Positions 1 through 64,000 of a stretch of DNA of 64,000 bases are shown here, piece by piece. The notes beneath the pieces are model-generated. The model ran no database searches. It saw only the letters and a program-made list of their open reading frames with translations, and was not told where the DNA came from. Numbering within the stretch: position 1 is the first letter of the stretch; each line of letters opens with the position of its first letter. The position numbers and the translations under genes are program-made. Source of the stretch: Bacteroides sp. Marseille-P3684 (lineage in GTDB: Bacteria > Bacteroidota > Bacteroidia > Bacteroidales > Bacteroidaceae); the NCBI RefSeq assembly GCF_900291465.1, contig NZ_LT985808.1, positions 2,200,181-2,264,180 on the forward strand, read 5' to 3'.

Positions 1-1030
1 ACAAGGCGTGCAGTTTGATGGCACGCTCAATGCCGGATATGACCTGGCCTATACCTATCAGGATTCCTTGGGGCACAAGTTCCAGCTCTCCAAGATAGAG
101 GACTTGAACTACCGCACCGAGGGAACACCCAAGGAGAAGATCGACAACGGACACAGATACCTCTACGATGCCAACGGCAATTTAGTCTACATCAATACAA
201 GCCGTGTCAAGAAAGACGGCAAGGAAGATGAGCAGGCTATCGAGAAGAAGTTCCGTTGGGATGAAGAGAACCGCCTCTTGGCAAGTGATGAAAATGGCTT
301 TGTCGCCAGCTATTGGTATGATGCCGATGATGAACGTACCGTGAAATCAAGTGGCGAAGGTGAACAAATCTATGTGAACTCCGAGTTCTCCGGAGGCGTG
401 ACCAATACCGCCAAGTTCTCCCTCTATGTCAGCCCATACCTTGTGGCAAGCCAGGGTGGTAAGTACACCAAGCACATCTACATCGGAAGCCAACGTATCG
501 TCAGCAAATTAGGCGACCTTGCCAGCTATGGTGCCGACCCAAGGCGCATCCCATACGCAGGAACGGAAGCTGATGGTGTCAGCGTAGACTACCAGACGAA
601 GTATAACCGTCAGCAACAAGCCATTAAGGACAGCTATGCCGACTTCGGTGTGCCTTACAATGGTGAGGACAACAACGACTATGTGAACGGTGAAGGCTTC
701 TGTTGCAATGATGGCACACCAACCGTGGCACGCGCCAAGGCTGCACGCTCCATCGAGGGTAACTTCAAACCCAACGATGACTATGAGAAGATGCAGTTCT
801 ACTACCATCCCGACCACTTGGGCAGCTCAAGCTATATCACCAATCTTGACGGTGAGGTGGTACAGCACATCGAGTATGTACCCTTCGGTGAAGTGTTCAT
901 AGAAGAACGCAACAATACGTGGAACACGCCCTATCTCTTCAATGCCAAGGAGTATGACGAGGAAACAGGTATGTACTACTATGGTGCAAGATACTATGAA
1001 CCCAGGATTAGTCTGTGGATGAGCGTAGAT
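1..1030 (+). repeat. Rhs core repeat, copy 1
   Basis: Nearly identical to 3830-4868 at base level, apart from a divergent stretch of roughly 100 bases (about 708-790) just before the YYHPDHLG motif. Identity stops where the toxin tip starts, which marks the cassette boundary. Confidence 0.9.
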
Positions 1031-1801
1031 CCGTTAGCAGAAAAATATCACGATTTATCGCCATACAATTATACCGCAAATAATCCAATCAGGTATATAG
1101 ATCCAGATGGTAAATATATTCTGTTTATTAATGGTTTAAGACTTTGGCATGCAAGCATGGATCAGAAGAGCTTTTATGGTGGTTTTAAAATTCACCCTAC
1201 AGATGTTTATCATTATTGGTCTACAGATAAGAATTCATTTGGTCGAAAAGTAGATTTGGTAGCCTTTTACAAAAAGGCTTATAAAGATGATAATGTGGGA
1301 TTTACAAGTGGTTCTTCATATTGGAACTCAAGTGCACAAGATAGGGTGAATGAAGGTTATAAAAAGGCAGAGTTGTTCCATAAGATGGTTACGGAAGGAA
1401 AAATAAAACTTTCAAAAAATGAAACGATTAAAGTGATTTCTCATAGTCAAGGTGGAGCACATGCTGCTGGATTTGCAGAAAAGTTAATGTCCTATAAGGA
1501 CAAAGAAGGAAACCCTCTATATCATATTGAAATCATGGAATATATAACCCCACATCAACCTATGGATTTCTCTCATCCTAAAGGACCTTGTGGAATTCAA
1601 TATAGCCATCCAAATGACGCAGTAGCATCAGATTCACCTTGGTGGATGCCAAATGGCGGAACTGCCTATGGAAAGATAAATAATATAAACTACTTCTATG
1701 GAGGTGATATTATCGGGGGCGAAGGACAAATAGAAAATACAGGTGCAACTGGTAATATGGGTGGACATAAGGTTACTGATAATGATGAGTTTATACGGTA
1801 A
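2..1801 (+). CDS. Rhs-repeat protein, C-terminal part, with alpha/beta-hydrolase-like tip
   Basis: The reading frame is open from the window edge, so the gene begins upstream. About 370 residues of YD/Rhs repeats run into the conserved Rhs core end (motifs YYHPDHLGSSSY, GARYYEPRISLWMSVDPL, NPIRYIDPDG). The remaining ~225 residues are AT-richer and unlike the other cassettes in the window, as expected of a variable Rhs toxin tip. The tip contains ISHSQGG, a lipase-type nucleophile elbow (Ser codon near 1444), then HPNDAVAS and GGHKV, which could supply the Asp and His of a hydrolase triad. The next gene starts in the stop codon, as in a toxin-immunity pair. That the tip is a lipid or ester hydrolase is inference. 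The Rhs assignment is secure. Confidence 0.85.
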   Translation, partial: QGVQFDGTLNAGYDLAYTYQDSLGHKFQLSKIEDLNYRTEGTPKEKIDNGHRYLYDANGNLVYINTSRVKKDGKEDEQAIEKKFRWDEENRLLASDENGFVASYWYDADDERTVKSSGEGEQIYVNSEFSGGVTNTAKFSLYVSPYLVASQGGKYTKHIYIGSQRIVSKLGDLASYGADPRRIPYAGTEADGVSVDYQTKYNRQQQAIKDSYADFGVPYNGEDNNDYVNGEGFCCNDGTPTVARAKAARSIEGNFKPNDDYEKMQFYYHPDHLGSSSYITNLDGEVVQHIEYVPFGEVFIEERNNTWNTPYLFNAKEYDEETGMYYYGARYYEPRISLWMSVDPLAEKYHDLSPYNYTANNPIRYIDPDGKYILFINGLRLWHASMDQKSFYGGFKIHPTDVYHYWSTDKNSFGRKVDLVAFYKKAYKDDNVGFTSGSSYWNSSAQDRVNEGYKKAELFHKMVTEGKIKLSKNETIKVISHSQGGAHAAGFAEKLMSYKDKEGNPLYHIEIMEYITPHQPMDFSHPKGPCGIQYSHPNDAVASDSPWWMPNGGTAYGKINNINYFYGGDIIGGEGQIENTGATGNMGGHKVTDNDEFIR

Positions 1802-2166
1802 TGAGTAACAATATATCCTTCTTGTTCAGAATAATGAACAAGAAGGATATATCTAAAATGAACGCAATGAAACTATATATAAAGATTTTTGTTTATATTG
1901 TAATTATTAACTTTATTCTATTTATCCTCTTAATATTTTTTTCTATGAGCGATGAGGGTGGAAATTTAGTTGCTACTTTATGCTATAAAATTTTAAGATA
2001 TATATGCAGTTTCCCTCTGATAATGTTCAATAGAGATTGGCCCTACTATTTAGATGATAAATCGCTTCCGAACGATTTTGCATTCTTAGTTATATTTAAT
2101 ATAATGTTACAGGAGATTTGTATTATTTTATTTCTTTATATGATAAATAAAATAAGAAATAGATGA
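1801..2166 (+). CDS. Small membrane protein, candidate immunity protein for the hydrolase-tipped Rhs
   Basis: 121 residues beginning in the stop codon of the upstream Rhs gene (TAATG), which suggests translational coupling. Residues ~25-50 form a strong hydrophobic helix (IFVYIVIINFILFILLIFF), and two further hydrophobic stretches lie near 60-75 and 95-115. It is therefore probably an inner-membrane protein with two or three spans. Position directly after an Rhs tip and the low-GC coding style fit a cognate immunity gene. An alternative start is ATG 1858, which would leave a perfect 17-bp inverted repeat (1811-1852) upstream of the coding region. No family recognised. The following Rhs fragment overlaps its stop by 4 bases. 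Confidence 0.65.
   Translation: MSNNISFLFRIMNKKDISKMNAMKLYIKIFVYIVIINFILFILLIFFSMSDEGGNLVATLCYKILRYICSFPLIMFNRDWPYYLDDKSLPNDFAFLVIFNIMLQEICIILFLYMINKIRNR
1811..1852 (+). repeat. Perfect 17-bp inverted repeat at the toxin-immunity junction
   Basis: Left arm 1811-1827 and right arm 1836-1852 are exact reverse complements, separated by 8 bases. It lies 10 bases after the Rhs stop codon and just before the alternative start at 1858. There is no T-tract, so it is not a classical terminator. It could form a strong mRNA hairpin affecting expression of the small membrane protein. Confidence 0.85.
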
Positions 2167-5100
2167 TCTCTATACATATGATTAGTCAGCGGGTGAGGTA
2201 CAGCTACGGTATGGCATTGGAACGTCGTGATTTGAATAACTTCTACTATGAAACCGACATTGACAACCTTGGTCGTATCAAGGCGGTAAGAGGTCCGAAC
2301 GAACTGGCAGCAGGCATACCTTATGTGATTTCTTTCGACTATCATCCTATTGCCGAATTTACCGACAAAGGTATCAGCGCACCGGCCTATGCCGTAACCA
2401 AGCACTATGACGTGCAGCATCCGAGTGACGATATGGAAACCGTGACCTTTGTAGACGGATTCGGCAGACCTGTTCAGGTGAAGAAAGACGGTGTCGTGAC
2501 CACCGCATCCAAAGGCGGCTCATCAAGGAATGAGAATGTGATGATTGTCAGCGGACGTAATGTCTATGACGCTTTCGGTCGTGTGGCAAAAGCCTACTAT
2601 TCGACCACAGAAGCCGTGGGCAGCAGGTCCGTATTCAACCGCACCTTTGATAATGTATCGCCCACCGTTACCGTCTATGACGTGCTCGACCGTGCGATGA
2701 AAGTTACCCTGCCCGATGGCAGCGAGACCCAAACCGAGTACAGCACAGATGGAAGTACGAACGCACTCGTATCGACCGTTACCGACGCGCTCGGCAACAA
2801 GCAAGCCACCTATACGGATGGCAGCGGTAAGACCGTCAAGACCGAACAGCTCAGCGGACCCGACGGCACCATCACAACGACCTTTGAGTATGACGGCATC
2901 GACCGCTTGGTAAAAGTGACCGACACCGAGGGCAACACCACGACCTCCGTCTATGATATGGGCGACCGCCGCATAGAGGTCAATCACCCTGCCAGCGGCA
3001 TCACCTCGTTCACTTATGACGCACTTGGCAATGTGGTGAGCAAGCAGACTGCCAATTTGAAGAAGGATGGCAAGTCCATCACGTATGACTACGATTATAC
3101 CCGTCTGACCGGTATCAACTATCCCGACCATCCGGAGAATAACGTGCGCTACTATTATGGCGGACGCAATGCCTCACAGAACCGTATCGGACGCCTGATG
3201 CTGCGTGAGGACGGAACCGGAGCCATCGAGTATTACTATGGCAAGATGGGTGAAATCACCAAGACGACCCGTACCCTCATTGTACCTAACCAAGCGATTG
3301 CTACCTATGTGACCGAGTGGAAGTACGACAGCCACAACCGTCTCTTGGAAATGACCTATCCCGATGGTGAGAAGATCAGCTACGGCTATAACCTCGGCGG
3401 ACAGCTCGACCATGTACGCGGTTACAAGAGCTATGGTTATGACTATGTTACCAAGATTGGTTACGACAAATTCGAGCAGCGTACCTACTTGAAGTACTGC
3501 AATGGAGCGGAAACGTTCTATACCTACGACCCACAGCGTCGCAGATTGCAGAACCTCGCCGTAACCTCTTCTGCCGGCACGATTATGGATAACGCTTACA
3601 GCTATGATGCCGTGAGCAATGTCCTCTCCATCGCCAATACAGCACCGCTGCCACAGAGTGGCAAGGCAGGTGGTCAGATGAGCCATACCTATGGTTATGA
3701 TGCCCTTTATCGCCTGACAAGCGCAAGCGGCACCTATCGTGGTGCAGACAATAAGAGCGCATCCTATACCCTTGCGATGAGCTATGACAATATGCACCGC
3801 ATCAAGTCAAAGAGCCAGCACCTTACCCAACAAGGTGTACAGTTTGATGGCACGCTCAATGCCGGATATGACCTGGCCTATACCTATCAGGATTCCTTGG
3901 GGCACAAGTTCCAGCTCTCCAAGATAGAGGACTTGAACTACCGCACCGAGGGAACACCCAAGGAGAAGATCGACAACGGACACAGATACCTCTACGATGC
4001 CAACGGCAATTTAGTCTACATCAATACCAGCCGTGTAAAGAAAGACGGTAAGGAAGATGAGCAGGCTGTCGAGAAGAAGTATCGTTGGGATGAAGAGAAC
4101 CGCCTTTTGGCAAGTGATGAAAACGGTTTTGTCGCCAACTATTGGTATGATGCCGATGGTGAGCGTACCGTGAAATCAAGTGGCGAAGGTGAACAAATCT
4201 ATGTAAACTCCGAGTTCTCCGGAGGCGTGACCAATACCGCCAAGTTCTCCCTCTATGTCAGCCCATACCTTGTGGCAAGCCAGGGTGGTAAGTACACCAA
4301 GCACATCTACATCGGAAGCCAACGTATCGTCAGCAAATTAGGCGACCTTGCCAGCTATGGTGCCGACCCAAGACGCATCCCGTATGCAGGAACAGAGGCG
4401 GACGGTGTCAGTGTGGATTATCAGACGAAGTACAACCGCCAGCAACAAGCCATCAAGGACAACTATGCCGACTTCGGTGTACCTTACAATGGTGAGGACA
4501 ACAACGACTATGTGAACGGTGAAGGCTTCTGTTGTAATGATAATTCACCGGAAGCAGCAAGAGCGAAGATGTTGAAGGCACGAGCTGTTTCCAACAACTT
4601 CCACGATACCGAAGAATATGAGCGGATGCAGTTCTACTACCATCCTGATCACTTGGGTAGTTCCAGCTATATTACGAATCTTGACGGTGAGGTGGTACAG
4701 CACATTGAGTATGTTCCATTTGGAGAAGTGTTCATCGAGGAGCGCAACAATACGTGGAACACGCCCTATCTCTTCAATGCCAAGGAGTATGACGAGGAAA
4801 CAGGTATGTACTACTATGGTGCGAGATACTATGAGCCAAGGATTAGCTTGTGGATGAGTACGGATCCGATGCAAGAAAAAAAACCTACAAATTCAAGTTA
4901 TATGTATGGTCAGAATAATCCTATTAAATATATTGATCCGACTGGTTTAGATGATATATTTGATGAAAAGGGAAACTTTATAAGGGATACTGGCAAAGGT
5001 TCAGCTGTTTTAATTCAAAATAATAATCAGGAGTTAGTAAAATTATCGTCATTTGACTACTCAGATAACAAAACTGGATATAGACAAATGTTAGTAAACG

Positions 5101-5609
5101 TGGCTTCTCATTATTTAGGGATGAGCGACAAACAATCATTTAATATTAACGTAGAAGAAAAGGATGCCAGCATCCCATCAGGAGCCACTTTCTATAATGT
5201 AGCAGGAACTAGGGATTATGGCATAATTTTGGAAAATGGTAAAATAAACAACATTTTAGATGACAAATATGTTTTTGAGAACATGACTTTTCATGAGAGT
5301 TTGCATAGATACAACTCTAATACGCACGGAGGAACAATCGGAGAAGTCGAAGCTATTATAGCACAAGCAAACCACAAGTCATGGGATAATGTGCCAGAAA
5401 GTTTTAGGCAATCACAGGCTTCTTATGCTTCATATAGCTTTACAAAGGCTATTCCAACTTTATCTCAAGGTCAAATTGATAATTATATAAATAAATTGAA
5501 TGATGCTTTTGTTGGAACTGCTATCTTTAGCGTTATTAACAATAAAGTGGATTTTTCTTTAAGTTTATCAGGTTTTACAGTTTTTGGAAATAGCACCCCC
5601 GAAGAATGA
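2163..5609 (+). CDS. Rhs-repeat protein fragment with HExxH metallopeptidase-like tip
   Basis: 1148 residues of tandem YD/Rhs repeats from about residue 8, then the same core end as the first cassette (YYHPDHLGSSSY, RYYEPRISLWMSTDP). It begins abruptly in mid-repeat with no signal peptide or N-terminal Rhs domain, and its ATG overlaps the previous stop (ATGA). It therefore looks like a displaced 3' half of an Rhs gene rather than a complete one. The ~250-residue tip after NPIKYIDPTGL is unrelated to that of the first cassette. It contains FHESLHRYN (codons 5292-5306) followed by GEVEAIIAQA, a zincin-type HExxH motif with a possible downstream Glu ligand. Metallopeptidase activity is inference from this motif. 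A lipoprotein gene overlaps the stop. Confidence 0.8.
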   Translation: MISIHMISQRVRYSYGMALERRDLNNFYYETDIDNLGRIKAVRGPNELAAGIPYVISFDYHPIAEFTDKGISAPAYAVTKHYDVQHPSDDMETVTFVDGFGRPVQVKKDGVVTTASKGGSSRNENVMIVSGRNVYDAFGRVAKAYYSTTEAVGSRSVFNRTFDNVSPTVTVYDVLDRAMKVTLPDGSETQTEYSTDGSTNALVSTVTDALGNKQATYTDGSGKTVKTEQLSGPDGTITTTFEYDGIDRLVKVTDTEGNTTTSVYDMGDRRIEVNHPASGITSFTYDALGNVVSKQTANLKKDGKSITYDYDYTRLTGINYPDHPENNVRYYYGGRNASQNRIGRLMLREDGTGAIEYYYGKMGEITKTTRTLIVPNQAIATYVTEWKYDSHNRLLEMTYPDGEKISYGYNLGGQLDHVRGYKSYGYDYVTKIGYDKFEQRTYLKYCNGAETFYTYDPQRRRLQNLAVTSSAGTIMDNAYSYDAVSNVLSIANTAPLPQSGKAGGQMSHTYGYDALYRLTSASGTYRGADNKSASYTLAMSYDNMHRIKSKSQHLTQQGVQFDGTLNAGYDLAYTYQDSLGHKFQLSKIEDLNYRTEGTPKEKIDNGHRYLYDANGNLVYINTSRVKKDGKEDEQAVEKKYRWDEENRLLASDENGFVANYWYDADGERTVKSSGEGEQIYVNSEFSGGVTNTAKFSLYVSPYLVASQGGKYTKHIYIGSQRIVSKLGDLASYGADPRRIPYAGTEADGVSVDYQTKYNRQQQAIKDNYADFGVPYNGEDNNDYVNGEGFCCNDNSPEAARAKMLKARAVSNNFHDTEEYERMQFYYHPDHLGSSSYITNLDGEVVQHIEYVPFGEVFIEERNNTWNTPYLFNAKEYDEETGMYYYGARYYEPRISLWMSTDPMQEKKPTNSSYMYGQNNPIKYIDPTGLDDIFDEKGNFIRDTGKGSAVLIQNNNQELVKLSSFDYSDNKTGYRQMLVNVASHYLGMSDKQSFNINVEEKDASIPSGATFYNVAGTRDYGIILENGKINNILDDKYVFENMTFHESLHRYNSNTHGGTIGEVEAIIAQANHKSWDNVPESFRQSQASYASYSFTKAIPTLSQGQIDNYINKLNDAFVGTAIFSVINNKVDFSLSLSGFTVFGNSTPEE
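3830..4868 (+). repeat. Rhs core repeat, copy 2
   Basis: Counterpart of 1-1030 and, over 3435-4064, of 6471-7100. The copies share long uninterrupted identical runs, so they could serve as homologous-recombination substrates that exchange tips. Confidence 0.9.
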
Positions 5610-6046
5610 AAAAGTTATTATGGATCTGTTTGTTAGTGAGCACAATACATAGTACTATGTCTTGTCGTTCTACCTATGACTTAGAAAAAAAACAGAATAT
5701 GCAACCAAGTAATTCGCAAATCATAGAATTGCTTACAGATGATAGTGTTAAATGTTGGAAACAAATAAAATCTCTGCATAGCTTGAAATTTATAAAACAA
5801 GGTATGAGAATGAAATTTTATGATGAAAAAGGCAACGAGGTGTTTGGTTCTCAACAAGATATCATGTTCACTAAAGTGTTTAACATTGATAGCATGAGAA
5901 TCAATGTTTATTGGAAATTACCTAATTCAGAATTGTATCCAGATATTAGTTATAAAATCCGGAGAATTTCAAAAGATACCTTAGTTATTGGAGAATATAA
6001 AGATTATATTTATATCAACAGTAATTTGTGTCAAGAAATGAAGTAA
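5606..6046 (+). CDS. Lipoprotein, candidate immunity protein for the metallopeptidase-tipped Rhs
   Basis: 146 residues; its start overlaps the Rhs stop by ATGA, so the two are translationally coupled. The N-terminus MKKLLWICLLVSTIHSTMSC is a type II signal peptide with a lipobox ending at Cys20, placing the mature protein on a membrane facing the periplasm or outside. That is where an immunity protein against a periplasm-acting peptidase could sit. The rest is a soluble domain of about 125 residues, rich in Lys and Ile, with no family I recognise. Immunity function is inferred from position alone. Confidence 0.7.
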   Translation: MKKLLWICLLVSTIHSTMSCRSTYDLEKKQNMQPSNSQIIELLTDDSVKCWKQIKSLHSLKFIKQGMRMKFYDEKGNEVFGSQQDIMFTKVFNIDSMRINVYWKLPNSELYPDISYKIRRISKDTLVIGEYKDYIYINSNLCQEMK

Positions 6047-6050
6047 GAAT

Positions 6051-7100
6051 ATGATTCATCAACCCCGTTCCGCCATCGGCAGAACCAATATGCTCAAGGA
6101 AGTGACTAACTCACTCGGCGGTCGCTTCACGCTCGACTACGAACATACCGCTCCTACCTACGGACTACCCGGTGGTAAGTGGGTGATGTCTTCCGTGACC
6201 GTGGATGACGGAATCCACGATGACGGCCCGCTGATGATGACACGCTTTGCCTACTCAGACGGTATGAAAGACCGCCACGAACGCGAGTTCCTCGGCTTCG
6301 GTAAAGTCATCAGCAAGAGCATTGATACCGAAAAAGGCGACTCTGTCGTTTATCGTCAGGCAGTACAACCCTATGACGTGTCTTCTTACTATGCACAAGG
6401 CAACGAACTTGGCTCGTCAATGGAAGATGCTGAGGGCAACAAGTACACCGAAACACGCAATGAATACGATGGTTACGACTATGTTAACAAGATTGGTTAC
6501 GACAAATTCGAGCAGCGCAGCTACTTGAAGTATTGCAATGGAGCGGAAACGTTCTATACCTACGACCCACAGCGTCGCAGATTGCAGAACCTCGCCGTAA
6601 CCTCTTCTGCCGGCACGATTATGGATAACGCTTACAGCTATGATGCCGTGAGCAACGTCCTCTCTATCGCCAATGCAGCCCCGCTGCCACAGAGTGGCAA
6701 GGCAGGTGGCCGGATGAGCCATACCTACGGCTATGACGCCCTCTATCGCCTGACAAGCGCAAGCGGCACGTACCGTGGTGCGGACAGCAAGAGCGCATCC
6801 TACAGCCTTGCGATGAGCTATGACAATATGCACCGCATCAAGTCAAAGAGCCAGCACCTTACCCAACAAGGCGTACAGTTTGATGGCACGCTCAATGCCG
6901 GATATGACCTGGCCTATACCTATCAGGATTCCTTGGGGCACAAGTTCCAGCTCTCTAAGATAGAGGACTTGAACTATCGCACCGAGGGAACACCCAAAGA
7001 GAAAATCGACAACGGACACAGATACCTCTACGATGCCAACGGCAACCTTGTCTACATCAATACCAGCCGTGTCAAGAAAGACGGTAAGGAGGATGAGCAG
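6051..7100 (+). pseudogene. Rhs/SpvB-like fragment with internal deletion and missing tip
   Basis: About 350 residues. The first ~140 (EVTNSLGGRFTLDYEH, HEREFLGFGKV) are a more N-terminal part of an Rhs/TcdB-like protein than anything in the other two cassettes. At about 6471 this joins in frame, inside the shared GYDYV sequence, to a stretch matching 3435-4064. The intervening repeats are gone, as expected from recombination between YD repeats. The Rhs sequence ends abruptly at 7100 after DEQ, where a patatin remnant begins. There is no core end, no tip and no complete N-terminus, so this is a broken gene or a silent donor segment. Confidence 0.8.
6471..7100 (+). repeat. Rhs core repeat, copy 3 (630 bp)
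   Basis: Collinear with 3435-4064 at a constant offset of 3036 bases without indels, with scattered substitutions. The end at 7100 is the junction with non-Rhs sequence. Confidence 0.88.
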
Positions 7101-7558
7101 CTTGCCTTATGTCTGTCCAATCACATATGTGGACGGAGTACTGATGCTGGATGGGGGAATTATAGACTCGATTCCTGTCGTACGTTCGTTCTGTCAGTCA
7201 GGGATATTGGAAGAATGTGGTAGTACTTACGCGTAACAAAGGGTATCGAAAAACAGCCAAAGACATGAGGATTCCTTCCTTTATCTATAAGAAATATCCT
7301 AAATTGCGTGAGATACTCAGTCACCGTAATGCCATTTACAATCGTCAGCTGGAAATGGTGGAGCGGATGGAGGAAGAAGGACGTATTTTGGTTATACGTC
7401 CGATGAAACCCATGGCTGCCGGGCGCATCGAGAAAGATGTGAAGAAACTGGCAGCTCTGTACGACGAAGGATATGCCTGTGCAAAAGCGGTGATGGAAAG
7501 TGAAGAAGCCGCATCATTTATGAAATCCGTATCCATTCTGTCGGATAAGGTTTTATAA
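7101..7558 (+). pseudogene. Truncated, frameshifted patatin-like phospholipase remnant
   Basis: Read in two frames, this is the C-terminal ~150 residues of a patatin-family phospholipase. LPYVCPITYVDG and LDGGIIDSIPV (the DGG motif carrying the catalytic Asp) are in one frame. YWKNVVVLTRNKGYRK and the rest, ending ...SILSDKVL, are in the next. Removing one G from the GGG at about 7201-7203 restores a continuous frame. The N-terminal half with the glycine-rich loop and the GxSxG serine is absent because Rhs sequence replaces it at 7100. The remnant cannot be catalytic. The frameshift may be real decay or a homopolymer error, but the truncation is real. Confidence 0.8.
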
Positions 7559-7582
7559 GCATGCATTTTTATAGGGTAGTAT

Positions 7583-8290
7583 TCATTTTGCAGTTGGCTT
7601 TCTCTTCCGCTTATAACACTGTTCATACGAACAAAGTCCACAGGAATATTCCAATTTGCGCACATCAGGACCCAGACCAATGATTCCGCTTACAGATTTG
7701 ATGGGAACCATTAAACAGGAATTAGTTAGGTGGATGCCACAGGGATAGGGAGTAGGAAAGAAATGAAATAAACTCGGTTGTTCACTTACGTGCCATCCGC
7801 AATATCCGGGACTGAAACGGTTGGTATGCTTCCAGCCATAGTCATTGATAACTTCTTGTAACGCAAGTTCCATGCAATCAGCCGTCTTTTCTGCTATAAT
7901 GCTGCCTATACAGTCTGCCATATAGCATTTTACCAAGTCCCCTTCATCTTTCAGAGAGTGTTGCAAGCTTTCGAATTCCGTGCCGGCTGTAGCCGTGAAG
8001 AAAGCATATTGTACGGCTCCTTGCAACTGGTTTGCAATGATTCGTCCAAGATGAAAAACTGTTTGCCCAACTTGCAGGCTGTTGTCCTCCCTGTTCAGTA
8101 AACCCTCGATAAGTATAAATTCGAAACGGGGTACAACCATCTTTGCTACCTGACGGAGCATGTCATGCATTTCTGCATACACGTTCTCGTCAGGGAGTGA
8201 AGTGCCATAGCCCATGGTTTCGTTCAGTTCGCTATCAGTGATATTGAGCTGCTCGAACGTAAGCTTAGATTCTAGATGTGTTATATTCAT
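7583..8290 (-). CDS. MetH activation-domain-like protein (corrinoid reactivation)
   Basis: 235 residues resembling the S-adenosylmethionine-binding activation domain of cobalamin-dependent methionine synthase. RFSPGYCGWH near residue 160 matches the RPxPGY signature that binds SAM. In such stand-alone proteins the domain is expected to reactivate an oxidised corrinoid by reductive methylation. The C-terminus has four cysteines (CGLCSYEQCYKRKRK and one earlier) that could bind a metal. Its start lies within the end of the upstream methyltransferase gene (26-base overlap), so the two are co-translated. No corrinoid-binding protein gene is in the window, so the partner must be elsewhere. Confidence 0.75.
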   Translation of the reverse strand: MNITHLESKLTFEQLNITDSELNETMGYGTSLPDENVYAEMHDMLRQVAKMVVPRFEFILIEGLLNREDNSLQVGQTVFHLGRIIANQLQGAVQYAFFTATAGTEFESLQHSLKDEGDLVKCYMADCIGSIIAEKTADCMELALQEVINDYGWKHTNRFSPGYCGWHVSEQPSLFHFFPTPYPCGIHLTNSCLMVPIKSVSGIIGLGPDVRKLEYSCGLCSYEQCYKRKRKPTAK

Positions 8291-9281
8291 TTAGGGCAGA
8301 ATAGAAGGCGTCTATGTTTGCAAAAGGAGTGTGAGGCGGAGTATCGCAGCCACTCGAAAGGACAAAATTGGGATAGGCTTGTGTGGCATCCAACAGAGCT
8401 TGTACACTTTGTTTCATCGTGTCTACGCTACCCATTTTAAAGATGCTGACAGGGTCGATGTTTCCCATTGCGAGAGCATCTGAAGGAACTTCCTTGAGAG
8501 CCTCTACCATATCGATTTTATTGCCGAAATGGTATCCCATAGCGCCCGTATAAACCATAGCCTTTGTACAGTTGCCCATATTCCCGCAATTATGGAGAAT
8601 GACAGCAAAATGCTCGTCCTGAACTTTGGCAATGATGTCTTTTACAAATTCTGAGGAAAATTGTTGGCAGTCTTCATTGGAAAGCAGACCGGCCGCAGGT
8701 TCGGCCATGATAACGCCGTTTGCTCCTGCTTCTTTTAATGCAAGGCAGTAGTTCGTGAGGAATTCACTGCATTTGGCAAGTAACATGCGGGCTGCATCCG
8801 GATTAATATATATGAGCATCATAATCTCTGACATGTCATAAAGGCGTCCTGCCAGTGAATAAGGCCCAATACATCCAGCAAGAACCGGACGTTCTGTAAG
8901 GTGTTCGGCTGCCAATCGATTTGCTTTAAGATATTCAGGTATACGACCTTTTGTCAAGTCTGGAACTTGGAGAGCCTCAATTGCGCTTTCATCATTGAGC
9001 AGGCGTCCAATGACACTAGGGACTTCATTTTCAGGAAAAAGAATTTCAGCACCGAAGGCTTCTGCTTCTACTGTCAGATCCATAATCACGCATGAAGCTG
9101 CCGAAGGATATTTCTCATACAAGGCTTTTATCGCTTCATAATGTACCTGTCCGTCTGTGACTGCATCGCGTACGGTTTTTCCGATTAGCTCAATCCCGGG
9201 ATGAGTCATGATAGGAATTGCTGTTACGTCCTTTCGTGCAATGAGTTGGTCTACCCATTGCTTCATATTGATTGTGTTCAT
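8265..9281 (-). CDS. Uroporphyrinogen decarboxylase/MtaA-family corrinoid methyltransferase
   Basis: 338 residues from MNTINMKQW; an in-frame ATG at 9353 would add 24 residues that run into the glyA terminator, so 9281 is preferred. Motifs HNCGNMGNC and SSGCD fit the His-x-Cys...Cys zinc site of MtaA/MtbA-like methylcorrinoid:thiol methyltransferases, and AEPAAGLLS fits the UroD fold. The family moves methyl groups between a corrinoid protein and a thiol such as coenzyme M or homocysteine. The acceptor here is unknown. The overlapping MetH-activation-domain gene supports a corrinoid methyl-transfer role rather than haem synthesis. Confidence 0.75.
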   Translation of the reverse strand: MNTINMKQWVDQLIARKDVTAIPIMTHPGIELIGKTVRDAVTDGQVHYEAIKALYEKYPSAASCVIMDLTVEAEAFGAEILFPENEVPSVIGRLLNDESAIEALQVPDLTKGRIPEYLKANRLAAEHLTERPVLAGCIGPYSLAGRLYDMSEIMMLIYINPDAARMLLAKCSEFLTNYCLALKEAGANGVIMAEPAAGLLSNEDCQQFSSEFVKDIIAKVQDEHFAVILHNCGNMGNCTKAMVYTGAMGYHFGNKIDMVEALKEVPSDALAMGNIDPVSIFKMGSVDTMKQSVQALLDATQAYPNFVLSSGCDTPPHTPFANIDAFYSALNEYNTSRI

Positions 9282-9336
9282 CGTAGTAAATATTGTTTTT
9301 AGGCTAATAAAGGTCTCTGAATGTATAATTTTTAGG

Positions 9337-9392
9337 AAAAGGATGCAGGCCATGTCTTATAGAATGACTCTGACAAGGCATCACCTGCATCC
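9337..9392 (-). terminator. Rho-independent terminator of glyA
   Basis: Arms 9341-9349 and 9384-9392 (GGATGCAGG / CCTGCATCC) form a stem that extends inward with mismatches. On the minus strand the stem is followed by TTTTCC. It sits 12 bases beyond the glyA stop. Confidence 0.75.
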
Positions 9393-9404
9393 CTTTATGA
9401 CAGA

Positions 9405-10685
9405 TTAGTAGGCAAAGATCGGGTAGTCTGCCATAATCTTATTGACACGTTCGCGAACAGAAGAAATTACCTTTTCATTGTCAACGTTGGAAAGAACGGT
9501 TTCAATCATATCGGCAATTTCGAGCATCAGATCCTCTTTTGCACCGCGCGTGGTAATCGCAGGAGTACCCAAGCGAATGCCTGAAGTCTGGAATGCTGAA
9601 CGGGAATCAAACGGAACCATGTTCTTGTTTACTGTGATGTCTGCAGATACCAATGCCTTTTCTGCCACTTTTCCAGTCAAATCGGGGTATTTTGAACGCA
9701 GGTCAACCAGCATGGAGTGGTTGTCTGTTCCGCCGGAAATGATATCAAAGCCTCTATCCATCAGGGCTTGGGCCAATACCTTGGCATTTTTCTGTACTTG
9801 AATCTGGTATTCTTTGTATTCAGGTTGCAGACATTCGTGGAAAGCTACTGCCTTGGCTGCAATGACATGTTCCAACGGACCGCCTTGTATACCGGGGAAT
9901 ACGGCAGAATCGAGTAACTGCGACATTTTCTTGATTTCTCCCTTCGGCGTCTTTTTGCCCCATGGATTTTCGAAGTCTTTTCCCATCATGATGACTCCAC
10001 CACGCGGGCCGCGCAGGGTCTTGTGGGTTGTAGAAGTAACAATGTGGGCATATTTTACAGGGTTATCGAGCAGACCGGCTGCTATCAGACCTGCAGGATG
10101 GGCCATATCGACCATGAAGATGGCACCGACCTTGTCGGCAATTTCACGCATGCGTTTATAGTCCCATTCACGTGAATAAGCCGAACCGCCACCTATAATC
10201 ATTTTGGGGTGTTCGCGCAAAGCGATTTCTTCCATTTCATCATAATCTACCCGTCCTGTTTCCTTATTTACATTATATTCACAGGGAGTATAGATGATAC
10301 CTGAAGTATTGACTAAAGAACCATGAGAGAGGTGGCCGCCGTGTGCCAGATTCAAGCCCATAAATTTATCACCAGGGTTCAGCACGGCTAAAAAGACAGC
10401 AGCATTCGCTTGTGCTCCTGAGTGGGGCTGTACGTTTGCCCATTCAGCTCCGAAGATCTTTTTCAAGCGGTCAATGGCCAGTTGTTCGCTCTGATCTACT
10501 ACCTCGCAGCCTCCGTAGTAGCGCTTGCCGGGATAGCCTTCGGCATACTTGTTGGTCAAGCAAGAACCCATAGCTTTCATTACTTCTTCACTTACAAAGT
10601 TTTCTGAAGCTATCAATTCGATTCCCTTCAACTGACGTTGATGTTCTTTTTCGATGATGTCGAAAATCTGATCGTCTCTTTTCAT
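9405..10685 (-). CDS. glyA: Serine hydroxymethyltransferase
   Basis: 426 residues, the normal full length. It converts serine and tetrahydrofolate to glycine and 5,10-methylene-tetrahydrofolate using PLP. The PLP-lysine motif [13 protein letters not shown] lies near residue 220, the N-terminus has [11 protein letters not shown], and [14 protein letters not shown] and HGGHLSHG are present as in all SHMTs. It is the last gene of a minus-strand run pyrB-pyrI-flavin reductase-glyA with gaps of 12, 16 and 49 bases, and a terminator follows. Cytosolic one-carbon metabolism, which fits co-expression with pyrimidine synthesis. Confidence 0.97.
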
Positions 10686-10734
10686 GTTCTTTTCAGTATA
10701 AAGATTAATATGTGTTTTCTATGTGATTGCAAAT

Positions 10735-11301
10735 CTAATGCTTTTTCTCTACGGACCATCCAAATTTACCAATCTTTTTCCCCAGCCCATAGTACGCCCC
10801 ATGAAGGTAGACCAATGGACAACTTTCGGACAGTTCAAATTTGCCGGTTTCAGGATTCAGGAAACGCTCATCTGCACGTATGTTGACTACATCGGCAATG
10901 AACATGTCGTGTGAACCTAACGATACAATTTCTTTCACCCGGCATTCGATGCAAAGCGGGGACTCTTCTACAAGGGGTGCATTGACAATGGAAGCTTTTC
11001 CCGGAGTCAGTTTCATTTCGTCGAATTTATTGTAGTCTCGCCCGGAACGTACACCGCACCAATCGGTTGCAAAGGCCATATCTTCCGTAGTCAGGTTAAT
11101 GACAAACTCCATGTTACGTTTCAAAATTTCGTAAGAATGTCGTTCCGGACGTACGGAGATATAGCACATCGGCGGATTGGTGCAAAGGGTTCCTGTCCAT
11201 GCTACCGTAATAAGGTTATATTCTTCCTGCTGGCTCCCGCAACTGACAAGAACTGCAGGCAGGGGATAAATCATGGTTCCCGGTTTCCAGTCTAGTTTCA
11301 T
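10735..11301 (-). CDS. Flavin reductase-like domain protein
   Basis: 188 residues with the split-barrel FMN-binding fold: an N-terminal MIYPLPAVLVSCGS strand, NLITVAWTGTLCTNPPMCYISVRPERHSYE (the usual T-x-S/P flavin-phosphate region), and a central VINLTTEDMAFATDWCGVRSGRDYNKF. Relatives are NAD(P)H:flavin oxidoreductases or FMN-binding proteins of unknown substrate, often annotated DIM6/NTAB-type. It lies between pyrI and glyA, 16 and 49 bases away, so it is co-transcribed. Its exact reaction is not evident. Confidence 0.85.
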   Translation of the reverse strand: MKLDWKPGTMIYPLPAVLVSCGSQQEEYNLITVAWTGTLCTNPPMCYISVRPERHSYEILKRNMEFVINLTTEDMAFATDWCGVRSGRDYNKFDEMKLTPGKASIVNAPLVEESPLCIECRVKEIVSLGSHDMFIADVVNIRADERFLNPETGKFELSESCPLVYLHGAYYGLGKKIGKFGWSVEKKH

Positions 11302-11317
11302 GAGTCAAATAGAGAAA

Positions 11318-11779
11318 TTACAGAAGTTTGAGATTGTCCTTGCGTTGTTCCTTCTCGCAGTAATGGCATTTTAGGATTCCTTCTTCCTTGTTGATTACAT
11401 GGAACCATGTTTGCATGGGTTCGTTGTTGGTGATACATTTGGGATTTGGACATTTGACAATACCTTTGAGTTCATCCGGCATATGTACCTCTTTTTTTTC
11501 AACGACCTCGTAATCGTGGATAATGTTTAATTTCACATTAGGAGCTACTACCGATAAGCGGCTGATTTCTTCATCGCTGAAAAATTTATTGGCAACTTTG
11601 ATAATACCTTTCTTGCCCAGTTTCTTGCTGTCAAGGTTAAAGCCGATGGTTACATTGGAATCCATATGTTCAATACCGAGTAGGGATACTACTTGGAATA
11701 GTTTACCAGAAGGTATGTGGTCAATGACCGTTCCGTCTTTGAGGGCTGCTACTTGGAGCGCCTGTTTATTTTCGTTCAT
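11318..11779 (-). CDS. pyrI: Aspartate carbamoyltransferase regulatory subunit
   Basis: 153 residues, standard PyrI length. An N-terminal allosteric nucleotide-binding domain ([29 protein letters not shown]) is followed by a zinc domain with the four ligands in CPNPKC and CHYCEK. It binds CTP/ATP and assembles with PyrB trimers into the regulated holoenzyme. It starts 12 bases after pyrB, as in the classic pyrBI arrangement. Confidence 0.97.
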
Positions 11780-11791
11780 AATAATCGATGG

Positions 11792-12730
11792 TTATCCTTT
11801 GTTGTTTTTGACTTCGTCTAATGTGATTCCCAGCACATCGCAAATGATAGCTTCCCGTGCGAATAATCCGTTGCGTGCCTGTTGGATATAGTAAGCATGC
11901 GGGTCGGCATCTACATCATAAGCAATTTCGTTTACTCTGGGAAGCGGGTGAAGGATTTTCATATTGCTTTTGGCTTTCTTCAGCATGTTTGCTCTAAGGA
12001 TGTACACGTCTTTAACACGTTCGTATTCCATTAGATCCGTGAATCGTTCGCGTTGCACACGTGTCATGTAGAGAATGTCTGCATCAGCAATTACATCTTC
12101 ATTGAAATCTACATGTTCTACGTATTTGATGTTATGCTCACGACAATAGAGTTTGTATTCCTCGGGCATGGCAAGTTCCTTGGGTGCAATGAAGTGAAAT
12201 GTAGGATTGAAGTGGCGCATTGCCATGAGCAAAGAGTGGACGGTACGTCCATATTTCAAATCTCCAACCAAATAGATTGATAGGTTGTCAAGTGTACCTT
12301 GAGTTTTATAGATGGAGTATAAATCAAGCATCGTCTGTGATGGATGCTGATTAGCACCGTCACCGGCATTCACGATAGGGATGGGAGCCACTTCGCTGGC
12401 ATATCGGGCTGCCCCTTCAAGGTAGTGACGCATAACGATCAAATCTGCATAGTTGCTGACCATCAGAATGGTGTCTTTCAGAGTCTCTCCTTTTGATGAA
12501 CTGGTGGTAGATGCATCCGTGAAGCCGATTACACGTCCACCCAAACGGTTGACTGCAGTCTCGAAACTTAGGCGTGTGCGGGTGGAAGGCTCGAAAAACA
12601 ACGTCGCAACAACTTTCCCGTCAAGGATTTTGCGATTCGGGCATTTCTCAAACTCTTTAGCCATTTCGAGCAGGTAGAGAATTTTCTCTTTGGAATGTTC
12701 CGCAATGGTTACTAAACTTCTATTTTCCAT
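11792..12730 (-). CDS. pyrB: Aspartate carbamoyltransferase catalytic subunit
   Basis: 312 residues, full length. It catalyses carbamoyl phosphate + aspartate -> carbamoyl aspartate, the first committed pyrimidine step. The carbamoyl-phosphate motif [13 protein letters not shown] is near residue 50, and [25 protein letters not shown] and [14 protein letters not shown] are all present. First gene of the pyrB-pyrI-flavin reductase-glyA run, divergent from the PBP1a gene. No obvious pyrimidine attenuator was seen in the 200-base upstream gap. Confidence 0.97.
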
Positions 12731-12862
12731 ATATTATAAAGGTATTATCATATCAAGTTGTAAAGTTAGAGAAAAAATGACAGAAAGATATCATTTCAAC
12801 TCAAGAACTTTGAACCCCTTGATAAACTTTTTAAAATAGCGGGCATTATCAAGCATTTATTG

Positions 12863-12870
12863 TATTTTTG
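12863..12870 (+). promoter_or_regulatory. Candidate -7 box of the PBP1a gene
   Basis: TATTTTTG matches the Bacteroidales -7 consensus TAnnTTTG, 62 bases before the ATG in the 12731-12931 divergent gap. A clear -33 box was not found, so support is moderate. Confidence 0.4.
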
Positions 12871-12931
12871 CGACTTCAATCAGAGTTTATAGAAGACATA
12901 TTTTGAGACAAGATTTACACATTTAGTAAAT

Positions 12932-15268
12932 ATGAGAAAGAAACTTTTGATCATTTTATGGTCAGGACTTGTGGGAGTCACTTTATTGGTCGCATTGGTC
13001 TTTCTGGCAATTGCAAAAGGATGGATAGGCTATATGCCTCCGGTGGAAGAACTTGAAAATCCTATTAATAAGTTTGCTTCTGAGGTCATAACGGCCGATG
13101 GCAAAATGTTAGGGACATACTCTTACAGCAAGGATAATCGTGTTTTTGTGGGCTATGATGAACTGTCGCCTAATCTTATCCATGCGCTTATTGATACGGA
13201 AGATTTCCGTTTTGAGCAGCATTCAGGTATTGACGCGAGAGCTTTGTTTCGTGCTATTGTGAAACGTGGTATATTGATGCAAGCAAGTGCGGGAGGTGGT
13301 AGTACAATTACTCAGCAATTAGCGAAGCAGCTCTATTCAGACGTAGCAGAAAACACTTTGCAACGTTTGTTTCAGAAACCGATTGAGTGGGTGATTGCGG
13401 TCAACCTGGAACGTTTTTATACGAAAGAAGAGATTCTTACGCTCTATCTTAATTATTTTGATTTTCTGAATAATGCTGTCGGTATAAAGACGGCTTCCAA
13501 TACTTATTTTTCTAAAGAACCGAAAGATTTGAAGGTAGAAGAGGCGGCCACATTGGTAGGCATGTGTAAGAACCCATCCTACTATAATCCGGTGCGCCAT
13601 AATGAGCGTGCCCGTGGGCGGCGTAATGTTGTGATAGACCAAATGTGTAAAGCGGGGCATCTGACCGAGGCACAGGCTGATTCATTAAAAGCGCTTCCTT
13701 TGAAACTGCGTTATCGGAGGGTGGATCATAAAGAGGGGGCCGGGACTTATTTCCGGGAATATCTTCGTCGCATGATGATTGCCAAAAAACCGGTACGTAG
13801 TGAATACAGAGGCTGGCAAATGCAACAATATTATGAAGATTCGCTTGCTTGGGAGAATAATCCCTTGTACGGCTGGTGCAACAAAAACACTAAGAAAGAT
13901 GGTACGAATTACAATCTTTATACGGATGGTCTAAAGATTTATACTACGATAGATTCACGAATGCAACGTTATGCGGAAGAAGCGGTACATGAACATGTGG
14001 CTCTTTTCCTGCAACCTCAATTCTTTAAGGAAAAGAAAGGGCGGAAAACGGCTCCTTATACGAATCAAATCAGTGCAGAAGAGGTAAATAAGATTCTTGA
14101 TCGCGCGATGCGTCAAAGCGATCGTTATCGTATCATGACGAAAGCTGGGTATAGTGAAGATGAAATACGCCAGGCATTCAATCAGAAGCAGGAAATGACG
14201 GTATTTTCTTATCAGGGTGATATTGATACGATTATGACTCCAATGGATTCTATTCGATATTATAAGTATTTTCTGCGGGCAGGCTTTATGTCAATGGATC
14301 CACATACCGGTTATGTGAAAGCTTATGTAGGAGGTCCTGATTATACCCATTTCCAGTATGATATGGCCATGGTGGGACGACGTCAGATTGGTTCGACCAT
14401 CAAGCCTTATCTCTATACTCTTGCCATGGAGAACGGATTCTCTCCTTGTGATGAAACTCGTAATGTGGAGCAGACTTTGGTGACAGAAACTGGAGAAACA
14501 TGGACCCCTCGCAATTCATCTAATAAGCGTTATGGCGAAATGGTCACGTTGAAGTGGGGACTGGCCAATTCAAATAACTGGATATCGGCTTATTTAATGA
14601 GTAAGCTCAATCCGTATGCATTGGTACGGCTGATTCATAATTTTGGGGTGTTGAACCGTGATATTCAGCCGACTCCGTCGTTATGTCTGGGACCGTGTGA
14701 AATCTCGGTCGGTGAGATGGTGAGTGCTTATACCGCTTTTGCCAATAAGGGCATCCGTACGGCTCCTTTGTTTGTTACCCGTATTGAAGATAGTGATGGC
14801 AATGTGTTGGCGGAATTTTCTCCAGTCATGCAAGAAGTGATTAGTGAGACTAGTGCTTACAAGATGCTGATCATGCTCCGCGCCGTCATCAATGAAGGTA
14901 CGGGAGGCAGGGTGCGTTTCCGTTATGGAATACAAGCCGATATGGGCGGAAAAACAGGTACGACCAATAATAATTCCGATGGATGGTTCATGGGTTTTAC
15001 TCCATCGTTGGTGTCGGGTGTATGGGTCGGCGGTGAAGATCGTGATATTCATTTTGATACGATGCTTTATGGTCAGGGTGCTTCTATGGCATTGCCTGTA
15101 TGGGCTATCTATATGAATAAGGTATATGCTGATAAAAGTTTGGGATATTCTCAAGATGAACGCTTTGAAATTCCGGAAGGCTTTGACCCGTGTGCTGGTA
15201 TGAATGAAAGCACGGATAGCGATTCGGTGGTGACTGACGGAGGTATTGATGATTTGTTTGAAGAGTGA
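12932..15268 (+). CDS. mrcA: Penicillin-binding protein 1A-type bifunctional transglycosylase/transpeptidase
   Basis: 778 residues. N-terminal membrane anchor at ~5-28 (LLIILWSGLVGVTLLVALVF). The GT51 transglycosylase domain has DTEDFRFEQHSGID near residue 90 and GGSTITQQLAKQ. The C-terminal transpeptidase has the SxxK nucleophile motif GSTIKP near 486, SNN, and KTGTTNN near 675. It polymerises lipid II and crosslinks peptidoglycan outside the inner membrane. The C-terminus is an acidic tail. It stands alone on the plus strand, with a strong terminator 26 bases after the stop. Confidence 0.95.
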   Translation: MRKKLLIILWSGLVGVTLLVALVFLAIAKGWIGYMPPVEELENPINKFASEVITADGKMLGTYSYSKDNRVFVGYDELSPNLIHALIDTEDFRFEQHSGIDARALFRAIVKRGILMQASAGGGSTITQQLAKQLYSDVAENTLQRLFQKPIEWVIAVNLERFYTKEEILTLYLNYFDFLNNAVGIKTASNTYFSKEPKDLKVEEAATLVGMCKNPSYYNPVRHNERARGRRNVVIDQMCKAGHLTEAQADSLKALPLKLRYRRVDHKEGAGTYFREYLRRMMIAKKPVRSEYRGWQMQQYYEDSLAWENNPLYGWCNKNTKKDGTNYNLYTDGLKIYTTIDSRMQRYAEEAVHEHVALFLQPQFFKEKKGRKTAPYTNQISAEEVNKILDRAMRQSDRYRIMTKAGYSEDEIRQAFNQKQEMTVFSYQGDIDTIMTPMDSIRYYKYFLRAGFMSMDPHTGYVKAYVGGPDYTHFQYDMAMVGRRQIGSTIKPYLYTLAMENGFSPCDETRNVEQTLVTETGETWTPRNSSNKRYGEMVTLKWGLANSNNWISAYLMSKLNPYALVRLIHNFGVLNRDIQPTPSLCLGPCEISVGEMVSAYTAFANKGIRTAPLFVTRIEDSDGNVLAEFSPVMQEVISETSAYKMLIMLRAVINEGTGGRVRFRYGIQADMGGKTGTTNNNSDGWFMGFTPSLVSGVWVGGEDRDIHFDTMLYGQGASMALPVWAIYMNKVYADKSLGYSQDERFEIPEGFDPCAGMNESTDSDSVVTDGGIDDLFEE

Positions 15269-15294
15269 AACTTGATAAGATAAGGATAATGCAG

Positions 15295-15346
15295 GCGGGC
15301 AATGAAGAAGTCGTGGATGACTTTTTCGTTGCCCGTCTCTTTTTGT
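15295..15346 (+). terminator. Rho-independent terminator after the PBP1a gene
   Basis: 18-base arms 15295-15312 and 15319-15336 pair with few mismatches around a 6-base loop, followed by CTCTTTTTG. Confidence 0.88.
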
Positions 15347-15414
15347 TTTGGAGCTCATATGGAATGGTTGAGTATTTTAGTGCAATTCCGTGACCTCCAT
15401 TCGTCTTTTTGTAC

Positions 15415-15422
15415 TAACTTTG
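15415..15422 (+). promoter_or_regulatory. Candidate -7 box of map
   Basis: TAACTTTG fits TAnnTTTG. If used, transcription starts near 15429. That excludes the upstream in-frame starts at 15390 and 15426 and supports ATG 15450. No convincing -33 box was seen. Confidence 0.45.
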
Positions 15423-15449
15423 CGAATGTTATACGATAAAGCAATATCT

Positions 15450-16307
15450 ATGTTTCATAAAAAGATGCATCGGTGGTATGTTCCTAAAGGACAGGAACTC
15501 ACTGAAATGGATAAGAAAATCCTTTATTATCAAAATAAGGGCAGTCTGGTGCCGACCCGTAAACTTATCAAGACCCCGGAACAGATTGAAGGAATTCGCC
15601 GGAGTGGAGTAGTGAATACCGGAGTACTTGATCTCGTGGAACGAGAGATTCATGCAGGCATGAGTACAGCCGAGGTGGACAAGCTGGTTTATGATTATAC
15701 ACTCGATCATCATGCTGTGCCTGCCACATTGGGATATGAAGGTTTCCCGAAAAGTTGTTGTGTGTCGATTAATGAAGTTGTATGTCATGGTATTCCGAAT
15801 GAAGAGGAGATCCTGGAAGAAGGTGACATCGTCAATGTGGATTGTACTACTATTCTTGATGGCTATTATGCAGACGCATCCCGCATGTTTATTATAGGTA
15901 AAACGACGCCGGAAAAAGAAAAATTAGTTCGTGTGGCAAAAGAGTGCCTGGAGATAGGCATGCAGGTGGCTAAGCCTTATTGCTTTGTTGGTGATATAGG
16001 CAATGCCATTGATAAACACGCTCGTAAGAATGGTTTTTCTATTGTGCGTGATTTGTGTGGTCATGGTGTAGGATTGGAGTTTCATGAAGAGCCGGATGTA
16101 GAGCATTATGGTCGGAAAGGAACAGGAATGCTTTTGGTCCCAGGCATGGTGTTCACAATCGAGCCAATGGTGAACATGGGGACTTGGGAGGTCTTCATCG
16201 ATGAAGAAGATGGATGGACTGTGGTGACAGAGGACGAATTGCCTTCAGCACAGTGGGAACATACTTTCGTGATGACTGAAGAAGGTTTGGAAATTTTGAC
16301 ATACTAG
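15450..16307 (+). CDS. map: Methionine aminopeptidase, type I
   Basis: 285 residues from MFHKKMHRWYVPKG; earlier in-frame ATGs lie at or before a -7 promoter box and are disfavoured. It removes initiator methionine co-translationally with a dinuclear metal centre. Ligands are visible: the two Asp of VNVDCTTILDGYYADAS, His of CGHGVGLEFHEEP, Glu of FTIEPMVNMG, and Glu of QWEHTFV. A short N-terminal extension (~40 residues) precedes the catalytic domain, as in many Bacteroidetes MAPs. tsaD follows 50 bases later. Confidence 0.95.
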   Translation: MFHKKMHRWYVPKGQELTEMDKKILYYQNKGSLVPTRKLIKTPEQIEGIRRSGVVNTGVLDLVEREIHAGMSTAEVDKLVYDYTLDHHAVPATLGYEGFPKSCCVSINEVVCHGIPNEEEILEEGDIVNVDCTTILDGYYADASRMFIIGKTTPEKEKLVRVAKECLEIGMQVAKPYCFVGDIGNAIDKHARKNGFSIVRDLCGHGVGLEFHEEPDVEHYGRKGTGMLLVPGMVFTIEPMVNMGTWEVFIDEEDGWTVVTEDELPSAQWEHTFVMTEEGLEILTY

Positions 16308-16357
16308 ATATTCGTAAGTCAATCAAAAACATTACTTTTGCAAGCAATAATGAATTT

Positions 16358-17377
16358 ATGGATACAATAATATTAGGTATAGAATCATCATGTGATGACA
16401 CTTCGGCGGCGGTTATTCGTAACGGTGTCTTGCTGTCGAATGTTATTGCAAGTCAAGCTGTACATGAGGCTTATGGGGGCGTTGTGCCAGAATTGGCATC
16501 ACGGGCTCATCAGCAAAATGTTGTTCCTGTTGTGCATGAAGCGTTGAAACGGGCTGGCGTAACAAAAGAGCAGCTGAGTGCTATAGCCTTTACCCGTGGT
16601 CCCGGTTTGATGGGGTCGTTATTGGTCGGCGTGTCGTTTGCTAAGGGTTTTGCCCGTTCATTGGGAATTCCGATGATTGATGTGAACCATTTGCAAGGCC
16701 ACGTGCTGGCTCACTTTATTAAAGAGTCGGAAGAAGATACTGACAAACCGCGTTTTCCCTTCCTTTGTCTGTTAGTTTCTGGAGGTAATTCCCAAATTAT
16801 CTTGGTGAAGTCTTACAAAGATATGGAAGTTCTGGGGCAGACTATTGATGATGCTGCTGGAGAGGCTATCGATAAATGCTCGAAAGTTATGGGGCTGGGT
16901 TATCCCGGTGGGCCTATTATTGATCGTTTGGCACGACAGGGAAATCCAAAAGCTTTTACTTTTAGCAAGCCGCATATTCCGGGCTATGACTACAGCTTTA
17001 GCGGTTTGAAGACCTCCTTCCTTTATTCTTTACGGGAATGGTTGAAAGATGATCCTGATTTCATTGAACATCATAAAGAAGATTTGGCAGCTTCGCTGGA
17101 AGCCACTATTGTGGATATACTGATGACGAAACTTCGTAAAGTAGCAAAGGATTTGAATATCCGTGAAGTGGCCGTCGCAGGGGGAGTCTCTGCGAATAAT
17201 GGTTTGCGGAATGCGTTCCGTGAACATGCTGAACGCTATGGATGGAAGATTTATATACCTAAATTCAGTTATACGACTGATAATGCTGCCATGATAGCCA
17301 TGACAGGTTATTTTAAGTTCTTAGATAAAGATTTTTGTTCCATTGATAAGCCGGCTTATTCACGGGTCGGTTTGTAA
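16358..17377 (+). CDS. tsaD: tRNA N6-threonylcarbamoyladenosine transferase TsaD
   Basis: 339 residues, normal length. The ASKHA-fold N-terminus ILGIESSCDDTSAAV and the metal-binding NHLQGHVLAH (HxxxH) near residue 110 are diagnostic, as are LLVSGGNSQIIL and VAGGVSANNGLR. It transfers threonylcarbamoyl to A37 of ANN-decoding tRNAs together with TsaB/TsaE, which are encoded elsewhere. pncC follows after 12 bases, probably in one transcript. Confidence 0.97.
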   Translation: MDTIILGIESSCDDTSAAVIRNGVLLSNVIASQAVHEAYGGVVPELASRAHQQNVVPVVHEALKRAGVTKEQLSAIAFTRGPGLMGSLLVGVSFAKGFARSLGIPMIDVNHLQGHVLAHFIKESEEDTDKPRFPFLCLLVSGGNSQIILVKSYKDMEVLGQTIDDAAGEAIDKCSKVMGLGYPGGPIIDRLARQGNPKAFTFSKPHIPGYDYSFSGLKTSFLYSLREWLKDDPDFIEHHKEDLAASLEATIVDILMTKLRKVAKDLNIREVAVAGGVSANNGLRNAFREHAERYGWKIYIPKFSYTTDNAAMIAMTGYFKFLDKDFCSIDKPAYSRVGL

Positions 17378-17389
17378 AAACTACAAGAT

Positions 17390-17893
17390 ATGTCACTAGA
17401 AACAAAGTTTATAAGTAGAGAAATTAATGAGCTGATGTGGAAAAACGGTTCCACTCTCTCTACAGCCGAGAGCTGTACCGCAGGAAATGTTGCAGCCGCT
17501 ATCACTTCTGTTCCCGGTAGTTCGCAGTTTTATAAAGGTGGTGTAGTAGGTTACTCCAATGAAGTCAAGGAAAACATGTTGCATGTCAGCCATGAAACAC
17601 TTGAAACGTATGGGGCTGTCAGTGAAGAAACCATTACAGAGATGATTAAAGGTGCCATGAATACATTGAAGACTGATTTTGCCGTAGCAACCTCAGGCAT
17701 TGCAGGTCCAGGTGGAGGTTCGGCTGAAAAGCCCGTAGGACTGATTTGGGTGGCAGCCGGAAATAAAGATAAGGTGCTGACACAGAAATTGGAAGGTGAT
17801 TATGGACGTGAAATCAATATTGCTCGTGCCACACAGGCTGCTTTAGCTCTGCTTCTGACCTTGATTCGTGAAAGTGAGAGCAGTGAATCTTGA
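17390..17893 (+). CDS. pncC: CinA C-terminal-domain protein, nicotinamide-nucleotide amidase
   Basis: 167 residues, a stand-alone CinA C-terminal domain. [21 protein letters not shown] near residue 25 and SGIAGPGGG near 105 carry the catalytic Ser/Thr region of PncC. It deamidates NMN to NaMN in pyridine nucleotide recycling. 12 bases after tsaD. The N-terminal MoCF domain of full CinA is absent, as in PncC. Confidence 0.92.
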
Positions 17894-17920
17894 AAAAGTG
17901 CACATTTTTAGGCAAATTGC

Positions 17921-17951
17921 TTGTTTATAAGGAATAAATCCTTTAATTTTG
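17921..17951 (+). promoter_or_regulatory. Promoter of the rpmB-rpmG-DUF4295 operon
   Basis: TTGT (17921-17924), a 19-base spacer and TAATTTTG (17944-17951) match the Bacteroidales -33/-7 promoter. It is about 50 bases before rpmB. Confidence 0.75.
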
Positions 17952-18001
17952 CACGCTGTTTGAGATAAACAAGAAAAAGAAACTATAAAACTAAGATAGC
18001 A

Positions 18002-18262
18002 ATGTCGAAAATTTGTCAAATTACCGGAAAGAAAGCCATGATTGGCAACAATGTTTCACACTCAAAGAGAAGAACTAAGAGAGTTTTTGATGTGAACTTG
18101 TTTACGAAGAAATTCTACTATGTAGAACAAGACTGCTGGATCAGCCTGAATATTTGCGCAGCAGGTCTTCGCGTGATTAATAAGAAAGGCTTGGATGCTG
18201 CGCTCAACGATGCTGTAGCTAAAGGCTATTGTGATTGGAAAACTATTAAAGTAATCGGCTAA
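18002..18262 (+). CDS. rpmB: 50S ribosomal protein L28
   Basis: 86 residues. [27 protein letters not shown] is the L28 N-terminus. Structural protein of the large subunit. First gene of a three-gene ribosomal operon, 20 bases before rpmG. Confidence 0.97.
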
Positions 18263-18282
18263 AATAAGGGAGAATAAGACTT

Positions 18283-18471
18283 ATGGCAAAGAAGGCAAAA
18301 GGTAACAGAGTGCAAGTAATCCTTGAATGCACTGAGCACAAAGCTAGTGGTATGCCGGGTACTTCCCGCTATATCACAACGAAGAATAGAAAGAATTCGC
18401 CTGAAAGATTGGAGCTGAAGAAATATAACCCCATCTTGAAACGAGTAACTGTACATAAAGAAATCAAATAA
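18283..18471 (+). CDS. rpmG: 50S ribosomal protein L33
   Basis: 62 residues. [29 protein letters not shown] and [20 protein letters not shown] are L33. The zinc-binding CxxC pairs of some L33s are missing, so this is a zinc-independent (C-) type. Lies between rpmB and a DUF4295 gene. Confidence 0.96.
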
Positions 18472-18483
18472 TAATAGAACCCC

Positions 18484-18639
18484 ATGGCAAAGAAAACTGT
18501 AGCAACCCTGCAAACGGGTAAGGAAGGACGTTCTTATACCAAGGTCATTAAGATGGTTAAGTCTCCTAAAACAGGTGCTTACGTATTTGATGAACAAATG
18601 GTTCCGAACGACAAAGTGCAAGACTTCTTCAAGAAGTAA
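18484..18639 (+). CDS. DUF4295 small basic protein
   Basis: 51 residues, MAKKTVATLQTGKEGRSYTK ... DKVQDFFKK, translated from the bases and ending TAA 18637-18639. This short lysine-rich protein accompanies rpmB-rpmG in Bacteroidales and is annotated as DUF4295. A ribosome-associated role is plausible but unproven. It starts 12 bases after rpmG. In many Bacteroides genomes ftsY follows, but here a terminator and then non-coding DNA follow. Confidence 0.9.
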   Translation: MAKKTVATLQTGKEGRSYTKVIKMVKSPKTGAYVFDEQMVPNDKVQDFFKK

Positions 18640-18680
18640 GAAGTACATAAAGGACATATTCCATTTTGTAAATATCAGGA

Positions 18681-18719
18681 AGTCGGAAGTAGCTGAATAA
18701 GTTTCTTCCGACTTTTTTT
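18681..18719 (+). terminator. Terminator of the rpmB operon
   Basis: Perfect arms AGTCGGAAG (18681-18689) and CTTCCGACT (18705-18713), then six T. Confidence 0.93.
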
Positions 18720-19449
18720 CGCTTAAAACAAACAAGTAACTGCCGTAAATCTGCTTCTTGATTTGGATTAAGCAGGAATAGGGATGTGATATGGAGCTGA
18801 TTAATTCCTGATGACTTATAGAGCCGGTTGACTAGTTGGAGTCGGTCGGCTTTTCTTTATGTCCGGAATCGGATAGGAATTTGGGATAGAGCAGCCGGCT
18901 TAACTGAAAAGTATGAGAGTTATTGAGAACAAGCAGGAGGAAAAGCGATGGATGTCATTTGTGCAATCCACGAATCGTGTAGGGACATTTAAAAAGGCTT
19001 AGCAACGATTATCAACGATACTTGAACAACAAAAAAGGCGCCCGTAAAGAGCGCCAGAATAATCGATTGTAATCAATTTAACTAATTTACAATCAAGTAT
19101 TTATTTCCCGATGCAGCATGCATACATCATTGAATGTCAGCGATAAGGCTCTTTAATCGGTACAAACGCTCTTCTGACAATTGGAAGAAGTCAAAAAGAA
19201 AGTGCAATTCGTTCGCACTCAATCGTTTGGCATCATGGCGTTGTGCCGTCTTTTTACAGCTGTTTGCGAAATGTCCTCAGTCATGCACAAGGCGTTGATT
19301 GACAAAGGGTTTCTCCGCAGATGTTACAGAACGCTTGTATGCGTGCAAAGATATGATTTTTCTTTGTAAATTCGTGATTATTACTCGAATATATTTGTTA
19401 CCTTTGCATTGAGCAAAAATACTTAGTCCACTGAGTAAAATGTAATGGT
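18720..19449. other. Non-coding stretch at the left edge of the accessory island
   Basis: No convincing gene; a 62-codon frame at 19181-19369 lacks family signals. Contents: an 11-bp stem (with G-U pairs) at 18822-18851 followed by TTTT, a minus-strand terminator at 19031-19055, and a block (about 19000-19135) resembling 51075-51215 at the other side of the integrase module. Upstream of the ATPase gene are a -7-like TACCTTTG (19399-19406) and a near-palindrome at 19421-19436. Confidence 0.6.
19031..19055 (-). terminator. Minus-strand terminator-like hairpin at island edge
   Basis: GGCGC (19037-19041) and GCGCC (19051-19055) form a stem. Six A upstream on the plus strand give a T-tract on the minus strand. 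Confidence 0.6.
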
Positions 19450-20634
19450 ATGTATAAACGAGCGGAATATCAGGTAATTACAGACAGGATGAAAGAGCCA
19501 CGTAGGTTCATCCAAGTGGTGATGGGTGCCCGTCAGATAGGTAAATCTACCGTGGTCAAGCAAGTGTTGCAAGACTTGGATATGCCTTACCAGTTCTTTT
19601 CTGCCGACAATGTTCCGGCTACGAATAGTGCTTGGATATCCGATTGCTGGGCGGCTGTGCGCAGTTTGAAGGAAAGCCGAGGATGGGAGAGTGTCATCCT
19701 TGTGATTGATGAGATACAGAAAATAGCCAACTGGAGCGAGGTGGTAAAAAAGGAATGGGACGATGATACGTTTCACGACCGAAATATCAAAGTTCTGCTT
19801 TTGGGAAGTAGCCGTGTGTTGTTGGAGAAAGGCTTGTCCGAATCCTTGGCTGGGCGGTTTGAAGAAATACGCATGAGCCATTGGAGTTATCGTGAGATGC
19901 AGGAGTGCTTCGGTTTCTCGCTTGACCAATACTTGTTTTATGGAGGCTATCCCGGTGCGGCAACCTTGATTGGCGATGAAGACCGTTTCAGTCAATACAT
20001 TCAGTCTTCCATTATCGAAGCCACCATTAACAAAGACATTCTGATGGACACGCCAATAAGCAAACCAGCCTTGCTCCGCCAAACCTTTGAGTTGGGTGCA
20101 GCCTATTCAGGCGAATTGCTTTCACTGAACAAAATGTTAGGTTCGCTTCAAGATGCCGGAAACACAGTTACCTTGGCAGGATATATCAACCTGTTGGATG
20201 AAAGCGGATTGCTGTGCGGTCTCCAGAAGTTCAGTGTGGATATGGCTCGAAGGCGTGCCAGTATCCCCAAGTTGCAGGTATATAACAATGCGTTGAAGAT
20301 GGTGTATAGTCCGTTGACCTTTGAGCAGGCGATATTCAATCGCAAGGCATGGGGACGCATCTTTGAATCGGGTATCGGTGCCTATCTGGTAAGCCAATCC
20401 TTTGTGCATCGCTTTGAAGTATTCTATTGGCGTGAGCGGGATGATGAAGTGGATTTTGTTCTGCGTAAGAAAGGTTCGGTAGTTGCCATTGAGGTGAAAA
20501 GTAATGCAGAAAAGCGGACTGATGGATTGGATAAGTTCCGCAAGCTGTTCAATCCGCAATCAGCGTTTATTGTCGGAGACGGAGGAATTAGTGCAGAGGA
20601 TTTTCTTTCGACGGATTTGAGGAAGTTGTTTTGA
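19450..20634 (+). CDS. AAA-family ATPase with DUF4143 domain
   Basis: 394 residues. The N-terminal ATPase has Walker A GARQIGKST near residue 26 and Walker B VILVIDEIQK near 90. The C-terminal DUF4143 region ends in VDFVLRKKGSVVAIEVKSN, which has the D...E-x-K pattern of a restriction-endonuclease-like fold. Such proteins are common in Bacteroidetes and archaeal genomes, often in defence or mobile regions, with unknown function. Monocistronic on the plus strand. It lies just inside the left edge of the island. Confidence 0.88.
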   Translation: MYKRAEYQVITDRMKEPRRFIQVVMGARQIGKSTVVKQVLQDLDMPYQFFSADNVPATNSAWISDCWAAVRSLKESRGWESVILVIDEIQKIANWSEVVKKEWDDDTFHDRNIKVLLLGSSRVLLEKGLSESLAGRFEEIRMSHWSYREMQECFGFSLDQYLFYGGYPGAATLIGDEDRFSQYIQSSIIEATINKDILMDTPISKPALLRQTFELGAAYSGELLSLNKMLGSLQDAGNTVTLAGYINLLDESGLLCGLQKFSVDMARRRASIPKLQVYNNALKMVYSPLTFEQAIFNRKAWGRIFESGIGAYLVSQSFVHRFEVFYWRERDDEVDFVLRKKGSVVAIEVKSNAEKRTDGLDKFRKLFNPQSAFIVGDGGISAEDFLSTDLRKLF

Positions 20635-20724
20635 AGTTGGAATAATAAAAAGGAATAGCTATGGATACGTTAAGTCTCACAAAAGTAAAATCATTGTTCA
20701 TCCTAACTTTAATACAAAGAGACG

Positions 20725-21003
20725 ATGGACAAAAGAAACAAACTTTGGAGACGCCAACAAATGGCACGTATGTTTAAGGCTCGTATGATTCTTTATGCCG
20801 CTTACGGACATCCTATTATCCATGATGATGGAAGTGTGGTTGAGCATCCACATTGGTTTGAACTGGCAAAAGACAAATGGGCAAAGGTTTATCAATCTAC
20901 GGGAACTCCATGCAGCTGCTGGATTTGCAGAGGGGAAAGATACAATCGTAGAGAGTATAAGAAGGAAACTTTGCGCATTATTCGAGAATCTACTGAAGAC
21001 TAA
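20725..21003 (+). CDS. Conserved hypothetical protein with CxCWxC motif
   Basis: 92 residues, basic at both ends. The C-terminal half has TPCSCWICRGERYNRREYKKET; the three closely spaced Cys could coordinate a metal with a further ligand. I recall this short protein as widespread in Bacteroidetes accessory regions, without assigned function. It stands between the DUF4143 ATPase and a convergent hydrolase gene, with a shared terminator downstream. Confidence 0.75.
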   Translation: MDKRNKLWRRQQMARMFKARMILYAAYGHPIIHDDGSVVEHPHWFELAKDKWAKVYQSTGTPCSCWICRGERYNRREYKKETLRIIRESTED

Positions 21004-21009
21004 AGTTCG

Positions 21010-21050
21010 GGTCACTTCTTTCCGCCTTATGGGGTAGGAAGTGACCTTAT
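21010..21050. terminator. Bidirectional terminator-like hairpin
   Basis: Perfect 9-bp arms 21010-21018 and 21038-21046 between convergent genes. TTATTTTAT follows on the plus strand. Confidence 0.65.
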
Positions 21051-21640
21051 TTTATAAGTTTCTCCACCAGCGGTACATAATACTCCCGCACTTCTTCCAC
21101 CGTAGGCGTATGAGCACCGGGAAAGTGATAAGCATGGGTGTAGTGTTGCAGGAACAATGGTTCAAAGTGTGCCAAACGGTCATTCTCTCCGAAGAGTCCC
21201 CAGATGTGGTCGGTCATTTCCGGTCGCCAATCATCCCATTGATGCGCTTGTATGTCGGCAAATTCATCTATCAGCGGTTTGTCTATCATGAAATGTTGCC
21301 GTCCGTCCACTCGTGGTGATTTGTACTCATGTACTCCGATACGTTCAGAAAGAAAATGGGCCATCTCAAAATGGGGATTACCCAATAGGGCAGGTATTCC
21401 CAAATGCGATGCTACTATCTGTGCCAAGAAAGAGCCATTGCTATTACCCACCAATACGCTGGGGCGTTCACGCTCGCAAAGGGCCGTAATGAATGCCAGC
21501 GCTTTGCGAGGATGAAGTGGAAGGTCAGGCGTGAGAACTTCCGCTTTGTCTGCGAATGCCTGCTTCAATGCTTGGGCAGGTATGCAACTGCCCGAAGCGA
21601 AGAAACCATGTAGGAAAAGGATTTTTGTAGTCATCATCAT
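21047..21640 (-). CDS. Alpha/beta hydrolase, YqiA-like esterase
   Basis: 197 residues from the first of three consecutive ATG codons (21640); an in-frame ATG further upstream would add eight unlikely residues. FLHGFFASG near the N-terminus is the oxyanion region, VGNSNGSF the GxSxG nucleophile elbow, FGENDRLAHFE the Asp and PGAHTPT the His. Size and order match small esterases of the YqiA/UPF0227 type. Substrate unknown. It does not look like part of the adjacent phosphatase/ATPase operon, from which it is separated by 45 bases, but it is co-directional. Confidence 0.8.
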   Translation of the reverse strand: MMMTTKILFLHGFFASGSCIPAQALKQAFADKAEVLTPDLPLHPRKALAFITALCERERPSVLVGNSNGSFLAQIVASHLGIPALLGNPHFEMAHFLSERIGVHEYKSPRVDGRQHFMIDKPLIDEFADIQAHQWDDWRPEMTDHIWGLFGENDRLAHFEPLFLQHYTHAYHFPGAHTPTVEEVREYYVPLVEKLIK

Positions 21641-21685
21641 TGCTCGTTTATAAAACATCGTCAATTACTATATTGTTCAATTTCA

Positions 21686-22375
21686 CTATAATTCCACTTT
21701 TATGAATGAATAATTATCATCCATGTCAGAAGCCATGTCATTCAAACATTTCAGATTAGTATTATCACTTGACGCCATATATTCTTCTACGGGGACCTGT
21801 TTATGAAAACCATCTGAACACAATAAGAATACATCGTTCTTTTGGGCAGATACTATTTTAATAGGAATTTCATCTTTAAGCTCATCACCCATGACAGCGC
21901 GAGTTACTATTGCTCCATATTTCTCATAAATCGAGGGTGGTATATTCACTTTAGCTGCTAGCTGCTGCACGATGGAATGATCAGTTGTACAGGTCATCAT
22001 CTCGCCATCGCTGTATTTATATACTCGACTATCACCCAGCCAAGCAATATATGCCTGATCGTTGAGTATCAAAAGGATAGCAATAACAGCTCCCATCTTT
22101 TTTCCACCCAATTCCATCCGTTTAACCATAAGGGCATCGTTGGCAAAAGCAATTGACTCCCTTATTAAATCTTTCGGAGAGTAATTCGTCCTATTTTTCT
22201 CTATAAAACTCACAATTTTTGTAGCTACGATCTGAGCGGCTATCTCACTATGTGAGTAGCCACCCATACCATCAGCTAAAACAAATATTGCAGAGTCAGC
22301 AGACAGTGACCGATGGATTACATAATCCTGATTCACTGTTCTGCTACCTTTATTTGAATATTCTGTTATGTTCAT
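21686..22375 (-). CDS. PP2C-family protein phosphatase, last gene of the MADS-like operon
   Basis: 229 residues. Metal-binding motifs of PPM phosphatases are present: RTVNQDYVI, FVLADGMGGYSHSE, AWLGDSRVYKYSDGE, and VFLLCSDGFHKQV. It should remove phosphates from Ser/Thr in a metal-dependent way. Its ATG overlaps the stop of the HerA-ATPase gene by 4 bases (ATGA), tying it to the operon that encodes a Ser/Thr kinase three genes upstream. It is therefore the likely antagonist of that kinase. Cytosolic, with no membrane segment. Confidence 0.88.
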   Translation of the reverse strand: MNITEYSNKGSRTVNQDYVIHRSLSADSAIFVLADGMGGYSHSEIAAQIVATKIVSFIEKNRTNYSPKDLIRESIAFANDALMVKRMELGGKKMGAVIAILLILNDQAYIAWLGDSRVYKYSDGEMMTCTTDHSIVQQLAAKVNIPPSIYEKYGAIVTRAVMGDELKDEIPIKIVSAQKNDVFLLCSDGFHKQVPVEEYMASSDNTNLKCLNDMASDMDDNYSFIKVEL

Positions 22376-25300
22376 TCTTTTACAGCTTGTATCGTATCAC
22401 CACCATGTTTTGTTACACGTGGGCGAATACTGATTTTTATAGGACGCTGGGTTATCGCCTTATCGGTAGCTTTGTTTGCCCACAGGTATGCTTCACCAGA
22501 GCCTAATGCAGCCATTTCTGTGGCTGTTAAGGTCTGCAGTGGAGTTATCGCTTTCTGAACATGCTTAACCCAGGCCGGTGAACTAAATCGGTGCATCACA
22601 ACCATAGAACTTAATTCTATAATTTCCGTAGGCAAGCTCATCGGATCTTGGCTTGCAATCATGATGGAAACACCTTTATGACGCATCTCTCGGATTGCGG
22701 TCGTAATAGAATCCACCAATTCCTTGTTGTTCATATATTTATGAGCTTCATCAAAGACGATAAACTTATTGAAAGCCTTGCCGTCCACAGTCATTACACT
22801 TGAGAAGATATTAAGCATGACAACAAACAGGCCAAGAGCTTCCTCTTTTTCAATAAACTCATCGCGTAAATCGACTATAATCAATCTTCCCGGACGAAGA
22901 TATTGCTGTAGCTTACATCCGTCAGAAATATACTCCTCTGCAAAATCCAATTTTGTATTGGCTAATGCCCTCTGAGAAGTAGAAAGATGATCGCTGTTTG
23001 CAACACCCTGGCGAATATTTGCCAACGACATATTGTAGCGACATGCTTTCATTATCTGTTTGAGCTCTTTGATATAAGCAGAATCATTACCTAAAGCAGC
23101 CAAAAGGAACAACCAATCTCGTACAGCCAACTCAGAAGAATCAAAACCAATAGCATGTACTTCCAAGTCCGGATATTGAGCCTTGCGTAATTCCACTTGT
23201 GCTTCAGGAGCTAAGAGGATAACATCTTTAACAGAGTGAGCTTCTGCACCGTATTCAGTTTTTAACTTAGCCAGCTGATCTGCTTCATCATTAGGATATA
23301 CCATCGACGTAAACTCGGGAGCATAATCCATGCTTTCACTGTAGTGGAAAATAACCCCAGCCATAGGAGCAGGCAGTTTGTTTACCTTGGAATACTGCTT
23401 CAGAACCATCTCTGTGACAGAACCGATGGTATAACTCTTACCAGCACCTTGTACGCCAAACAAACTAATTGTATTACACTCGTTCAAGTCCATACCAATC
23501 ACGCGCCCATTTGAAACCATTTTCCCTAATACTCCGAATTGAGGAGAATCATTGTTTTTCCCAACAATGACATCTACCAAAGGCTCCTGATAATTCGGAT
23601 CGATTTCAGGCTGGTGACCCCGTTCTTTTATAGGGTCTGCCGGTAATGAATCATCACTTCCAGTATCATTTTCTTTATTATCCGCATTGGTATCAGGAAC
23701 TTCGGGTTCAGTATGTATGGAATCAGCTACAGGGACTTGCTCTTTCGATTTAGGACTGGTTTCTACTGCTGCTGTTTGTGAATTGTCAGACTCTTCTTCT
23801 GGATGATCAAGGATTACAGAAAGATTTTCTGCTTTAGCCTTAGCTGAATTTTCAGTCTTCGACATAACTGGATCAGCTTCTGGTTTCTTCAGAACAATTA
23901 CTTCATAATCCGTATCAATATGCGGTGATATCTCAACTGGCTGAACAGGTTTTGGTTGACCTTCCATGTCCGTTGTAGCAAGGCTGAATGTCGGCTCGAA
24001 GAAATTGATAAAGTCATTATCTTGAGCTTCCAGAATTTGAGTATTCAAGTCACTATTGTCATCGAGAATCTGTTCAATGACAGGATTTCCCATTGTGTAG
24101 ATTAACGTGTCACCATAGAAATCCTTCTTTTGACGTTCAGTTTGCATGAAATCAAAAATCACGCCAAGTCGTTTGAAACGAACGGAATAACCATCAGAGA
24201 GTTTGCTTAAAAATACTTTGTATTCATGAGCCTTATCCGGATTAAGTTGTCCATATCGTAATGAACGATTGATATAAAATTCCAGAAGCGACTTTAATTC
24301 CAACACTTTTAGTTCACGGTCAAGTCTGTCATGACCATCGACTGCAATTTCAAAATGGGAGCGAAGTGCTAAGATGGTATTTTCAATCTGGTTGACAATT
24401 TTCATGTGTAGCTCATCAGCTTGATAATAAGCATTTCTGCATTTTATCTCAACCACATTAAATAAGATCTCCTTACGCTTAACATCTATCTTGACAACAA
24501 GATTATCTGCACGTTCTTGGCTTTCGCTATCCAAGTCAACGAATAAATCTTTATGCAGATCAATCGGAATCATGATTGATTCTGTCGTGATGCCCTTCTT
24601 TTCCAGGAAACGTTTGGTTAAGGTCGTACCTATTACTTCAAATCCTTTCCGGGATGTTGTATTGACTTGCATAATCAACGAGCTGCTCACAGAACGGACA
24701 TCCTCTAGAATTTGCTTGAAGTTCTTCTTGTCTTCAATATCAATTCCATACTGTTTGAAAAGCGGAACCATCAAGGATGCAATTTCGCTGGTCGGTTTCG
24801 TGGTCAGATAAGAAGACACACCTGTCGCTTCGTCATTCGGGACATAATCCAACAGATACGGAACATCGGAATCTCCAAGACAGGGAAGGTCATAGAATTC
24901 AGGACCCATATTTTTATCAAATGTAATCACCCAATCGCTGCTGTCATGAATAAACGACAGCAACATCATATCACTCTCCTTCAAACGGAGTGTAGTTGCC
25001 GGTACAGATTCTTCGATGGTAGAAGAAAGCATTTTACCAATCACTTCTTGCAAACGGGCAAACAGGCTAACTTCCAAATTAGCCGATTCTGAAACCGGGT
25101 TCGGCAAACTCTTATTGGAATAATAGCGATTCCAAACGAATGTTTTACCAATCGGCTTCGCTTCTACAATATCCCTGCAAATTGTACCATTCAAGAAGAA
25201 AGAACGACTTAGTTCACTTGGACGAGAGGGCTCTGTATTTACAATAAACGGATTCACCAGAAAAGACAGATGAGCTTGATAGTCATCATGTTTGTTGATA

Positions 25301-27933
25301 AAGTCACTCGTCTTATTTAAAGAAAAGCGAAGTTTTGGGAACAAGCGGTTTGCAGAAGCTTGTGAAAACACTTCCGCATCGTTGGCAACTACAGATTCTG
25401 GATCGAGCAAATCCTTGAAAGCTTCACCCGACTGCAACATATTCTCATCGGTAAACAACCTGATTTCATAGGTCAGTTCATGCCCAATTCCTATCTTCTC
25501 CAAGCATACCAATGCCTCTGCGAATGTAGCTGCATCGCCTGCATTGAATAAATTGATAATCAGTTTATCTGTATAAGGATGAGATACACTGTAGTTAAAA
25601 AGATGACGTACTACCAACTCAAGGTTTACATCGCTATCAATACGTTTCTCTCTTGCCACATTCAGCAGCATGGAAACATAGGATTTCAACTGACGATTAC
25701 CCGAAGAAAAAGCCTCTTCCGATTGGGTCGGTTGCGCATAAGCACCCCAACCAAACGTCAGTTCACCGATATATTGATAGGCTTCCTTTAGCGGGTCATC
25801 ACTCAATACAATAGGTGCTACATTCATCGGTATTTGACCCTGGAAAAGTTTGTCCAATTTTCGATACCAAGCTTTTTTATACTTTGGATTCTCAATGGTA
25901 CGCTCTTCCCAGTCTTGATACAGCTCATAGAGATTTACAATCCAAGCCAGTCGCAACGGATGCAAAGGACTGATCATTTTAATCTTAGTCTTACTGCCAT
26001 CAGGCATTTCTACCGATAACAGTACTGTATCAATATTTTGCAGTTTGACGACAGTATCCGTGCTAAGATCTTTCTCCAGTTCTTCCCTGAGCCAAGCATC
26101 ATACTCAGACAGATAAGCTTTAATCAAGCCCAAATTGCTGGTGAAATCCAACGTGCTGGTCAAACCGGTTTCGTCTTCTGCTGACTCTCTGATGATAGCA
26201 AAGAGGTCTTCTCTTAATGCTCCCAATTCATTCGGAATATGAATGTCAGAAACAGGAACGAACAGCGGTTCACGATCGGCTGTATCATTCGGATTCATCA
26301 AGTAAGCATCTGTCGGATTACCGCCGAGTAAAGCTTCGATGTAACCAAAATCATTTGCATTTTTCAAGAAGGTAGATTCCAGTTGAATCAACTTCTTCGA
26401 CATTTGAATTTGGTAAGCATAAGCAGATCCAAAATCAAAATGATAGGTATTGTTCAGATTACCATCTACCCACCGATTACGATCTATGCCATCGGTAGGA
26501 ATGTCCAACTCTTCATTTTTAGCTAAATGAGCCGAACGATAGAGTATGATGGCTTGTGTGTAGCTGTTGACTTTGGCACGTTTGTCTATCTGACCTTCGG
26601 GAGCTTCTCCATCGTTCACAATGGTAAATACAGCAGATTCGTTACAGTAAGCAACATGGTGTTCCAAGCGATACTGTTCCATTTGAAGGTTGGGATTTTC
26701 TTTCTTGGCTTCTTCCCACGCTGCTTGTACCTGGTCTTCCTTGAATATTTTCTTTTGCTCAAGTACAATGCCATTCTCGTCTAAAGCTCGGACACGAAGC
26801 ATATAATCACCTTCGTCAAACATTCCGTCTGCAATGTTCACTGACATCTTGCGTGTAGCACGCTTGTTGGTTCCTACTTTAGCTTTTTTAATTATACCCA
26901 CTTCTGAAAAGTCATCGATGTCAACCAAGGCTATTTCGAAAGAAACAATAGCGGGGTTATCTTTAGGCGCAGGATCAGTTGTAATGGTAAAGGAAACTTT
27001 TGATTTCTTCTCCGGTAAGATGTTCAGGACAAAATTCCCTTCTTCATCCTTGACCAATTCTTTCTTTGAATCCTTACCTGTATTCAAGTCCACCATTACC
27101 TTCACAGGTCCGGAAGAACCTATTTCAAGCCAAGGCACCTTCGCGTAATTAAATTCCGGATGTTTACAAAGAATACACTCAAACAGCGAGTTGGCATCAT
27201 TCAAAGAATCATCAGAAGTCAAGAAGGTCATGAGCGCACGCTGAATGGTTCCTCTTTCAATCGGAAGAGAGGCTATACGGTCAGCTGCAGTCAAAGAAAA
27301 ATCAGCAAGAATGGCCGATGCTTTCTCTTTATTCAGCATAAAGCGTCTGCGGACAGCATTCTCTTCTTTGAAAAGTTCACTGTCCGGCCACATACCAAAT
27401 ACAAACAACCCATTTCCCCAAGCCTCACTTGAATACTGATTCAGTTCAAGGTACAGGATATAGGAAATAAGATCACTCTTGTAGGCATGCACTTCATCTC
27501 TTAACAGCTCAAAAATTTGGGACCAGTTAGATGTCTTTTCTTCAGGCATTTCATCCATCAATTTATAGATAAAGGAATCCTGAAGGTCTGATGCCGACAA
27601 GTTTTGGAATGTAGCGTCACCATAGGAGTCTTCAGCTGATGTTCTACTGTTGGTCGGGACCAAAATCAATACTGCTTTGGATGGGTCATTTCTCAATTCA
27701 ATGAGTTTCGTTGCATGGATATATTCATCCCCTTTTTCTTCTTCCGAGAGGATGAATACAGAAAGGCTTTCATTGATAGGGCGCAATAAAGGAAGCAACA
27801 CACGAAGTTCCTTCAGAGCAAGACCGGTTATCTTCATACAATGCCCTGGGCGAACCTGCTTCAGCTTTGGTGCATATATTTCAACGACGTGTTGAATAAA
27901 ACGTTCGTAATATAGTGTTCTAATTTCTTCCAT
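22372..27933 (-). CDS. Large HerA/FtsK-type ATPase with candidate PD-(D/E)xK nuclease motif
   Basis: 1853 residues. The C-terminal ~430 residues are a HerA-like translocase domain: Walker A GVQGAGKSYT near 1496 and Walker B FIVFDEAHKYM near 1728, followed by IMIASQDP and a C-terminal arginine-rich stretch. An acidic low-complexity linker (~1330-1440) precedes it. Near 1150-1165, KIDVKRKEILFNVVEIKCR has the D...E-x-K spacing of PD-(D/E)xK nucleases. The first ~1100 residues are not recognised. Architecture recalls large HerA proteins of DNA-modification-linked defence such as DptH. It starts 3 bases after the upstream gene and overlaps the PP2C gene. Likely the DNA-acting effector or motor; this is inference. 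Confidence 0.8.
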   Translation of the reverse strand: MEEIRTLYYERFIQHVVEIYAPKLKQVRPGHCMKITGLALKELRVLLPLLRPINESLSVFILSEEEKGDEYIHATKLIELRNDPSKAVLILVPTNSRTSAEDSYGDATFQNLSASDLQDSFIYKLMDEMPEEKTSNWSQIFELLRDEVHAYKSDLISYILYLELNQYSSEAWGNGLFVFGMWPDSELFKEENAVRRRFMLNKEKASAILADFSLTAADRIASLPIERGTIQRALMTFLTSDDSLNDANSLFECILCKHPEFNYAKVPWLEIGSSGPVKVMVDLNTGKDSKKELVKDEEGNFVLNILPEKKSKVSFTITTDPAPKDNPAIVSFEIALVDIDDFSEVGIIKKAKVGTNKRATRKMSVNIADGMFDEGDYMLRVRALDENGIVLEQKKIFKEDQVQAAWEEAKKENPNLQMEQYRLEHHVAYCNESAVFTIVNDGEAPEGQIDKRAKVNSYTQAIILYRSAHLAKNEELDIPTDGIDRNRWVDGNLNNTYHFDFGSAYAYQIQMSKKLIQLESTFLKNANDFGYIEALLGGNPTDAYLMNPNDTADREPLFVPVSDIHIPNELGALREDLFAIIRESAEDETGLTSTLDFTSNLGLIKAYLSEYDAWLREELEKDLSTDTVVKLQNIDTVLLSVEMPDGSKTKIKMISPLHPLRLAWIVNLYELYQDWEERTIENPKYKKAWYRKLDKLFQGQIPMNVAPIVLSDDPLKEAYQYIGELTFGWGAYAQPTQSEEAFSSGNRQLKSYVSMLLNVAREKRIDSDVNLELVVRHLFNYSVSHPYTDKLIINLFNAGDAATFAEALVCLEKIGIGHELTYEIRLFTDENMLQSGEAFKDLLDPESVVANDAEVFSQASANRLFPKLRFSLNKTSDFINKHDDYQAHLSFLVNPFIVNTEPSRPSELSRSFFLNGTICRDIVEAKPIGKTFVWNRYYSNKSLPNPVSESANLEVSLFARLQEVIGKMLSSTIEESVPATTLRLKESDMMLLSFIHDSSDWVITFDKNMGPEFYDLPCLGDSDVPYLLDYVPNDEATGVSSYLTTKPTSEIASLMVPLFKQYGIDIEDKKNFKQILEDVRSVSSSLIMQVNTTSRKGFEVIGTTLTKRFLEKKGITTESIMIPIDLHKDLFVDLDSESQERADNLVVKIDVKRKEILFNVVEIKCRNAYYQADELHMKIVNQIENTILALRSHFEIAVDGHDRLDRELKVLELKSLLEFYINRSLRYGQLNPDKAHEYKVFLSKLSDGYSVRFKRLGVIFDFMQTERQKKDFYGDTLIYTMGNPVIEQILDDNSDLNTQILEAQDNDFINFFEPTFSLATTDMEGQPKPVQPVEISPHIDTDYEVIVLKKPEADPVMSKTENSAKAKAENLSVILDHPEEESDNSQTAAVETSPKSKEQVPVADSIHTEPEVPDTNADNKENDTGSDDSLPADPIKERGHQPEIDPNYQEPLVDVIVGKNNDSPQFGVLGKMVSNGRVIGMDLNECNTISLFGVQGAGKSYTIGSVTEMVLKQYSKVNKLPAPMAGVIFHYSESMDYAPEFTSMVYPNDEADQLAKLKTEYGAEAHSVKDVILLAPEAQVELRKAQYPDLEVHAIGFDSSELAVRDWLFLLAALGNDSAYIKELKQIMKACRYNMSLANIRQGVANSDHLSTSQRALANTKLDFAEEYISDGCKLQQYLRPGRLIIVDLRDEFIEKEEALGLFVVMLNIFSSVMTVDGKAFNKFIVFDEAHKYMNNKELVDSITTAIREMRHKGVSIMIASQDPMSLPTEIIELSSMVVMHRFSSPAWVKHVQKAITPLQTLTATEMAALGSGEAYLWANKATDKAITQRPIKISIRPRVTKHGGDTIQAVKE

Positions 27934-27936
27934 TGT

Positions 27937-29493
27937 TTACAATTTATAGCGTGGACGAATCTTCTGTAGAATACAAGCATCACTCATATCCGTGTAGAAA
28001 CCAATCTGACGAAGTTTGTCTTTGAAAGCTTCTACATTCGTGCGAAATGCTTCATTCATTTCTACATCAGCGTTTGCAAAACGCTCTTCACTGACACCAT
28101 TGATAATTAATCCATAACGATTTCTTATTTCCTGGATCAATTCATCGATGGATAAGGAACGGGTCTCATAACTTCCATCAGACTTCTCTTTCAGTACCAA
28201 CAGCTGAACCAGTGTTTCCAATAGTTTGGAGCCAAGTGCACCCCGTCTGGGATGGCGACGAGAACGACTGTCTGCCAGCAGTTTGGATGGCGAATTTTTC
28301 ATCGTAACCGCATCCAGAAATTCATGTAAATAACGGTATTGATAATTACCCAGATTTGATTTTTCTAAGATATGGACCAACATGTCAAAGTAATCTTCTT
28401 CGGGGAAAAGTTCAAGCATTTCCCTGAAATCTTCTTTATCAAATTCCTTTTCATCTGAAGTAGGAAGATCCTTGCGTATTCCATTCAGAACCGACTCATA
28501 GAAACCGTCAGACTTATTATTTTCTTCTTTCAATATTCGCAAAGCTTCGTCTATTGAACAGGCTTTTCTATCTTGAATGATATCGACCATGTAAGTAGCC
28601 CGAATGTACTTGCCTATGCTGTTTTGAAGTATCTCAACATCCTTACAAGCATAGGTCGAAACAATGCTGTTCAAGTCATCTGTCACATCCAAAAGCAGCG
28701 ACCAATCATCGGTTACCTGTCGTGAACCGGCATCTACCATTTTGGGCAACAAATAAATCACTTTCATGGCATACAACGCCAAATGAAAACCACATAAAAT
28801 TCTCAGGTAATCAATGAATACTGCTCTGGGCAGTTTATCTTTATAAAGTAAGAGTCTGCAAATATCATCATTGAACAACGCTGCCTGTTTACGAAGGAAG
28901 GGCTGTGGTATGGATCCAGCAACTTTATTCAAGGTCTTACGTTCCTTCAGAGGTTTAGTAATATACAGAATACCTGTAGTGTCCACATCCAAATCCTCAC
29001 TCTTGACGAGTTCACCTGTTTGCTTGTCCCAGCCTTTACTGAGGTATTTAACCAATCCGCGCATGACTTCCGGATTACTGCGCAGCATAAGATAAAGCTG
29101 GTCAGAAGCGCGGTAATCACGGCAGTACTTACTGTTTTGTACACGGAAGCTCAATAGATGCAATGGCTTGAGTGTAGAAACATGCTCCTTTACCACATTT
29201 CCACGGTTGACCAATTCAAGCAGTGAACTGCGAAGCCAGTCCTCTATGCCATCCGGATTATCTGTTACACCACGGATGTCACCTTGGTCTTCTAAGATAG
29301 CCAGATGCTCTTTCAGGATGTCGATGGTATATTCTTTACGGAAAGACATAGAAACAGGAGCGCCATCAGCATACATCTTGATAAACAAATTGGTCAATAC
29401 ACGATCTAGTTTTACCGACTTAACATCGACATAGAATATATCTTTATTAAGAAATGCCTGCACCCCTGTTCCTTTCTTTAGCTTTAATATCAT
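27937..29493 (-). CDS. Unknown protein of the MADS-like operon
   Basis: 518 residues from MILKLKKGTGVQAFL, 4 bases beyond the kinase stop. An in-frame ATG at 29517 would overlap the kinase gene by 20 bases and add eight residues. No recognised domain, signal peptide or membrane span. The sequence is mixed alpha/beta with a long helical middle and charged C-terminus (RSRRHPRRGALGSKLLETLVQLL). It sits 3 bases before the HerA gene. A partner subunit linking kinase and HerA ATPase is a reasonable guess from position only. Confidence 0.75.
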   Translation of the reverse strand: MILKLKKGTGVQAFLNKDIFYVDVKSVKLDRVLTNLFIKMYADGAPVSMSFRKEYTIDILKEHLAILEDQGDIRGVTDNPDGIEDWLRSSLLELVNRGNVVKEHVSTLKPLHLLSFRVQNSKYCRDYRASDQLYLMLRSNPEVMRGLVKYLSKGWDKQTGELVKSEDLDVDTTGILYITKPLKERKTLNKVAGSIPQPFLRKQAALFNDDICRLLLYKDKLPRAVFIDYLRILCGFHLALYAMKVIYLLPKMVDAGSRQVTDDWSLLLDVTDDLNSIVSTYACKDVEILQNSIGKYIRATYMVDIIQDRKACSIDEALRILKEENNKSDGFYESVLNGIRKDLPTSDEKEFDKEDFREMLELFPEEDYFDMLVHILEKSNLGNYQYRYLHEFLDAVTMKNSPSKLLADSRSRRHPRRGALGSKLLETLVQLLVLKEKSDGSYETRSLSIDELIQEIRNRYGLIINGVSEERFANADVEMNEAFRTNVEAFKDKLRQIGFYTDMSDACILQKIRPRYKL

Positions 29494-29497
29494 ATCA

Positions 29498-32400
29498 TTA
29501 CACGTTAAGAGGTTCAATGATTATATGCTTTTGGCTGTCTAAACGTATTGCAGTAAACTTGCGATTGTTTTTTGTCACAAGTATTTCTGAATAGGTTTTT
29601 GCCTCCAGCAAATTCTTAAATATCTGCAACTCAATAAAACGTCCACGCAAATCGTTTACAGAAGGACTGAATCCGGCATGAATGTATTTGAGCATTTCAT
29701 ACAGGTCAAGACTTACCGTCAGTTGGATAAATTTATCCTCCTTATGACGGAAAATCAAGCTGTCGCTTTCATATTCAATGTACTTCGTCAAGTGTTCGGT
29801 CTTATTCACATAGAACTCGAATTCATCCAAAGAGAAGCGACGGTAACTCTTTGAAATAGGATCTGCCACGTTTGAACTGGCCAATAAAAGATATCCCTTA
29901 GTCAGCAACTCGTTTGAACATCCTTCACTTGCAGAAATCGCACTTGCAAGATCTTGCATGGTTTGGGCCAATTCCTTAGGGTCTTCCTGGCGCAATTGCT
30001 TTTCAAAAGCATTGGCATACCGATAAGGAAGTCTTCTTTTGAAATCAATGGCACCTTCGAAATACTGATGACGGACAAATGATTTGTGACGGCTTGTAAC
30101 AGCCATACGCACTTCATCCGACCTTACCTCATAAGAAGGGATAATCTGATTACAGTCATTGAAGTCTTTTAATAATGAACGCTTGCGGTCACTAAATATG
30201 ATGTAGTCATTGGGGTGTTTGATACGGTAGTACAGATCACGGTCAAAGGCAGGAAGTGCAACACCAGCTACGTCTGTCTCACGAAGCAACTTGACCAGTC
30301 GGTCATTGGAATCCAATGTTGGCAAATTGAAATATTCCACCTTGCTGGCGTCAGGATAGACAACCGGAGCTGTGAGATTGAAGTAATAATATTGCCAGTA
30401 ATATTCCGGAATGTTATTGGCATTCACCAGTTCTATCAGTGCCTTGACTTCATCACAAGAATAATCACGAGTCAGCATCCAGGCTATTATAGAACGCAAA
30501 TCGCGCATTGTGATATGCAGTTCCCGCTTATATACAATCGTACGAACCAGCCATTCCAGACGATTGATGACTTCATCGCCTGCACTGGTGTCCTGGAATG
30601 TATCTACATTATACTTGATAAAACAGCGGTCGGCAACTGGACAATTTTGGCATTTACTCCATAACTCAGGACGGGTCAGCTTTTTCATTTGCTGAGCCAA
30701 CAAACTTGGAGTTTTCGATTCTACATCTCGTGCTGTGACAGACCGAAGATTCAAGTTGATGACCATCAGACCCGGGAGCAATTCTGTATGTCCTTCTTTG
30801 TAGAAATACTCCTCAATATTATCTTGTAATATCCGCAGTTCAGGATGCATGGATAAAAAATCCACCAGACGCCCTTCATTGATCGCAATCACACGGCCTT
30901 CCGTAGCTTGCGTATAATCATTCAATCCATAGAAGGGTGAAAGAAATTCAGTCAGCACTTCATCGTTCGCCTTATTGCTTTCATCCTGCGAGCCATCATA
31001 ATTCGATTCAAACCGAATGCCCGAGAGGTAGAATTGCGAACCGTTATTGGTGTCAAACTGCTGTTTGTCCTGTCCCTTATCTTCAATTCGGTGAATAAAT
31101 GCTGTTTTACCATCTCCTGCATTACCGGTGATGATAATAAGCTTGTATTTCAGAGCTTCGATATCTGCTATCAATTCTCTGTCTAATCGTGTCTCAGAAT
31201 AGGTAAGTTCATCAAATGCATGTTGAGCGACACCAGCTCTTGTTCCCCCATTTCCATGGTGGCTTTGGCTATACAGTGAGTTGATGTAATCCACTGAATT
31301 ACCCATTTCTTGGCCTTGATGAATAATAGTAACCATAGTTGAATCCTTCTGCATACCATCCAGACCGATAGCATTCAGGGCATCCAGCATTTCTTTTGCT
31401 GTTTTAAACCGCTTATTCTTGTCTGTACGGATAGACTTCATAATGAAGTCTGCCATCGAATCAGACAACTTATCATTATAGTTACGGATATCCGTAGGTT
31501 GTTTATGGATATTAGGGCGCAAGTTACCTCCAGGCCACGGATACGCATGCGCCAGTAATTCATACAGTGTGATACCCAATGCAAACGTATCAGCGGAACA
31601 ATCCCAATCAATCTTGTTCCCAGAGAGGATTAAGTCTGGAGCCATGTAGGGGAAGGTGCCTCCAAATGATTTATCCTCAGTAGTAGCCGAGATATTAAAG
31701 TCTATCAGCTTATACTGCTGACGCTTGTGCCACATGATATTGCTAGGTTTAATATCACGGTGATACACAGGTGGAACTTTGCTCTGCATGTAGGTTAGTG
31801 CATTCAGGATTTGTGAAGCCATTTTGAATATTTCATCTGCAGGAAGTCGCAAATCGCCCTTGGTGTACTCTTGTAGATTTTCGCCCTCAAGCAATTCCAT
31901 CAGTGTAAAGAACAAGCCTCCGGGAACAGTCCTGTCGTTATACTTGAATTCTACGATGTTTGGATGATGTAACTCTTTAAGCGCATTGAACTCATTAATG
32001 GCATTATCTATAGAAGCATCCTTCTCAAAAATCTTGATGGCCAAGTATTGTTTCTGCATGTCGTGCCACACCTTGAAAACTCTTCCAAAACCACCTTTCC
32101 CAAGGGTTTCATGAAGCGTCATACTGGGAGAAACCTTCATACCGGGTTTCATATCCTTGAGGTATAAAGTCTTCTCCTTCTTCGTAGTTACAACTGTAAG
32201 GGGTGTGGCTATCGTTTTATGTACTTCTTCATCAACAACCCGGTTAAGGAAGTTAAGCACTTCGTCGGCTGTTTGCCAACGTTTATTGACATCAGCAACA
32301 ATCGTCTTCTGCACAAACTCATCCATCCATGCAGGTAGTTCCTTCAACACATGACTGGGCAGATGGTCTGCCGGAAGTTCACCGCCTAAGGCAGCCATAA

Positions 32401-33637
32401 AAGTAACCACACTGTCAAAAGGCAATTTGCCAACCATGAGTTGATAAAAAATTACCCCCAAAGAATAGATATCGCTGGTAGAAGAAACATCACCGTCCAA
32501 CAGTTCAGGTGCTGTGTAGGGTGAAGACTGATTGCCCGTGGCATTAACAGAGAAGCTCAGATCGATGTGCTCCACAAACCACGACATTCTAAAGTTTGCT
32601 AGTGCAGCTCTACCCCCTTCATAAACATAGATGTTCTCAGGGCATACATCGCGGTGATATACCTGCACCTTATGTGCCACTTTCAGTGCATTAGCTACAT
32701 CCATGATGATGCTCAGCTTATCCGTCTGTTTGAATGTCTTCTGATTGAGCTTGGCCCGCAGTGAACTTTCGTCCTGGTAACGACTGATTTCATAGTAGTA
32801 GGTCTGCTCTTCATTCATCTGGCACTTCGTGTTGACAATGTAGGGGGAATCTCCAATCTTCTCTTGTGCCATGTAAGCGTTTTGCACCGAATAAGCCAAC
32901 TGCTGCAGTTCCTTCGGACTTTTATCTGCCACATCCAACGGATATTCACGCACCCGGTAACGGGCTGTGGCAATAAACTGGGGAATACAAAGGTATTCGG
33001 TAAATTCTTCCGTTTCCTGAAGCTTTTCCTCTATGCGATAATTGAATATCGTGGTACGTTCAGCGCGTTTCCGCTCTACAGATTCCCCGGTAAGGAAATC
33101 TGTCAGCTTATTCATTAAAGACTGAATACTATTTACAGAACGAGACACCAATTCATGATTGGTGATAAATTCAATCAAATCATCCCCTAATGTAAAGGTC
33201 TGCTTATAGGTATCACAGGTAGGATCCAAGCCGAACTTTGATTGCTGAGGATGGCTAAGTGTTACCAGCGTAATGATTTGGCCGAAATTCCAATCCGGAT
33301 GTTGGTTCTTGATTTTGGATGCAAGAATACGACTCTTTAATCCTGCAGTCTTATGCGGATTAGCTACTTCCTGACCATTGCGGAACCAGGCATAGTCGTC
33401 TCCTTCCAGATTACCTGCCCAATCCTTATTCTCGATATGATAAAGGGCATGAGGAGTCATCACGATACAATCATATTCCCAATACTTCACAATGCGGTTC
33501 AGTCCCGTAATCGCAATATTACAATTGGGGATAATGTAAAAATTGTCAGGCAACTTCACCGACAGAAAATCCAGCAAGCGCTGTTCTCCGGCATTTACCG
33601 GTCCATCGTCATGAGGAGGTCTTTTTATGATTGCCAT
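29498..33637 (-). CDS. NERD - pseudokinase - Ser/Thr kinase - P-loop fusion protein
   Basis: 1379 residues. A NERD nuclease-related domain occupies ~15-150 (YDCIVMTPHALYHIENKDW, with E-x-K near 69). The first kinase-like domain (~205-480) has YHRDVCPENI near 327 and an APE motif, but its DFG is replaced by NFR, so it looks like a pseudokinase. The second kinase (~505-775) has LGKGGFGRVFKV near 512, AIKIF, YHRDIKPSNI near 626 and DFN, and looks catalytic. A P-loop ATPase begins at GNAGDGKT near 841, and CQNCPVADRC near 1000 may bind zinc. NERD-kinase fusions occur in PglW-type and other phage-defence systems. The gene follows a 245-base gap with a repeat cluster. Function as a phage-sensing kinase is inference. 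Confidence 0.87.
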   Translation of the reverse strand: MAIIKRPPHDDGPVNAGEQRLLDFLSVKLPDNFYIIPNCNIAITGLNRIVKYWEYDCIVMTPHALYHIENKDWAGNLEGDDYAWFRNGQEVANPHKTAGLKSRILASKIKNQHPDWNFGQIITLVTLSHPQQSKFGLDPTCDTYKQTFTLGDDLIEFITNHELVSRSVNSIQSLMNKLTDFLTGESVERKRAERTTIFNYRIEEKLQETEEFTEYLCIPQFIATARYRVREYPLDVADKSPKELQQLAYSVQNAYMAQEKIGDSPYIVNTKCQMNEEQTYYYEISRYQDESSLRAKLNQKTFKQTDKLSIIMDVANALKVAHKVQVYHRDVCPENIYVYEGGRAALANFRMSWFVEHIDLSFSVNATGNQSSPYTAPELLDGDVSSTSDIYSLGVIFYQLMVGKLPFDSVVTFMAALGGELPADHLPSHVLKELPAWMDEFVQKTIVADVNKRWQTADEVLNFLNRVVDEEVHKTIATPLTVVTTKKEKTLYLKDMKPGMKVSPSMTLHETLGKGGFGRVFKVWHDMQKQYLAIKIFEKDASIDNAINEFNALKELHHPNIVEFKYNDRTVPGGLFFTLMELLEGENLQEYTKGDLRLPADEIFKMASQILNALTYMQSKVPPVYHRDIKPSNIMWHKRQQYKLIDFNISATTEDKSFGGTFPYMAPDLILSGNKIDWDCSADTFALGITLYELLAHAYPWPGGNLRPNIHKQPTDIRNYNDKLSDSMADFIMKSIRTDKNKRFKTAKEMLDALNAIGLDGMQKDSTMVTIIHQGQEMGNSVDYINSLYSQSHHGNGGTRAGVAQHAFDELTYSETRLDRELIADIEALKYKLIIITGNAGDGKTAFIHRIEDKGQDKQQFDTNNGSQFYLSGIRFESNYDGSQDESNKANDEVLTEFLSPFYGLNDYTQATEGRVIAINEGRLVDFLSMHPELRILQDNIEEYFYKEGHTELLPGLMVINLNLRSVTARDVESKTPSLLAQQMKKLTRPELWSKCQNCPVADRCFIKYNVDTFQDTSAGDEVINRLEWLVRTIVYKRELHITMRDLRSIIAWMLTRDYSCDEVKALIELVNANNIPEYYWQYYYFNLTAPVVYPDASKVEYFNLPTLDSNDRLVKLLRETDVAGVALPAFDRDLYYRIKHPNDYIIFSDRKRSLLKDFNDCNQIIPSYEVRSDEVRMAVTSRHKSFVRHQYFEGAIDFKRRLPYRYANAFEKQLRQEDPKELAQTMQDLASAISASEGCSNELLTKGYLLLASSNVADPISKSYRRFSLDEFEFYVNKTEHLTKYIEYESDSLIFRHKEDKFIQLTVSLDLYEMLKYIHAGFSPSVNDLRGRFIELQIFKNLLEAKTYSEILVTKNNRKFTAIRLDSQKHIIIEPLNV

Positions 33638-33787
33638 AATATTTCGTTTTTAATTGTTGTCAACTATATGTATCACCGGAATCCAGAATCAAGATTTACG
33701 TTTACCGACTCCCGATGGTCAAACTATCTTTTATTATTAAATTTGAATGTAGCTGAAAAACGACCATGCTAGCTTAATGCTTCTTGA

Positions 33788-33892
33788 TTATAACCGAAAT
33801 ATAACCGAATTATAGCCGAAATGGCCTTGTATTTGCCTGTATTCATGAATTTTATAAAAATACTTGAATGTTATAGCCGAATTTATAACCGC
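33788..33892 (-). repeat. Five-copy TTATARCCGAA repeat cluster upstream of the kinase gene
   Basis: Three perfect-phase 11-bp tandem units at 33788-33798, 33799-33809 and 33810-33820, plus two more at 33871-33881 and 33883-33892. The last overlaps the stop codon of the AlbA_2 gene. They fill much of the 245-base gap 33638-33882, the only sizeable gap in the operon. Possible protein-binding sites. Confidence 0.85.
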
Positions 33893-35565
33893 AGCTTCGA
33901 TAATCCGATTTCTGTTATATTCCAGGTTCTACCATCAACTTGAAGCAGAAGTGAGGCACTCATCTTTCCAAGCAATCTTCCCAAGTATCTTTTCTTTGAT
34001 GTCATACTCATGGAAGCAGGTAAATTTTTATACAGAGCCTCATAAACATCGCTTAATTTAAAACCTTCCTTTCCTGCATCTTTAGCCAATTGAAGTATGG
34101 TTTGTTCGAGCAATTTCTCTTCCAAGCCTTTTTCTTTAGTATAATGTCCAATTTGATGCGTCAACTTGGCTACTGTAAGTGAGATGATGTAATTGGGCCA
34201 ACGTCCTTCTATCAGTCCTTTTTCCTTCAGATGCTTGATGGCATCCTTCGTTACAGGTCGATGTTTCTGAATTGCATCCAACCAAAAACATTCCTTCAAT
34301 GTCAAATCCGTATTCGATTTCAGCAGCGAGCTATACTTTTCGTCAATCATCTTTCCATAGATAGTGACACCAACCGTACGGTTCTCATTGTCTATGTCAT
34401 AATCAGGCATGGGGAAAAAGCGATTGCGTTGCTCAGCAAATATCTTCTTGATGCCTCGTCCTACAGTATCAATCATATTGAAATTCACCATCCCTGAGCA
34501 AAGACACTCGTTCCGATAATGGCGTTGTGGTCCTTTGTGCTCCAGGGCTTTCTCTATAGTGCCGGGGATGAAACTGCCTCCATTGCCATAATACAACTTG
34601 TCTTCACCTTCTACAAACGAGATGCGTTCTTGAAGTGTATAGTCCTGATGGGCTATGCAATTGTGCAGAGCTTCGCGTATGGTATAATCGTCGTATTGCT
34701 TCATGGTATCGGGAAAAAGGGTTCCACCCGGCAACTCACGCATGGTTTTGTTACGAATCTTAGCAAGCACCTTATCTACCGTGAGGATAAAAGGAATAGT
34801 GAAATGCTCATAATCAATTACCGTAGCGTCCTTGTCTTCCCATGTCCAGGTAATCTGTGCTACTGCCGGATGAATCTTTTGCAGCGATAGCGGTTTGCCA
34901 AGTAGCAAGATGGCGGCTCGGGTAAGCTGTCCCTCACGCATCACTCCGCTATGCGAAAGAAACTCTTCTACCGTCCATCCATCAACTTCTTCTGCAGCAA
35001 TCTTCGACTTATGCACCTTCTTAAACATGATGCGAGCTGTAGCGATAGCCAACTCGTCAAGGTCATCAATGGTAGCATTCGGAACCAGTTGGGCAGTCCA
35101 ATCAGGTATCGGAGGCTGCTGACGTATTTCATCCTGCTTGGCTTGATTTAGCGGTTTCAAGCTTTCACCATCGCGCCCATAAGCAATCCCTTTCCACTTC
35201 ATCACGATATTTCGAGGAGTGGCAGGCACTTTAAATAGCAGCACGCGCTTATCCTCTACCGTTACCGGAATGATTTCACGAAAAATCACCCCGTCGGTTG
35301 TATGCTGCGACATATCTTGTTTCAGTCTATTGAGTGCCATCTCTCCATCTTTGAAGGATGTCCCAATAACCTGATGTTTCTTATCCCATACACCAAACAC
35401 AATCCAACCAAATTCACGTTCTCGTAAGTTGGCTTCGTTGCTGAGCGCAGAGAAGTATTTTCCCAACTCATCTATATCAAAGTTGGTTTCTGCCTTTTTG
35501 AATTCCACCACTTCATTTTCAGCGTGTTCCCAAAGGCGGTAAAAAATTTCTATATTCTCGTCCAT
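33883..35565 (-). CDS. AlbA_2/Schlafen-type ATP-binding putative regulator
   Basis: 560 residues. The N-terminal AlbA_2 domain (EHAENEVVEFKKAETNFDIDELGKYFSALSNEAN, FGVWDKKHQVIGT) spans ~1-150. A HATPase-like middle follows (YTIREALHNCIAHQDYT, DKLYYGNGGSFIPG near 300-340, NFNMIDTVGRGIKKIF), and the C-terminus looks winged-helix-like. Proteins of this architecture are often annotated as transcriptional regulators or helicase-related and are frequent next to type I restriction genes and in defence islands. It starts 3 bases after hsdS ends, so it is in the operon. Confidence 0.82.
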   Translation of the reverse strand: MDENIEIFYRLWEHAENEVVEFKKAETNFDIDELGKYFSALSNEANLREREFGWIVFGVWDKKHQVIGTSFKDGEMALNRLKQDMSQHTTDGVIFREIIPVTVEDKRVLLFKVPATPRNIVMKWKGIAYGRDGESLKPLNQAKQDEIRQQPPIPDWTAQLVPNATIDDLDELAIATARIMFKKVHKSKIAAEEVDGWTVEEFLSHSGVMREGQLTRAAILLLGKPLSLQKIHPAVAQITWTWEDKDATVIDYEHFTIPFILTVDKVLAKIRNKTMRELPGGTLFPDTMKQYDDYTIREALHNCIAHQDYTLQERISFVEGEDKLYYGNGGSFIPGTIEKALEHKGPQRHYRNECLCSGMVNFNMIDTVGRGIKKIFAEQRNRFFPMPDYDIDNENRTVGVTIYGKMIDEKYSSLLKSNTDLTLKECFWLDAIQKHRPVTKDAIKHLKEKGLIEGRWPNYIISLTVAKLTHQIGHYTKEKGLEEKLLEQTILQLAKDAGKEGFKLSDVYEALYKNLPASMSMTSKKRYLGRLLGKMSASLLLQVDGRTWNITEIGLSKLRL

Positions 35566-35568
35566 AAA

Positions 35569-36945
35569 CTAATTCTCCTTTCTTGCACTCCAAGAGTCTA
35601 TTTCTTGCTCAACCATAGAGATAGCTTTTTTTTCTTTTTCAATAGCCATTCCTACTTTTTTGCTGTATTCTATCACCCAATTATGTATATCATCTATGAT
35701 AGAATCTTCGATGATTGGAATTGGAATTAATTTTAAATGAGGGGGTTCTATATGTTGTATTACAGATCCAAATATATGCTTTTGAATAAGAGCTTTACCA
35801 ATAGAGGACGAAAGGAATGCATAGATATACCCACCTTTGAGCATGTCATTCGGCTGTAGCCGAATGACATGCTCAGAAGCAAGCTTCTGAGCATGTCCGG
35901 CATGCGCCCAAGCCACATTTCCTATTGTGCCAGATCTTGGTATCAAAATAGTATTTTCTTTTATCGTTAGACTATTAATGTTTGCTGTTTTAGATTTTGA
36001 TAATTGCTTTTTACTATCTGGATTAGATAAAAATATGTCAGCTCCTCCTAAAAAAACAATACCGTTTTGAACATAATATCTTTTGAATATATCAGGTCTT
36101 GAAATGTCTTCACACACTTCACCCAAGGGTTTCCAAGTAAAATGTTTATAGATATATTCTTCAATGTCGTGACCTTCTGATATATAATAATTTGCTTCAA
36201 ACCTTTTATTATGAGAGGATAGAATTGTGCGTGAAGAAACACACTTAACATTTTTCTTTGCAGGATATGGGATGATTTTTTCAATTTGTTGTATTGCTTG
36301 TTGTAGCACATCAGCTGCCTCCTCACGCAATCTTGCTGATTCCTGTATCAGATCGTCTACTTCCTGCTGGAAGGATTCAGGGAAGACTGGGACTAATATC
36401 GATTTAGTCTGTACATCATTAATATGCTTAACTACACCTCCAAACTGAGACTGAGTAATTTGGTTGTAGCCATATTTTCCTGAAAGAAATGCATATAAAG
36501 TACCCTTATTAACCTTGTTATCATTAGGGATTACACGAATTAAATCATGAGTAGCTATATGATTTTCAAATGTCTTGTTTGTGTATATTACATTACCAAG
36601 AGTCCCCGAACAAGTAATTAGAATCCAATCGCTTTTAAGAATTAAATATTTTAATTTTTTTACTTGCTTGTGAGATAAGTATCTACCAGTTTCTATATTT
36701 GCAAGAACTGTGTCAGATGCTGCCAAATAAGGCATCCCATGTTTAATATCCTTAACAAAAACCCGTGAGAATATATTACCCAAGAAAACCTTACTTGCAT
36801 TCTCTCCTACAGTCGAAAGATCATAAGGCGAAAGTGTAAGTTGCTCACGAGCTTGTACACCATCGCTTAAATGAACATCAGGATCGATTCTATATCCCAA
36901 ATTGGAACGAAGCAATGTTTTAGAATTTATAATACCCGTTTTCAT
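35569..36945 (-). CDS. hsdS: Type I DNA methylase specificity subunit
   Basis: 458 residues with two target-recognition halves, each with its conserved end region (SQFGGVVKHINDVQTKSILVPV near 180 and FGSVIQHIEPPHLKLIPIPI near 400), separated by a helical spacer (EEVDDLIQESARLREEAADV type). It directs the HsdM methylase to a bipartite DNA target. Its ATG overlaps the hsdM stop by 4 bases. A perfect 38-bp palindrome lies inside the second half (35838-35875). No HsdR gene accompanies it. Confidence 0.87.
   Translation of the reverse strand: MKTGIINSKTLLRSNLGYRIDPDVHLSDGVQAREQLTLSPYDLSTVGENASKVFLGNIFSRVFVKDIKHGMPYLAASDTVLANIETGRYLSHKQVKKLKYLILKSDWILITCSGTLGNVIYTNKTFENHIATHDLIRVIPNDNKVNKGTLYAFLSGKYGYNQITQSQFGGVVKHINDVQTKSILVPVFPESFQQEVDDLIQESARLREEAADVLQQAIQQIEKIIPYPAKKNVKCVSSRTILSSHNKRFEANYYISEGHDIEEYIYKHFTWKPLGEVCEDISRPDIFKRYYVQNGIVFLGGADIFLSNPDSKKQLSKSKTANINSLTIKENTILIPRSGTIGNVAWAHAGHAQKLASEHVIRLQPNDMLKGGYIYAFLSSSIGKALIQKHIFGSVIQHIEPPHLKLIPIPIIEDSIIDDIHNWVIEYSKKVGMAIEKEKKAISMVEQEIDSWSARKEN
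35838..35875. repeat. Perfect 38-bp palindrome inside hsdS
   Basis: 18-base arms with a 2-base centre, in the second half of hsdS. A 16-bp palindrome (35874-35889) follows directly, and GAGCATGTC recurs at 35889-35897. Unusual inside coding DNA; it encodes a continuous frame. Confidence 0.9.
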
Positions 36946-38981
36946 ACCCGATGTTCCTCCAAGAATTTAGCATAAGCAGCAGCCACTTCTGGCAGATCAT
37001 CAGCCAAACGCTTTACACGTTCGCGGCGACTGCGCACAATTTCACGCCCATTTTCCGTATAAGTCAGCCATTTTTTTTCGTGAGCAAAGAGAATCTCTGC
37101 ACCATCCTCATCTTTCTTATAGACAGGCACGCCACGGCGGTCTTTCCCCACTTGCTCTACAATGGCCATAAACACATCGTAATCCTCTTTGTCGATGGGA
37201 ATAAGCAATTCTTCAGCTGTTTTCTTTTGAAGGAACAGCAAAGAAGCCTGCACACCCACTTGCGGCAAGAATGCCTCTACAGGGAGGTCTACAGAAGCCA
37301 AAAGTTTGAAGTGTTCCAAAATCCATTTACGCACACCTTCTGTATTGGGGTTTCCCAAAATGCCATCGGGCAATACGATAGCCATTTTGCCACCGGGCTT
37401 CAAGAAGTTGTGGCATGCCTCGATGAAGAGCACTTCTGGAGCATTGCTGTCCAACTCATAGCGGCGGGCTATCTCTGCATCTACCTGTACCTTTGCCCCA
37501 AAGGGAGGATTCGTGAAAATCATATCGAATTTGCCCTGTGCATTGCCAGGCCCCGTTTCAAAATGGAAATCCTTATCCTTGCTCTGCTTTATGCTTTCGT
37601 TGACCGCTTCGGCTACCAAAGGACGGTCGGGCTTATCTCCATGTGGATAATCCAAGGAATTGATGTTGAAAATATTGCAATGTCCATCGCCCGCCATCAC
37701 CATATTCATCCGTGCTGCTTTCTTCAAGTCGGGGTCAAAATCGAATCCAAAAATCATGCGTTCCGCATAGTGGCGTGTCAATTCCTCCACTTCGGGCGTA
37801 TTGATGCGGGCAGCCAGGCGCACTTCATCCAATTCCGGGTACAGATTGCGCGCAATTTTATGACGCACGTGGTCGAGCACCATCACCAGAAAGCCGCCCG
37901 AGCCACAAGCTGGGTCGAGCACACGGGTGTTTTGATCAGGGTCCAGCATTTCGACCATGCACTTGATGATGTTTCGTGGAGTAAAGAACTGTCCGGCTTC
38001 CTGCTTCAGCGTATTGCTAACAATTGTTTCATAAGCCGTTCCTTTCACATCGACAGTCGCATCCAAGAAAGAATATTTGGCCAGTTCTGCAGCCACAAAA
38101 GCGAGTCCGCGGTCAGACAGCATAATTTGCTCCGAACCGTCAAACACGTCACGGAACACCTGGCTCTCCTTGAGTTCCTCAAAAAGTCCCCTAATGCGAG
38201 CGGCCACCGCTTTTCGCCCTTCTTCGGTAAACTGCTCCGTTACCCCCACCCAAAAGCGGCGGCGATAGCTGATGCCTTCTTTGGCATCCATATTGCGTCG
38301 TTTTTCATCGTATAGTTTGCAGAAAATCAAGTTCAGCAACTCCCAAAACGCAGTCTTCTTCATGCCTTCATTGCCATAGATATAATCGTGGCAACGCTTG
38401 AAAGTCTTAATCAACGATTCGTTGGCCGGTTTACGGGGCATGGCACGGTCACCCTGCGCCTCAAGATCTGCTAGCGTCTGCCCATTGGCAGGGAAATCAG
38501 AAATATCCTGCACCTCAGACTGTCCGAAAGCATCTTCTGTATAGTAGCGGTATACCAAATCCTCCCCATTGGTCCAACAGCCAAACTCACAGTCGGTAAA
38601 TGTCAATATGTTATCAAGCATGGCTTCCGCACCCTTCTTGGTATCCGTGGGTTTCACCTTCGCATCTTTTGCCACGACAACAAAGCGGATGAGGTTTTCT
38701 ATCACATGCTCCTTTCCTTCTTCAAAGATGGCCAAGTCCACACTCTGAGCCCGGATCTTGTCCGAATCCGGCTCTTGATAGGTCACCCTAAAGTCGCGTT
38801 CCATGTCTTCGGGGGCGAATCCGTATTCTTCTGCCATCATGTCAATCATTGATTGCAGGGTCAGTTCTTTATCCGTCGTTTTCACCACTTTATTGGTAAG
38901 CGTACAGACCAGCTGGTTATCTTCTAATACCAATTCGTCGTTTTCTTGTATGCTGTTAATGAGGGTTGTCTTATCTTCCAT
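36942..38981 (-). CDS. hsdM: Type I N6-adenine DNA methyltransferase subunit
   Basis: 679 residues from MEDKTTLINSIQEND; an ATG six codons upstream (38999) is less likely. The SAM motif DPACGSGGFLVMVLDH near 365 and catalytic NPPFG (FTNPPFGAK) near 490 identify an N6-adenine methylase. An N-terminal HSDR_N-like/helical region (~60-150, with TYQEPDSDKIRAQSVDLAIFEE) precedes it. It should mark host DNA with the S subunit encoded next. No restriction subunit follows; kinase, HerA ATPase and phosphatase genes do, which suggests self-marking for a non-classical defence system. Confidence 0.92.
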   Translation of the reverse strand: MEDKTTLINSIQENDELVLEDNQLVCTLTNKVVKTTDKELTLQSMIDMMAEEYGFAPEDMERDFRVTYQEPDSDKIRAQSVDLAIFEEGKEHVIENLIRFVVVAKDAKVKPTDTKKGAEAMLDNILTFTDCEFGCWTNGEDLVYRYYTEDAFGQSEVQDISDFPANGQTLADLEAQGDRAMPRKPANESLIKTFKRCHDYIYGNEGMKKTAFWELLNLIFCKLYDEKRRNMDAKEGISYRRRFWVGVTEQFTEEGRKAVAARIRGLFEELKESQVFRDVFDGSEQIMLSDRGLAFVAAELAKYSFLDATVDVKGTAYETIVSNTLKQEAGQFFTPRNIIKCMVEMLDPDQNTRVLDPACGSGGFLVMVLDHVRHKIARNLYPELDEVRLAARINTPEVEELTRHYAERMIFGFDFDPDLKKAARMNMVMAGDGHCNIFNINSLDYPHGDKPDRPLVAEAVNESIKQSKDKDFHFETGPGNAQGKFDMIFTNPPFGAKVQVDAEIARRYELDSNAPEVLFIEACHNFLKPGGKMAIVLPDGILGNPNTEGVRKWILEHFKLLASVDLPVEAFLPQVGVQASLLFLQKKTAEELLIPIDKEDYDVFMAIVEQVGKDRRGVPVYKKDEDGAEILFAHEKKWLTYTENGREIVRSRRERVKRLADDLPEVAAAYAKFLEEHRV

Positions 38982-39042
38982 AACTACTAAAATTACCATT
39001 TAAGTTTTACTTTACAATATCCAAGTTAGTCCATGTTTTAAT

Positions 39043-39354
39043 TTACTCATGGAGATTGGTCCTTATTTCACTGTTGGCAAGACGAAGAGCACGCTGCGCA
39101 ACCAGTAAAGGCTCATCCTTTGTTACATTGATAATCTTATCAGCTGTCCATAAAGAACGTAGTTCTTCCTCTTTAACATGGAGTATGTCCGCTATAGGGG
39201 CAATATACTCATCTCGAAAAGGACGAATGCCTCTTTCAATCCTGCTATACATTGGCTCATCAACACCAATCGCGTAAGCAATTTGACGCTGCTGTACATT
39301 CAGTTCATTACGGAGCTGCTTTATTCGTGCGAGTAACATATTAGAATTTATCAT
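39043..39354 (-). CDS. XRE-family transcriptional regulator of the MADS-like operon
   Basis: 103 residues from MINSNMLLARIKQLRNELNV; ATG 39339 is an alternative, and the in-frame extension to 39465 runs through the promoter and is rejected. HTH: QQRQIAYAIGVDEPMYSRIERGIRPF near residues 22-48. First gene of the minus-strand train, 61 bases before hsdM. Its promoter carries a perfect inverted repeat between the -33 and -7 boxes, typical of autoregulation. It probably controls the whole operon. Confidence 0.85.
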   Translation of the reverse strand: MINSNMLLARIKQLRNELNVQQRQIAYAIGVDEPMYSRIERGIRPFRDEYIAPIADILHVKEEELRSLWTADKIINVTKDEPLLVAQRALRLANSEIRTNLHE

Positions 39355-39382
39355 GTGAACAAAACAAATTGTTATTGCGTTG

Positions 39383-39417
39383 CAAAGATAGCATTTACTT
39401 GTCAATTTTAGACAAGT
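39383..39417 (-). promoter_or_regulatory. Promoter and operator of the MADS-like operon
   Basis: On the minus strand TTGT (39415-39412), a 21-base spacer and TATCTTTG (39390-39383) form a Bacteroidales promoter. A perfect inverted repeat ACTTGTC-N7-GACAAGT (39397-39417) fills the spacer and overlaps the -33 box, a likely binding site for the XRE protein encoded 29 bases downstream. Confidence 0.75.
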
Positions 39418-39605
39418 AATCACCTTAATCTTTATTCTATTTATCATAAATATGCTGTACAACACTTATATGACATGCTCAGCACTTAAAACTTATTGTA
39501 AACATGGATTTCTATTCATGTTGTTTCACAGAACCTAAAATATAAAAAGAGAAAAGAGGAAGAAAACTCTCCCTCTTCGCTCGAATTCATTCAAATGCCA
39601 TTCAA

Positions 39606-40010
39606 TCAGACATGGATGGCTTCCAACGGTGCCGCATAACAATCGTTACCGAACCGATGATTGGTCGTAAGTCTCAACCCTAACAGGCGGTAATCGCCTT
39701 GCATGTCATTCTCGATGCCAAGATAATGGAAACCGTAGAGTGGGGCATACTCCTTGAAGAAACGGACCAAGTCAAACAGGTTCTCTTGACGGTTCTTCTC
39801 AAAGATGTAGTTCACCAAGATGATGCAGCGGTCAGGAAAACCGTTGACTCCTTTGCTGTATTCCCACAGGCGGAAATACAACTTCACGTTCTTTTCGCGG
39901 ATGTCAATGCAGTAACCGTTACAGGTCGGATTCACATACACGCTGTTACGATACCCGAACTTCTCACAGATGTAGAGTTCAATGTCTTTCACAAAATCTT
40001 TTGTAATCAT
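39606..40010 (-). CDS. Hypothetical protein of the mobilization module
   Basis: 134 residues. No family recognised. Aromatic-rich soluble protein (YCIDIREKNVKLYFRLWEY, FPDRCIILVNYIF, RLLGLRLTTNHRFG). It is 34 bases downstream of the relaxase gene on the same strand, so probably the last gene of that operon, ahead of the 140-base gap that separates it from the XRE promoter region. Confidence 0.7.
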   Translation of the reverse strand: MITKDFVKDIELYICEKFGYRNSVYVNPTCNGYCIDIREKNVKLYFRLWEYSKGVNGFPDRCIILVNYIFEKNRQENLFDLVRFFKEYAPLYGFHYLGIENDMQGDYRLLGLRLTTNHRFGNDCYAAPLEAIHV

Positions 40011-40044
40011 AAAATTAAAATTTGATGTTGATAAAATGGGTTTG

Positions 40045-40989
40045 TTATAGTCGGAAGCCTCGCTTGCGCTTGGCTTTCTTTTTCCGTTTTAATTCCGCTT
40101 CAAAGGCCGCTTCATCTGCTGCACTGGAAGTAGGGGATGAAGTGAGCAGCCCTAATCCCGAAGCAGTTGATTCATCCCATTCTACTGCCCGTTCTTGTAC
40201 AGGAGGTGGCGGAGCATGATTAGCTCTGATGGCCTCTCTGTAAGAATAGGACGGGGCATAAGCATTCCTTTCCAGTTGGCGGTCGATATTGAGATAGCTG
40301 AACTCCCTGCTGATTTTGGAGCCGGAAAAGGTAAAGCCTCTATATGCGAATTTCACGCCTTGTACTTCACGGGTAGTTCGGCTGACCTTGAATTTCATAT
40401 CAATGCCACGGGTTGCAAGCGCGTCTTTCAACTCATTCCAACTCTGTGCATACGGCACTTCTGCTTTCAATGCTTTGTAGATTTCATGCTTTGCCCGGTC
40501 GTATGGGCGTAAGCGTTCTTCCTTGACGCAGTCTTTCCCGTTGGCGAAGTGAAGCCTGTACTTTGCGGTCAGCATCTTGCAGACCTTCTCGTTGCGGTAG
40601 CGGTCGTTCTTGTCGCTAATAGTCTTTCCATCGTTGTCCACACGGTTGAAAACAATGTGGCAGTGCGGATGCTCCCGGTCAATGTGGCGTGCGATGATGT
40701 ATTGTGTGTTTCGGATGCCCATCCGTTCCATGTACTCATGGGCGATTTTCAGCATTAATGCATCATCGTCTTGTAAACGCAAGCTATCCTGTGGCGAAAA
40801 GCTGAGCGAAGTGTGTCCGACAATATTCTTTACCTTGTCATTCAATAGGGATTGCAACTCGAACTGCTCCGCCATTTGTTCGGGCGAGCCGTCCACTCCT
40901 ACAGCTTCTAATAGTCGTGCTTTTTCTTCTTTGAGGACGTAGCACACACATCCGTCAAAGGAAGTTCCCTTTGTCTGTTTACCTATCAT
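40045..40989 (-). CDS. Relaxase/mobilization nuclease (MobA/VirD2-like)
   Basis: 314 residues. The three-histidine relaxase motif is clear in RHIDREHPHCHIVFNRVD near residue 105. SFDGCVCYVL and GHTSLSFSPQD precede it, as in Bacteroides mobilization proteins. It nicks the oriT and pilots the strand into a recipient using another element's conjugation pore. The C-terminus is basic (RKKKAKRKRGFRL). Its start overlaps the mobC end by 11 bases. Confidence 0.92.
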   Translation of the reverse strand: MIGKQTKGTSFDGCVCYVLKEEKARLLEAVGVDGSPEQMAEQFELQSLLNDKVKNIVGHTSLSFSPQDSLRLQDDDALMLKIAHEYMERMGIRNTQYIIARHIDREHPHCHIVFNRVDNDGKTISDKNDRYRNEKVCKMLTAKYRLHFANGKDCVKEERLRPYDRAKHEIYKALKAEVPYAQSWNELKDALATRGIDMKFKVSRTTREVQGVKFAYRGFTFSGSKISREFSYLNIDRQLERNAYAPSYSYREAIRANHAPPPPVQERAVEWDESTASGLGLLTSSPTSSAADEAAFEAELKRKKKAKRKRGFRL

Positions 40990-41293
40990 CTTTCAATCGT
41001 TTAATGAGTTGTGAAATATGTTTTGCTGTCTCTTGGCATTGGTCGGCTACCACAAAGAAACCGTATGTGTTCGCCTGTTTTGCCAACTGATTCAGATTGG
41101 TGCTTTCACCTATCAACTGTCGGATGATGTGCAGGTGGTCGCGTGTGATTCGTTCACGCACAGAACCCTGTTCAATGAGTGCACGGATGACCTCGCTTTT
41201 AGTCCGCTTGCTGCGTCTGCTCAATGCTCCCAGCCATGCTAATTGCTCATCGCTGAGACGTAATGTAATCGTATTCTTCTTGTTCATATACAT
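40979..41293 (-). CDS. mobC: MobC-like relaxosome accessory protein
   Basis: 104 residues. The N-terminus has a ribbon-helix-helix-like segment (KNTITLRLSDEQLAWLGALSRRSKRTKSEVIRALI) and the C-terminus the MobC region (TNLNQLAKQANTYGF). It binds near oriT and helps the relaxase open the DNA. First gene of the mob pair, directly downstream of the candidate oriT. Confidence 0.88.
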   Translation of the reverse strand: MYMNKKNTITLRLSDEQLAWLGALSRRSKRTKSEVIRALIEQGSVRERITRDHLHIIRQLIGESTNLNQLAKQANTYGFFVVADQCQETAKHISQLIKRLKDDR

Positions 41294-41350
41294 TCAATTT
41301 TAGTTGTTAGTTTTGTGACCATCGGGAGCCGTTCCACCAGACTTTGAGGT

Positions 41351-41396
41351 GGAGCAAGTTGTCGGGAAATGTAATACACCGACATAAACTTGCTCC
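41351..41396. other. Candidate oriT inverted repeat
   Basis: Arms GGAGCAAGTT-GTCGG (41351-41365) and CCGAC-ATA-AACTTGCTCC (41379-41396) pair with a 3-base bulge. They lie in the 180-base non-coding gap immediately upstream of mobC, the usual oriT place. The nick site is not identifiable by eye. Confidence 0.65.
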
Positions 41397-41473
41397 CCTT
41401 AAAAAGTCCCGGTTCCCTTGTCCTTCGGCCACTGTCTGATAAAGGAGTTTCGGTATGACCAAAACCTGTTTTT

Positions 41474-42511
41474 TCATTGGAAGGATTGCGTATTTACCAG
41501 TTCCAATCCGAGCTTCTCCATCAGCAATTTCAGGTTCGGATTCTTTCGAATCATGCTCTGAAGGATGGCTTCGTCCGGTTTGATTTTTAATAGATAATCG
41601 GCTATGTCGTACCCTTCTTTCCGCTCTTCGGGCGGTGCATTGGCTTCCAGATAGTCGAATAGTTGTACATCTATTCCGATGCTTTTCATCGCTCCGATTT
41701 TGCCTTGCCAGTATTCAGTGGCTCCCAAATCGGGAAAGAGGACAACGCTTCTTCCTGCCAGTACAGATAGAGCAGTCTCATTGAAACAACCGTTCTTTCC
41801 TCCCGAAGCCAGCCATAGATATTGGGGCAGATAGTAGGATGCGATAAGTGCTGTTTTCTCGCTCTCAACCAGTGCAACCGGGCGTGCCTTGTCTGTAGTC
41901 AGTAGGTGTTCGCCAAAGAAGCATTGCCTGAGATTATAGTTTTCTTTGTGTAAAACGGAATGTACCCATGTGGCATGGTTGTATGGTTCTTTTATCCGTT
42001 TGCCAGTCTCAGCATTGTAAAGCATTATCTTACCCGTTCGTACCCGGTTCTTATGGTCGATTTGCCAAAAGACGGTAGCTCCATCCCAATGCTTGGAAGA
42101 GCCGATTTGATACTTTTCCATTAAGGTCATGGCTGACGATTCTCCCAATTGTGAAGCTAAAAATTGGTACAGTCTATTCGTGCTGTAACATTTCAAAGAC
42201 TGCCGGACTATATTTTTATCAATGTAAGAAGTCGGAACAATTATAGCCGTTTGTGCATTGGTGCATGGATGCGAGGCGGTTTCTTCCATGAGGCTTTTCT
42301 TTTTCATAGGATTTTGGTCGAAAAACTCACGGGGCGTAAAGTGGTAGCCGCACTTCTGTTCATGGTCACATCTGCCGACATGATTGGGAAAACTGATACG
42401 CTTTTCCGTATCAATGTATCGGGAAAAGCACCTTTTACGATGGCAGGCCGGACACGTATGTCGGGTAGCCATGCCTTTGTAGGGTTCTAATATGAATCTA
42501 TGTGTTGTCAT
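41474..42511 (-). CDS. Primase-like protein with zinc finger and Toprim-like region
   Basis: 345 residues. N-terminal zinc-binding cysteines (CPACHRKRCF ... CDHEQKCGYHF) and a Toprim-like core (PVALVESEKTALIAS near 210, VVLFPDLGA near 265). Similar DUF6371-type proteins are part of Bacteroides mobilizable islands, probably for replication of the excised circle. It pairs with the DUF3987 gene 78 bases upstream. Confidence 0.8.
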   Translation of the reverse strand: MTTHRFILEPYKGMATRHTCPACHRKRCFSRYIDTEKRISFPNHVGRCDHEQKCGYHFTPREFFDQNPMKKKSLMEETASHPCTNAQTAIIVPTSYIDKNIVRQSLKCYSTNRLYQFLASQLGESSAMTLMEKYQIGSSKHWDGATVFWQIDHKNRVRTGKIMLYNAETGKRIKEPYNHATWVHSVLHKENYNLRQCFFGEHLLTTDKARPVALVESEKTALIASYYLPQYLWLASGGKNGCFNETALSVLAGRSVVLFPDLGATEYWQGKIGAMKSIGIDVQLFDYLEANAPPEERKEGYDIADYLLKIKPDEAILQSMIRKNPNLKLLMEKLGLELVNTQSFQ

Positions 42512-42589
42512 TGTTTTCTACTTTTAAGTGTGTCGTTATTGTCACTATTGTCGTTTTGGGAATTGAAAGTGTCAAAAGCGACAATAACG

Positions 42590-43966
42590 TCACGGGTTAA
42601 TCTTTGAGTATTCTCCATGTTTCTCTTTGCGGAACAGGATACCGATGTTGTCGTTCAGAAACCGTTGTAGTGTACGTTCCTTCATCCCATTCTGCTCTGC
42701 AATCTGTGTCGCCTGTGCCGTGGTGAACGTAGAGGGCAGCAAGCTGACAATGGTTTGCTGTTGGCTATTCAATGTCACCTCGCTGATGATGTGTTGCACA
42801 CTCAGAGCGGATGCTTTGAAATATGTCGTCAGCCGGATGGCACGTTCTACGGTCAGCAAGTCAATGTGTTCTTTACCGCATTCTCCACAAGTCCACAGTG
42901 CCAGTTGGATTATCAGACAGAAGCGGATGATATAGATTTCCAACTTGCAATAAATGCTCACAATAGTGTCATTCCCTTTCGTGTCGCACAGCTCTGAGAA
43001 TTGGTGCTGCCAATCATAAAGCCGTTGACGGGCTTCTTCCGTGAAATGCAGGACATACGGTTCGATTTCACCATGCTCATTGTAATTGCATTCCATGTGG
43101 ATGAGTTTCTCAATGATGTCGTTCCATTCTTTTTCAATATCGGCTGGCAGTTCTTTGTCATTCCAACGTGCTTTCTGTTGCAGATTGGGCATGACAAACA
43201 AGATACGGTCGATGAAACCGTTGCTTGAACGTTCTCCTTTGGCCAACTCATGGAGAATCTTTTTTTGAATTGTACCAATGACTGAGATATACGGTCGTTT
43301 GATGAATATCGAACTTTTCGCACTCTTCCGGTCGGAAATAGTTGTCTTGGCACTGAAAACCGAAAGCCAGAACTGTTCTTCCGAACCATTATTGTAGCGG
43401 TTAAAGTTCTTGAACCAAGCGGAAAGTTCATCAGCCCACAGACACAATCCGCGTTTGTTCTGTGCATGAATGAAACTTAATCCTTCGGGTGTGACATCAG
43501 ACACAAGGAAGCGTTTTCGGATGGGTTCCATTGGAAACTGTTCTCCTCCGTTTTCCACACGTTCTTTCCGACTTAAAGCCATCTGCCGCTCGTATTCCGC
43601 ATAAGCCTTTTCGTATTCCTGATTTTGGCAGTAGTCGAAATCAAGAAAAGGCTTCATGGCAAAGCTGAGCGGATGGCTCTTATTGGCTCCCGGTCTTCCA
43701 ATCAATGCCATATATAGGATAGGACTTTCCTGCCATCCCTGCTTGATTTGCACGAGATGTGTATTGCCAATGCCGACAGCAATGGCGGTCAAAATAGAGG
43801 CGGCGATATAGTCCGTCGGATAGCTATGGCATTCGTGTACCTCGCTAATGATGCGCTGAATCTTTTTCGGGAAGATGCTTACTGGAAATTCCGTACCTTC
43901 CAACCTTGTACTCATATCAATTGCCTTATCAATGAGAGCTAACGGGTTGATTGATTTATTTCCCAT
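42590..43966 (-). CDS. DUF3987 helicase-like protein
   Basis: 458 residues. MALIGRPGANKSHPLSFAM near residue 88 is a P-loop variant, and LCLWADELSAWFKNF near 175 is a Walker B-like segment, the layout of DUF3987 primase-helicase partners in Bacteroidetes mobile elements. The C-terminus has a short HTH-like stretch (TTAQATQIAEQNGMKERTLQRFL). It begins 11 bases after the excisionase-like gene. Confidence 0.85.
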   Translation of the reverse strand: MGNKSINPLALIDKAIDMSTRLEGTEFPVSIFPKKIQRIISEVHECHSYPTDYIAASILTAIAVGIGNTHLVQIKQGWQESPILYMALIGRPGANKSHPLSFAMKPFLDFDYCQNQEYEKAYAEYERQMALSRKERVENGGEQFPMEPIRKRFLVSDVTPEGLSFIHAQNKRGLCLWADELSAWFKNFNRYNNGSEEQFWLSVFSAKTTISDRKSAKSSIFIKRPYISVIGTIQKKILHELAKGERSSNGFIDRILFVMPNLQQKARWNDKELPADIEKEWNDIIEKLIHMECNYNEHGEIEPYVLHFTEEARQRLYDWQHQFSELCDTKGNDTIVSIYCKLEIYIIRFCLIIQLALWTCGECGKEHIDLLTVERAIRLTTYFKASALSVQHIISEVTLNSQQQTIVSLLPSTFTTAQATQIAEQNGMKERTLQRFLNDNIGILFRKEKHGEYSKINP

Positions 43967-43977
43967 ACAATGAAAGT

Positions 43978-44343
43978 TTAGAAGTTTATACGAGATTTGG
44001 GCTTATGGCGTACTCCGTTTTGCATGGCAGCAAGCATCTCTTTATAGCTTTGGGCAGATGTTTCCTTTCTGCCGTTTTCAATCCATGTCAATAGCTCATC
44101 TTCGTAGAAATAGAGCTTCTTTCCTTTCTTGTAAGCAGGCAGAATGCCTTTCTGCACCAGCCTGTACACCGTGGCTTTCGCTTTACGGATGATACGGCAA
44201 GCATCCTCGATTTCAACCAAGGTGCGTTTGTCCGATGGGGGAGGCTGAAGTTCCGACACCATCTTTTTCAGTTCGATGACCTGTTCGGTCAGATAACCTA
44301 CCGCTTCGGGCAGCTTATCAAAAGTGAGAGTTTCATTCTTCAT
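43978..44343 (-). CDS. Excisionase-family helix-turn-helix protein
   Basis: 121 residues. MerR/excisionase-type HTH: VEIEDACRIIRKAKATVYRLVQKGILPAYKKGKKLYFYEDELLTWIENG at ~42-92. A coiled segment precedes it (LTEQVIELKKMVSEL). In Bacteroides mobile elements such genes precede the primase/helicase genes and act in excision or regulation. 28 bases after the membrane-protein gene. Confidence 0.85.
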   Translation of the reverse strand: MKNETLTFDKLPEAVGYLTEQVIELKKMVSELQPPPSDKRTLVEIEDACRIIRKAKATVYRLVQKGILPAYKKGKKLYFYEDELLTWIENGRKETSAQSYKEMLAAMQNGVRHKPKSRINF

Positions 44344-44371
44344 ATATTGTATATTTAGTTGGTTTATCTTA

Positions 44372-45115
44372 TCAGGCAGTCTGTTTCAGGGAAGTATCAA
44401 TCTTGATGGTACATTTCCCGTCTAACCGCAACTTGCTCTTTAGTGTGAATATTTCATTTTCTTTCAAGGCTTCCGCAAACACCCGCTTGATGAAGGTGGC
44501 AATCTGGATTCCCGTTTTGGAAAACTGATAGCCGATGTTCCATCCGAAGTGCATCAAGTCTATGGTTCGGATAGCGGAATCCACCTTAATCGATTGGGGA
44601 ATCTTTGGCACATCTTTGTCTGCTTGGAACAGGCAGATGTATTTGCAAAGCAGATCCAAATCATCCTCTTTCATATAGGGAGCGAACGATTCACGGGTAT
44701 AGGTCAGAACTGTGGCAAGTTTCTCTTGCTCGATACGTTCTTTGTCTTTCATTACCGATTGCCGGATCTGCTCATAGTCCGGGCTTGGTGGCGGGTTTGC
44801 ATCTGTTTCTTCGACAGCGACTTCTTTTTCTATAGATTCTTCATCGCTCTTTGATATGCTTATGGCTCTTTCTCTATAGCATGAGAATTTCAAGAAGAAC
44901 TTTTCAAAGTATGGAGATAGCATTTTCCTGAACAATGTTTGCAAGTTGATGTATATGGCGGTCAGCACCAGAATACAAACCATAAAAGCCACATAGCCAT
45001 TAAAAGCGTCAAGTCCATGATGGAGCACCATTTGCCTTGCAATCGCACCAATGATTACATTTGCGCTGAATACCAATAATGTCAACGTCTGTTTTTCCAA
45101 TCCTTCTGTCTTCAT
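44372..45115 (-). CDS. Membrane-anchored hypothetical protein of the island
   Basis: 247 residues from MKTEGLEKQTLTLL; the in-frame start at 45196 would place the promoter inside the gene. Two N-terminal membrane spans (~8-30 and ~38-60: LLVFSANVIIGAIA, YVAFMVCILVLTAIYI) precede a soluble charged domain with an acidic stretch (DEESIEKEVAVEETDANPPP). No family recognised; found with mobilization modules of this type. Minus-strand promoter TACTTTTG lies 27 bases upstream. Confidence 0.72.
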   Translation of the reverse strand: MKTEGLEKQTLTLLVFSANVIIGAIARQMVLHHGLDAFNGYVAFMVCILVLTAIYINLQTLFRKMLSPYFEKFFLKFSCYRERAISISKSDEESIEKEVAVEETDANPPPSPDYEQIRQSVMKDKERIEQEKLATVLTYTRESFAPYMKEDDLDLLCKYICLFQADKDVPKIPQSIKVDSAIRTIDLMHFGWNIGYQFSKTGIQIATFIKRVFAEALKENEIFTLKSKLRLDGKCTIKIDTSLKQTA

Positions 45116-45141
45116 ATCTATCAATTTTAATTGTTTGCCTG

Positions 45142-45149
45142 CAAAAGTA
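45142..45149 (-). promoter_or_regulatory. -7 box of the membrane-protein/excisionase/primase operon
   Basis: TACTTTTG on the minus strand matches TAnnTTTG. TTGGAAC about 20 bases upstream could be the -33 box. It sets the start of the downstream gene at 45115. Confidence 0.55.
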
Positions 45150-45331
45150 TATTGGTATAGACGAGTTCCAATCACTTCGCTCTGTCGTGGCAGCATTTGG
45201 CGTCGTTAACTAGGACATAAGCTGCCACGAAGATGATTGCTCGGCTAATCCATACGCAAAAGTCTGAATTTGCAAAAAGAAGAATTGCATAGTAGGTACC
45301 GAGTAGGCAATGATTTTTTTGAAGAGGGCAT

Positions 45332-45367
45332 AAAAAAGCCCGAAATGGCTTGACCAAATCGGGCTTT
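45332..45367 (-). terminator. Terminator after the RhuM-like gene
   Basis: Perfect arms AAAGCCCGA (45335-45343) and TCGGGCTTT (45359-45367). On the minus strand the stem ends in TTTTTTATG, 15 bases after the stop. The rest of 45116-45381 shows no gene. Confidence 0.85.
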
Positions 45368-45381
45368 ATAGGGTTCTCGTA

Positions 45382-45747
45382 TCAACAAGAGCATTCTTCC
45401 TTTCCGGGTAAGTGGATGAGGATCGGTGTTTGAGTACGGTAGGGAGTGGATGCTTTCCGTATCAACCATCTACGGAAGAAGGTGGAATGACCCGTGTCAA
45501 AATGGAAAGACAGGGCAATGACCATCTCCAAGTTATATACATCTGCGTGATTCCCGTTCTCTAAACAAATATATCGGTGTACTTGAGATGCTACAAGAAC
45601 TTCCTTTTTCAAAATCCGTTTGATGGTATGATTGATGGATACTGGTGTGACATAGAATAGGTCTGCTATCTCCCAAGAAGTCATCCATATCTCATCATTA
45701 GGGATTATGATGGAATAGCCGTTGTTAGATATGATTCCTCGTTTCAT
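45382..45747 (-). CDS. RhuM-like N-terminal domain protein
   Basis: 121 residues. IIIPNDEIWMTSWEIADLFYVTPVSINHTIKRILKKEVL resembles the N-terminal DNA-binding part of RhuM/phage antirepressor-like proteins, and NLEMVIALSFHFDTGHSTFFRRWLIRKA resembles their conserved middle (VxSxRGxxFRxWA). Much shorter than full RhuM (~330 residues). 11 bases after the integrase gene and followed by a strong terminator, so co-transcribed with the integrase originally. Confidence 0.72.
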   Translation of the reverse strand: MKRGIISNNGYSIIIPNDEIWMTSWEIADLFYVTPVSINHTIKRILKKEVLVASQVHRYICLENGNHADVYNLEMVIALSFHFDTGHSTFFRRWLIRKASTPYRTQTPILIHLPGKEECSC

Positions 45748-46392
45748 AAGTCTTGTCTTTATTTGAGTGATATTTTATTGGCTGTTTCCCGCTTCTTTGT
45801 ATTTATCAAATCGGCATAGATTTGAGTTGTGGACACATTTTTGTGAGTGAGCATTTTGGAAACGGTGTAAATGTCTGTACCTAAAGAAATTTGAATTACG
45901 GCATAGGAGTGCCGAAAGCAATGAAAGCTGATGTGCTTCTGGATTCCGGCTTGCTTGATCCATTTCTTTAGGGGATGTTGTGTCATGCTTCGTTGCAATC
46001 CTTTGAATACTTTTCCCGTACCGGGTGTGCCGCACAGTTCGTATGCTTCATTACTGATAGGGAGTGTCGCTTCCGTCTGTGTCTTTTGTGTGCGGATGCG
46101 GAGACAATATCCTTGGTCGGGAGCAATTTCAAAATCTTCCCATTGCAATTTCAGGATGTCACTGATGCGTAAGCCTGTTAGACAGGCGAAAAGAGAAGCT
46201 GCTTTGAGCACAGGTATGTCGCAGGGAGTTGCGGCAAGTTGTTTTGACTTCTTTCAATGTGAGGTATTCCTTTTTTACATCCTCCGGTTCAATCTTATCC
46301 AAGAAATCGTTGATGTTCTCGCGTAGCCACTTATCACGGTAAGCGATTTTCAATAATCCTCGGAATGTCGAATAATAACCGGAAGCTGAATT

Positions 46393-46445
46393 AAGTGAAA
46401 TCGGACGGTCGGTGTGTTTGAGTTGCTTGGCATTTAGCAAATATT
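46393..46445. repeat. 53-bp target duplication, left copy
   Basis: Identical to 48129-48181. It abuts the left end of the IS1634-like element and belongs to the integrase coding sequence. Confidence 0.95.
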
Positions 46446-48128
46446 CCTGACTTTGACAGCTTGATATTTGAACAATTGTAACATTTTTAAAATCAGCCGT
46501 TCCAGAAAATCTTCATGGTGACGCGGGTGACGCAAACCTAAAATGAGTACCTTTATGGCATGTTTGTACGCAAGAAAAAGAACCGTAGCGGCACTGTGAG
46601 CGTGGTTATCGCAGACAAGAGCAGTGGCAAGTTCAAGGAGCTTAAGACAATTGGAGTATCGTCTGCCCCCGACGAGATTGTTCGCCTTGAGGTCAAAGCG
46701 CGTCAATGGATAGACGAATATTCCGGTCAGATGACACTTGACTTTGACGAGAGTGCTCAGGCGCTCCAAGAAGCGAGAAATACCATTGCGCGCATCGAGA
46801 GGACGCTCCAGAACACGCCACAAGTTATCCTCGGCCACATATACGACAGAATTGGCTTTGGAGTAATCGGGGACAGCATTTTGCGTCATCTCGTCATCGC
46901 AAGGGTCTGTCATCCGCAGAGCAAGGTTGCCACAGCGTCGTATCTGAAGTCCTACTTCGACGAAGACGTTCGGTTACATAACATCTACCGCTATATGGAC
47001 AAGCTGTATAATACGCAGCGCGAGAAGGTCCAGCGGATAAGCGTAGAGCACACGATGAGGATTCTCGGCGGACGGATTGGGGTCGTTTTCTACGATGTGA
47101 CCACACTTTACTTCGAGTCCGCACCACAGCCGGACGATGTTCTTCGTCAGGCAGGCTTCTCAAAGGACGGCAAGATGGCAGAATCGCAGATAGTCCTCGG
47201 ACTGCTGGTGAGCGAGGACGGCTACCCGATGTCCTACTCTATCTTCAACGGCAGCCAGTACGAGGGGCGCACAATGATTCCCGTAATCGATGACTTTGTC
47301 CAGCGCTTCAAGCTGACAGACTTCATCGTTGTGGCCGACTCGGGCCTTATGAACACAAAGAATGTGGAGCTGCTGGAATCCGCCGGCTACCGGTATATTA
47401 TCGGGGCGAGAATCCGAAACGAGTCTCCAAAGATTAAAGACTGGATTCTTGCAATTGACAGGACGGACGGGAACATTATTGAATGTTGCAAGAATGATTG
47501 CCAGAGGCTGGTTGTGAGCTATTCAGATGCACGGGCAAAGAAAAACGCATGGAACCGCAACAAAGGCGTCGATAGACTCCGCAAGGCCTATGCGAAAGGT
47601 ACTCTGACCAAGGACAACGTCAATAAGCGAGGCTACAACAAATTTCTCGATATCAGCAAGGACATAACCGTAAGTATCAATGAGGAAAAGATAGCAGAAG
47701 ACAGTCTTTGGGATGGACTGAAGGGGTATATAACGAATACGACCCTGTCCGGGAAAGAGGTCATATCACAATACCATGGCCTTTGGATGGTTGAGAGGGC
47801 TTTCCGTATTGGCAAAGGGACGCTCGAGATGCGTCCAATGTTCCATTTTACGGAGAAACGTATCGAGGCCCATAATTGCATCTGCTTTGTAGCCTACAAG
47901 GTGTATAAGGAACTTGAACGGGTCATCAGAGAAGTCGGCATGAAGATGAGCGTTGACAAGGTTCTTGAAATCGCCAAGACAATAACGACGCTCAGAATAA
48001 GGCTGCCCAACGGCTCGGTATATACTGAGACTTTATTCACAACACCACAGCAGGAGACCATCAAACCATTGTTGGAGGCATTAGATCAAGACAAAAATAA
48101 AGCAGGGTGACGCATTGTCAAAGTCAGG
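46446..48128 (+). mobile_element. IS1634-like insertion sequence (1683 bp)
   Basis: Ends are exact 13-bp inverted repeats (CCTGACTTTGACA at 46446-46458; its complement at 48116-48128). It is flanked by a 53-bp direct duplication of integrase sequence. Long, variable target duplications are known for the IS1634 group of the IS4 superfamily, which agrees with the encoded transposase. One transposase gene fills it. Confidence 0.93.
46560..48110 (+). CDS. IS1634-family DDE transposase
   Basis: 516 residues, full length. It begins MFVRKKKNRSGTVSVVIADK, the usual start of this family. DDE residues are likely Asp in VVFYDVTTLYFE near 180, Asp in VVADSGLMN near 260, and Glu in LWMVERAFRIGK near 412. 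No stop or frameshift, so the enzyme may be active. GC content is higher than in the surrounding island, consistent with recent arrival. Confidence 0.95.
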   Translation: MFVRKKKNRSGTVSVVIADKSSGKFKELKTIGVSSAPDEIVRLEVKARQWIDEYSGQMTLDFDESAQALQEARNTIARIERTLQNTPQVILGHIYDRIGFGVIGDSILRHLVIARVCHPQSKVATASYLKSYFDEDVRLHNIYRYMDKLYNTQREKVQRISVEHTMRILGGRIGVVFYDVTTLYFESAPQPDDVLRQAGFSKDGKMAESQIVLGLLVSEDGYPMSYSIFNGSQYEGRTMIPVIDDFVQRFKLTDFIVVADSGLMNTKNVELLESAGYRYIIGARIRNESPKIKDWILAIDRTDGNIIECCKNDCQRLVVSYSDARAKKNAWNRNKGVDRLRKAYAKGTLTKDNVNKRGYNKFLDISKDITVSINEEKIAEDSLWDGLKGYITNTTLSGKEVISQYHGLWMVERAFRIGKGTLEMRPMFHFTEKRIEAHNCICFVAYKVYKELERVIREVGMKMSVDKVLEIAKTITTLRIRLPNGSVYTETLFTTPQQETIKPLLEALDQDKNKAG

Positions 48129-48181
48129 AAGTGAAATCGGACGGTCGGTGTGTTTGAGTTGCTTGGCATTTAGCAAATATT
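48129..48181. repeat. 53-bp target duplication, right copy
   Basis: Identical to 46393-46445. Its last five bases also belong to the 8-bp duplication of the adjacent ISL3 element. Confidence 0.95.
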
Positions 48182-48184
48182 CTC

Positions 48185-49500
48185 GGTTCATCCGACATTT
48201 CGCGTGATGCGGCAATCATGCAGTGCATATAGCCTCAATTCAAAGTATTGTTCATCCCTAAATCCATATGCCGTTCTCTTCATGACCTTTATCTTGTTGT
48301 TGATGCCTTCTACCTTTCCGGTTGATATATGGCAGTCATACCATGCGAGTATGCCTGTCCTGTGTGCCGTTACCGTAGTTGCCATCTTCACCAATTGCGG
48401 CACTTTGCTCTCCCGGGCTTGCTTTACCCAATCCGTCATGCCCCTTTCGGCATCGTCCTTATTGACCTGCATCCAGATTTCCCTGAGCTGTTCTTTCAGG
48501 TAGTATGCCTGCGACAGGGGCTTGTTCATATCCAGCGCGTTGTCAAGCCGTGTCTTATACTCCTTGTCGAAGATATCCGCCCCATTACTCAGTAACAGGT
48601 ATCGCGTACCTTTCAACACCTTGCGTTTGTTGATGTCTTTTTCCATGTGGTATTGCACCCTACGTATTTCATCCAGTTTCTCGTTCATAAGCTTTACCAC
48701 ATGGAAATGGTCAAACACGTGCACCGCATTCGGGCAATTCTCATATACAGAGGAGATGAAGGCGGCGGAGAGATCTGTTGCAATATACTTGATGCCAACG
48801 CCTTTTCTTCTGATCCGTTTCCAAAAGCCATCCAGGGCGTCTGCTCCTTTGCCGTTACCGACATAGAGAATACGGTCACTCTTTAGGTCAACCACGATTG
48901 TCTTGTACACATGTCCTTTCCTGACCGCAAATTCATCTATGCCAATGCTGTCCACTCCTTCAAGGGAGGGAGGCGCGTAATGGTATTCAAGATGACGCGT
49001 ATGGATATCCTTGACGGTATCCCAGGATACGCCCAGGAGATTGGCTGCGTCTTTCAAGGTCATGCTCCTTAACAGGTCGACTACATATTTTGCGAAACGA
49101 TGGGTGTAACCGCAACTACCCGTGGCAAAGGGTATGCTCTCCTGACGGTCATAATCACAATCCTGATTCTTGCACTTATAGCGTTGGACTTTCATGCGGA
49201 TTATCACCTTTTTGCCGCCTATCGGGAGTCCTATAAAGTCACGAACTCGAAAACCGTTCTTGACCAATTGGCGATGCCCGCACTTAGGACATTCTTTCTT
49301 CCGCTCTTTTGCTTCAATATGTAAGATAATTGTATTACCTTTGTATTCCTCACGAGTGCATTTGTGGTTATATAACCCCCAAGCATGATATAGAAAACTG
49401 CTGTTCATTACTGTACATTTGTTTGTGCTTATTCAAATATACAATTTGTTCAGCGGTTTTTCTTCTTTAATAAACTATCACGCGAAATGTCGGATGAACC
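48185..49500 (-). mobile_element. ISL3-family insertion sequence (1316 bp)
   Basis: Perfect 24-bp terminal inverted repeats (48185-48208 and 49477-49500; begin GGTTCATCCGAC). Flanked by the 8-bp duplication ATATTCTC (48177-48184 and 49501-49508), the length expected for ISL3. Inserted in the integrase gene after the codon for Tyr in FREY. Confidence 0.96.
48188..49408 (-). CDS. ISL3-family transposase
   Basis: 406 residues. The N-terminal zinc-binding segment (CPKCGHRQLVKNG ... RYKCKNQDC) is followed by an HTH region and a DDE domain with SIGIDEFAVRKGH near 165, IATDLSAAF near 215 and STGKVEGINNKIKVMKR near 370. Intact from start to stop; the stop lies inside the left inverted repeat. Confidence 0.96.
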   Translation of the reverse strand: MNSSFLYHAWGLYNHKCTREEYKGNTIILHIEAKERKKECPKCGHRQLVKNGFRVRDFIGLPIGGKKVIIRMKVQRYKCKNQDCDYDRQESIPFATGSCGYTHRFAKYVVDLLRSMTLKDAANLLGVSWDTVKDIHTRHLEYHYAPPSLEGVDSIGIDEFAVRKGHVYKTIVVDLKSDRILYVGNGKGADALDGFWKRIRRKGVGIKYIATDLSAAFISSVYENCPNAVHVFDHFHVVKLMNEKLDEIRRVQYHMEKDINKRKVLKGTRYLLLSNGADIFDKEYKTRLDNALDMNKPLSQAYYLKEQLREIWMQVNKDDAERGMTDWVKQARESKVPQLVKMATTVTAHRTGILAWYDCHISTGKVEGINNKIKVMKRTAYGFRDEQYFELRLYALHDCRITRNVG

Positions 49501-50022
49501 ATATTCTCTGAAACGCTTGCATAAATCCACATTTACTTCACCGAAAGAACATTTACCCTTGACGAAGTTGTAAAAGTGCTGGTACACGAAAGTCCATTTC
49601 TCATCTTTGGTGCGGCACATCTTCTTGAAATAGGCAAGGAAGTCAGCCTTCTGCTTGGTCTTATCCAAGAAGCCGAACTCTTCGTTGATGAGGGATTGGA
49701 CACGGATGCATCGGATGGCCTCCGCTTTGTTCAGCATCTCATTGTTGAATGCTCTTTCCATTTCATTTTTAGGATGAGCATAAATGTAGATGCCGAGATA
49801 TTCCCTGCGGCTCATCTGCATTGTTTCGGGGTTGCGCACTGCCGGATAATAATCCAGATACAAAGAAAAACGGTCATTGCGAATCGCTCTTTGGCGAACG
49901 GTCACTTTTGTACAGGTGTGATTCATAACTGATGATATTTAGAGTTTTACATTTGTTTTGGACACAAAGAAATCGGGTGATAGAATGGCGAACAACATCA
50001 CCGGAGGATAACCAGAAAATAG

Positions 50023-50928
50023 TCATTCAATCTTTGGAGGGGCAAGAAGTTTGTCCAATTCAGCCCGGTTGATGAAGGTGTATTTCCCTTTCTTGACCTT
50101 AGCAATGTGGTGCCATTTCACATAATGGTAAAGCTGGTCGCGCGTGAGGTGGAACTTCTCCATCGCTTCCGCTACGGTATAATACAGGGTTTCTTCCGGT
50201 TGGGATATTCCTTTGGCTATATCCACGTGCTTCTTCGAATAGTACACCATGATACCCTCCTTCTTTTTCGGGATGGCGTTCTTTGAGGCGAAATTGTAGA
50301 TGGCGGACATGGTCATGCCGAATTTGTCCTGCATATCCTGTGTGCTATACCATTCGGTGATGTCAGGGTTCGGAGCTTTCTTTGCAAAGTAAGCGTCTAT
50401 ATGTTTCTTGCTCCAATAGGTCTTGCCGCGGTTGAAGGTTCGTGGAATGTTATGCTTCTTGGCGATAACGAATATCCACGATTCATTGACATGGTATTTC
50501 TCTTTGACTTCGGCGGTGGTGTAGAAGTCGGTGATGGGAGACTTCTCTTTTGTCGGAGTATGGAACTCTATTGGAGTATGGAACAACTTATCAATATCCT
50601 CTTTCTTCAAAAGGTATTTGAAACCTAATCGAATGGCGTTTAATTCACCTCTTTTGATGTAACCGTAAACTGTTGGCCGGGTTACTCCAAGGTAAATAGC
50701 TGTTTCGGTGATAGTGAGGAAAGGCTTGTCTTTAATTCTTTCAATAGGCTTCTCCTCAATCTTCTTCTCCACGATTTGATTGTTGGTCTTAATTGCTTCA
50801 TCACGCTTCCTCTTTTTATAGAGTGCGTTGGCACATTGTTTGGAACAACATGCGGTAGTCGTTTTCTGTGCGATAAACTCCTTACCGCACCATGCACAAA
50901 TTCTTTTGATTTTCAAGTTACTGCTCAT
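50023..50928 (-). CDS. Multi-HTH excisionase-like protein with N-terminal zinc ribbon
   Basis: 301 residues. Starts with a treble-clef-like C4 motif (CAWCGKEF ... CCSKQC, residues 12-33), followed by four repeated MerR/excisionase-like HTH segments: LTITETAIYLGVTRPTVYGYIKRGEL, FYTTAEVKEKYHVNESWIFVIAKKH, WYSTQDMQDKFGMTMSAIYNFASK and YYTVAEAMEKFHLTRDQLYHYVK. Directly upstream of the integrase on the same strand and next to the island edge. A recombination directionality or integration accessory role is likely, as with similar genes in NBU-type islands. Confidence 0.82.
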   Translation of the reverse strand: MSSNLKIKRICAWCGKEFIAQKTTTACCSKQCANALYKKRKRDEAIKTNNQIVEKKIEEKPIERIKDKPFLTITETAIYLGVTRPTVYGYIKRGELNAIRLGFKYLLKKEDIDKLFHTPIEFHTPTKEKSPITDFYTTAEVKEKYHVNESWIFVIAKKHNIPRTFNRGKTYWSKKHIDAYFAKKAPNPDITEWYSTQDMQDKFGMTMSAIYNFASKNAIPKKKEGIMVYYSKKHVDIAKGISQPEETLYYTVAEAMEKFHLTRDQLYHYVKWHHIAKVKKGKYTFINRAELDKLLAPPKIE

Positions 50929-51576
50929 TTTATTTCGTCTTTATTTCTCCATTATTCTTGTAAATTCCCGTAAAACCGCGTAAAATGGCGTAAAGTTTCT
51001 CCATTACCTATCTACACGTTTTTCAAAGTCAAACAAGCGAGTAACAAATGTGGTACAAAAATGAGCCGAAAAAGGCTTATCAACGTCCTCTAACGCTGAC
51101 AAGAGAAAAACAAAAGGCGCTCAAAATGAACGCCTTATTGGTCAATGATGATAGATGCTAATCGTTGGTAATCGCTACCTATTTACCGATGCAGGAAATA
51201 AACATCGCTGATTATCAGATAGTTAGGTGTTAAACGGTAGAAAAGTGAGAAAACTGCTCAAAATAATTTTCAAAAATCGCATTTTTAATGTAATTAACAT
51301 TTGTTAAGATGGTAAAAGCCCCAGGTTGACTCAAAATCGGCAAAAACATAGAGTTTAAGCTGCTTTTAAAAGGATGTGCCCCCTTTCTTAAACTATAGGA
51401 TAAGTTCTTTTGTTCTTTCATTCGGTTGAATGTTTCGTTAAATGTTGATATTTTATGCTCAATATATTGTGGCGAAAAAAGTAAGCGTTTTACACCCTTT
51501 GACTTGTCCACCTGGATGAATCGAGCAGATATTTCAGAGAACTGAGTGAACATATCATGGAGAATTTCATGGGTTG
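50929..51576. other. Non-coding stretch at the right edge of the island
   Basis: Contains a hairpin AAGGCG...CGCCTT (51113-51136) and a block (about 51075-51215) resembling 19000-19135, including TTATTTACCGATGCAG-like and AGGCTTATCAACG-like segments. A 107-codon minus-strand frame at 51230-51553 has no supporting features. Probably holds the attachment site used by the adjacent integrase; the exact core was not determined. Confidence 0.5.
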
Positions 51577-52338
51577 TTATGCTTCGATATATTTACCTGG
51601 CTCGAATGATTCATGCTCCCCATGAAATACATACCCCAACTGATTGGACACACATTTGGTATTGCCTATCTCGACATCCACGTTGTAGTGGGAGTGGCCA
51701 TATATCCAGTAATCGATGCCGCTATCCTTGATGTAGTCTTCCAGTTCAACCGTGAAAGCTCCGTTAGCTTGGCTTTCGGCAAACTTGGGGCATTGCATCT
51801 GGAAGGATGGGACATGATGGGTTACGACAATTTTTCTTCTGGCCTTGCTGCTTGATACGCCGTTCTTCAGGAAAGCCAGGCACTTTTCATGTTCGCGGTT
51901 GAAATCAGCAAAGGTGAGAATATCGCCATTGAAGATGATACGCCGGAAGTCGCTTACCACTTGTTCCGTATAATATGCCTCCTTCAGGGGAATCCTGGCC
52001 CACAATGTGGTTATGATGAAGTCAATGTCACCTATATGTACTACGGCATTATAATAGCTGTGAACATTAGGACGTATTTCAAGGCAATAGCCATCGTTCA
52101 GCTTTGCGATGTCGTAGAACTTGTAGAACTCATGGTTGCCCATACAGGCTATTACCTGCTGGTAGTTCTCCGATGCCCAGTCCCAGAAGGGATGTTTGGT
52201 ATAGTTGTCATCCCCCAAGTAGCCGATGTCGCCAGCCAGAACGAGAATGTCCCCTGTCACTTGCAGGGGATTCTCCTTCAGGTATCGCCAGTTGTCGGCA
52301 AACTCCAGATGGAGGTCAGATGCATACTGTATCTTCAT
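51577..52338 (-). CDS. Metallophosphoesterase
   Basis: 253 residues. Calcineurin-like signature in order: SDLHLEF near residue 7, LAGDIGY near 33, CMGNHEFY near 67, VTHHVPS near 170 and YGHSHYNVDVEIG near 214. Acts on phosphoesters with a two-metal centre; substrate unknown. Its ATG overlaps the nucleotidyltransferase stop by 4 bases, so it is the third gene of a coupled operon. It could act on nucleotide-linked products of that enzyme, but this is inference. Confidence 0.9.
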   Translation of the reverse strand: MKIQYASDLHLEFADNWRYLKENPLQVTGDILVLAGDIGYLGDDNYTKHPFWDWASENYQQVIACMGNHEFYKFYDIAKLNDGYCLEIRPNVHSYYNAVVHIGDIDFIITTLWARIPLKEAYYTEQVVSDFRRIIFNGDILTFADFNREHEKCLAFLKNGVSSSKARRKIVVTHHVPSFQMQCPKFAESQANGAFTVELEDYIKDSGIDYWIYGHSHYNVDVEIGNTKCVSNQLGYVFHGEHESFEPGKYIEA

Positions 52339-53120
52339 GACTGTTCTATGGCAAATAATCCATCTAATTGTTCAAGCAGAGCCTCGATGAACGAAGGATC
52401 CTGGTCAAGAGCCTTTGCAAGAGGCTCTGAGAGGGCATCCCAATCATTTCTGATTGAGGCGACAAATTCTTTTATGCAAGTGACGATTGGCTCTGGAGCC
52501 GTAATCTGACTGTCTTCCATGATGACCACGTTCTTCAGCACGTCAGAACGATGCTTCTTTATGTCCTTGCTGTTGACATGCTTGCCATTAGCCTTGTCCT
52601 GCAAAAGATTGAGGTAGGCACGTGACTTCAGGGCGATGAGGGCTGCTGAGTCAGCATGGCGAAGCCCGTTGGTCAGTTTGCTGTGGTCGATGGTGAAGTG
52701 ATAGAAATCATCATCCATGATGATTGCACTCAGGCTTGACGTTTCCTCGTCCACAGGCAACGGCTCAATGGTCAGACCCTTCGGTTCGCCGAGAATGTCT
52801 GGATGCCGTGACAGCAGTTCAATCATTTCGGGATAGTCAGGCTTGCCATTGACAAAGCGGTATAGCTCGTACTTAGGAACTTCCCCTTCAGACTGCTTGC
52901 GCTTTTCTGGGCGATAACCGCCTTCACGCACGAACTGCCAGAAGTGTTCGGCAAAGTCTGCGGTCATCTTTTCGACAATGACAATCATATCAATGTCGTG
53001 GGTTGCACGAGGACGTACTGCCGTCCCGGTCATAGCGATGTCACAAGCCGTGCCACCGATGATAACGTAGTTCTCTGAGTAAGCTTCAAATGCTTCGCGG
53101 AATTTCTCTAATCCTTCCAT
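52335..53120 (-). CDS. Nucleotidyltransferase, AbiEii-like
   Basis: 261 residues. Pol-beta-type nucleotidyltransferase motif GGTACDIAMTG ... HDIDMIV near 22-47 and a helical C-terminal half (SAALIALKSRAYLNL). Layout resembles AbiEii/type IV toxin nucleotidyltransferases. It is sandwiched between a winged-helix gene (13-base overlap) and the phosphoesterase gene (4-base overlap). A toxin role is plausible because AbiEi-like antitoxins are winged-helix proteins encoded immediately upstream. Confidence 0.78.
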   Translation of the reverse strand: MEGLEKFREAFEAYSENYVIIGGTACDIAMTGTAVRPRATHDIDMIVIVEKMTADFAEHFWQFVREGGYRPEKRKQSEGEVPKYELYRFVNGKPDYPEMIELLSRHPDILGEPKGLTIEPLPVDEETSSLSAIIMDDDFYHFTIDHSKLTNGLRHADSAALIALKSRAYLNLLQDKANGKHVNSKDIKKHRSDVLKNVVIMEDSQITAPEPIVTCIKEFVASIRNDWDALSEPLAKALDQDPSFIEALLEQLDGLFAIEQS

Positions 53121-54079
53121 TCTATATCATTAATTAAACGTTCAACTTCGCCTTCCACTCGTGGGTCTGCATCCTCACGGAGTGAAACGGCCAATGATAG
53201 CCTGTCCACCCATTCGGCTTCAGTACCAATCTTGGTGACAGGCGGGTATTTCCATGCCTCAATGATGATGTTGCCGTCGAACTCATTAGGACGTACCAAG
53301 GTTCCAGAACTCCTGAATTCACGGAGCTGTTTGACAGTCATCATGATGATCCTTTCCGGGTCAGGGTTGAGCCATGTATAATGTGCCAGGGCATTGATGC
53401 CACATGCAGGGTAGTGTTCATCTGAAAGCAGGTCATCACAGAAGATGCGTTCTTCAACAGGATTGGTGAGGACGGATTGAGCCTGTTCCCACAGATCCTT
53501 CCCCGTCTTATCGAAGTGTATGACTTTCCGCTTGGAACCATCGGCTACCTTCTTGCACAGTCCCAGGTCTTCAAGGCAAGTAATGCCAAGCGTAATGCTT
53601 GCATATGAATAAGGCATTTTGTCTTCTATGTCTCGTGCTGCAAGTCCTTCGATACTTTCTATCTGTAAATGGTAGAGCAGCAGGTATTGGGCTACTGGTG
53701 TCAGAGCCTTTGCCTGTTTTGTCTTGCGAATACGCTCATTAGCCAGAAGCATAGGCAGATGAACATATTTGTCGGATGCGATGAAATAAACATCCTTGTC
53801 GATAAGCCTTTGCCGTTCATAGGCCGGACATGTTGGCAGTAAGAATACCGTGGGACGTTGTAACAGCGAAGTAAGATTGCTGGCTGTGACAGACAGACTG
53901 CGTGGTGAAGCAACCTTACCTTTGGGTTCTGCGAAAAGTAGGGACATTCCATGGAACTCGCCATCGTAGAACTTGTATGCAAGAGAGTCCCCGATGGTGA
54001 CACCTTTCATCTGCGCTTTGCTTCGTTCTTGCAGCTGTAAGGGTCTTCCTAATATGACAATATCTTTCGTTTTAACCAT
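53108..54079 (-). CDS. Winged-helix protein, candidate AbiEi-like antitoxin/regulator
   Basis: 323 residues. The middle contains a winged-helix segment (AARDIEDKMPYSYASITLGITCLEDLGLCKKVADGSKR near 180-220), and the N-terminal region has a domain with no recognised family. First gene of the three-gene overlapping operon with the nucleotidyltransferase and phosphoesterase. By analogy to AbiE it may repress its own promoter and neutralise the nucleotidyltransferase; length is similar to AbiEi (about 270-320). Confidence 0.65.
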   Translation of the reverse strand: MVKTKDIVILGRPLQLQERSKAQMKGVTIGDSLAYKFYDGEFHGMSLLFAEPKGKVASPRSLSVTASNLTSLLQRPTVFLLPTCPAYERQRLIDKDVYFIASDKYVHLPMLLANERIRKTKQAKALTPVAQYLLLYHLQIESIEGLAARDIEDKMPYSYASITLGITCLEDLGLCKKVADGSKRKVIHFDKTGKDLWEQAQSVLTNPVEERIFCDDLLSDEHYPACGINALAHYTWLNPDPERIIMMTVKQLREFRSSGTLVRPNEFDGNIIIEAWKYPPVTKIGTEAEWVDRLSLAVSLREDADPRVEGEVERLINDIEWKD

Positions 54080-54399
54080 TCTGCTTCATTTTAATATACC
54101 ATTAAAACGATGCAAAAGTATTAAAATAATCTGATATGACCAAAGGTTTTTCCATTTATTTTGCTTTGTGCATCAAAAATCGGATGTTTTATGTTTTGAA
54201 TGACTCTATAATCGCAACTTTTTCCTGTTTAGACCTCCGCCTCGTCCTCTACAACCTTGCCGAAATCACCGGCAAAGGACAAAGAACCCCACACAAAACC
54301 TAAACAACATCTTTTCTTTCAAAATTGCGTAAAAGGATGTATCGATGAGTAGCGGCGTTGAATAACAGTAAGTTACGATGATACAAGTCAATAATAGCA

Positions 54400-54500
54400 T
54401 GTAGCGATGATGTAGCAATATGTAGCAAAGTGTAGCTATAGCTATTAAATGTAAATGGTGAATCCATGGTGATTTGATGGTGGAATGTATGGTGAAACGA
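54400..54500. repeat. Two adjacent iteron-like direct-repeat arrays
   Basis: Array 1: four copies of TGTAGCNA at 54400, 54411, 54421 and 54431 (10-11 base period). Array 2: four copies of ATGGTG at about 54455, 54466, 54477 and 54489 (11-12 base period). One-helical-turn spacing is typical of iterons or arrayed operators. Confidence 0.75.
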
Positions 54501-54640
54501 ATCACCATGCTTCCACCATAGGCGTTAATGTTAAAATTAAGGCCGATTTGTTAAATTTGACTTGGCAGAAATCGTTTTGTTTTTTGCCAAGGGTAAAACT
54601 CGAAACTTGTTTGAGGTGGGTTGTCCTGGCAAATGTAAGC

Positions 54641-54674
54641 AGCCCTTCGAGTCATTTGCGATGCTCGAAGGGCT
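54641..54674. terminator. Hairpin between operons, terminator-like
   Basis: Perfect 11-bp arms AGCCCTTCGAG (54641-54651) and CTCGAAGGGCT (54664-54674), directly beyond the stop of the 80-residue gene. TTGGTTT follows on the plus strand. Confidence 0.7.
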
Positions 54675-54679
54675 TTGGT

Positions 54680-54922
54680 TTATGCAGACTTCTTTCCAAT
54701 CAGTCTGTTAAACTCGCTGGCATAGAATACCCCAAGAAGGTATTGCTCCAGCTGCTCTAGGGGCAGATAGTCGGTGCATCTTGTCCCGAACTCTCCTGGC
54801 TTCTCTACCACATATACGGCATACCTTGCCCCACAACGGGCATCGGCTGCACGGAGGATGGCTTTAGGGTTTATCTGAGTGACCCATTGCTCAATCATTG
54901 TTTTTCTCTGCTTGTTGGTCAT
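54680..54922 (-). CDS. Hypothetical protein, 80 residues
   Basis: MTNKQRKTMIEQWV, with RCGARYAVYVV and a C-terminal helical half. No family recognised. Last gene of a minus-strand operon of small proteins (59152->54680), 5 bases after its neighbour. Tight spacing and codon use support a real gene. Confidence 0.65.
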   Translation of the reverse strand: MTNKQRKTMIEQWVTQINPKAILRAADARCGARYAVYVVEKPGEFGTRCTDYLPLEQLEQYLLGVFYASEFNRLIGKKSA

Positions 54923-54927
54923 ATCGC

Positions 54928-55230
54928 CTAATATTTAGTTAGATACCATTCATTGATATTCCAGACCTCAATATCATAGTTGGTTTCATAGCCTTGCGTC
55001 TGGTTGGCAAACTCCAGTTCCTTGCGGAGCCTGCGCTTTGCCTCGGCTTCTAACACACGCTTTGAGGTCTTTTCAATCTCGTCCTCGTCAAAGAACTCAT
55101 CCAGCTCTATGCGGTGGTTCTTCACGATGGCATTCACGGCAGCCCATTTGCTGGTGAACACACCTGCACATTCCCGATGGTTTGTGCTGTGCCATGCGTC
55201 AGTCTCGTAAACAACAAATATCTGTCTCAT
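54928..55230 (-). CDS. Hypothetical protein, 100 residues
   Basis: Acidic and basic charged segments (DEFFDEDEIEKTSKRVLEAEAKRRLRKELE), with VYETDAWHSTNHRECAGVFTS near the N-terminus. No recognised family. Part of the small-protein operon linked to the SSB genes, typical of conjugative or plasmid accessory regions in Bacteroidales. Confidence 0.68.
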   Translation of the reverse strand: MRQIFVVYETDAWHSTNHRECAGVFTSKWAAVNAIVKNHRIELDEFFDEDEIEKTSKRVLEAEAKRRLRKELEFANQTQGYETNYDIEVWNINEWYLTKY

Positions 55231-55247
55231 ATTGCTTGTGTATTATT

Positions 55248-55279
55248 GGGAATAGGCAGCTCCCTTGCCACCTATTCCC
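55248..55279. repeat. Intergenic hairpin in the small-protein operon
   Basis: Perfect 9-bp arms GGGAATAGG (55248-55256) and CCTATTCCC (55271-55279) in the short gap between two co-directional genes. Confidence 0.75.
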
Positions 55280-55287
55280 GAAGTCGT

Positions 55288-55833
55288 TTAATCTCCAATC
55301 TCCGAAGTGATGAAGTCCATGTGTCCGGCAAAGATGTCATCTGCCTCAATCTCATGCTCATTTCCCCGGTCGTTCTTCTCGTCACCTATGATGGTGAGAC
55401 CTCCATCCTTGTTCGCTCTGACGGAAAGGATTACCACGTCACAAGGCTCGTCATAGTCATAGGCTGCTACGATGGGACATTCACCCTCGAAGTGCCATTC
55501 ATAGCCATCATCCACCTTCTCGCCATGAAGTTTAAGTGCTGCTGCAAGTTCTTCCTGCTCACGGTGCTTCACCTCCTGCACACTGTCATAGATGGAAAAG
55601 TCCTTCAGACGTCCGCTACGTGTGACGTGAACTTCTTCGCCGTTCTCCTTGTCGGTGTCATACTCATGGAACTGCACTGGCACAAAGTCGATGGGTGCTG
55701 CCATCCAAGAAATGTTGTTCAACGAATAGCCGTGCTTGGAAAGGAACAATTCTATTTCGTCCTCCAGCATGTGGTCGGCTACGTTCAAAACCTCGATGCG
55801 CACGTTGGCGCTGTCCATTACGATAATCTTCAT
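55288..55833 (-). CDS. Hypothetical acidic protein, 181 residues
   Basis: MKIIVMDSANVRIEVL, then a Glu-rich body (EHEIEADDIFAGHMDF). IEVLNVADHMLEDEIELFLSKHGYSLNNISWM near the start is similar in style to the DUF4313/DUF3846-like proteins of mobile elements, without certainty. Member of the minus-strand operon; 26 bases after the DUF2958-like gene. Confidence 0.68.
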   Translation of the reverse strand: MKIIVMDSANVRIEVLNVADHMLEDEIELFLSKHGYSLNNISWMAAPIDFVPVQFHEYDTDKENGEEVHVTRSGRLKDFSIYDSVQEVKHREQEELAAALKLHGEKVDDGYEWHFEGECPIVAAYDYDEPCDVVILSVRANKDGGLTIIGDEKNDRGNEHEIEADDIFAGHMDFITSEIGD

Positions 55834-55859
55834 AATCTGATATGTTTAAGGGTTATACA

Positions 55860-56246
55860 TTAGTATTTATCATAGAGCCGTGAGAGGAATGCTTGCAGTT
55901 CTGCGTCCTCAATCTCTGCAAGGGTGCAAGGCTTGAAATCCTTGTCCTGCTCAGTCCTCAAAGTGCCAAGTCCGTACTCGCTTGCATCATAGGTGATACT
56001 TGCCATTTCGGTTGCAGACTGGTAGCCGTATTCCGTCTCTTGCAGTCCAGTAACGATGCCATAGAGCGTGAAGTCATTGCCTTCCTGCTGTCCTTCCATG
56101 ATGTACCAGCGGATATTGCCAAGGTAAAACACTGCGATGCAAAGAGCATCCTTCTTATTCGCGTCCTGAGAATACAGGGGATAACTGCTCAGAGCCTCTG
56201 TCAGCTCTGGAGTAATCAGTCGGTTGTTGAATTGCGTTGTTGCCAT
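55860..56246 (-). CDS. DUF2958-like protein
   Basis: 128 residues. NNRLITPELTEALSSYPLYSQD, VFYLGNIRWYIMEGQQEGNDFTLYGIV and EYGYQSATEMASI follow the DUF2958 pattern (length ~115, common on plasmids and conjugative elements; function unknown). Stand-alone start ATG 56246. A 798-base non-coding stretch lies upstream. Confidence 0.75.
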   Translation of the reverse strand: MATTQFNNRLITPELTEALSSYPLYSQDANKKDALCIAVFYLGNIRWYIMEGQQEGNDFTLYGIVTGLQETEYGYQSATEMASITYDASEYGLGTLRTEQDKDFKPCTLAEIEDAELQAFLSRLYDKY

Positions 56247-57044
56247 ATTGCTTGAAATTTTTATTTCCCTTTTATCAAAGCCTTTCGGCTGTGTAGCGGG
56301 AAGATTTTTCTGCTTTCAGAAGTGCGGATAGGGCAAATAAGGCAAGACTGTCGTGAAGAATACTCTTTAAGCAATATTTGCCTAAAGGAAGATTGTTCAC
56401 GGAACACGCCTTGCAGTTTGCAAAATCCAAGGTAACTTCGCAGAAAAATGATTCCCTAGCTATACAAAGCCGATATGATAAATCGAAAGAAAATGGTAAT
56501 GGAACTGAACGGCTGAATTGCAGGATGCAAATTTAGTCATACATGAATGACGGTGGGTAGCGGCAACGGTACGGCTGCCAGATGAACGTCAAAGCGAGTG
56601 AACAAAGACCATTTCGGAAAGGCCATCAAACTGAGCTGGCGAAGAATGTAGTCAGCCTTGTGGATGCCAGGGAGAAAGGTCTCTGTCCTCTCGCCGTTCA
56701 TCCGTTCCGCTATCGTGCCATCGGCTCAATAGCAGAACCAGTCCTGCCGTTCCGCTTTCGGGTGGGCGTAGTTCTTTGATACCCTGAGGGCAGAAGCGAA
56801 GAATGAGGTCAATGGCATAGTAGGGCAAACAAAAGGCGAATGGACGGGATTCAGATGAAGAGCATGTACTCCAACGGAGATCATCCTCGACTGATGAAGC
56901 CTGTCGTTTCGTGTTTGCCCATCCCGAAGAAGGTGTCCTTGGTCAGTGCAGCTGTGCTTCACCGACGTAGGACACTTTCTGAGGGATATGCGCCATGAGA
57001 GGAGAATGAATAAGTCCTGCCCAACCAGGCAGGACTCGCTGGCT
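56247..57044. other. Non-coding stretch without recognised content
   Basis: GC-rich, with only short unsupported frames. A perfect 9-bp hairpin at 57013-57036 closes it, just beyond the 36-codon gene. A structured RNA or leader is possible, but none was identified. Confidence 0.4.
57013..57036 (-). repeat. Hairpin downstream of the 36-codon gene
   Basis: Perfect arms AGTCCTGCC (57013-57021) and GGCAGGACT (57028-57036), 6-base loop, followed on the minus strand by TTATTCATT. Weak terminator or RNA stabiliser. Confidence 0.65.
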
Positions 57045-57155
57045 TCAGCACAGTACAATGGTAGCCCAATCTATGGGTTTCCCTTCCTGCTTCATTTTTT
57101 CAATCAGAGCCTTAATTTGATCCTTTTTCTTGTCTGTCACACTATCCATAATCAT
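57045..57155 (-). CDS. Possible 36-residue protein
   Basis: MIMDSVTDKKKDQIKALIEK followed by MKQEGKPIDWATIVLC. A lysine-rich amphipathic helix and tidy placement between a co-directional gene and a hairpin suggest a small real gene. ATG 57149 is an alternative start. Short length keeps confidence low. Confidence 0.4.
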   Translation of the reverse strand: MIMDSVTDKKKDQIKALIEKMKQEGKPIDWATIVLC

Positions 57156-57165
57156 AAAGAATTGT

Positions 57166-57216
57166 GGGCAGGTGGTTCTTGCTCTGGCAAGCGACCAGAG
57201 GTCGAGCGAGTCTGCC
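57166..57216. repeat. Intergenic hairpin with inserted inner stem
   Basis: Outer arms GGGCAG/CTGCCC at 57166-57171 and 57211-57216. Flanks match those of 57805-57825 (TGGTT, CTGCCCGTT), but the inner ~30 bases form an extra stem. Confidence 0.6.
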
Positions 57217-57224
57217 CGTTGCCT

Positions 57225-57788
57225 TTAGAATTTCTTGTTGACGTATTTCTCAAATTCAATGTCATTGAGTTTGAAGAACTCCTCTGCCGGTACATAGCAG
57301 TAGAACTTGTCTTCATCGGGGCTGCCTTCCTCTATATGTGCTTCAAAAACCTCTTCGGTCGTCACCTTGACTTCGGCATTCAGCTCCTTGATGAAGACGT
57401 TTCGATACAAGATGTTGCTTCCGTCAATCATCATGCCCAGCAGCGTCGGACCTTCTTCGAGGCACTTCATTTCCTCGAATACCAGTTCCACCAGTTTGCC
57501 TTGCTTCTCCCTCTGCAGGGAAGTGTAGATGATGTCACCCTCCATTTCCTTGCTGGAGATATGAACCATCAGACGATGCTCCGCTTTGTCATAGTAGATG
57601 CTCTCCACGTCAATAGCCATATCACCGAAATAGAGCGTTCCTATCTCCACCATGTCATAGTGGTTGATGACCTCTTGAATGAACCGCTCCCTGCGGGTGT
57701 CAAGAACTTCATCCGTGAGGTTGTTAAGAGCCTCGTGTTTTTCCAAGAGTCTTTTATACTCTTTGTTTTCAGTCTTTTGCTTTGCCAT
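57225..57788 (-). CDS. Hypothetical acidic protein, 187 residues
   Basis: N-terminal Lys/Glu helical segment (ENKEYKRLLEKHEALNNLTDEVLDTRRERF) and a beta-rich acidic middle (LMVHISSKEMEGDIIYTSLQREKQGKLVELVFEEMKC). No family recognised. In the SSB-linked small-protein operon, with similar hairpins just upstream and downstream. Confidence 0.68.
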   Translation of the reverse strand: MAKQKTENKEYKRLLEKHEALNNLTDEVLDTRRERFIQEVINHYDMVEIGTLYFGDMAIDVESIYYDKAEHRLMVHISSKEMEGDIIYTSLQREKQGKLVELVFEEMKCLEEGPTLLGMMIDGSNILYRNVFIKELNAEVKVTTEEVFEAHIEEGSPDEDKFYCYVPAEEFFKLNDIEFEKYVNKKF

Positions 57789-57804
57789 AATGATTAGAAT
57801 TTAT

Positions 57805-57825
57805 GGGCAGATGGTTAGTCTGCCC
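57805..57825. repeat. Intergenic hairpin upstream of the 187-residue gene
   Basis: Perfect 7-bp arms GGGCAGA (57805-57811) and TCTGCCC (57819-57825), 17 bases before the ATG; homologous flanks at 57166-57216. Confidence 0.65.
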
Positions 57826-57833
57826 GTTACCTT

Positions 57834-58055
57834 TTACTTTGTCTGGAAGCACACTCTGCCTTTCCTGCGAAGTTGCAGCACAAGGTGATACTCCTTGTTC
57901 AAGTCTGCCAGCTTCTGTAGTTTCTGCCGGGTGTCCTCCGTGTTCTCCATCAGAGAAGCGTAAATCAGATTTCCGACTTGTCTTCCCTCGTTAACGTCAA
58001 AAGCCTTGAAGCCTTTGCATCCGTCAAACTTTGCATATACGATGTGCCAATCCAT
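57834..58055 (-). CDS. Hypothetical protein, 73 residues
   Basis: Starts MDWHIVYAKFDGCKGF at ATG 58055; an in-frame GTG at 58061 is less likely. LIYASLMENTEDTRQKLQKLADLNKEYHLVLQLR follows. No family recognised. 11 bases after the 54-residue gene. Confidence 0.65.
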   Translation of the reverse strand: MDWHIVYAKFDGCKGFKAFDVNEGRQVGNLIYASLMENTEDTRQKLQKLADLNKEYHLVLQLRRKGRVCFQTK

Positions 58056-58066
58056 ATTCACCTTTA

Positions 58067-58231
58067 TTAGTCTACAAATTCAAATTCATCCCTATAGCAG
58101 GTTATTTCTGCTCCACTGCCTAATACGATGCAGATGTACTGATAGCCATGATAGTCACCGTCTATGCTATCCAAATCCACGCTGATGTCCCAATATCCAC
58201 GATAGGGAACAAATAGCCTTGCGTATCTCAT
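58067..58231 (-). CDS. Hypothetical protein, 54 residues
   Basis: Translated by hand: MRYARLFVPYRGYWDISVDL, then DSIDGDYHGYQYICIVLG and a C-terminal CYRDEFEFVD with stop TAA (58067-58069). Acidic and tyrosine-rich. It fits exactly between ssb (18 bases upstream) and the 73-residue gene (11 bases downstream), with the same reading direction, so a real gene is likely. Confidence 0.62.
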   Translation of the reverse strand: MRYARLFVPYRGYWDISVDLDSIDGDYHGYQYICIVLGSGAEITCYRDEFEFVD

Positions 58232-58249
58232 TGCATCCTCCTTTCTTCG

Positions 58250-58672
58250 TTAGAATGGCATGTCCTTCTCGTCAGGTGCTGGAGCGTCCAGCGGTGGCTG
58301 GGGTGTGTTCTTCGCCTTAGCTCCTTTCTTGGCAGCCTTCTTCGGGTTGTCGTTCTGCTCCTCTTTCTTCCCTGCATTGACGAAAGCGATGCTGTCCGCA
58401 TTGATGGAGATTTGTGTGTGGCTCTCGCCTTGGCGGTCTTTCCACTGGGATGTGGAGATAGTTCCCTCCACGAGAATGAGCCTTCCCTTGGTGAGATATT
58501 CAGCCAGACGGACATGGTTCTCCCTGCTGCTGCGTACCCTTACCCATGTAGTGATGTTCTGACCTTTGGAGTAATCATCAACGGCTATGTCAACCGCCAA
58601 GAACGTTCCGTGCGTTCCTGTGATGACTTGGCAATCCTTGCCGATGCGTCCGATAGTGTGTGTGTAAAGCAT
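58250..58672 (-). CDS. ssb: Single-stranded DNA-binding protein
   Basis: 140 residues. OB-fold region at 1-100 (TIGRIGKDCQVI, TWVRVRSSRENHVRLAEYLTKGRLILVEGTISTSQWKDRQGESHTQISINADSI) and a disordered tail ending in the acidic tip DEKDMPF, the SSB interaction motif. Coats single-stranded DNA; mobile elements often carry their own. Pairs with the second SSB-like gene upstream. Confidence 0.88.
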   Translation of the reverse strand: MLYTHTIGRIGKDCQVITGTHGTFLAVDIAVDDYSKGQNITTWVRVRSSRENHVRLAEYLTKGRLILVEGTISTSQWKDRQGESHTQISINADSIAFVNAGKKEEQNDNPKKAAKKGAKAKNTPQPPLDAPAPDEKDMPF

Positions 58673-58768
58673 AATCTAAAATGTTTGATGGTGAATAATC
58701 GAATGAAATCTAACTCTTTTCTTTTCCCTTTATTCAGGAAATCTGCTTTGCAGAGGGAAGAAGAAGAC

Positions 58769-59152
58769 TCACTTGGCCTTCTTCTTTGAAGTTTTCTTCT
58801 CCTCCGTAGGAGCTTCTTCCTCCTTGTCGGGAGTCTCATAGAACTTGGTGGCTACCAGCAGCACTCGCTGATGCTTGACACCTTCCTGATCGCTCCATTC
58901 CTCTGGCTTGAAGTAACCTTCCACGGTGAGCATTGCACCCTTGGTGAGCTTGTCGAATGATTCGGCGTTCTCGTTCTTACGCCATGCTTCCACGTTGATG
59001 AAAGCCGATACGCGGTTGTTTTCCTCGCCGTTCTTCTCGTTACGGCCGATAGCCAGTGAGAAACGTGCTACTGAAGCGGTTGTGAACTGACGGATTTCTG
59101 CATCCTTACCTACGAAACCTGTTACTGCGAAATTGTTCTCGATCTTTTTCAT
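58769..59152 (-). CDS. Second SSB-like protein
   Basis: 127 residues. OB-fold with NFAVTGFVGKDAEIRQF and VARFSLAIGRNEKNGEENNRVSAFINVEAWRK, TKGAMLTVEGYFKPEEW. The C-terminus is Lys-rich (EEKKTSKKKAK) and lacks the acidic SSB tip, so it should bind ssDNA without recruiting SSB partners. First gene of the minus-strand operon. Confidence 0.85.
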   Translation of the reverse strand: MKKIENNFAVTGFVGKDAEIRQFTTASVARFSLAIGRNEKNGEENNRVSAFINVEAWRKNENAESFDKLTKGAMLTVEGYFKPEEWSDQEGVKHQRVLLVATKFYETPDKEEEAPTEEKKTSKKKAK

Positions 59153-59923
59153 TGTTTTGAATTTTTAGAAGTGAAACATTTATTTTTTACGTTGCTATCA
59201 GAGTTGGCAAGGGAAGTATGGGAATGCAAGGAATTACCGAATTATTTCACCCTTGGGCCAGAAAAGTTTTTATTGGCTGGGACAGACAGCAAAAAGTTTT
59301 TGAAAAAATTCAGGGAATAAGGCACCTGGTACTTGCAGAATACGGCTTGCACTAACTTTGCGACGGAAAAAGTAAGTGTGACTCGCTTCGCCCGGAAAAG
59401 TCATCGATGAGGAAGTCGGAATAAGAACAATTCAGTGACAGATACGAAAAGGAGGATGCCCGGCTGTCCAACGCTCAGACAGGGCACGTTATGGCCATCG
59501 GACGGAGAAGGACACGGAATGGGCTGCGTATCATTCCGCTATAAGCAGGGAGCATATAGAACGATGAATGTCCATTGGCAGGTAAAGGGGCTGTGACGTG
59601 GAATGAAATAAATGAAGGAATGGGAAAGAGATTGAGAATGTAGTAAAAGCAGTCTGTAAGGTATCAGGATGTGGACTACTACAGGGATGGAAAGGAGATT
59701 TTTCGAAAAGCAGAAGAAGGTCAAGTGAGCCATCATTCAAGAATGATTAGAAAAAGGGGATAACAGTGAGATACAATTCTTGTCTTTTGTGAAAAGGTGT
59801 AATAACTGGTAGTATTTGAAGAAATGAGACTTTTTTTGTTAATCTGATGAAGATTTTTCTGGACATTGATGGTTGTTACGAGATAATTTATTAAATTTGC
59901 ATCAAAATTTAATTTTATTGTCC
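59153..59923. other. Non-coding region between divergent operons
   Basis: No gene recognised. A plus-strand -7-like TAACTTTG lies at 59353-59360 without a gene close by, so a small RNA transcript is conceivable. TAAATTTG at 59892-59899 is a likely -7 box for the XRE gene at 59924. Promoters for the SSB operon must also lie here, but none stands out. Confidence 0.45.
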
Positions 59924-60157
59924 ATGGAGAATTTAAATAGACTTAAAGCGGTACTCGCAGACGCTGGTCAAACCAACAAGTGGTTAGCAGAGCAGCTGGG
60001 CAAAGATCCAGTGACCATTTCCAAGTGGTGTACGAATACTACTCAGCCTGACTTGCAGACTTTATCAAAGATATCTGATTTATTGAATATCGATATTCGA
60101 GAACTTTTAGTTAGCAGGAATCAGCCAGTTCAACCTCTAACGAAAGAAATTAAATAG
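59924..60157 (+). CDS. Small XRE-family helix-turn-helix protein
   Basis: 77 residues from MENLNRLKAVLADAGQTN; an upstream in-frame start at 59873 precedes the -7 box TAAATTTG (59892-59899) and is rejected. HTH: KWLAEQLGKDPVTISKWCTNTTQPDLQTLSKISDLLNIDIRELL. 69 bases before the large paralogous genes, which it may regulate. Confidence 0.85.
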   Translation: MENLNRLKAVLADAGQTNKWLAEQLGKDPVTISKWCTNTTQPDLQTLSKISDLLNIDIRELLVSRNQPVQPLTKEIK

Positions 60158-60226
60158 TTTAATAGCATATTTGTTGTTTAATCAATTGTTTCACTCCGTA
60201 ATAACAGTATATTGTCTTTATATATT

Positions 60227-62935
60227 ATGCTTGATATAATTCAACATAATCCATTCCGACTAATAGGAGTTTTTTCGACCGCTACAAGGAAAGAGATCGT
60301 GGCCAACTTGGCGCGTATTAAAGCAAACATACGTGTTGATCGTCAGATTTCTTTCCAAGCAGATTTAGATGGCATATTGCCATCTCCTAAGAGGACTGCT
60401 GAAACTATTGCGGAAGCAGAATCAAAATTAGCCCTTCCCAAAGATCTTATACATTACGCACAATTTTGGTTTATTGAAAATACGGAGTTAGATAAAATAG
60501 CTATAAACAACCTTTCCGCTGGTTCATATGATAAGGCGATTTCAATATGGGAAAAGAAAGAAAACCTATCTTCTGTTCATAACCGGATTATAACATTCCT
60601 CATAAGAGGGAATTATGCTAAGGCATTTGAATTGGCTTTCTTGTTCTATGGCAAATATTCGTTTGAATTTGCCCAACTGATATTAGGAAAAGAAAGTAAT
60701 ATTGTTACGTCAGAAAGCCTTGAACATGGATTCCTTGACGTATTATGCGATGAAATTGGTGCATCAGAAGTTTCTCTTTATATAATCAATAAGGATTGGG
60801 GAGAGTATGTCGGAAGTAAAATAGTTAAGCCGTTAATAGATGATATTGATCGCAGTATAACGGTCGCTAAAGAAACGAAGGGGAAAGGAGCGAATATTCG
60901 TTTATCCGCCGGTACAAAATTAATGTCTGATACGCTCACTCCACTACGTTCTTTAAAGAGTGAACTGTCTATATCTGATCCGAGGTACCAGATAATCGCA
61001 GACAAGCTGGGTTTGGCTATTCTTCAGTGTGGAATCGATTATTATAATGATTCTAATGATGACGACGCTGCATTCAAAGCAATGAAACTTCAGAAATATG
61101 CACAGTCAATTGTCGTTGGAAAGATGGCTAAGGATAGGTGTGATGAAAATGTTCGGATTCTTGAAGATATAATTAGCAAATTGCCTCCATTGGAGGTGAT
61201 GGCTAACCATAGGGCTATTCAATCATCTTTAGCTACTTTTGCAATACAGCCAGATTTGATTAGATGTTCTATTCAGTTGATAAAGAATTGTGTTCCACAT
61301 CTTGTTCAAATAAAGGAAAAATTAGGTAAAACTCACCAGTATTATATTAAGATATCAACATCCATAGTTAACAATGCTCTTGGCAATGTCATAGCAGAGG
61401 TTAATGAAGCTCAAAATGTTGATTTTAACACTTTGAAAAATACGCTTATTTCTGCTTGGCGTGCCCAGTTGTATATGGATAAGTTTGACTTGGATCCAGA
61501 ATACAAAGAAGGACGTTATAAAGAATGCAGAGAAGCACTTCACGGAATCATTAGCAATTGTAAAGGCTTTGATGATTCTGGGTTGTCTTTTATGTATCAA
61601 TATGGCTGTGGATGGTGTAATGACTTAGATACTTCTGATGTGGATTTGCGTACAGATGAAGAATATTATCAAACATGTAGCAATCTAACCTCTTATAGAT
61701 CTTATCTTCAGAGATTCCCTTCAGGGAAATATGTTACACAAGCAAAATCTCGGATTGAGGAATTGCGTTTTAAGCAATGTAAGACTGTAGCAGATTATCA
61801 AAAGTTTATTAGCGATTATCCAAACAGTAAATTTATTGCCAAAGCGAAAGAAGAATTAAATAGATTCAAGAAAGAAGAAGAAGAACGAAGAGCAAGAATC
61901 GAAAGACAGGAAAGGGCCATAAGTTCTTGTAGTACAACTGATGAGATTGTTTCTCTATATGCTAGGGAGAAAAGTAATAGTATTAATATAGATAAATGTT
62001 CATTAAGAGCTTTTGAACTTGCCAAATGCGAAGAAGACTATCGTAAGGTTTTGTCAATCTTTGGCGTTAGAACCTCTGGAGGGAAAAAAGCCAAAACAAG
62101 TTTAGATGACATTGAAAAGAAGCGAAAAGAGGCTGCAGAAAGAAGAAGCAAAACTATAAAATGGTCTCTTATAATAGTTATTCCTTTATTAGTACTTCTT
62201 GGCGTGTATCTAATTTGGGGATTAAGCGGTTTAAGTTCTACTTGTTATGTCTTTACTTTCATTTTTGGACTTATCGCTTTTGGAGGGATTGGTTCTAAAG
62301 AAGGTGAAGGATGTGTAATTGGAATCATTTCCGGGTTAATTGCCCTTGGACTTGGTAGTTTAGGTGGTTATTTAGAAGATCTTTCCAAGGAAGATAAACA
62401 ACAAAAGACAGAATACGTTTCTTCCTATACAAATGGAAGTACGAATAATTCCTCAGGAAGAGACTATCTTTCTAGTTCAACGACAGACGATACAAATGAC
62501 GAGTCTTATACAGTTGATAACGATTACGAAACGTACATCAACAACCAATTAAAAACAGGTTCAAAACCTTATAAGGAATATTATCGTTCACGTACAGGTG
62601 ACAATTATCTGGATTTCAAGACATCTGGAAATGACTATGTTATTATAGTTAAAGATTACGGTTCCTCTGACGTCGTCAACCATATTTATGTAAGGGCAGG
62701 AGATACGGGGCGTTTATATCTTCCAAATGGAACGTACAATATTTACTTCTATGGAGGTAAGGGATGGAATCCAGATATGGAAAATGGTAATGTCAAAGGA
62801 GGTTTCGTTTCTGGTGGAAACATTCAGAAAGATGGTCCTGTAGAATTATACAATCAATATGGAGAATATACTTTATATCCTGTACAAAATGGCAATCTGC
62901 AACTGCAAGGAGCATCAAAAGGTGAAGCATTTTAA
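60227..62935 (+). CDS. Large protein with J-domain-like N-terminus and two membrane spans, paralog 1
   Basis: 902 residues from ATG 60227; a TTG at 60212 is less likely. The N-terminus IIQHNPFRLIGVFSTATRKEIVANLARIK is J-domain-like in style (NPFRxxGv-type proteins), but no HPD was seen. Residues ~10-420 are helical repeats. A Glu/Lys/Arg coiled region (~540-640, EEEERRARIERQER) precedes two or three hydrophobic segments (~645-710: WSLIIVIPLLVLLGVYLIWG, VFTFIFGLIAFGG, GIISGLIALGLGSLGGY). A Ser/Thr/Asn linker and a C-terminal beta-rich domain (~800-900) follow. Function unknown; the following gene is a paralog. Confidence 0.75.
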   Translation: MLDIIQHNPFRLIGVFSTATRKEIVANLARIKANIRVDRQISFQADLDGILPSPKRTAETIAEAESKLALPKDLIHYAQFWFIENTELDKIAINNLSAGSYDKAISIWEKKENLSSVHNRIITFLIRGNYAKAFELAFLFYGKYSFEFAQLILGKESNIVTSESLEHGFLDVLCDEIGASEVSLYIINKDWGEYVGSKIVKPLIDDIDRSITVAKETKGKGANIRLSAGTKLMSDTLTPLRSLKSELSISDPRYQIIADKLGLAILQCGIDYYNDSNDDDAAFKAMKLQKYAQSIVVGKMAKDRCDENVRILEDIISKLPPLEVMANHRAIQSSLATFAIQPDLIRCSIQLIKNCVPHLVQIKEKLGKTHQYYIKISTSIVNNALGNVIAEVNEAQNVDFNTLKNTLISAWRAQLYMDKFDLDPEYKEGRYKECREALHGIISNCKGFDDSGLSFMYQYGCGWCNDLDTSDVDLRTDEEYYQTCSNLTSYRSYLQRFPSGKYVTQAKSRIEELRFKQCKTVADYQKFISDYPNSKFIAKAKEELNRFKKEEEERRARIERQERAISSCSTTDEIVSLYAREKSNSINIDKCSLRAFELAKCEEDYRKVLSIFGVRTSGGKKAKTSLDDIEKKRKEAAERRSKTIKWSLIIVIPLLVLLGVYLIWGLSGLSSTCYVFTFIFGLIAFGGIGSKEGEGCVIGIISGLIALGLGSLGGYLEDLSKEDKQQKTEYVSSYTNGSTNNSSGRDYLSSSTTDDTNDESYTVDNDYETYINNQLKTGSKPYKEYYRSRTGDNYLDFKTSGNDYVIIVKDYGSSDVVNHIYVRAGDTGRLYLPNGTYNIYFYGGKGWNPDMENGNVKGGFVSGGNIQKDGPVELYNQYGEYTLYPVQNGNLQLQGASKGEAF

Positions 62936-62947
62936 AAAATATATATA

Positions 62948-64000
62948 ATGAAGATTATAAATAACAACCCATATCGCCTACTTGGCGTTTATTCAACATC
63001 TCCTCAAAAAGAAGTTGTTGCAAATCAAGGTAAGATGAAGGCTTTCTTGAAAGTCGGCCGTCCAGTGACGTTTCCGCTTGATTTGAATGGCCTTTTACCT
63101 GATGTTTTGCGAACAGAACAAAGTGTTGCGGACGCTATTTCAAAATTGACGCTTCCTACGGAGCAATTACGATATGCTCAGTTCTGGTTTTCCAAGTGCA
63201 ATCAGTTGGATGAAATCGCATGTGGAAAATTAACGAATGGTGACATAGACGGAGCTGTTGAAATATGGAAAAAGAAAGCAACTGCCTCTTCACTGCAAAA
63301 CCTTCTTGTTTGTGCTCTCATCAGGAATCAGTTGGGAAATGCGATTAGTTATGCCCAAACTTTATATTCATCTTACAGTAATGAATTTGTCAAGATGGTA
63401 TTAGGAGAGAATGCTTTGGCCACTTCAGATAATCTTGCACATGATTTTTTGAATGTCATATGTGAAGAGTTTAATCCTAATCAATTCCTTGGTTATATCA
63501 CCAATTCCGAATGGAAGGAATATGTGGGTAGCAAAAGTACAAAGCCTATCATAGACAAGCTTTCATCTGCAATAGATGCTTGTAAATCATCGAGAGGAAA
63601 AGGTCCAACTGCTCGTTTGAATGCTGGAACAAAATTGATGAATAGTACTAAAGCAGACCTGGCTCAATTAAAGCAGTTCGTTCCTACTGGTGATTTGCAA
63701 TATCAAATGATTGCGGATAAACTCGGTTTGGAAGTACTGCAATGCGGTATAGATTACTATAATGATTCAGATGCTGCTGACGCTGCTCGCAAAGCAATGG
63801 TTTTGCAGAAATATGCGCAATCTGTTGTTGTTGGAAAAATGGCAAAAGATCGTTGTAAAGAGAATGTAGATATTCTTAATCGAATCATTGCAGAACTCCC
63901 TCCGTCGGAAGTATTTGCTGAAGATAGAGCAATTAAGGAAGAACTGCGGAAATTTACCCGCCTTCCAGACAGAATAAGCTATTCAATGGACTTACTCAAT
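62948..64000 (+). CDS. Paralog 2 of the J-domain-like large protein, truncated by the window end
   Basis: Starts ATG 62948, 12 bases after paralog 1, and stays open for 351 codons to the window end. MKIINNNPYRLLGVYSTSPQ matches the N-terminus of paralog 1. TLPTEQLRYAQFWF, EYVGSKSTKPIIDKL and GKMAKDRCKENVDIL align with LPKDLIHYAQFWF, EYVGSKIVKPLIDDI and GKMAKDRCDENVRIL. A tandem gene duplication with coupled expression. Confidence 0.82.
   Translation, partial: MKIINNNPYRLLGVYSTSPQKEVVANQGKMKAFLKVGRPVTFPLDLNGLLPDVLRTEQSVADAISKLTLPTEQLRYAQFWFSKCNQLDEIACGKLTNGDIDGAVEIWKKKATASSLQNLLVCALIRNQLGNAISYAQTLYSSYSNEFVKMVLGENALATSDNLAHDFLNVICEEFNPNQFLGYITNSEWKEYVGSKSTKPIIDKLSSAIDACKSSRGKGPTARLNAGTKLMNSTKADLAQLKQFVPTGDLQYQMIADKLGLEVLQCGIDYYNDSDAADAARKAMVLQKYAQSVVVGKMAKDRCKENVDILNRIIAELPPSEVFAEDRAIKEELRKFTRLPDRISYSMDLLN

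Follow-up and report, generated by a model that had tools for sequence, protein, structure and literature searches.

The window analysed here is a stretch of 64,000 nucleotides from the genome of Bacteroides sp. Marseille-P3684 (contig NZ_LT985808.1). On its minus strand, read from position 39354 down to 21686, eight open reading frames encode an XRE-family protein, HsdM, HsdS, an AlbA_2 protein, a protein with NERD, kinase and P-loop parts, a 526-residue protein, a HerA protein and a PP2C phosphatase; this is the eight-gene, single-strand arrangement given in a preliminary description made from the sequence alone. Domains recognised by Pfam across the operon are HTH_3, N6_Mtase, Methylase_S, AlbA_2, NERD, protein kinase (two stretches), HerA_C and PP2C. 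From the XRE gene to the PP2C gene the intergenic gaps are 43, -4, 3, 245, -20, 3 and -4 bases. The widest gap (245 bases) lies between the AlbA_2 and kinase genes, the remaining gaps range from -20 to 43 bases, and apart from this break the arrangement is operon-like. The operon adjoins mobilization genes of a mobile element.

Five of the proteins passed the NCBIfam equivalog cut-offs for components of the methylation-associated defence system, MADS. These are MAD2 (36942..38999; an HsdM-like N6 DNA methyltransferase of 685 residues, N6_Mtase E 1.7e-37), with 796.7 bits against a MADS2 cut-off of 720; MAD5 (35569..36945; an HsdS-like specificity subunit of 458 residues), with 474 bits against a MADS5 cut-off of 400; MAD6 (29498..33637; 1379 residues, with NERD, a pseudokinase, an active-type RD kinase and a DndF-like P-loop core), with 701.4 bits against a MADS6 cut-off of 460 over residues 1-620; MAD7 (27937..29517; DndG-like), with 542 bits against a MADS7 cut-off of 410; and MAD8 (22372..27933; DndH-like, 1853 residues), with 213 bits against a MADS8 cut-off of 175, the match covering residues 30-225 only. 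PADLOC matched mad2, mad5, mad6, mad7 and mad8, the last on residues 1481-1850, and ranked a type II methyltransferase model above mad2 for HsdM. MAD7 is 526 residues long from a TTG start or 518 from the next ATG, so the earlier figure of 518 applies to the second start only.

The XRE-family protein (39043..39354; HTH_3 E 6.9e-10) occupies the MAD1 position as a regulator and matched neither the PADLOC nor the NCBIfam model for MAD1. The AlbA_2/HATPase_c_4 protein (33883..35565; 560 residues, Pfam), in the slot between the HsdS and kinase genes, and the PP2C Ser/Thr phosphatase (21686..22375; 229 residues, conserved aspartates retained, PP2C_2 E 7.5e-15) match none of the MADS models. Neither the MAD3 ATPase nor MAD4 was matched among the eight operon proteins by PADLOC or NCBIfam, and the slot between HsdM and HsdS is empty of genes, with an overlap of -4 bases. 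The MADS used for comparison, in place of the reference P. aeruginosa MADS, was a Piscinibacter plasmid locus whose eight genes match mad1 to mad8 in order. The two loci are colinear, sharing MAD2, MAD5, MAD6, MAD7 and MAD8 in the same order, except that Piscinibacter has mad3-mad4 whereas the window has AlbA_2 between MAD5 and MAD6 and PP2C after MAD8. Judged by these matches the operon is a MADS-family locus, in agreement with the earlier MADS-like assignment, but not gene for gene, which answers in the negative the question of a one-to-one match that had been left open.

The three large proteins resemble the DndFGH restriction module, in identical gene order. The preliminary description had linked HerA motors to Dnd, and this link extends beyond HerA to MAD6, MAD7 and MAD8. 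In hhalign comparisons the C-terminal part of MAD6 (29498-31330) matched DndF with a probability of 97.5 (E 8e-12), and MAD8 matched DndH with a probability of 98.7 (E 3.7e-16). The MAD6 C-terminus also matched SspF (8.4e-22), and a C-terminal stretch of MAD7 matched SspG (3.8e-9); the profile comparison of MAD7 with DndG was weak, at 29% with five DndG proteins and 0.1% with one. The MAD6 P-loop GNAGDGKT (residues 838-845) and N920, taken by motif as the Walker B Asn, are present in 72/72 MAD6 proteins, giving MAD6 the P-loop core with Walker B Asn expected of DndF; a regular-expression search of six DndF proteins found both motifs in 2, the Asn motif alone in 1 and neither in 3. A DndG fold was found for MAD7, although the solved DndG is absent from the best 50 matches listed and appeared only in a VIA second look.

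The combination of restriction endonuclease and dead methylase known for DndH appears in MAD8 by motif, by alignment and by a methyltransferase fold (region at about 24784-25686). The same D...ExK nuclease-type motif as in DndH (24442-24639; D1143, E1162 and K1164) is invariant in 73/73 MAD8 proteins, but the fold search was filled by methyltransferases, and the nuclease region had no independent structural match among the matches listed. The earlier statement that there is no restriction subunit is right for HsdR, but the HerA protein carries this motif. Foldseek alone gave no match in the PDB at E <= 0.001 for MAD7 or for residues 560-1300 of MAD8. Sequence searches of the PDB returned only two designed proteins for the MAD7 profile (E 0.013 and 0.56), nothing for the MAD8 560-1300 profile or the MAD6 C-terminus, and five HerA-like chains (best E 6.6e-5) for the HerA/FtsK ATPase part of MAD8 (22375-23496). 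Taken as profile and motif evidence, these comparisons support homology of MAD6-MAD7-MAD8 with DndF-DndG-DndH.

The resemblance stops at the modification genes. Dnd is linked to DndBCDE and MADS to an adenine-type methylase; none of the eight proteins was named by NCBIfam as a Dnd modification protein, HsdM and HsdS being found instead, and DndH had no match in the genome. MAD6 differs further in that its F subunit is fused to NERD and two kinase domains in tandem, and PP2C is added to the system. The 2024 analysis of Rakesh et al. describes DndFGH as standalone, with no modification module built into it, and reports NERD/tandem-kinase fusions for some DndF proteins in passages that leave MADS unmentioned (PMC10853773). 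SspFGH, with SspF and SspG akin to the MAD6 C-terminus and MAD7, is coupled to single-strand phosphorothioation, and when unrestrained it is reported to damage DNA and impair growth (PMC8092258).

Invariant residues also occur in the NERD domain of MAD6 (Pfam E 4.7e-12), where E54, D56 and K71 are present in 72/72 and position 69 holds E in 54 proteins and D in 18. NERD could accordingly be the nuclease that cuts, with MAD8 acting as motor and scaffold only, and Rakesh et al. regard NERD domains fused to DndF as co-effectors (PMC10853773). We consider this improbable, if the best of the alternatives. The nuclease-type motif of MAD8 is equally invariant, and its relative DndH is reported to carry the restriction endonuclease; moreover, the six DndF proteins compared are 529-812 residues long against 1379 for MAD6, and the Dnd engine therefore needs no NERD-kinase front.

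Relatives of the locus were collected by a scan of GTDB species genomes, which returned 119; 80 of these were retained. Because the alignment used as query had the MAD7 of the window at its head, the scan favours Bacteroidota. Within the order the mad7 model matched 3/393 genomes, that of the window included, and MAD7 had no match in phage records. Together with the window and the plasmid and genome loci this gave 87 loci with called genes (the window and L004-L089), all with a labelled MAD7; many are truncated by contig ends. The kinase is present in 87, HerA in 86, HsdS in 76, HsdM in 72, PP2C in 56, mad3 in 15, mad4 in 12 and AlbA_2 in 8, with PP2C directly after HerA in 56/56. Entering identical MAD7 sequences once (L024, L027, L028, L029, L048 and L064 removed) left 81 loci, where the counts are kinase 81, HerA 80, HsdS 70, HsdM 67, PP2C 50, mad3 15 and AlbA_2 8.

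These loci fall into two non-overlapping layouts, PP2C after MAD8 in Bacteroidota (50/81) and MAD3-MAD4 in other phyla (mad3 in 15/81); PP2C and mad3 occur together in 0/87 loci and 0/81 distinct loci. In a quick tree built from 81 MAD7 rows, a single branch separates the 15 rows with mad3 from the 50 with PP2C, the finer joins being unsure because of long branches. Four loci that have neither (two Hymenobacter-type, one Chitinophagales and one Bacillus) and two truncated loci also fall on the PP2C side. The downstream flank could be tested in 72 distinct loci, with PP2C in 50, the mad3 type in 13 and neither in 9. Absence of MAD3 and MAD4 is common to the PP2C loci (mad3 in 0/50), and for this reason the operon is filed as a variant of MADS and not as canonical.

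The slot that separates HsdS from the kinase gene is occupied in 12 loci, all within one Bacteroidales group of 13 rows in the MAD7 tree. AlbA_2 is present in 8 of them, in L013 together with further genes; L014 has a DUF1016/YhcG nuclease-type gene, and L016, L017 and L019 have a gene of 220-223 residues with one or two large genes. A Pfam scan of nine proteins (one relative of AlbA_2 and eight proteins of its slot neighbours) identified the small gene as CpXC in both loci scanned, L013 and L017, while the large proteins gave weak matches or none. Since the contents of the slot vary among relatives, AlbA_2 is an interchangeable passenger and not part of the core.

Of the distinct loci with enough flank, 65/72, across several phyla, have HsdM and HsdS upstream of the kinase; a weaker dereplication, now superseded (only L024, L027 and L029 removed), had given 68/75 upstream and 53, 13 and 9 of 75 downstream. 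Incomplete proteins were excluded from the family alignments, which comprised 73 HerA, 81 MAD7, 72 kinase, 51 PP2C, 62 HsdM and 69 HsdS sequences. HsdM, kinase, MAD7, HerA and PP2C are co-inherited: correlations between their pairwise distances run from 0.78 to 0.95 (n 40 to 72), with 0/200 shuffles as high in a Mantel test. HsdS follows less closely, at 0.52-0.58 with HsdM, kinase, MAD7 and HerA over all loci and 0.17 with PP2C; within the PP2C group it is nearly decoupled from the other genes (rho 0.12-0.17). In type I restriction-modification target specificity gets shuffled, and if the same holds here such decoupling is expected.

These data bear on the idea that a solitary HsdM-HsdS methylase and a separate kinase/HerA/PP2C system are mere neighbours on a mobile element. 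The weak coupling of HsdS would suit it, as would L066, with MAD6-8 but no recognised methylase or HsdS, and L055, where the upstream genes encode an AlwI-type restriction enzyme and another kind of methylase. Two of the seven loci without the upstream pair (L013 and L017) nevertheless end short of the HsdM position, and the others are L083 (HsdS only), L087 (HsdM only) and L075 (a 345-residue remnant of the kinase gene beside TonB-receptor-like genes). With the pair at 65/72 and HsdM and kinase distances correlating at rho 0.93 (60 loci), mere adjacency is very unlikely. Independent occurrence of the two sets of genes was named in the preliminary description as what would refute a single system; in this comparison HsdM and HsdS mostly stay with the kinase gene, whereas AlbA_2 is present in only 8/81 loci, in a variable slot.

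There is still less to commend a BREX type 2 (Pgl)-like system. NERD, pseudokinase and kinase follow one another in MAD6 as in PglW, and the PglW model scores 230.5 bits on residues 53-756 only, but this is far under its cut-off of 990; the C-terminal half, which is DndF/SspF-like, and the partner genes differ, no PglZ was matched among the eight proteins (NCBIfam, E <= 0.01), and PglX models on MAD2 are weak (best 31.4 bits of 500). A type I system completed by an HsdR encoded elsewhere, suggested by the HsdM and HsdS genes and by ResIII-type helicase domains at 13 places in the genome, is the least credible, as HSDR_N has 0 matches in this 99.96% complete genome (9/14 control genomes match), ResIII, a helicase domain of general occurrence, is present in 14/14 controls, and the MAD2 and MAD5 cut-offs are exceeded.

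Of the tandem kinase domains of MAD6, the first has degenerate motifs and the second (about 31370-32119) retains K535, E549, H626, D628, N633 and D646 in 72/72. The phosphatase retains Asp17, 35, 115, 188 and 220 in 51/51. The kinase is of the RD form (HRD) in 49/49 PP2C loci, whereas the mad3 loci have non-RD kinases in 14/14 (HCD 13, HFD 1); the remaining nine are HRD in 5, HCD in 3 and HLD in 1. RD kinases also occur in PP2C-less loci on the PP2C side of the tree (L006, L056, L060 and L063) and, on the other side, in L066. Layout follows phylogeny, so the two are confounded and the association of RD kinase with PP2C is possibly one evolutionary event. Phosphorylation of the activation loop is the usual means of control in RD kinases, and PP2C would reverse this phosphorylation in MAD6.

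We therefore regard it as probable that the operon is a Bacteroidota-type MADS with a methylase that marks self, a Dnd-like MAD6-7-8 engine, a kinase/PP2C switch and an optional AlbA_2. MAD2 with MAD5 would methylate adenines at a recognition site and so mark self DNA. MAD6-MAD7-MAD8 would form the restriction complex, its activities being predicted from Dnd and Ssp: MAD7 would bind DNA and read its modification state, the PD-(D/E)XK-type nuclease domain of MAD8 would cut while the HerA motor translocates DNA, and the P-loop core of MAD6 would gate the complex. Phosphorylation by the RD kinase would turn the complex on and, to judge from the pairing of the genes, the adjacent PP2C would reset it, a role of lock that MAD3-MAD4 may take in mad3-type systems. 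AlbA_2 may act as a regulator or backup effector. Methylation as the self-mark and a kinase/phosphatase pair as the switch, both proposed earlier, are retained here as inferences.

A 2026 review gives the restriction mechanism of MADS as unknown (PMC12904381), and the Dnd-like large proteins suggest a way in which viral DNA without the mark may be destroyed by MADS. More broadly, and with the balance only slightly in favour, a single engine (DndFGH, SspFGH and MAD6-7-8) may be combined with more than one self-mark, namely phosphorothioate for Dnd and Ssp but adenine methylation for MADS. MADS would then have two exchangeable locks: either PP2C acts on an RD kinase, or MAD3-MAD4 goes with a kinase of the non-RD type. 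The homology, if true, would provide the restriction engine of MADS, and is testable. If the kinase-bearing FGH modules are MADS, a nuclease is supplied to MADS and a self-mark to some of the orphan FGH modules. Comparing the two layouts would cleanly test how a host keeps such an engine inactive.

No link between MADS and DndFGH was found in the titles and abstract openings searched, a literature mostly outside subscription papers and preprints, nor in the passages on MADS in PMC12904381, PMC11842806, PMC12322248, PMC12926258, PMC12948488, PMC12707154, PMC11980395 and PMC12839542; within this literature the homology was not found in print.

MADS was reportedly presented by Maestri et al. in 2024, in an abstract said to contain the words "MADS-like systems", and for that reason that work may already include the layout with PP2C.

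The start of the operon has features of its own. The XRE frame opens at 39465, but the internal ATG at 39354 is preferred because a -7 box (TATCTTTG, 39383-39390, minus strand), which we take from its consensus to be Bacteroides-type, and a palindrome TTGTC-N7-GACAA (39399-39415, minus strand) sit just upstream, possibly as an autoregulated promoter. The palindrome has 1 match in the 64 kb against 0.10 expected, and at least one match in 9/100 shuffles. It recurs in 2/99 other loci, L010 and L011, both times at the XRE gene; with L012, in which the XRE gene is truncated by the locus edge, these are the three nearest relatives.

The arrangement of the MADS genes varies among related loci that carry MAD7 (DndG-like). 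In the locus from a Leptolyngbya genome (L067), mad3-mad4, a gene pair absent from the operon in the window, lies downstream of MAD8 (the HerA protein) on the opposite strand, and HsdM immediately adjoins HsdS. This arrangement suggests that mad3-mad4 is a movable unit. A further related locus (L055, at 3403-6173) has the MAD6-7-8-PP2C set beside an AlwI-type restriction enzyme and an N4/N6 methylase, which are found in place of HsdM/HsdS; MAD6 in this locus is shortened to 885 aa.

The genes immediately upstream of HsdM also differ between relatives. An AbiEi/AbiEii-type pair is present at this position in L035 (L035:618-2487) and genes of comparable size occupy it in many other relatives, including L025 and L039, while DUF6577 is found there in L006 and L040. 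Elsewhere in the window, a nucleotidyltransferase-like and helix-turn-helix gene pair (52335-54079) resembles, by eye, an AbiE-type pair.

The MADS operon in the window is flanked by a mobilization module (40045-46211) with genes labelled by eye as relaxase-like (40045-40989), MobC-like, primase-like, DUF3987-like and integrase-like. In L005, a plasmid of Bacteroides finegoldii, genes annotated in a similar order come before MADS, and a shorter portion of this order is present in another related locus, L064. Inside the module, a 121-aa gene (43978-44343), distant from the MADS operon and with a counterpart in L005, was labelled mad1 by the iterated search; it probably encodes a general HTH_17-type protein.

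The start of the window (1-7223), judged by eye, holds partial tandem copies of a large RHS/YD-repeat-like gene, and the copies differ in their C-termini. Approximately 19 kb past the window end, a match to a ResIII helicase (2283483-2284010 of the same contig) was located within a 2059-aa frame.
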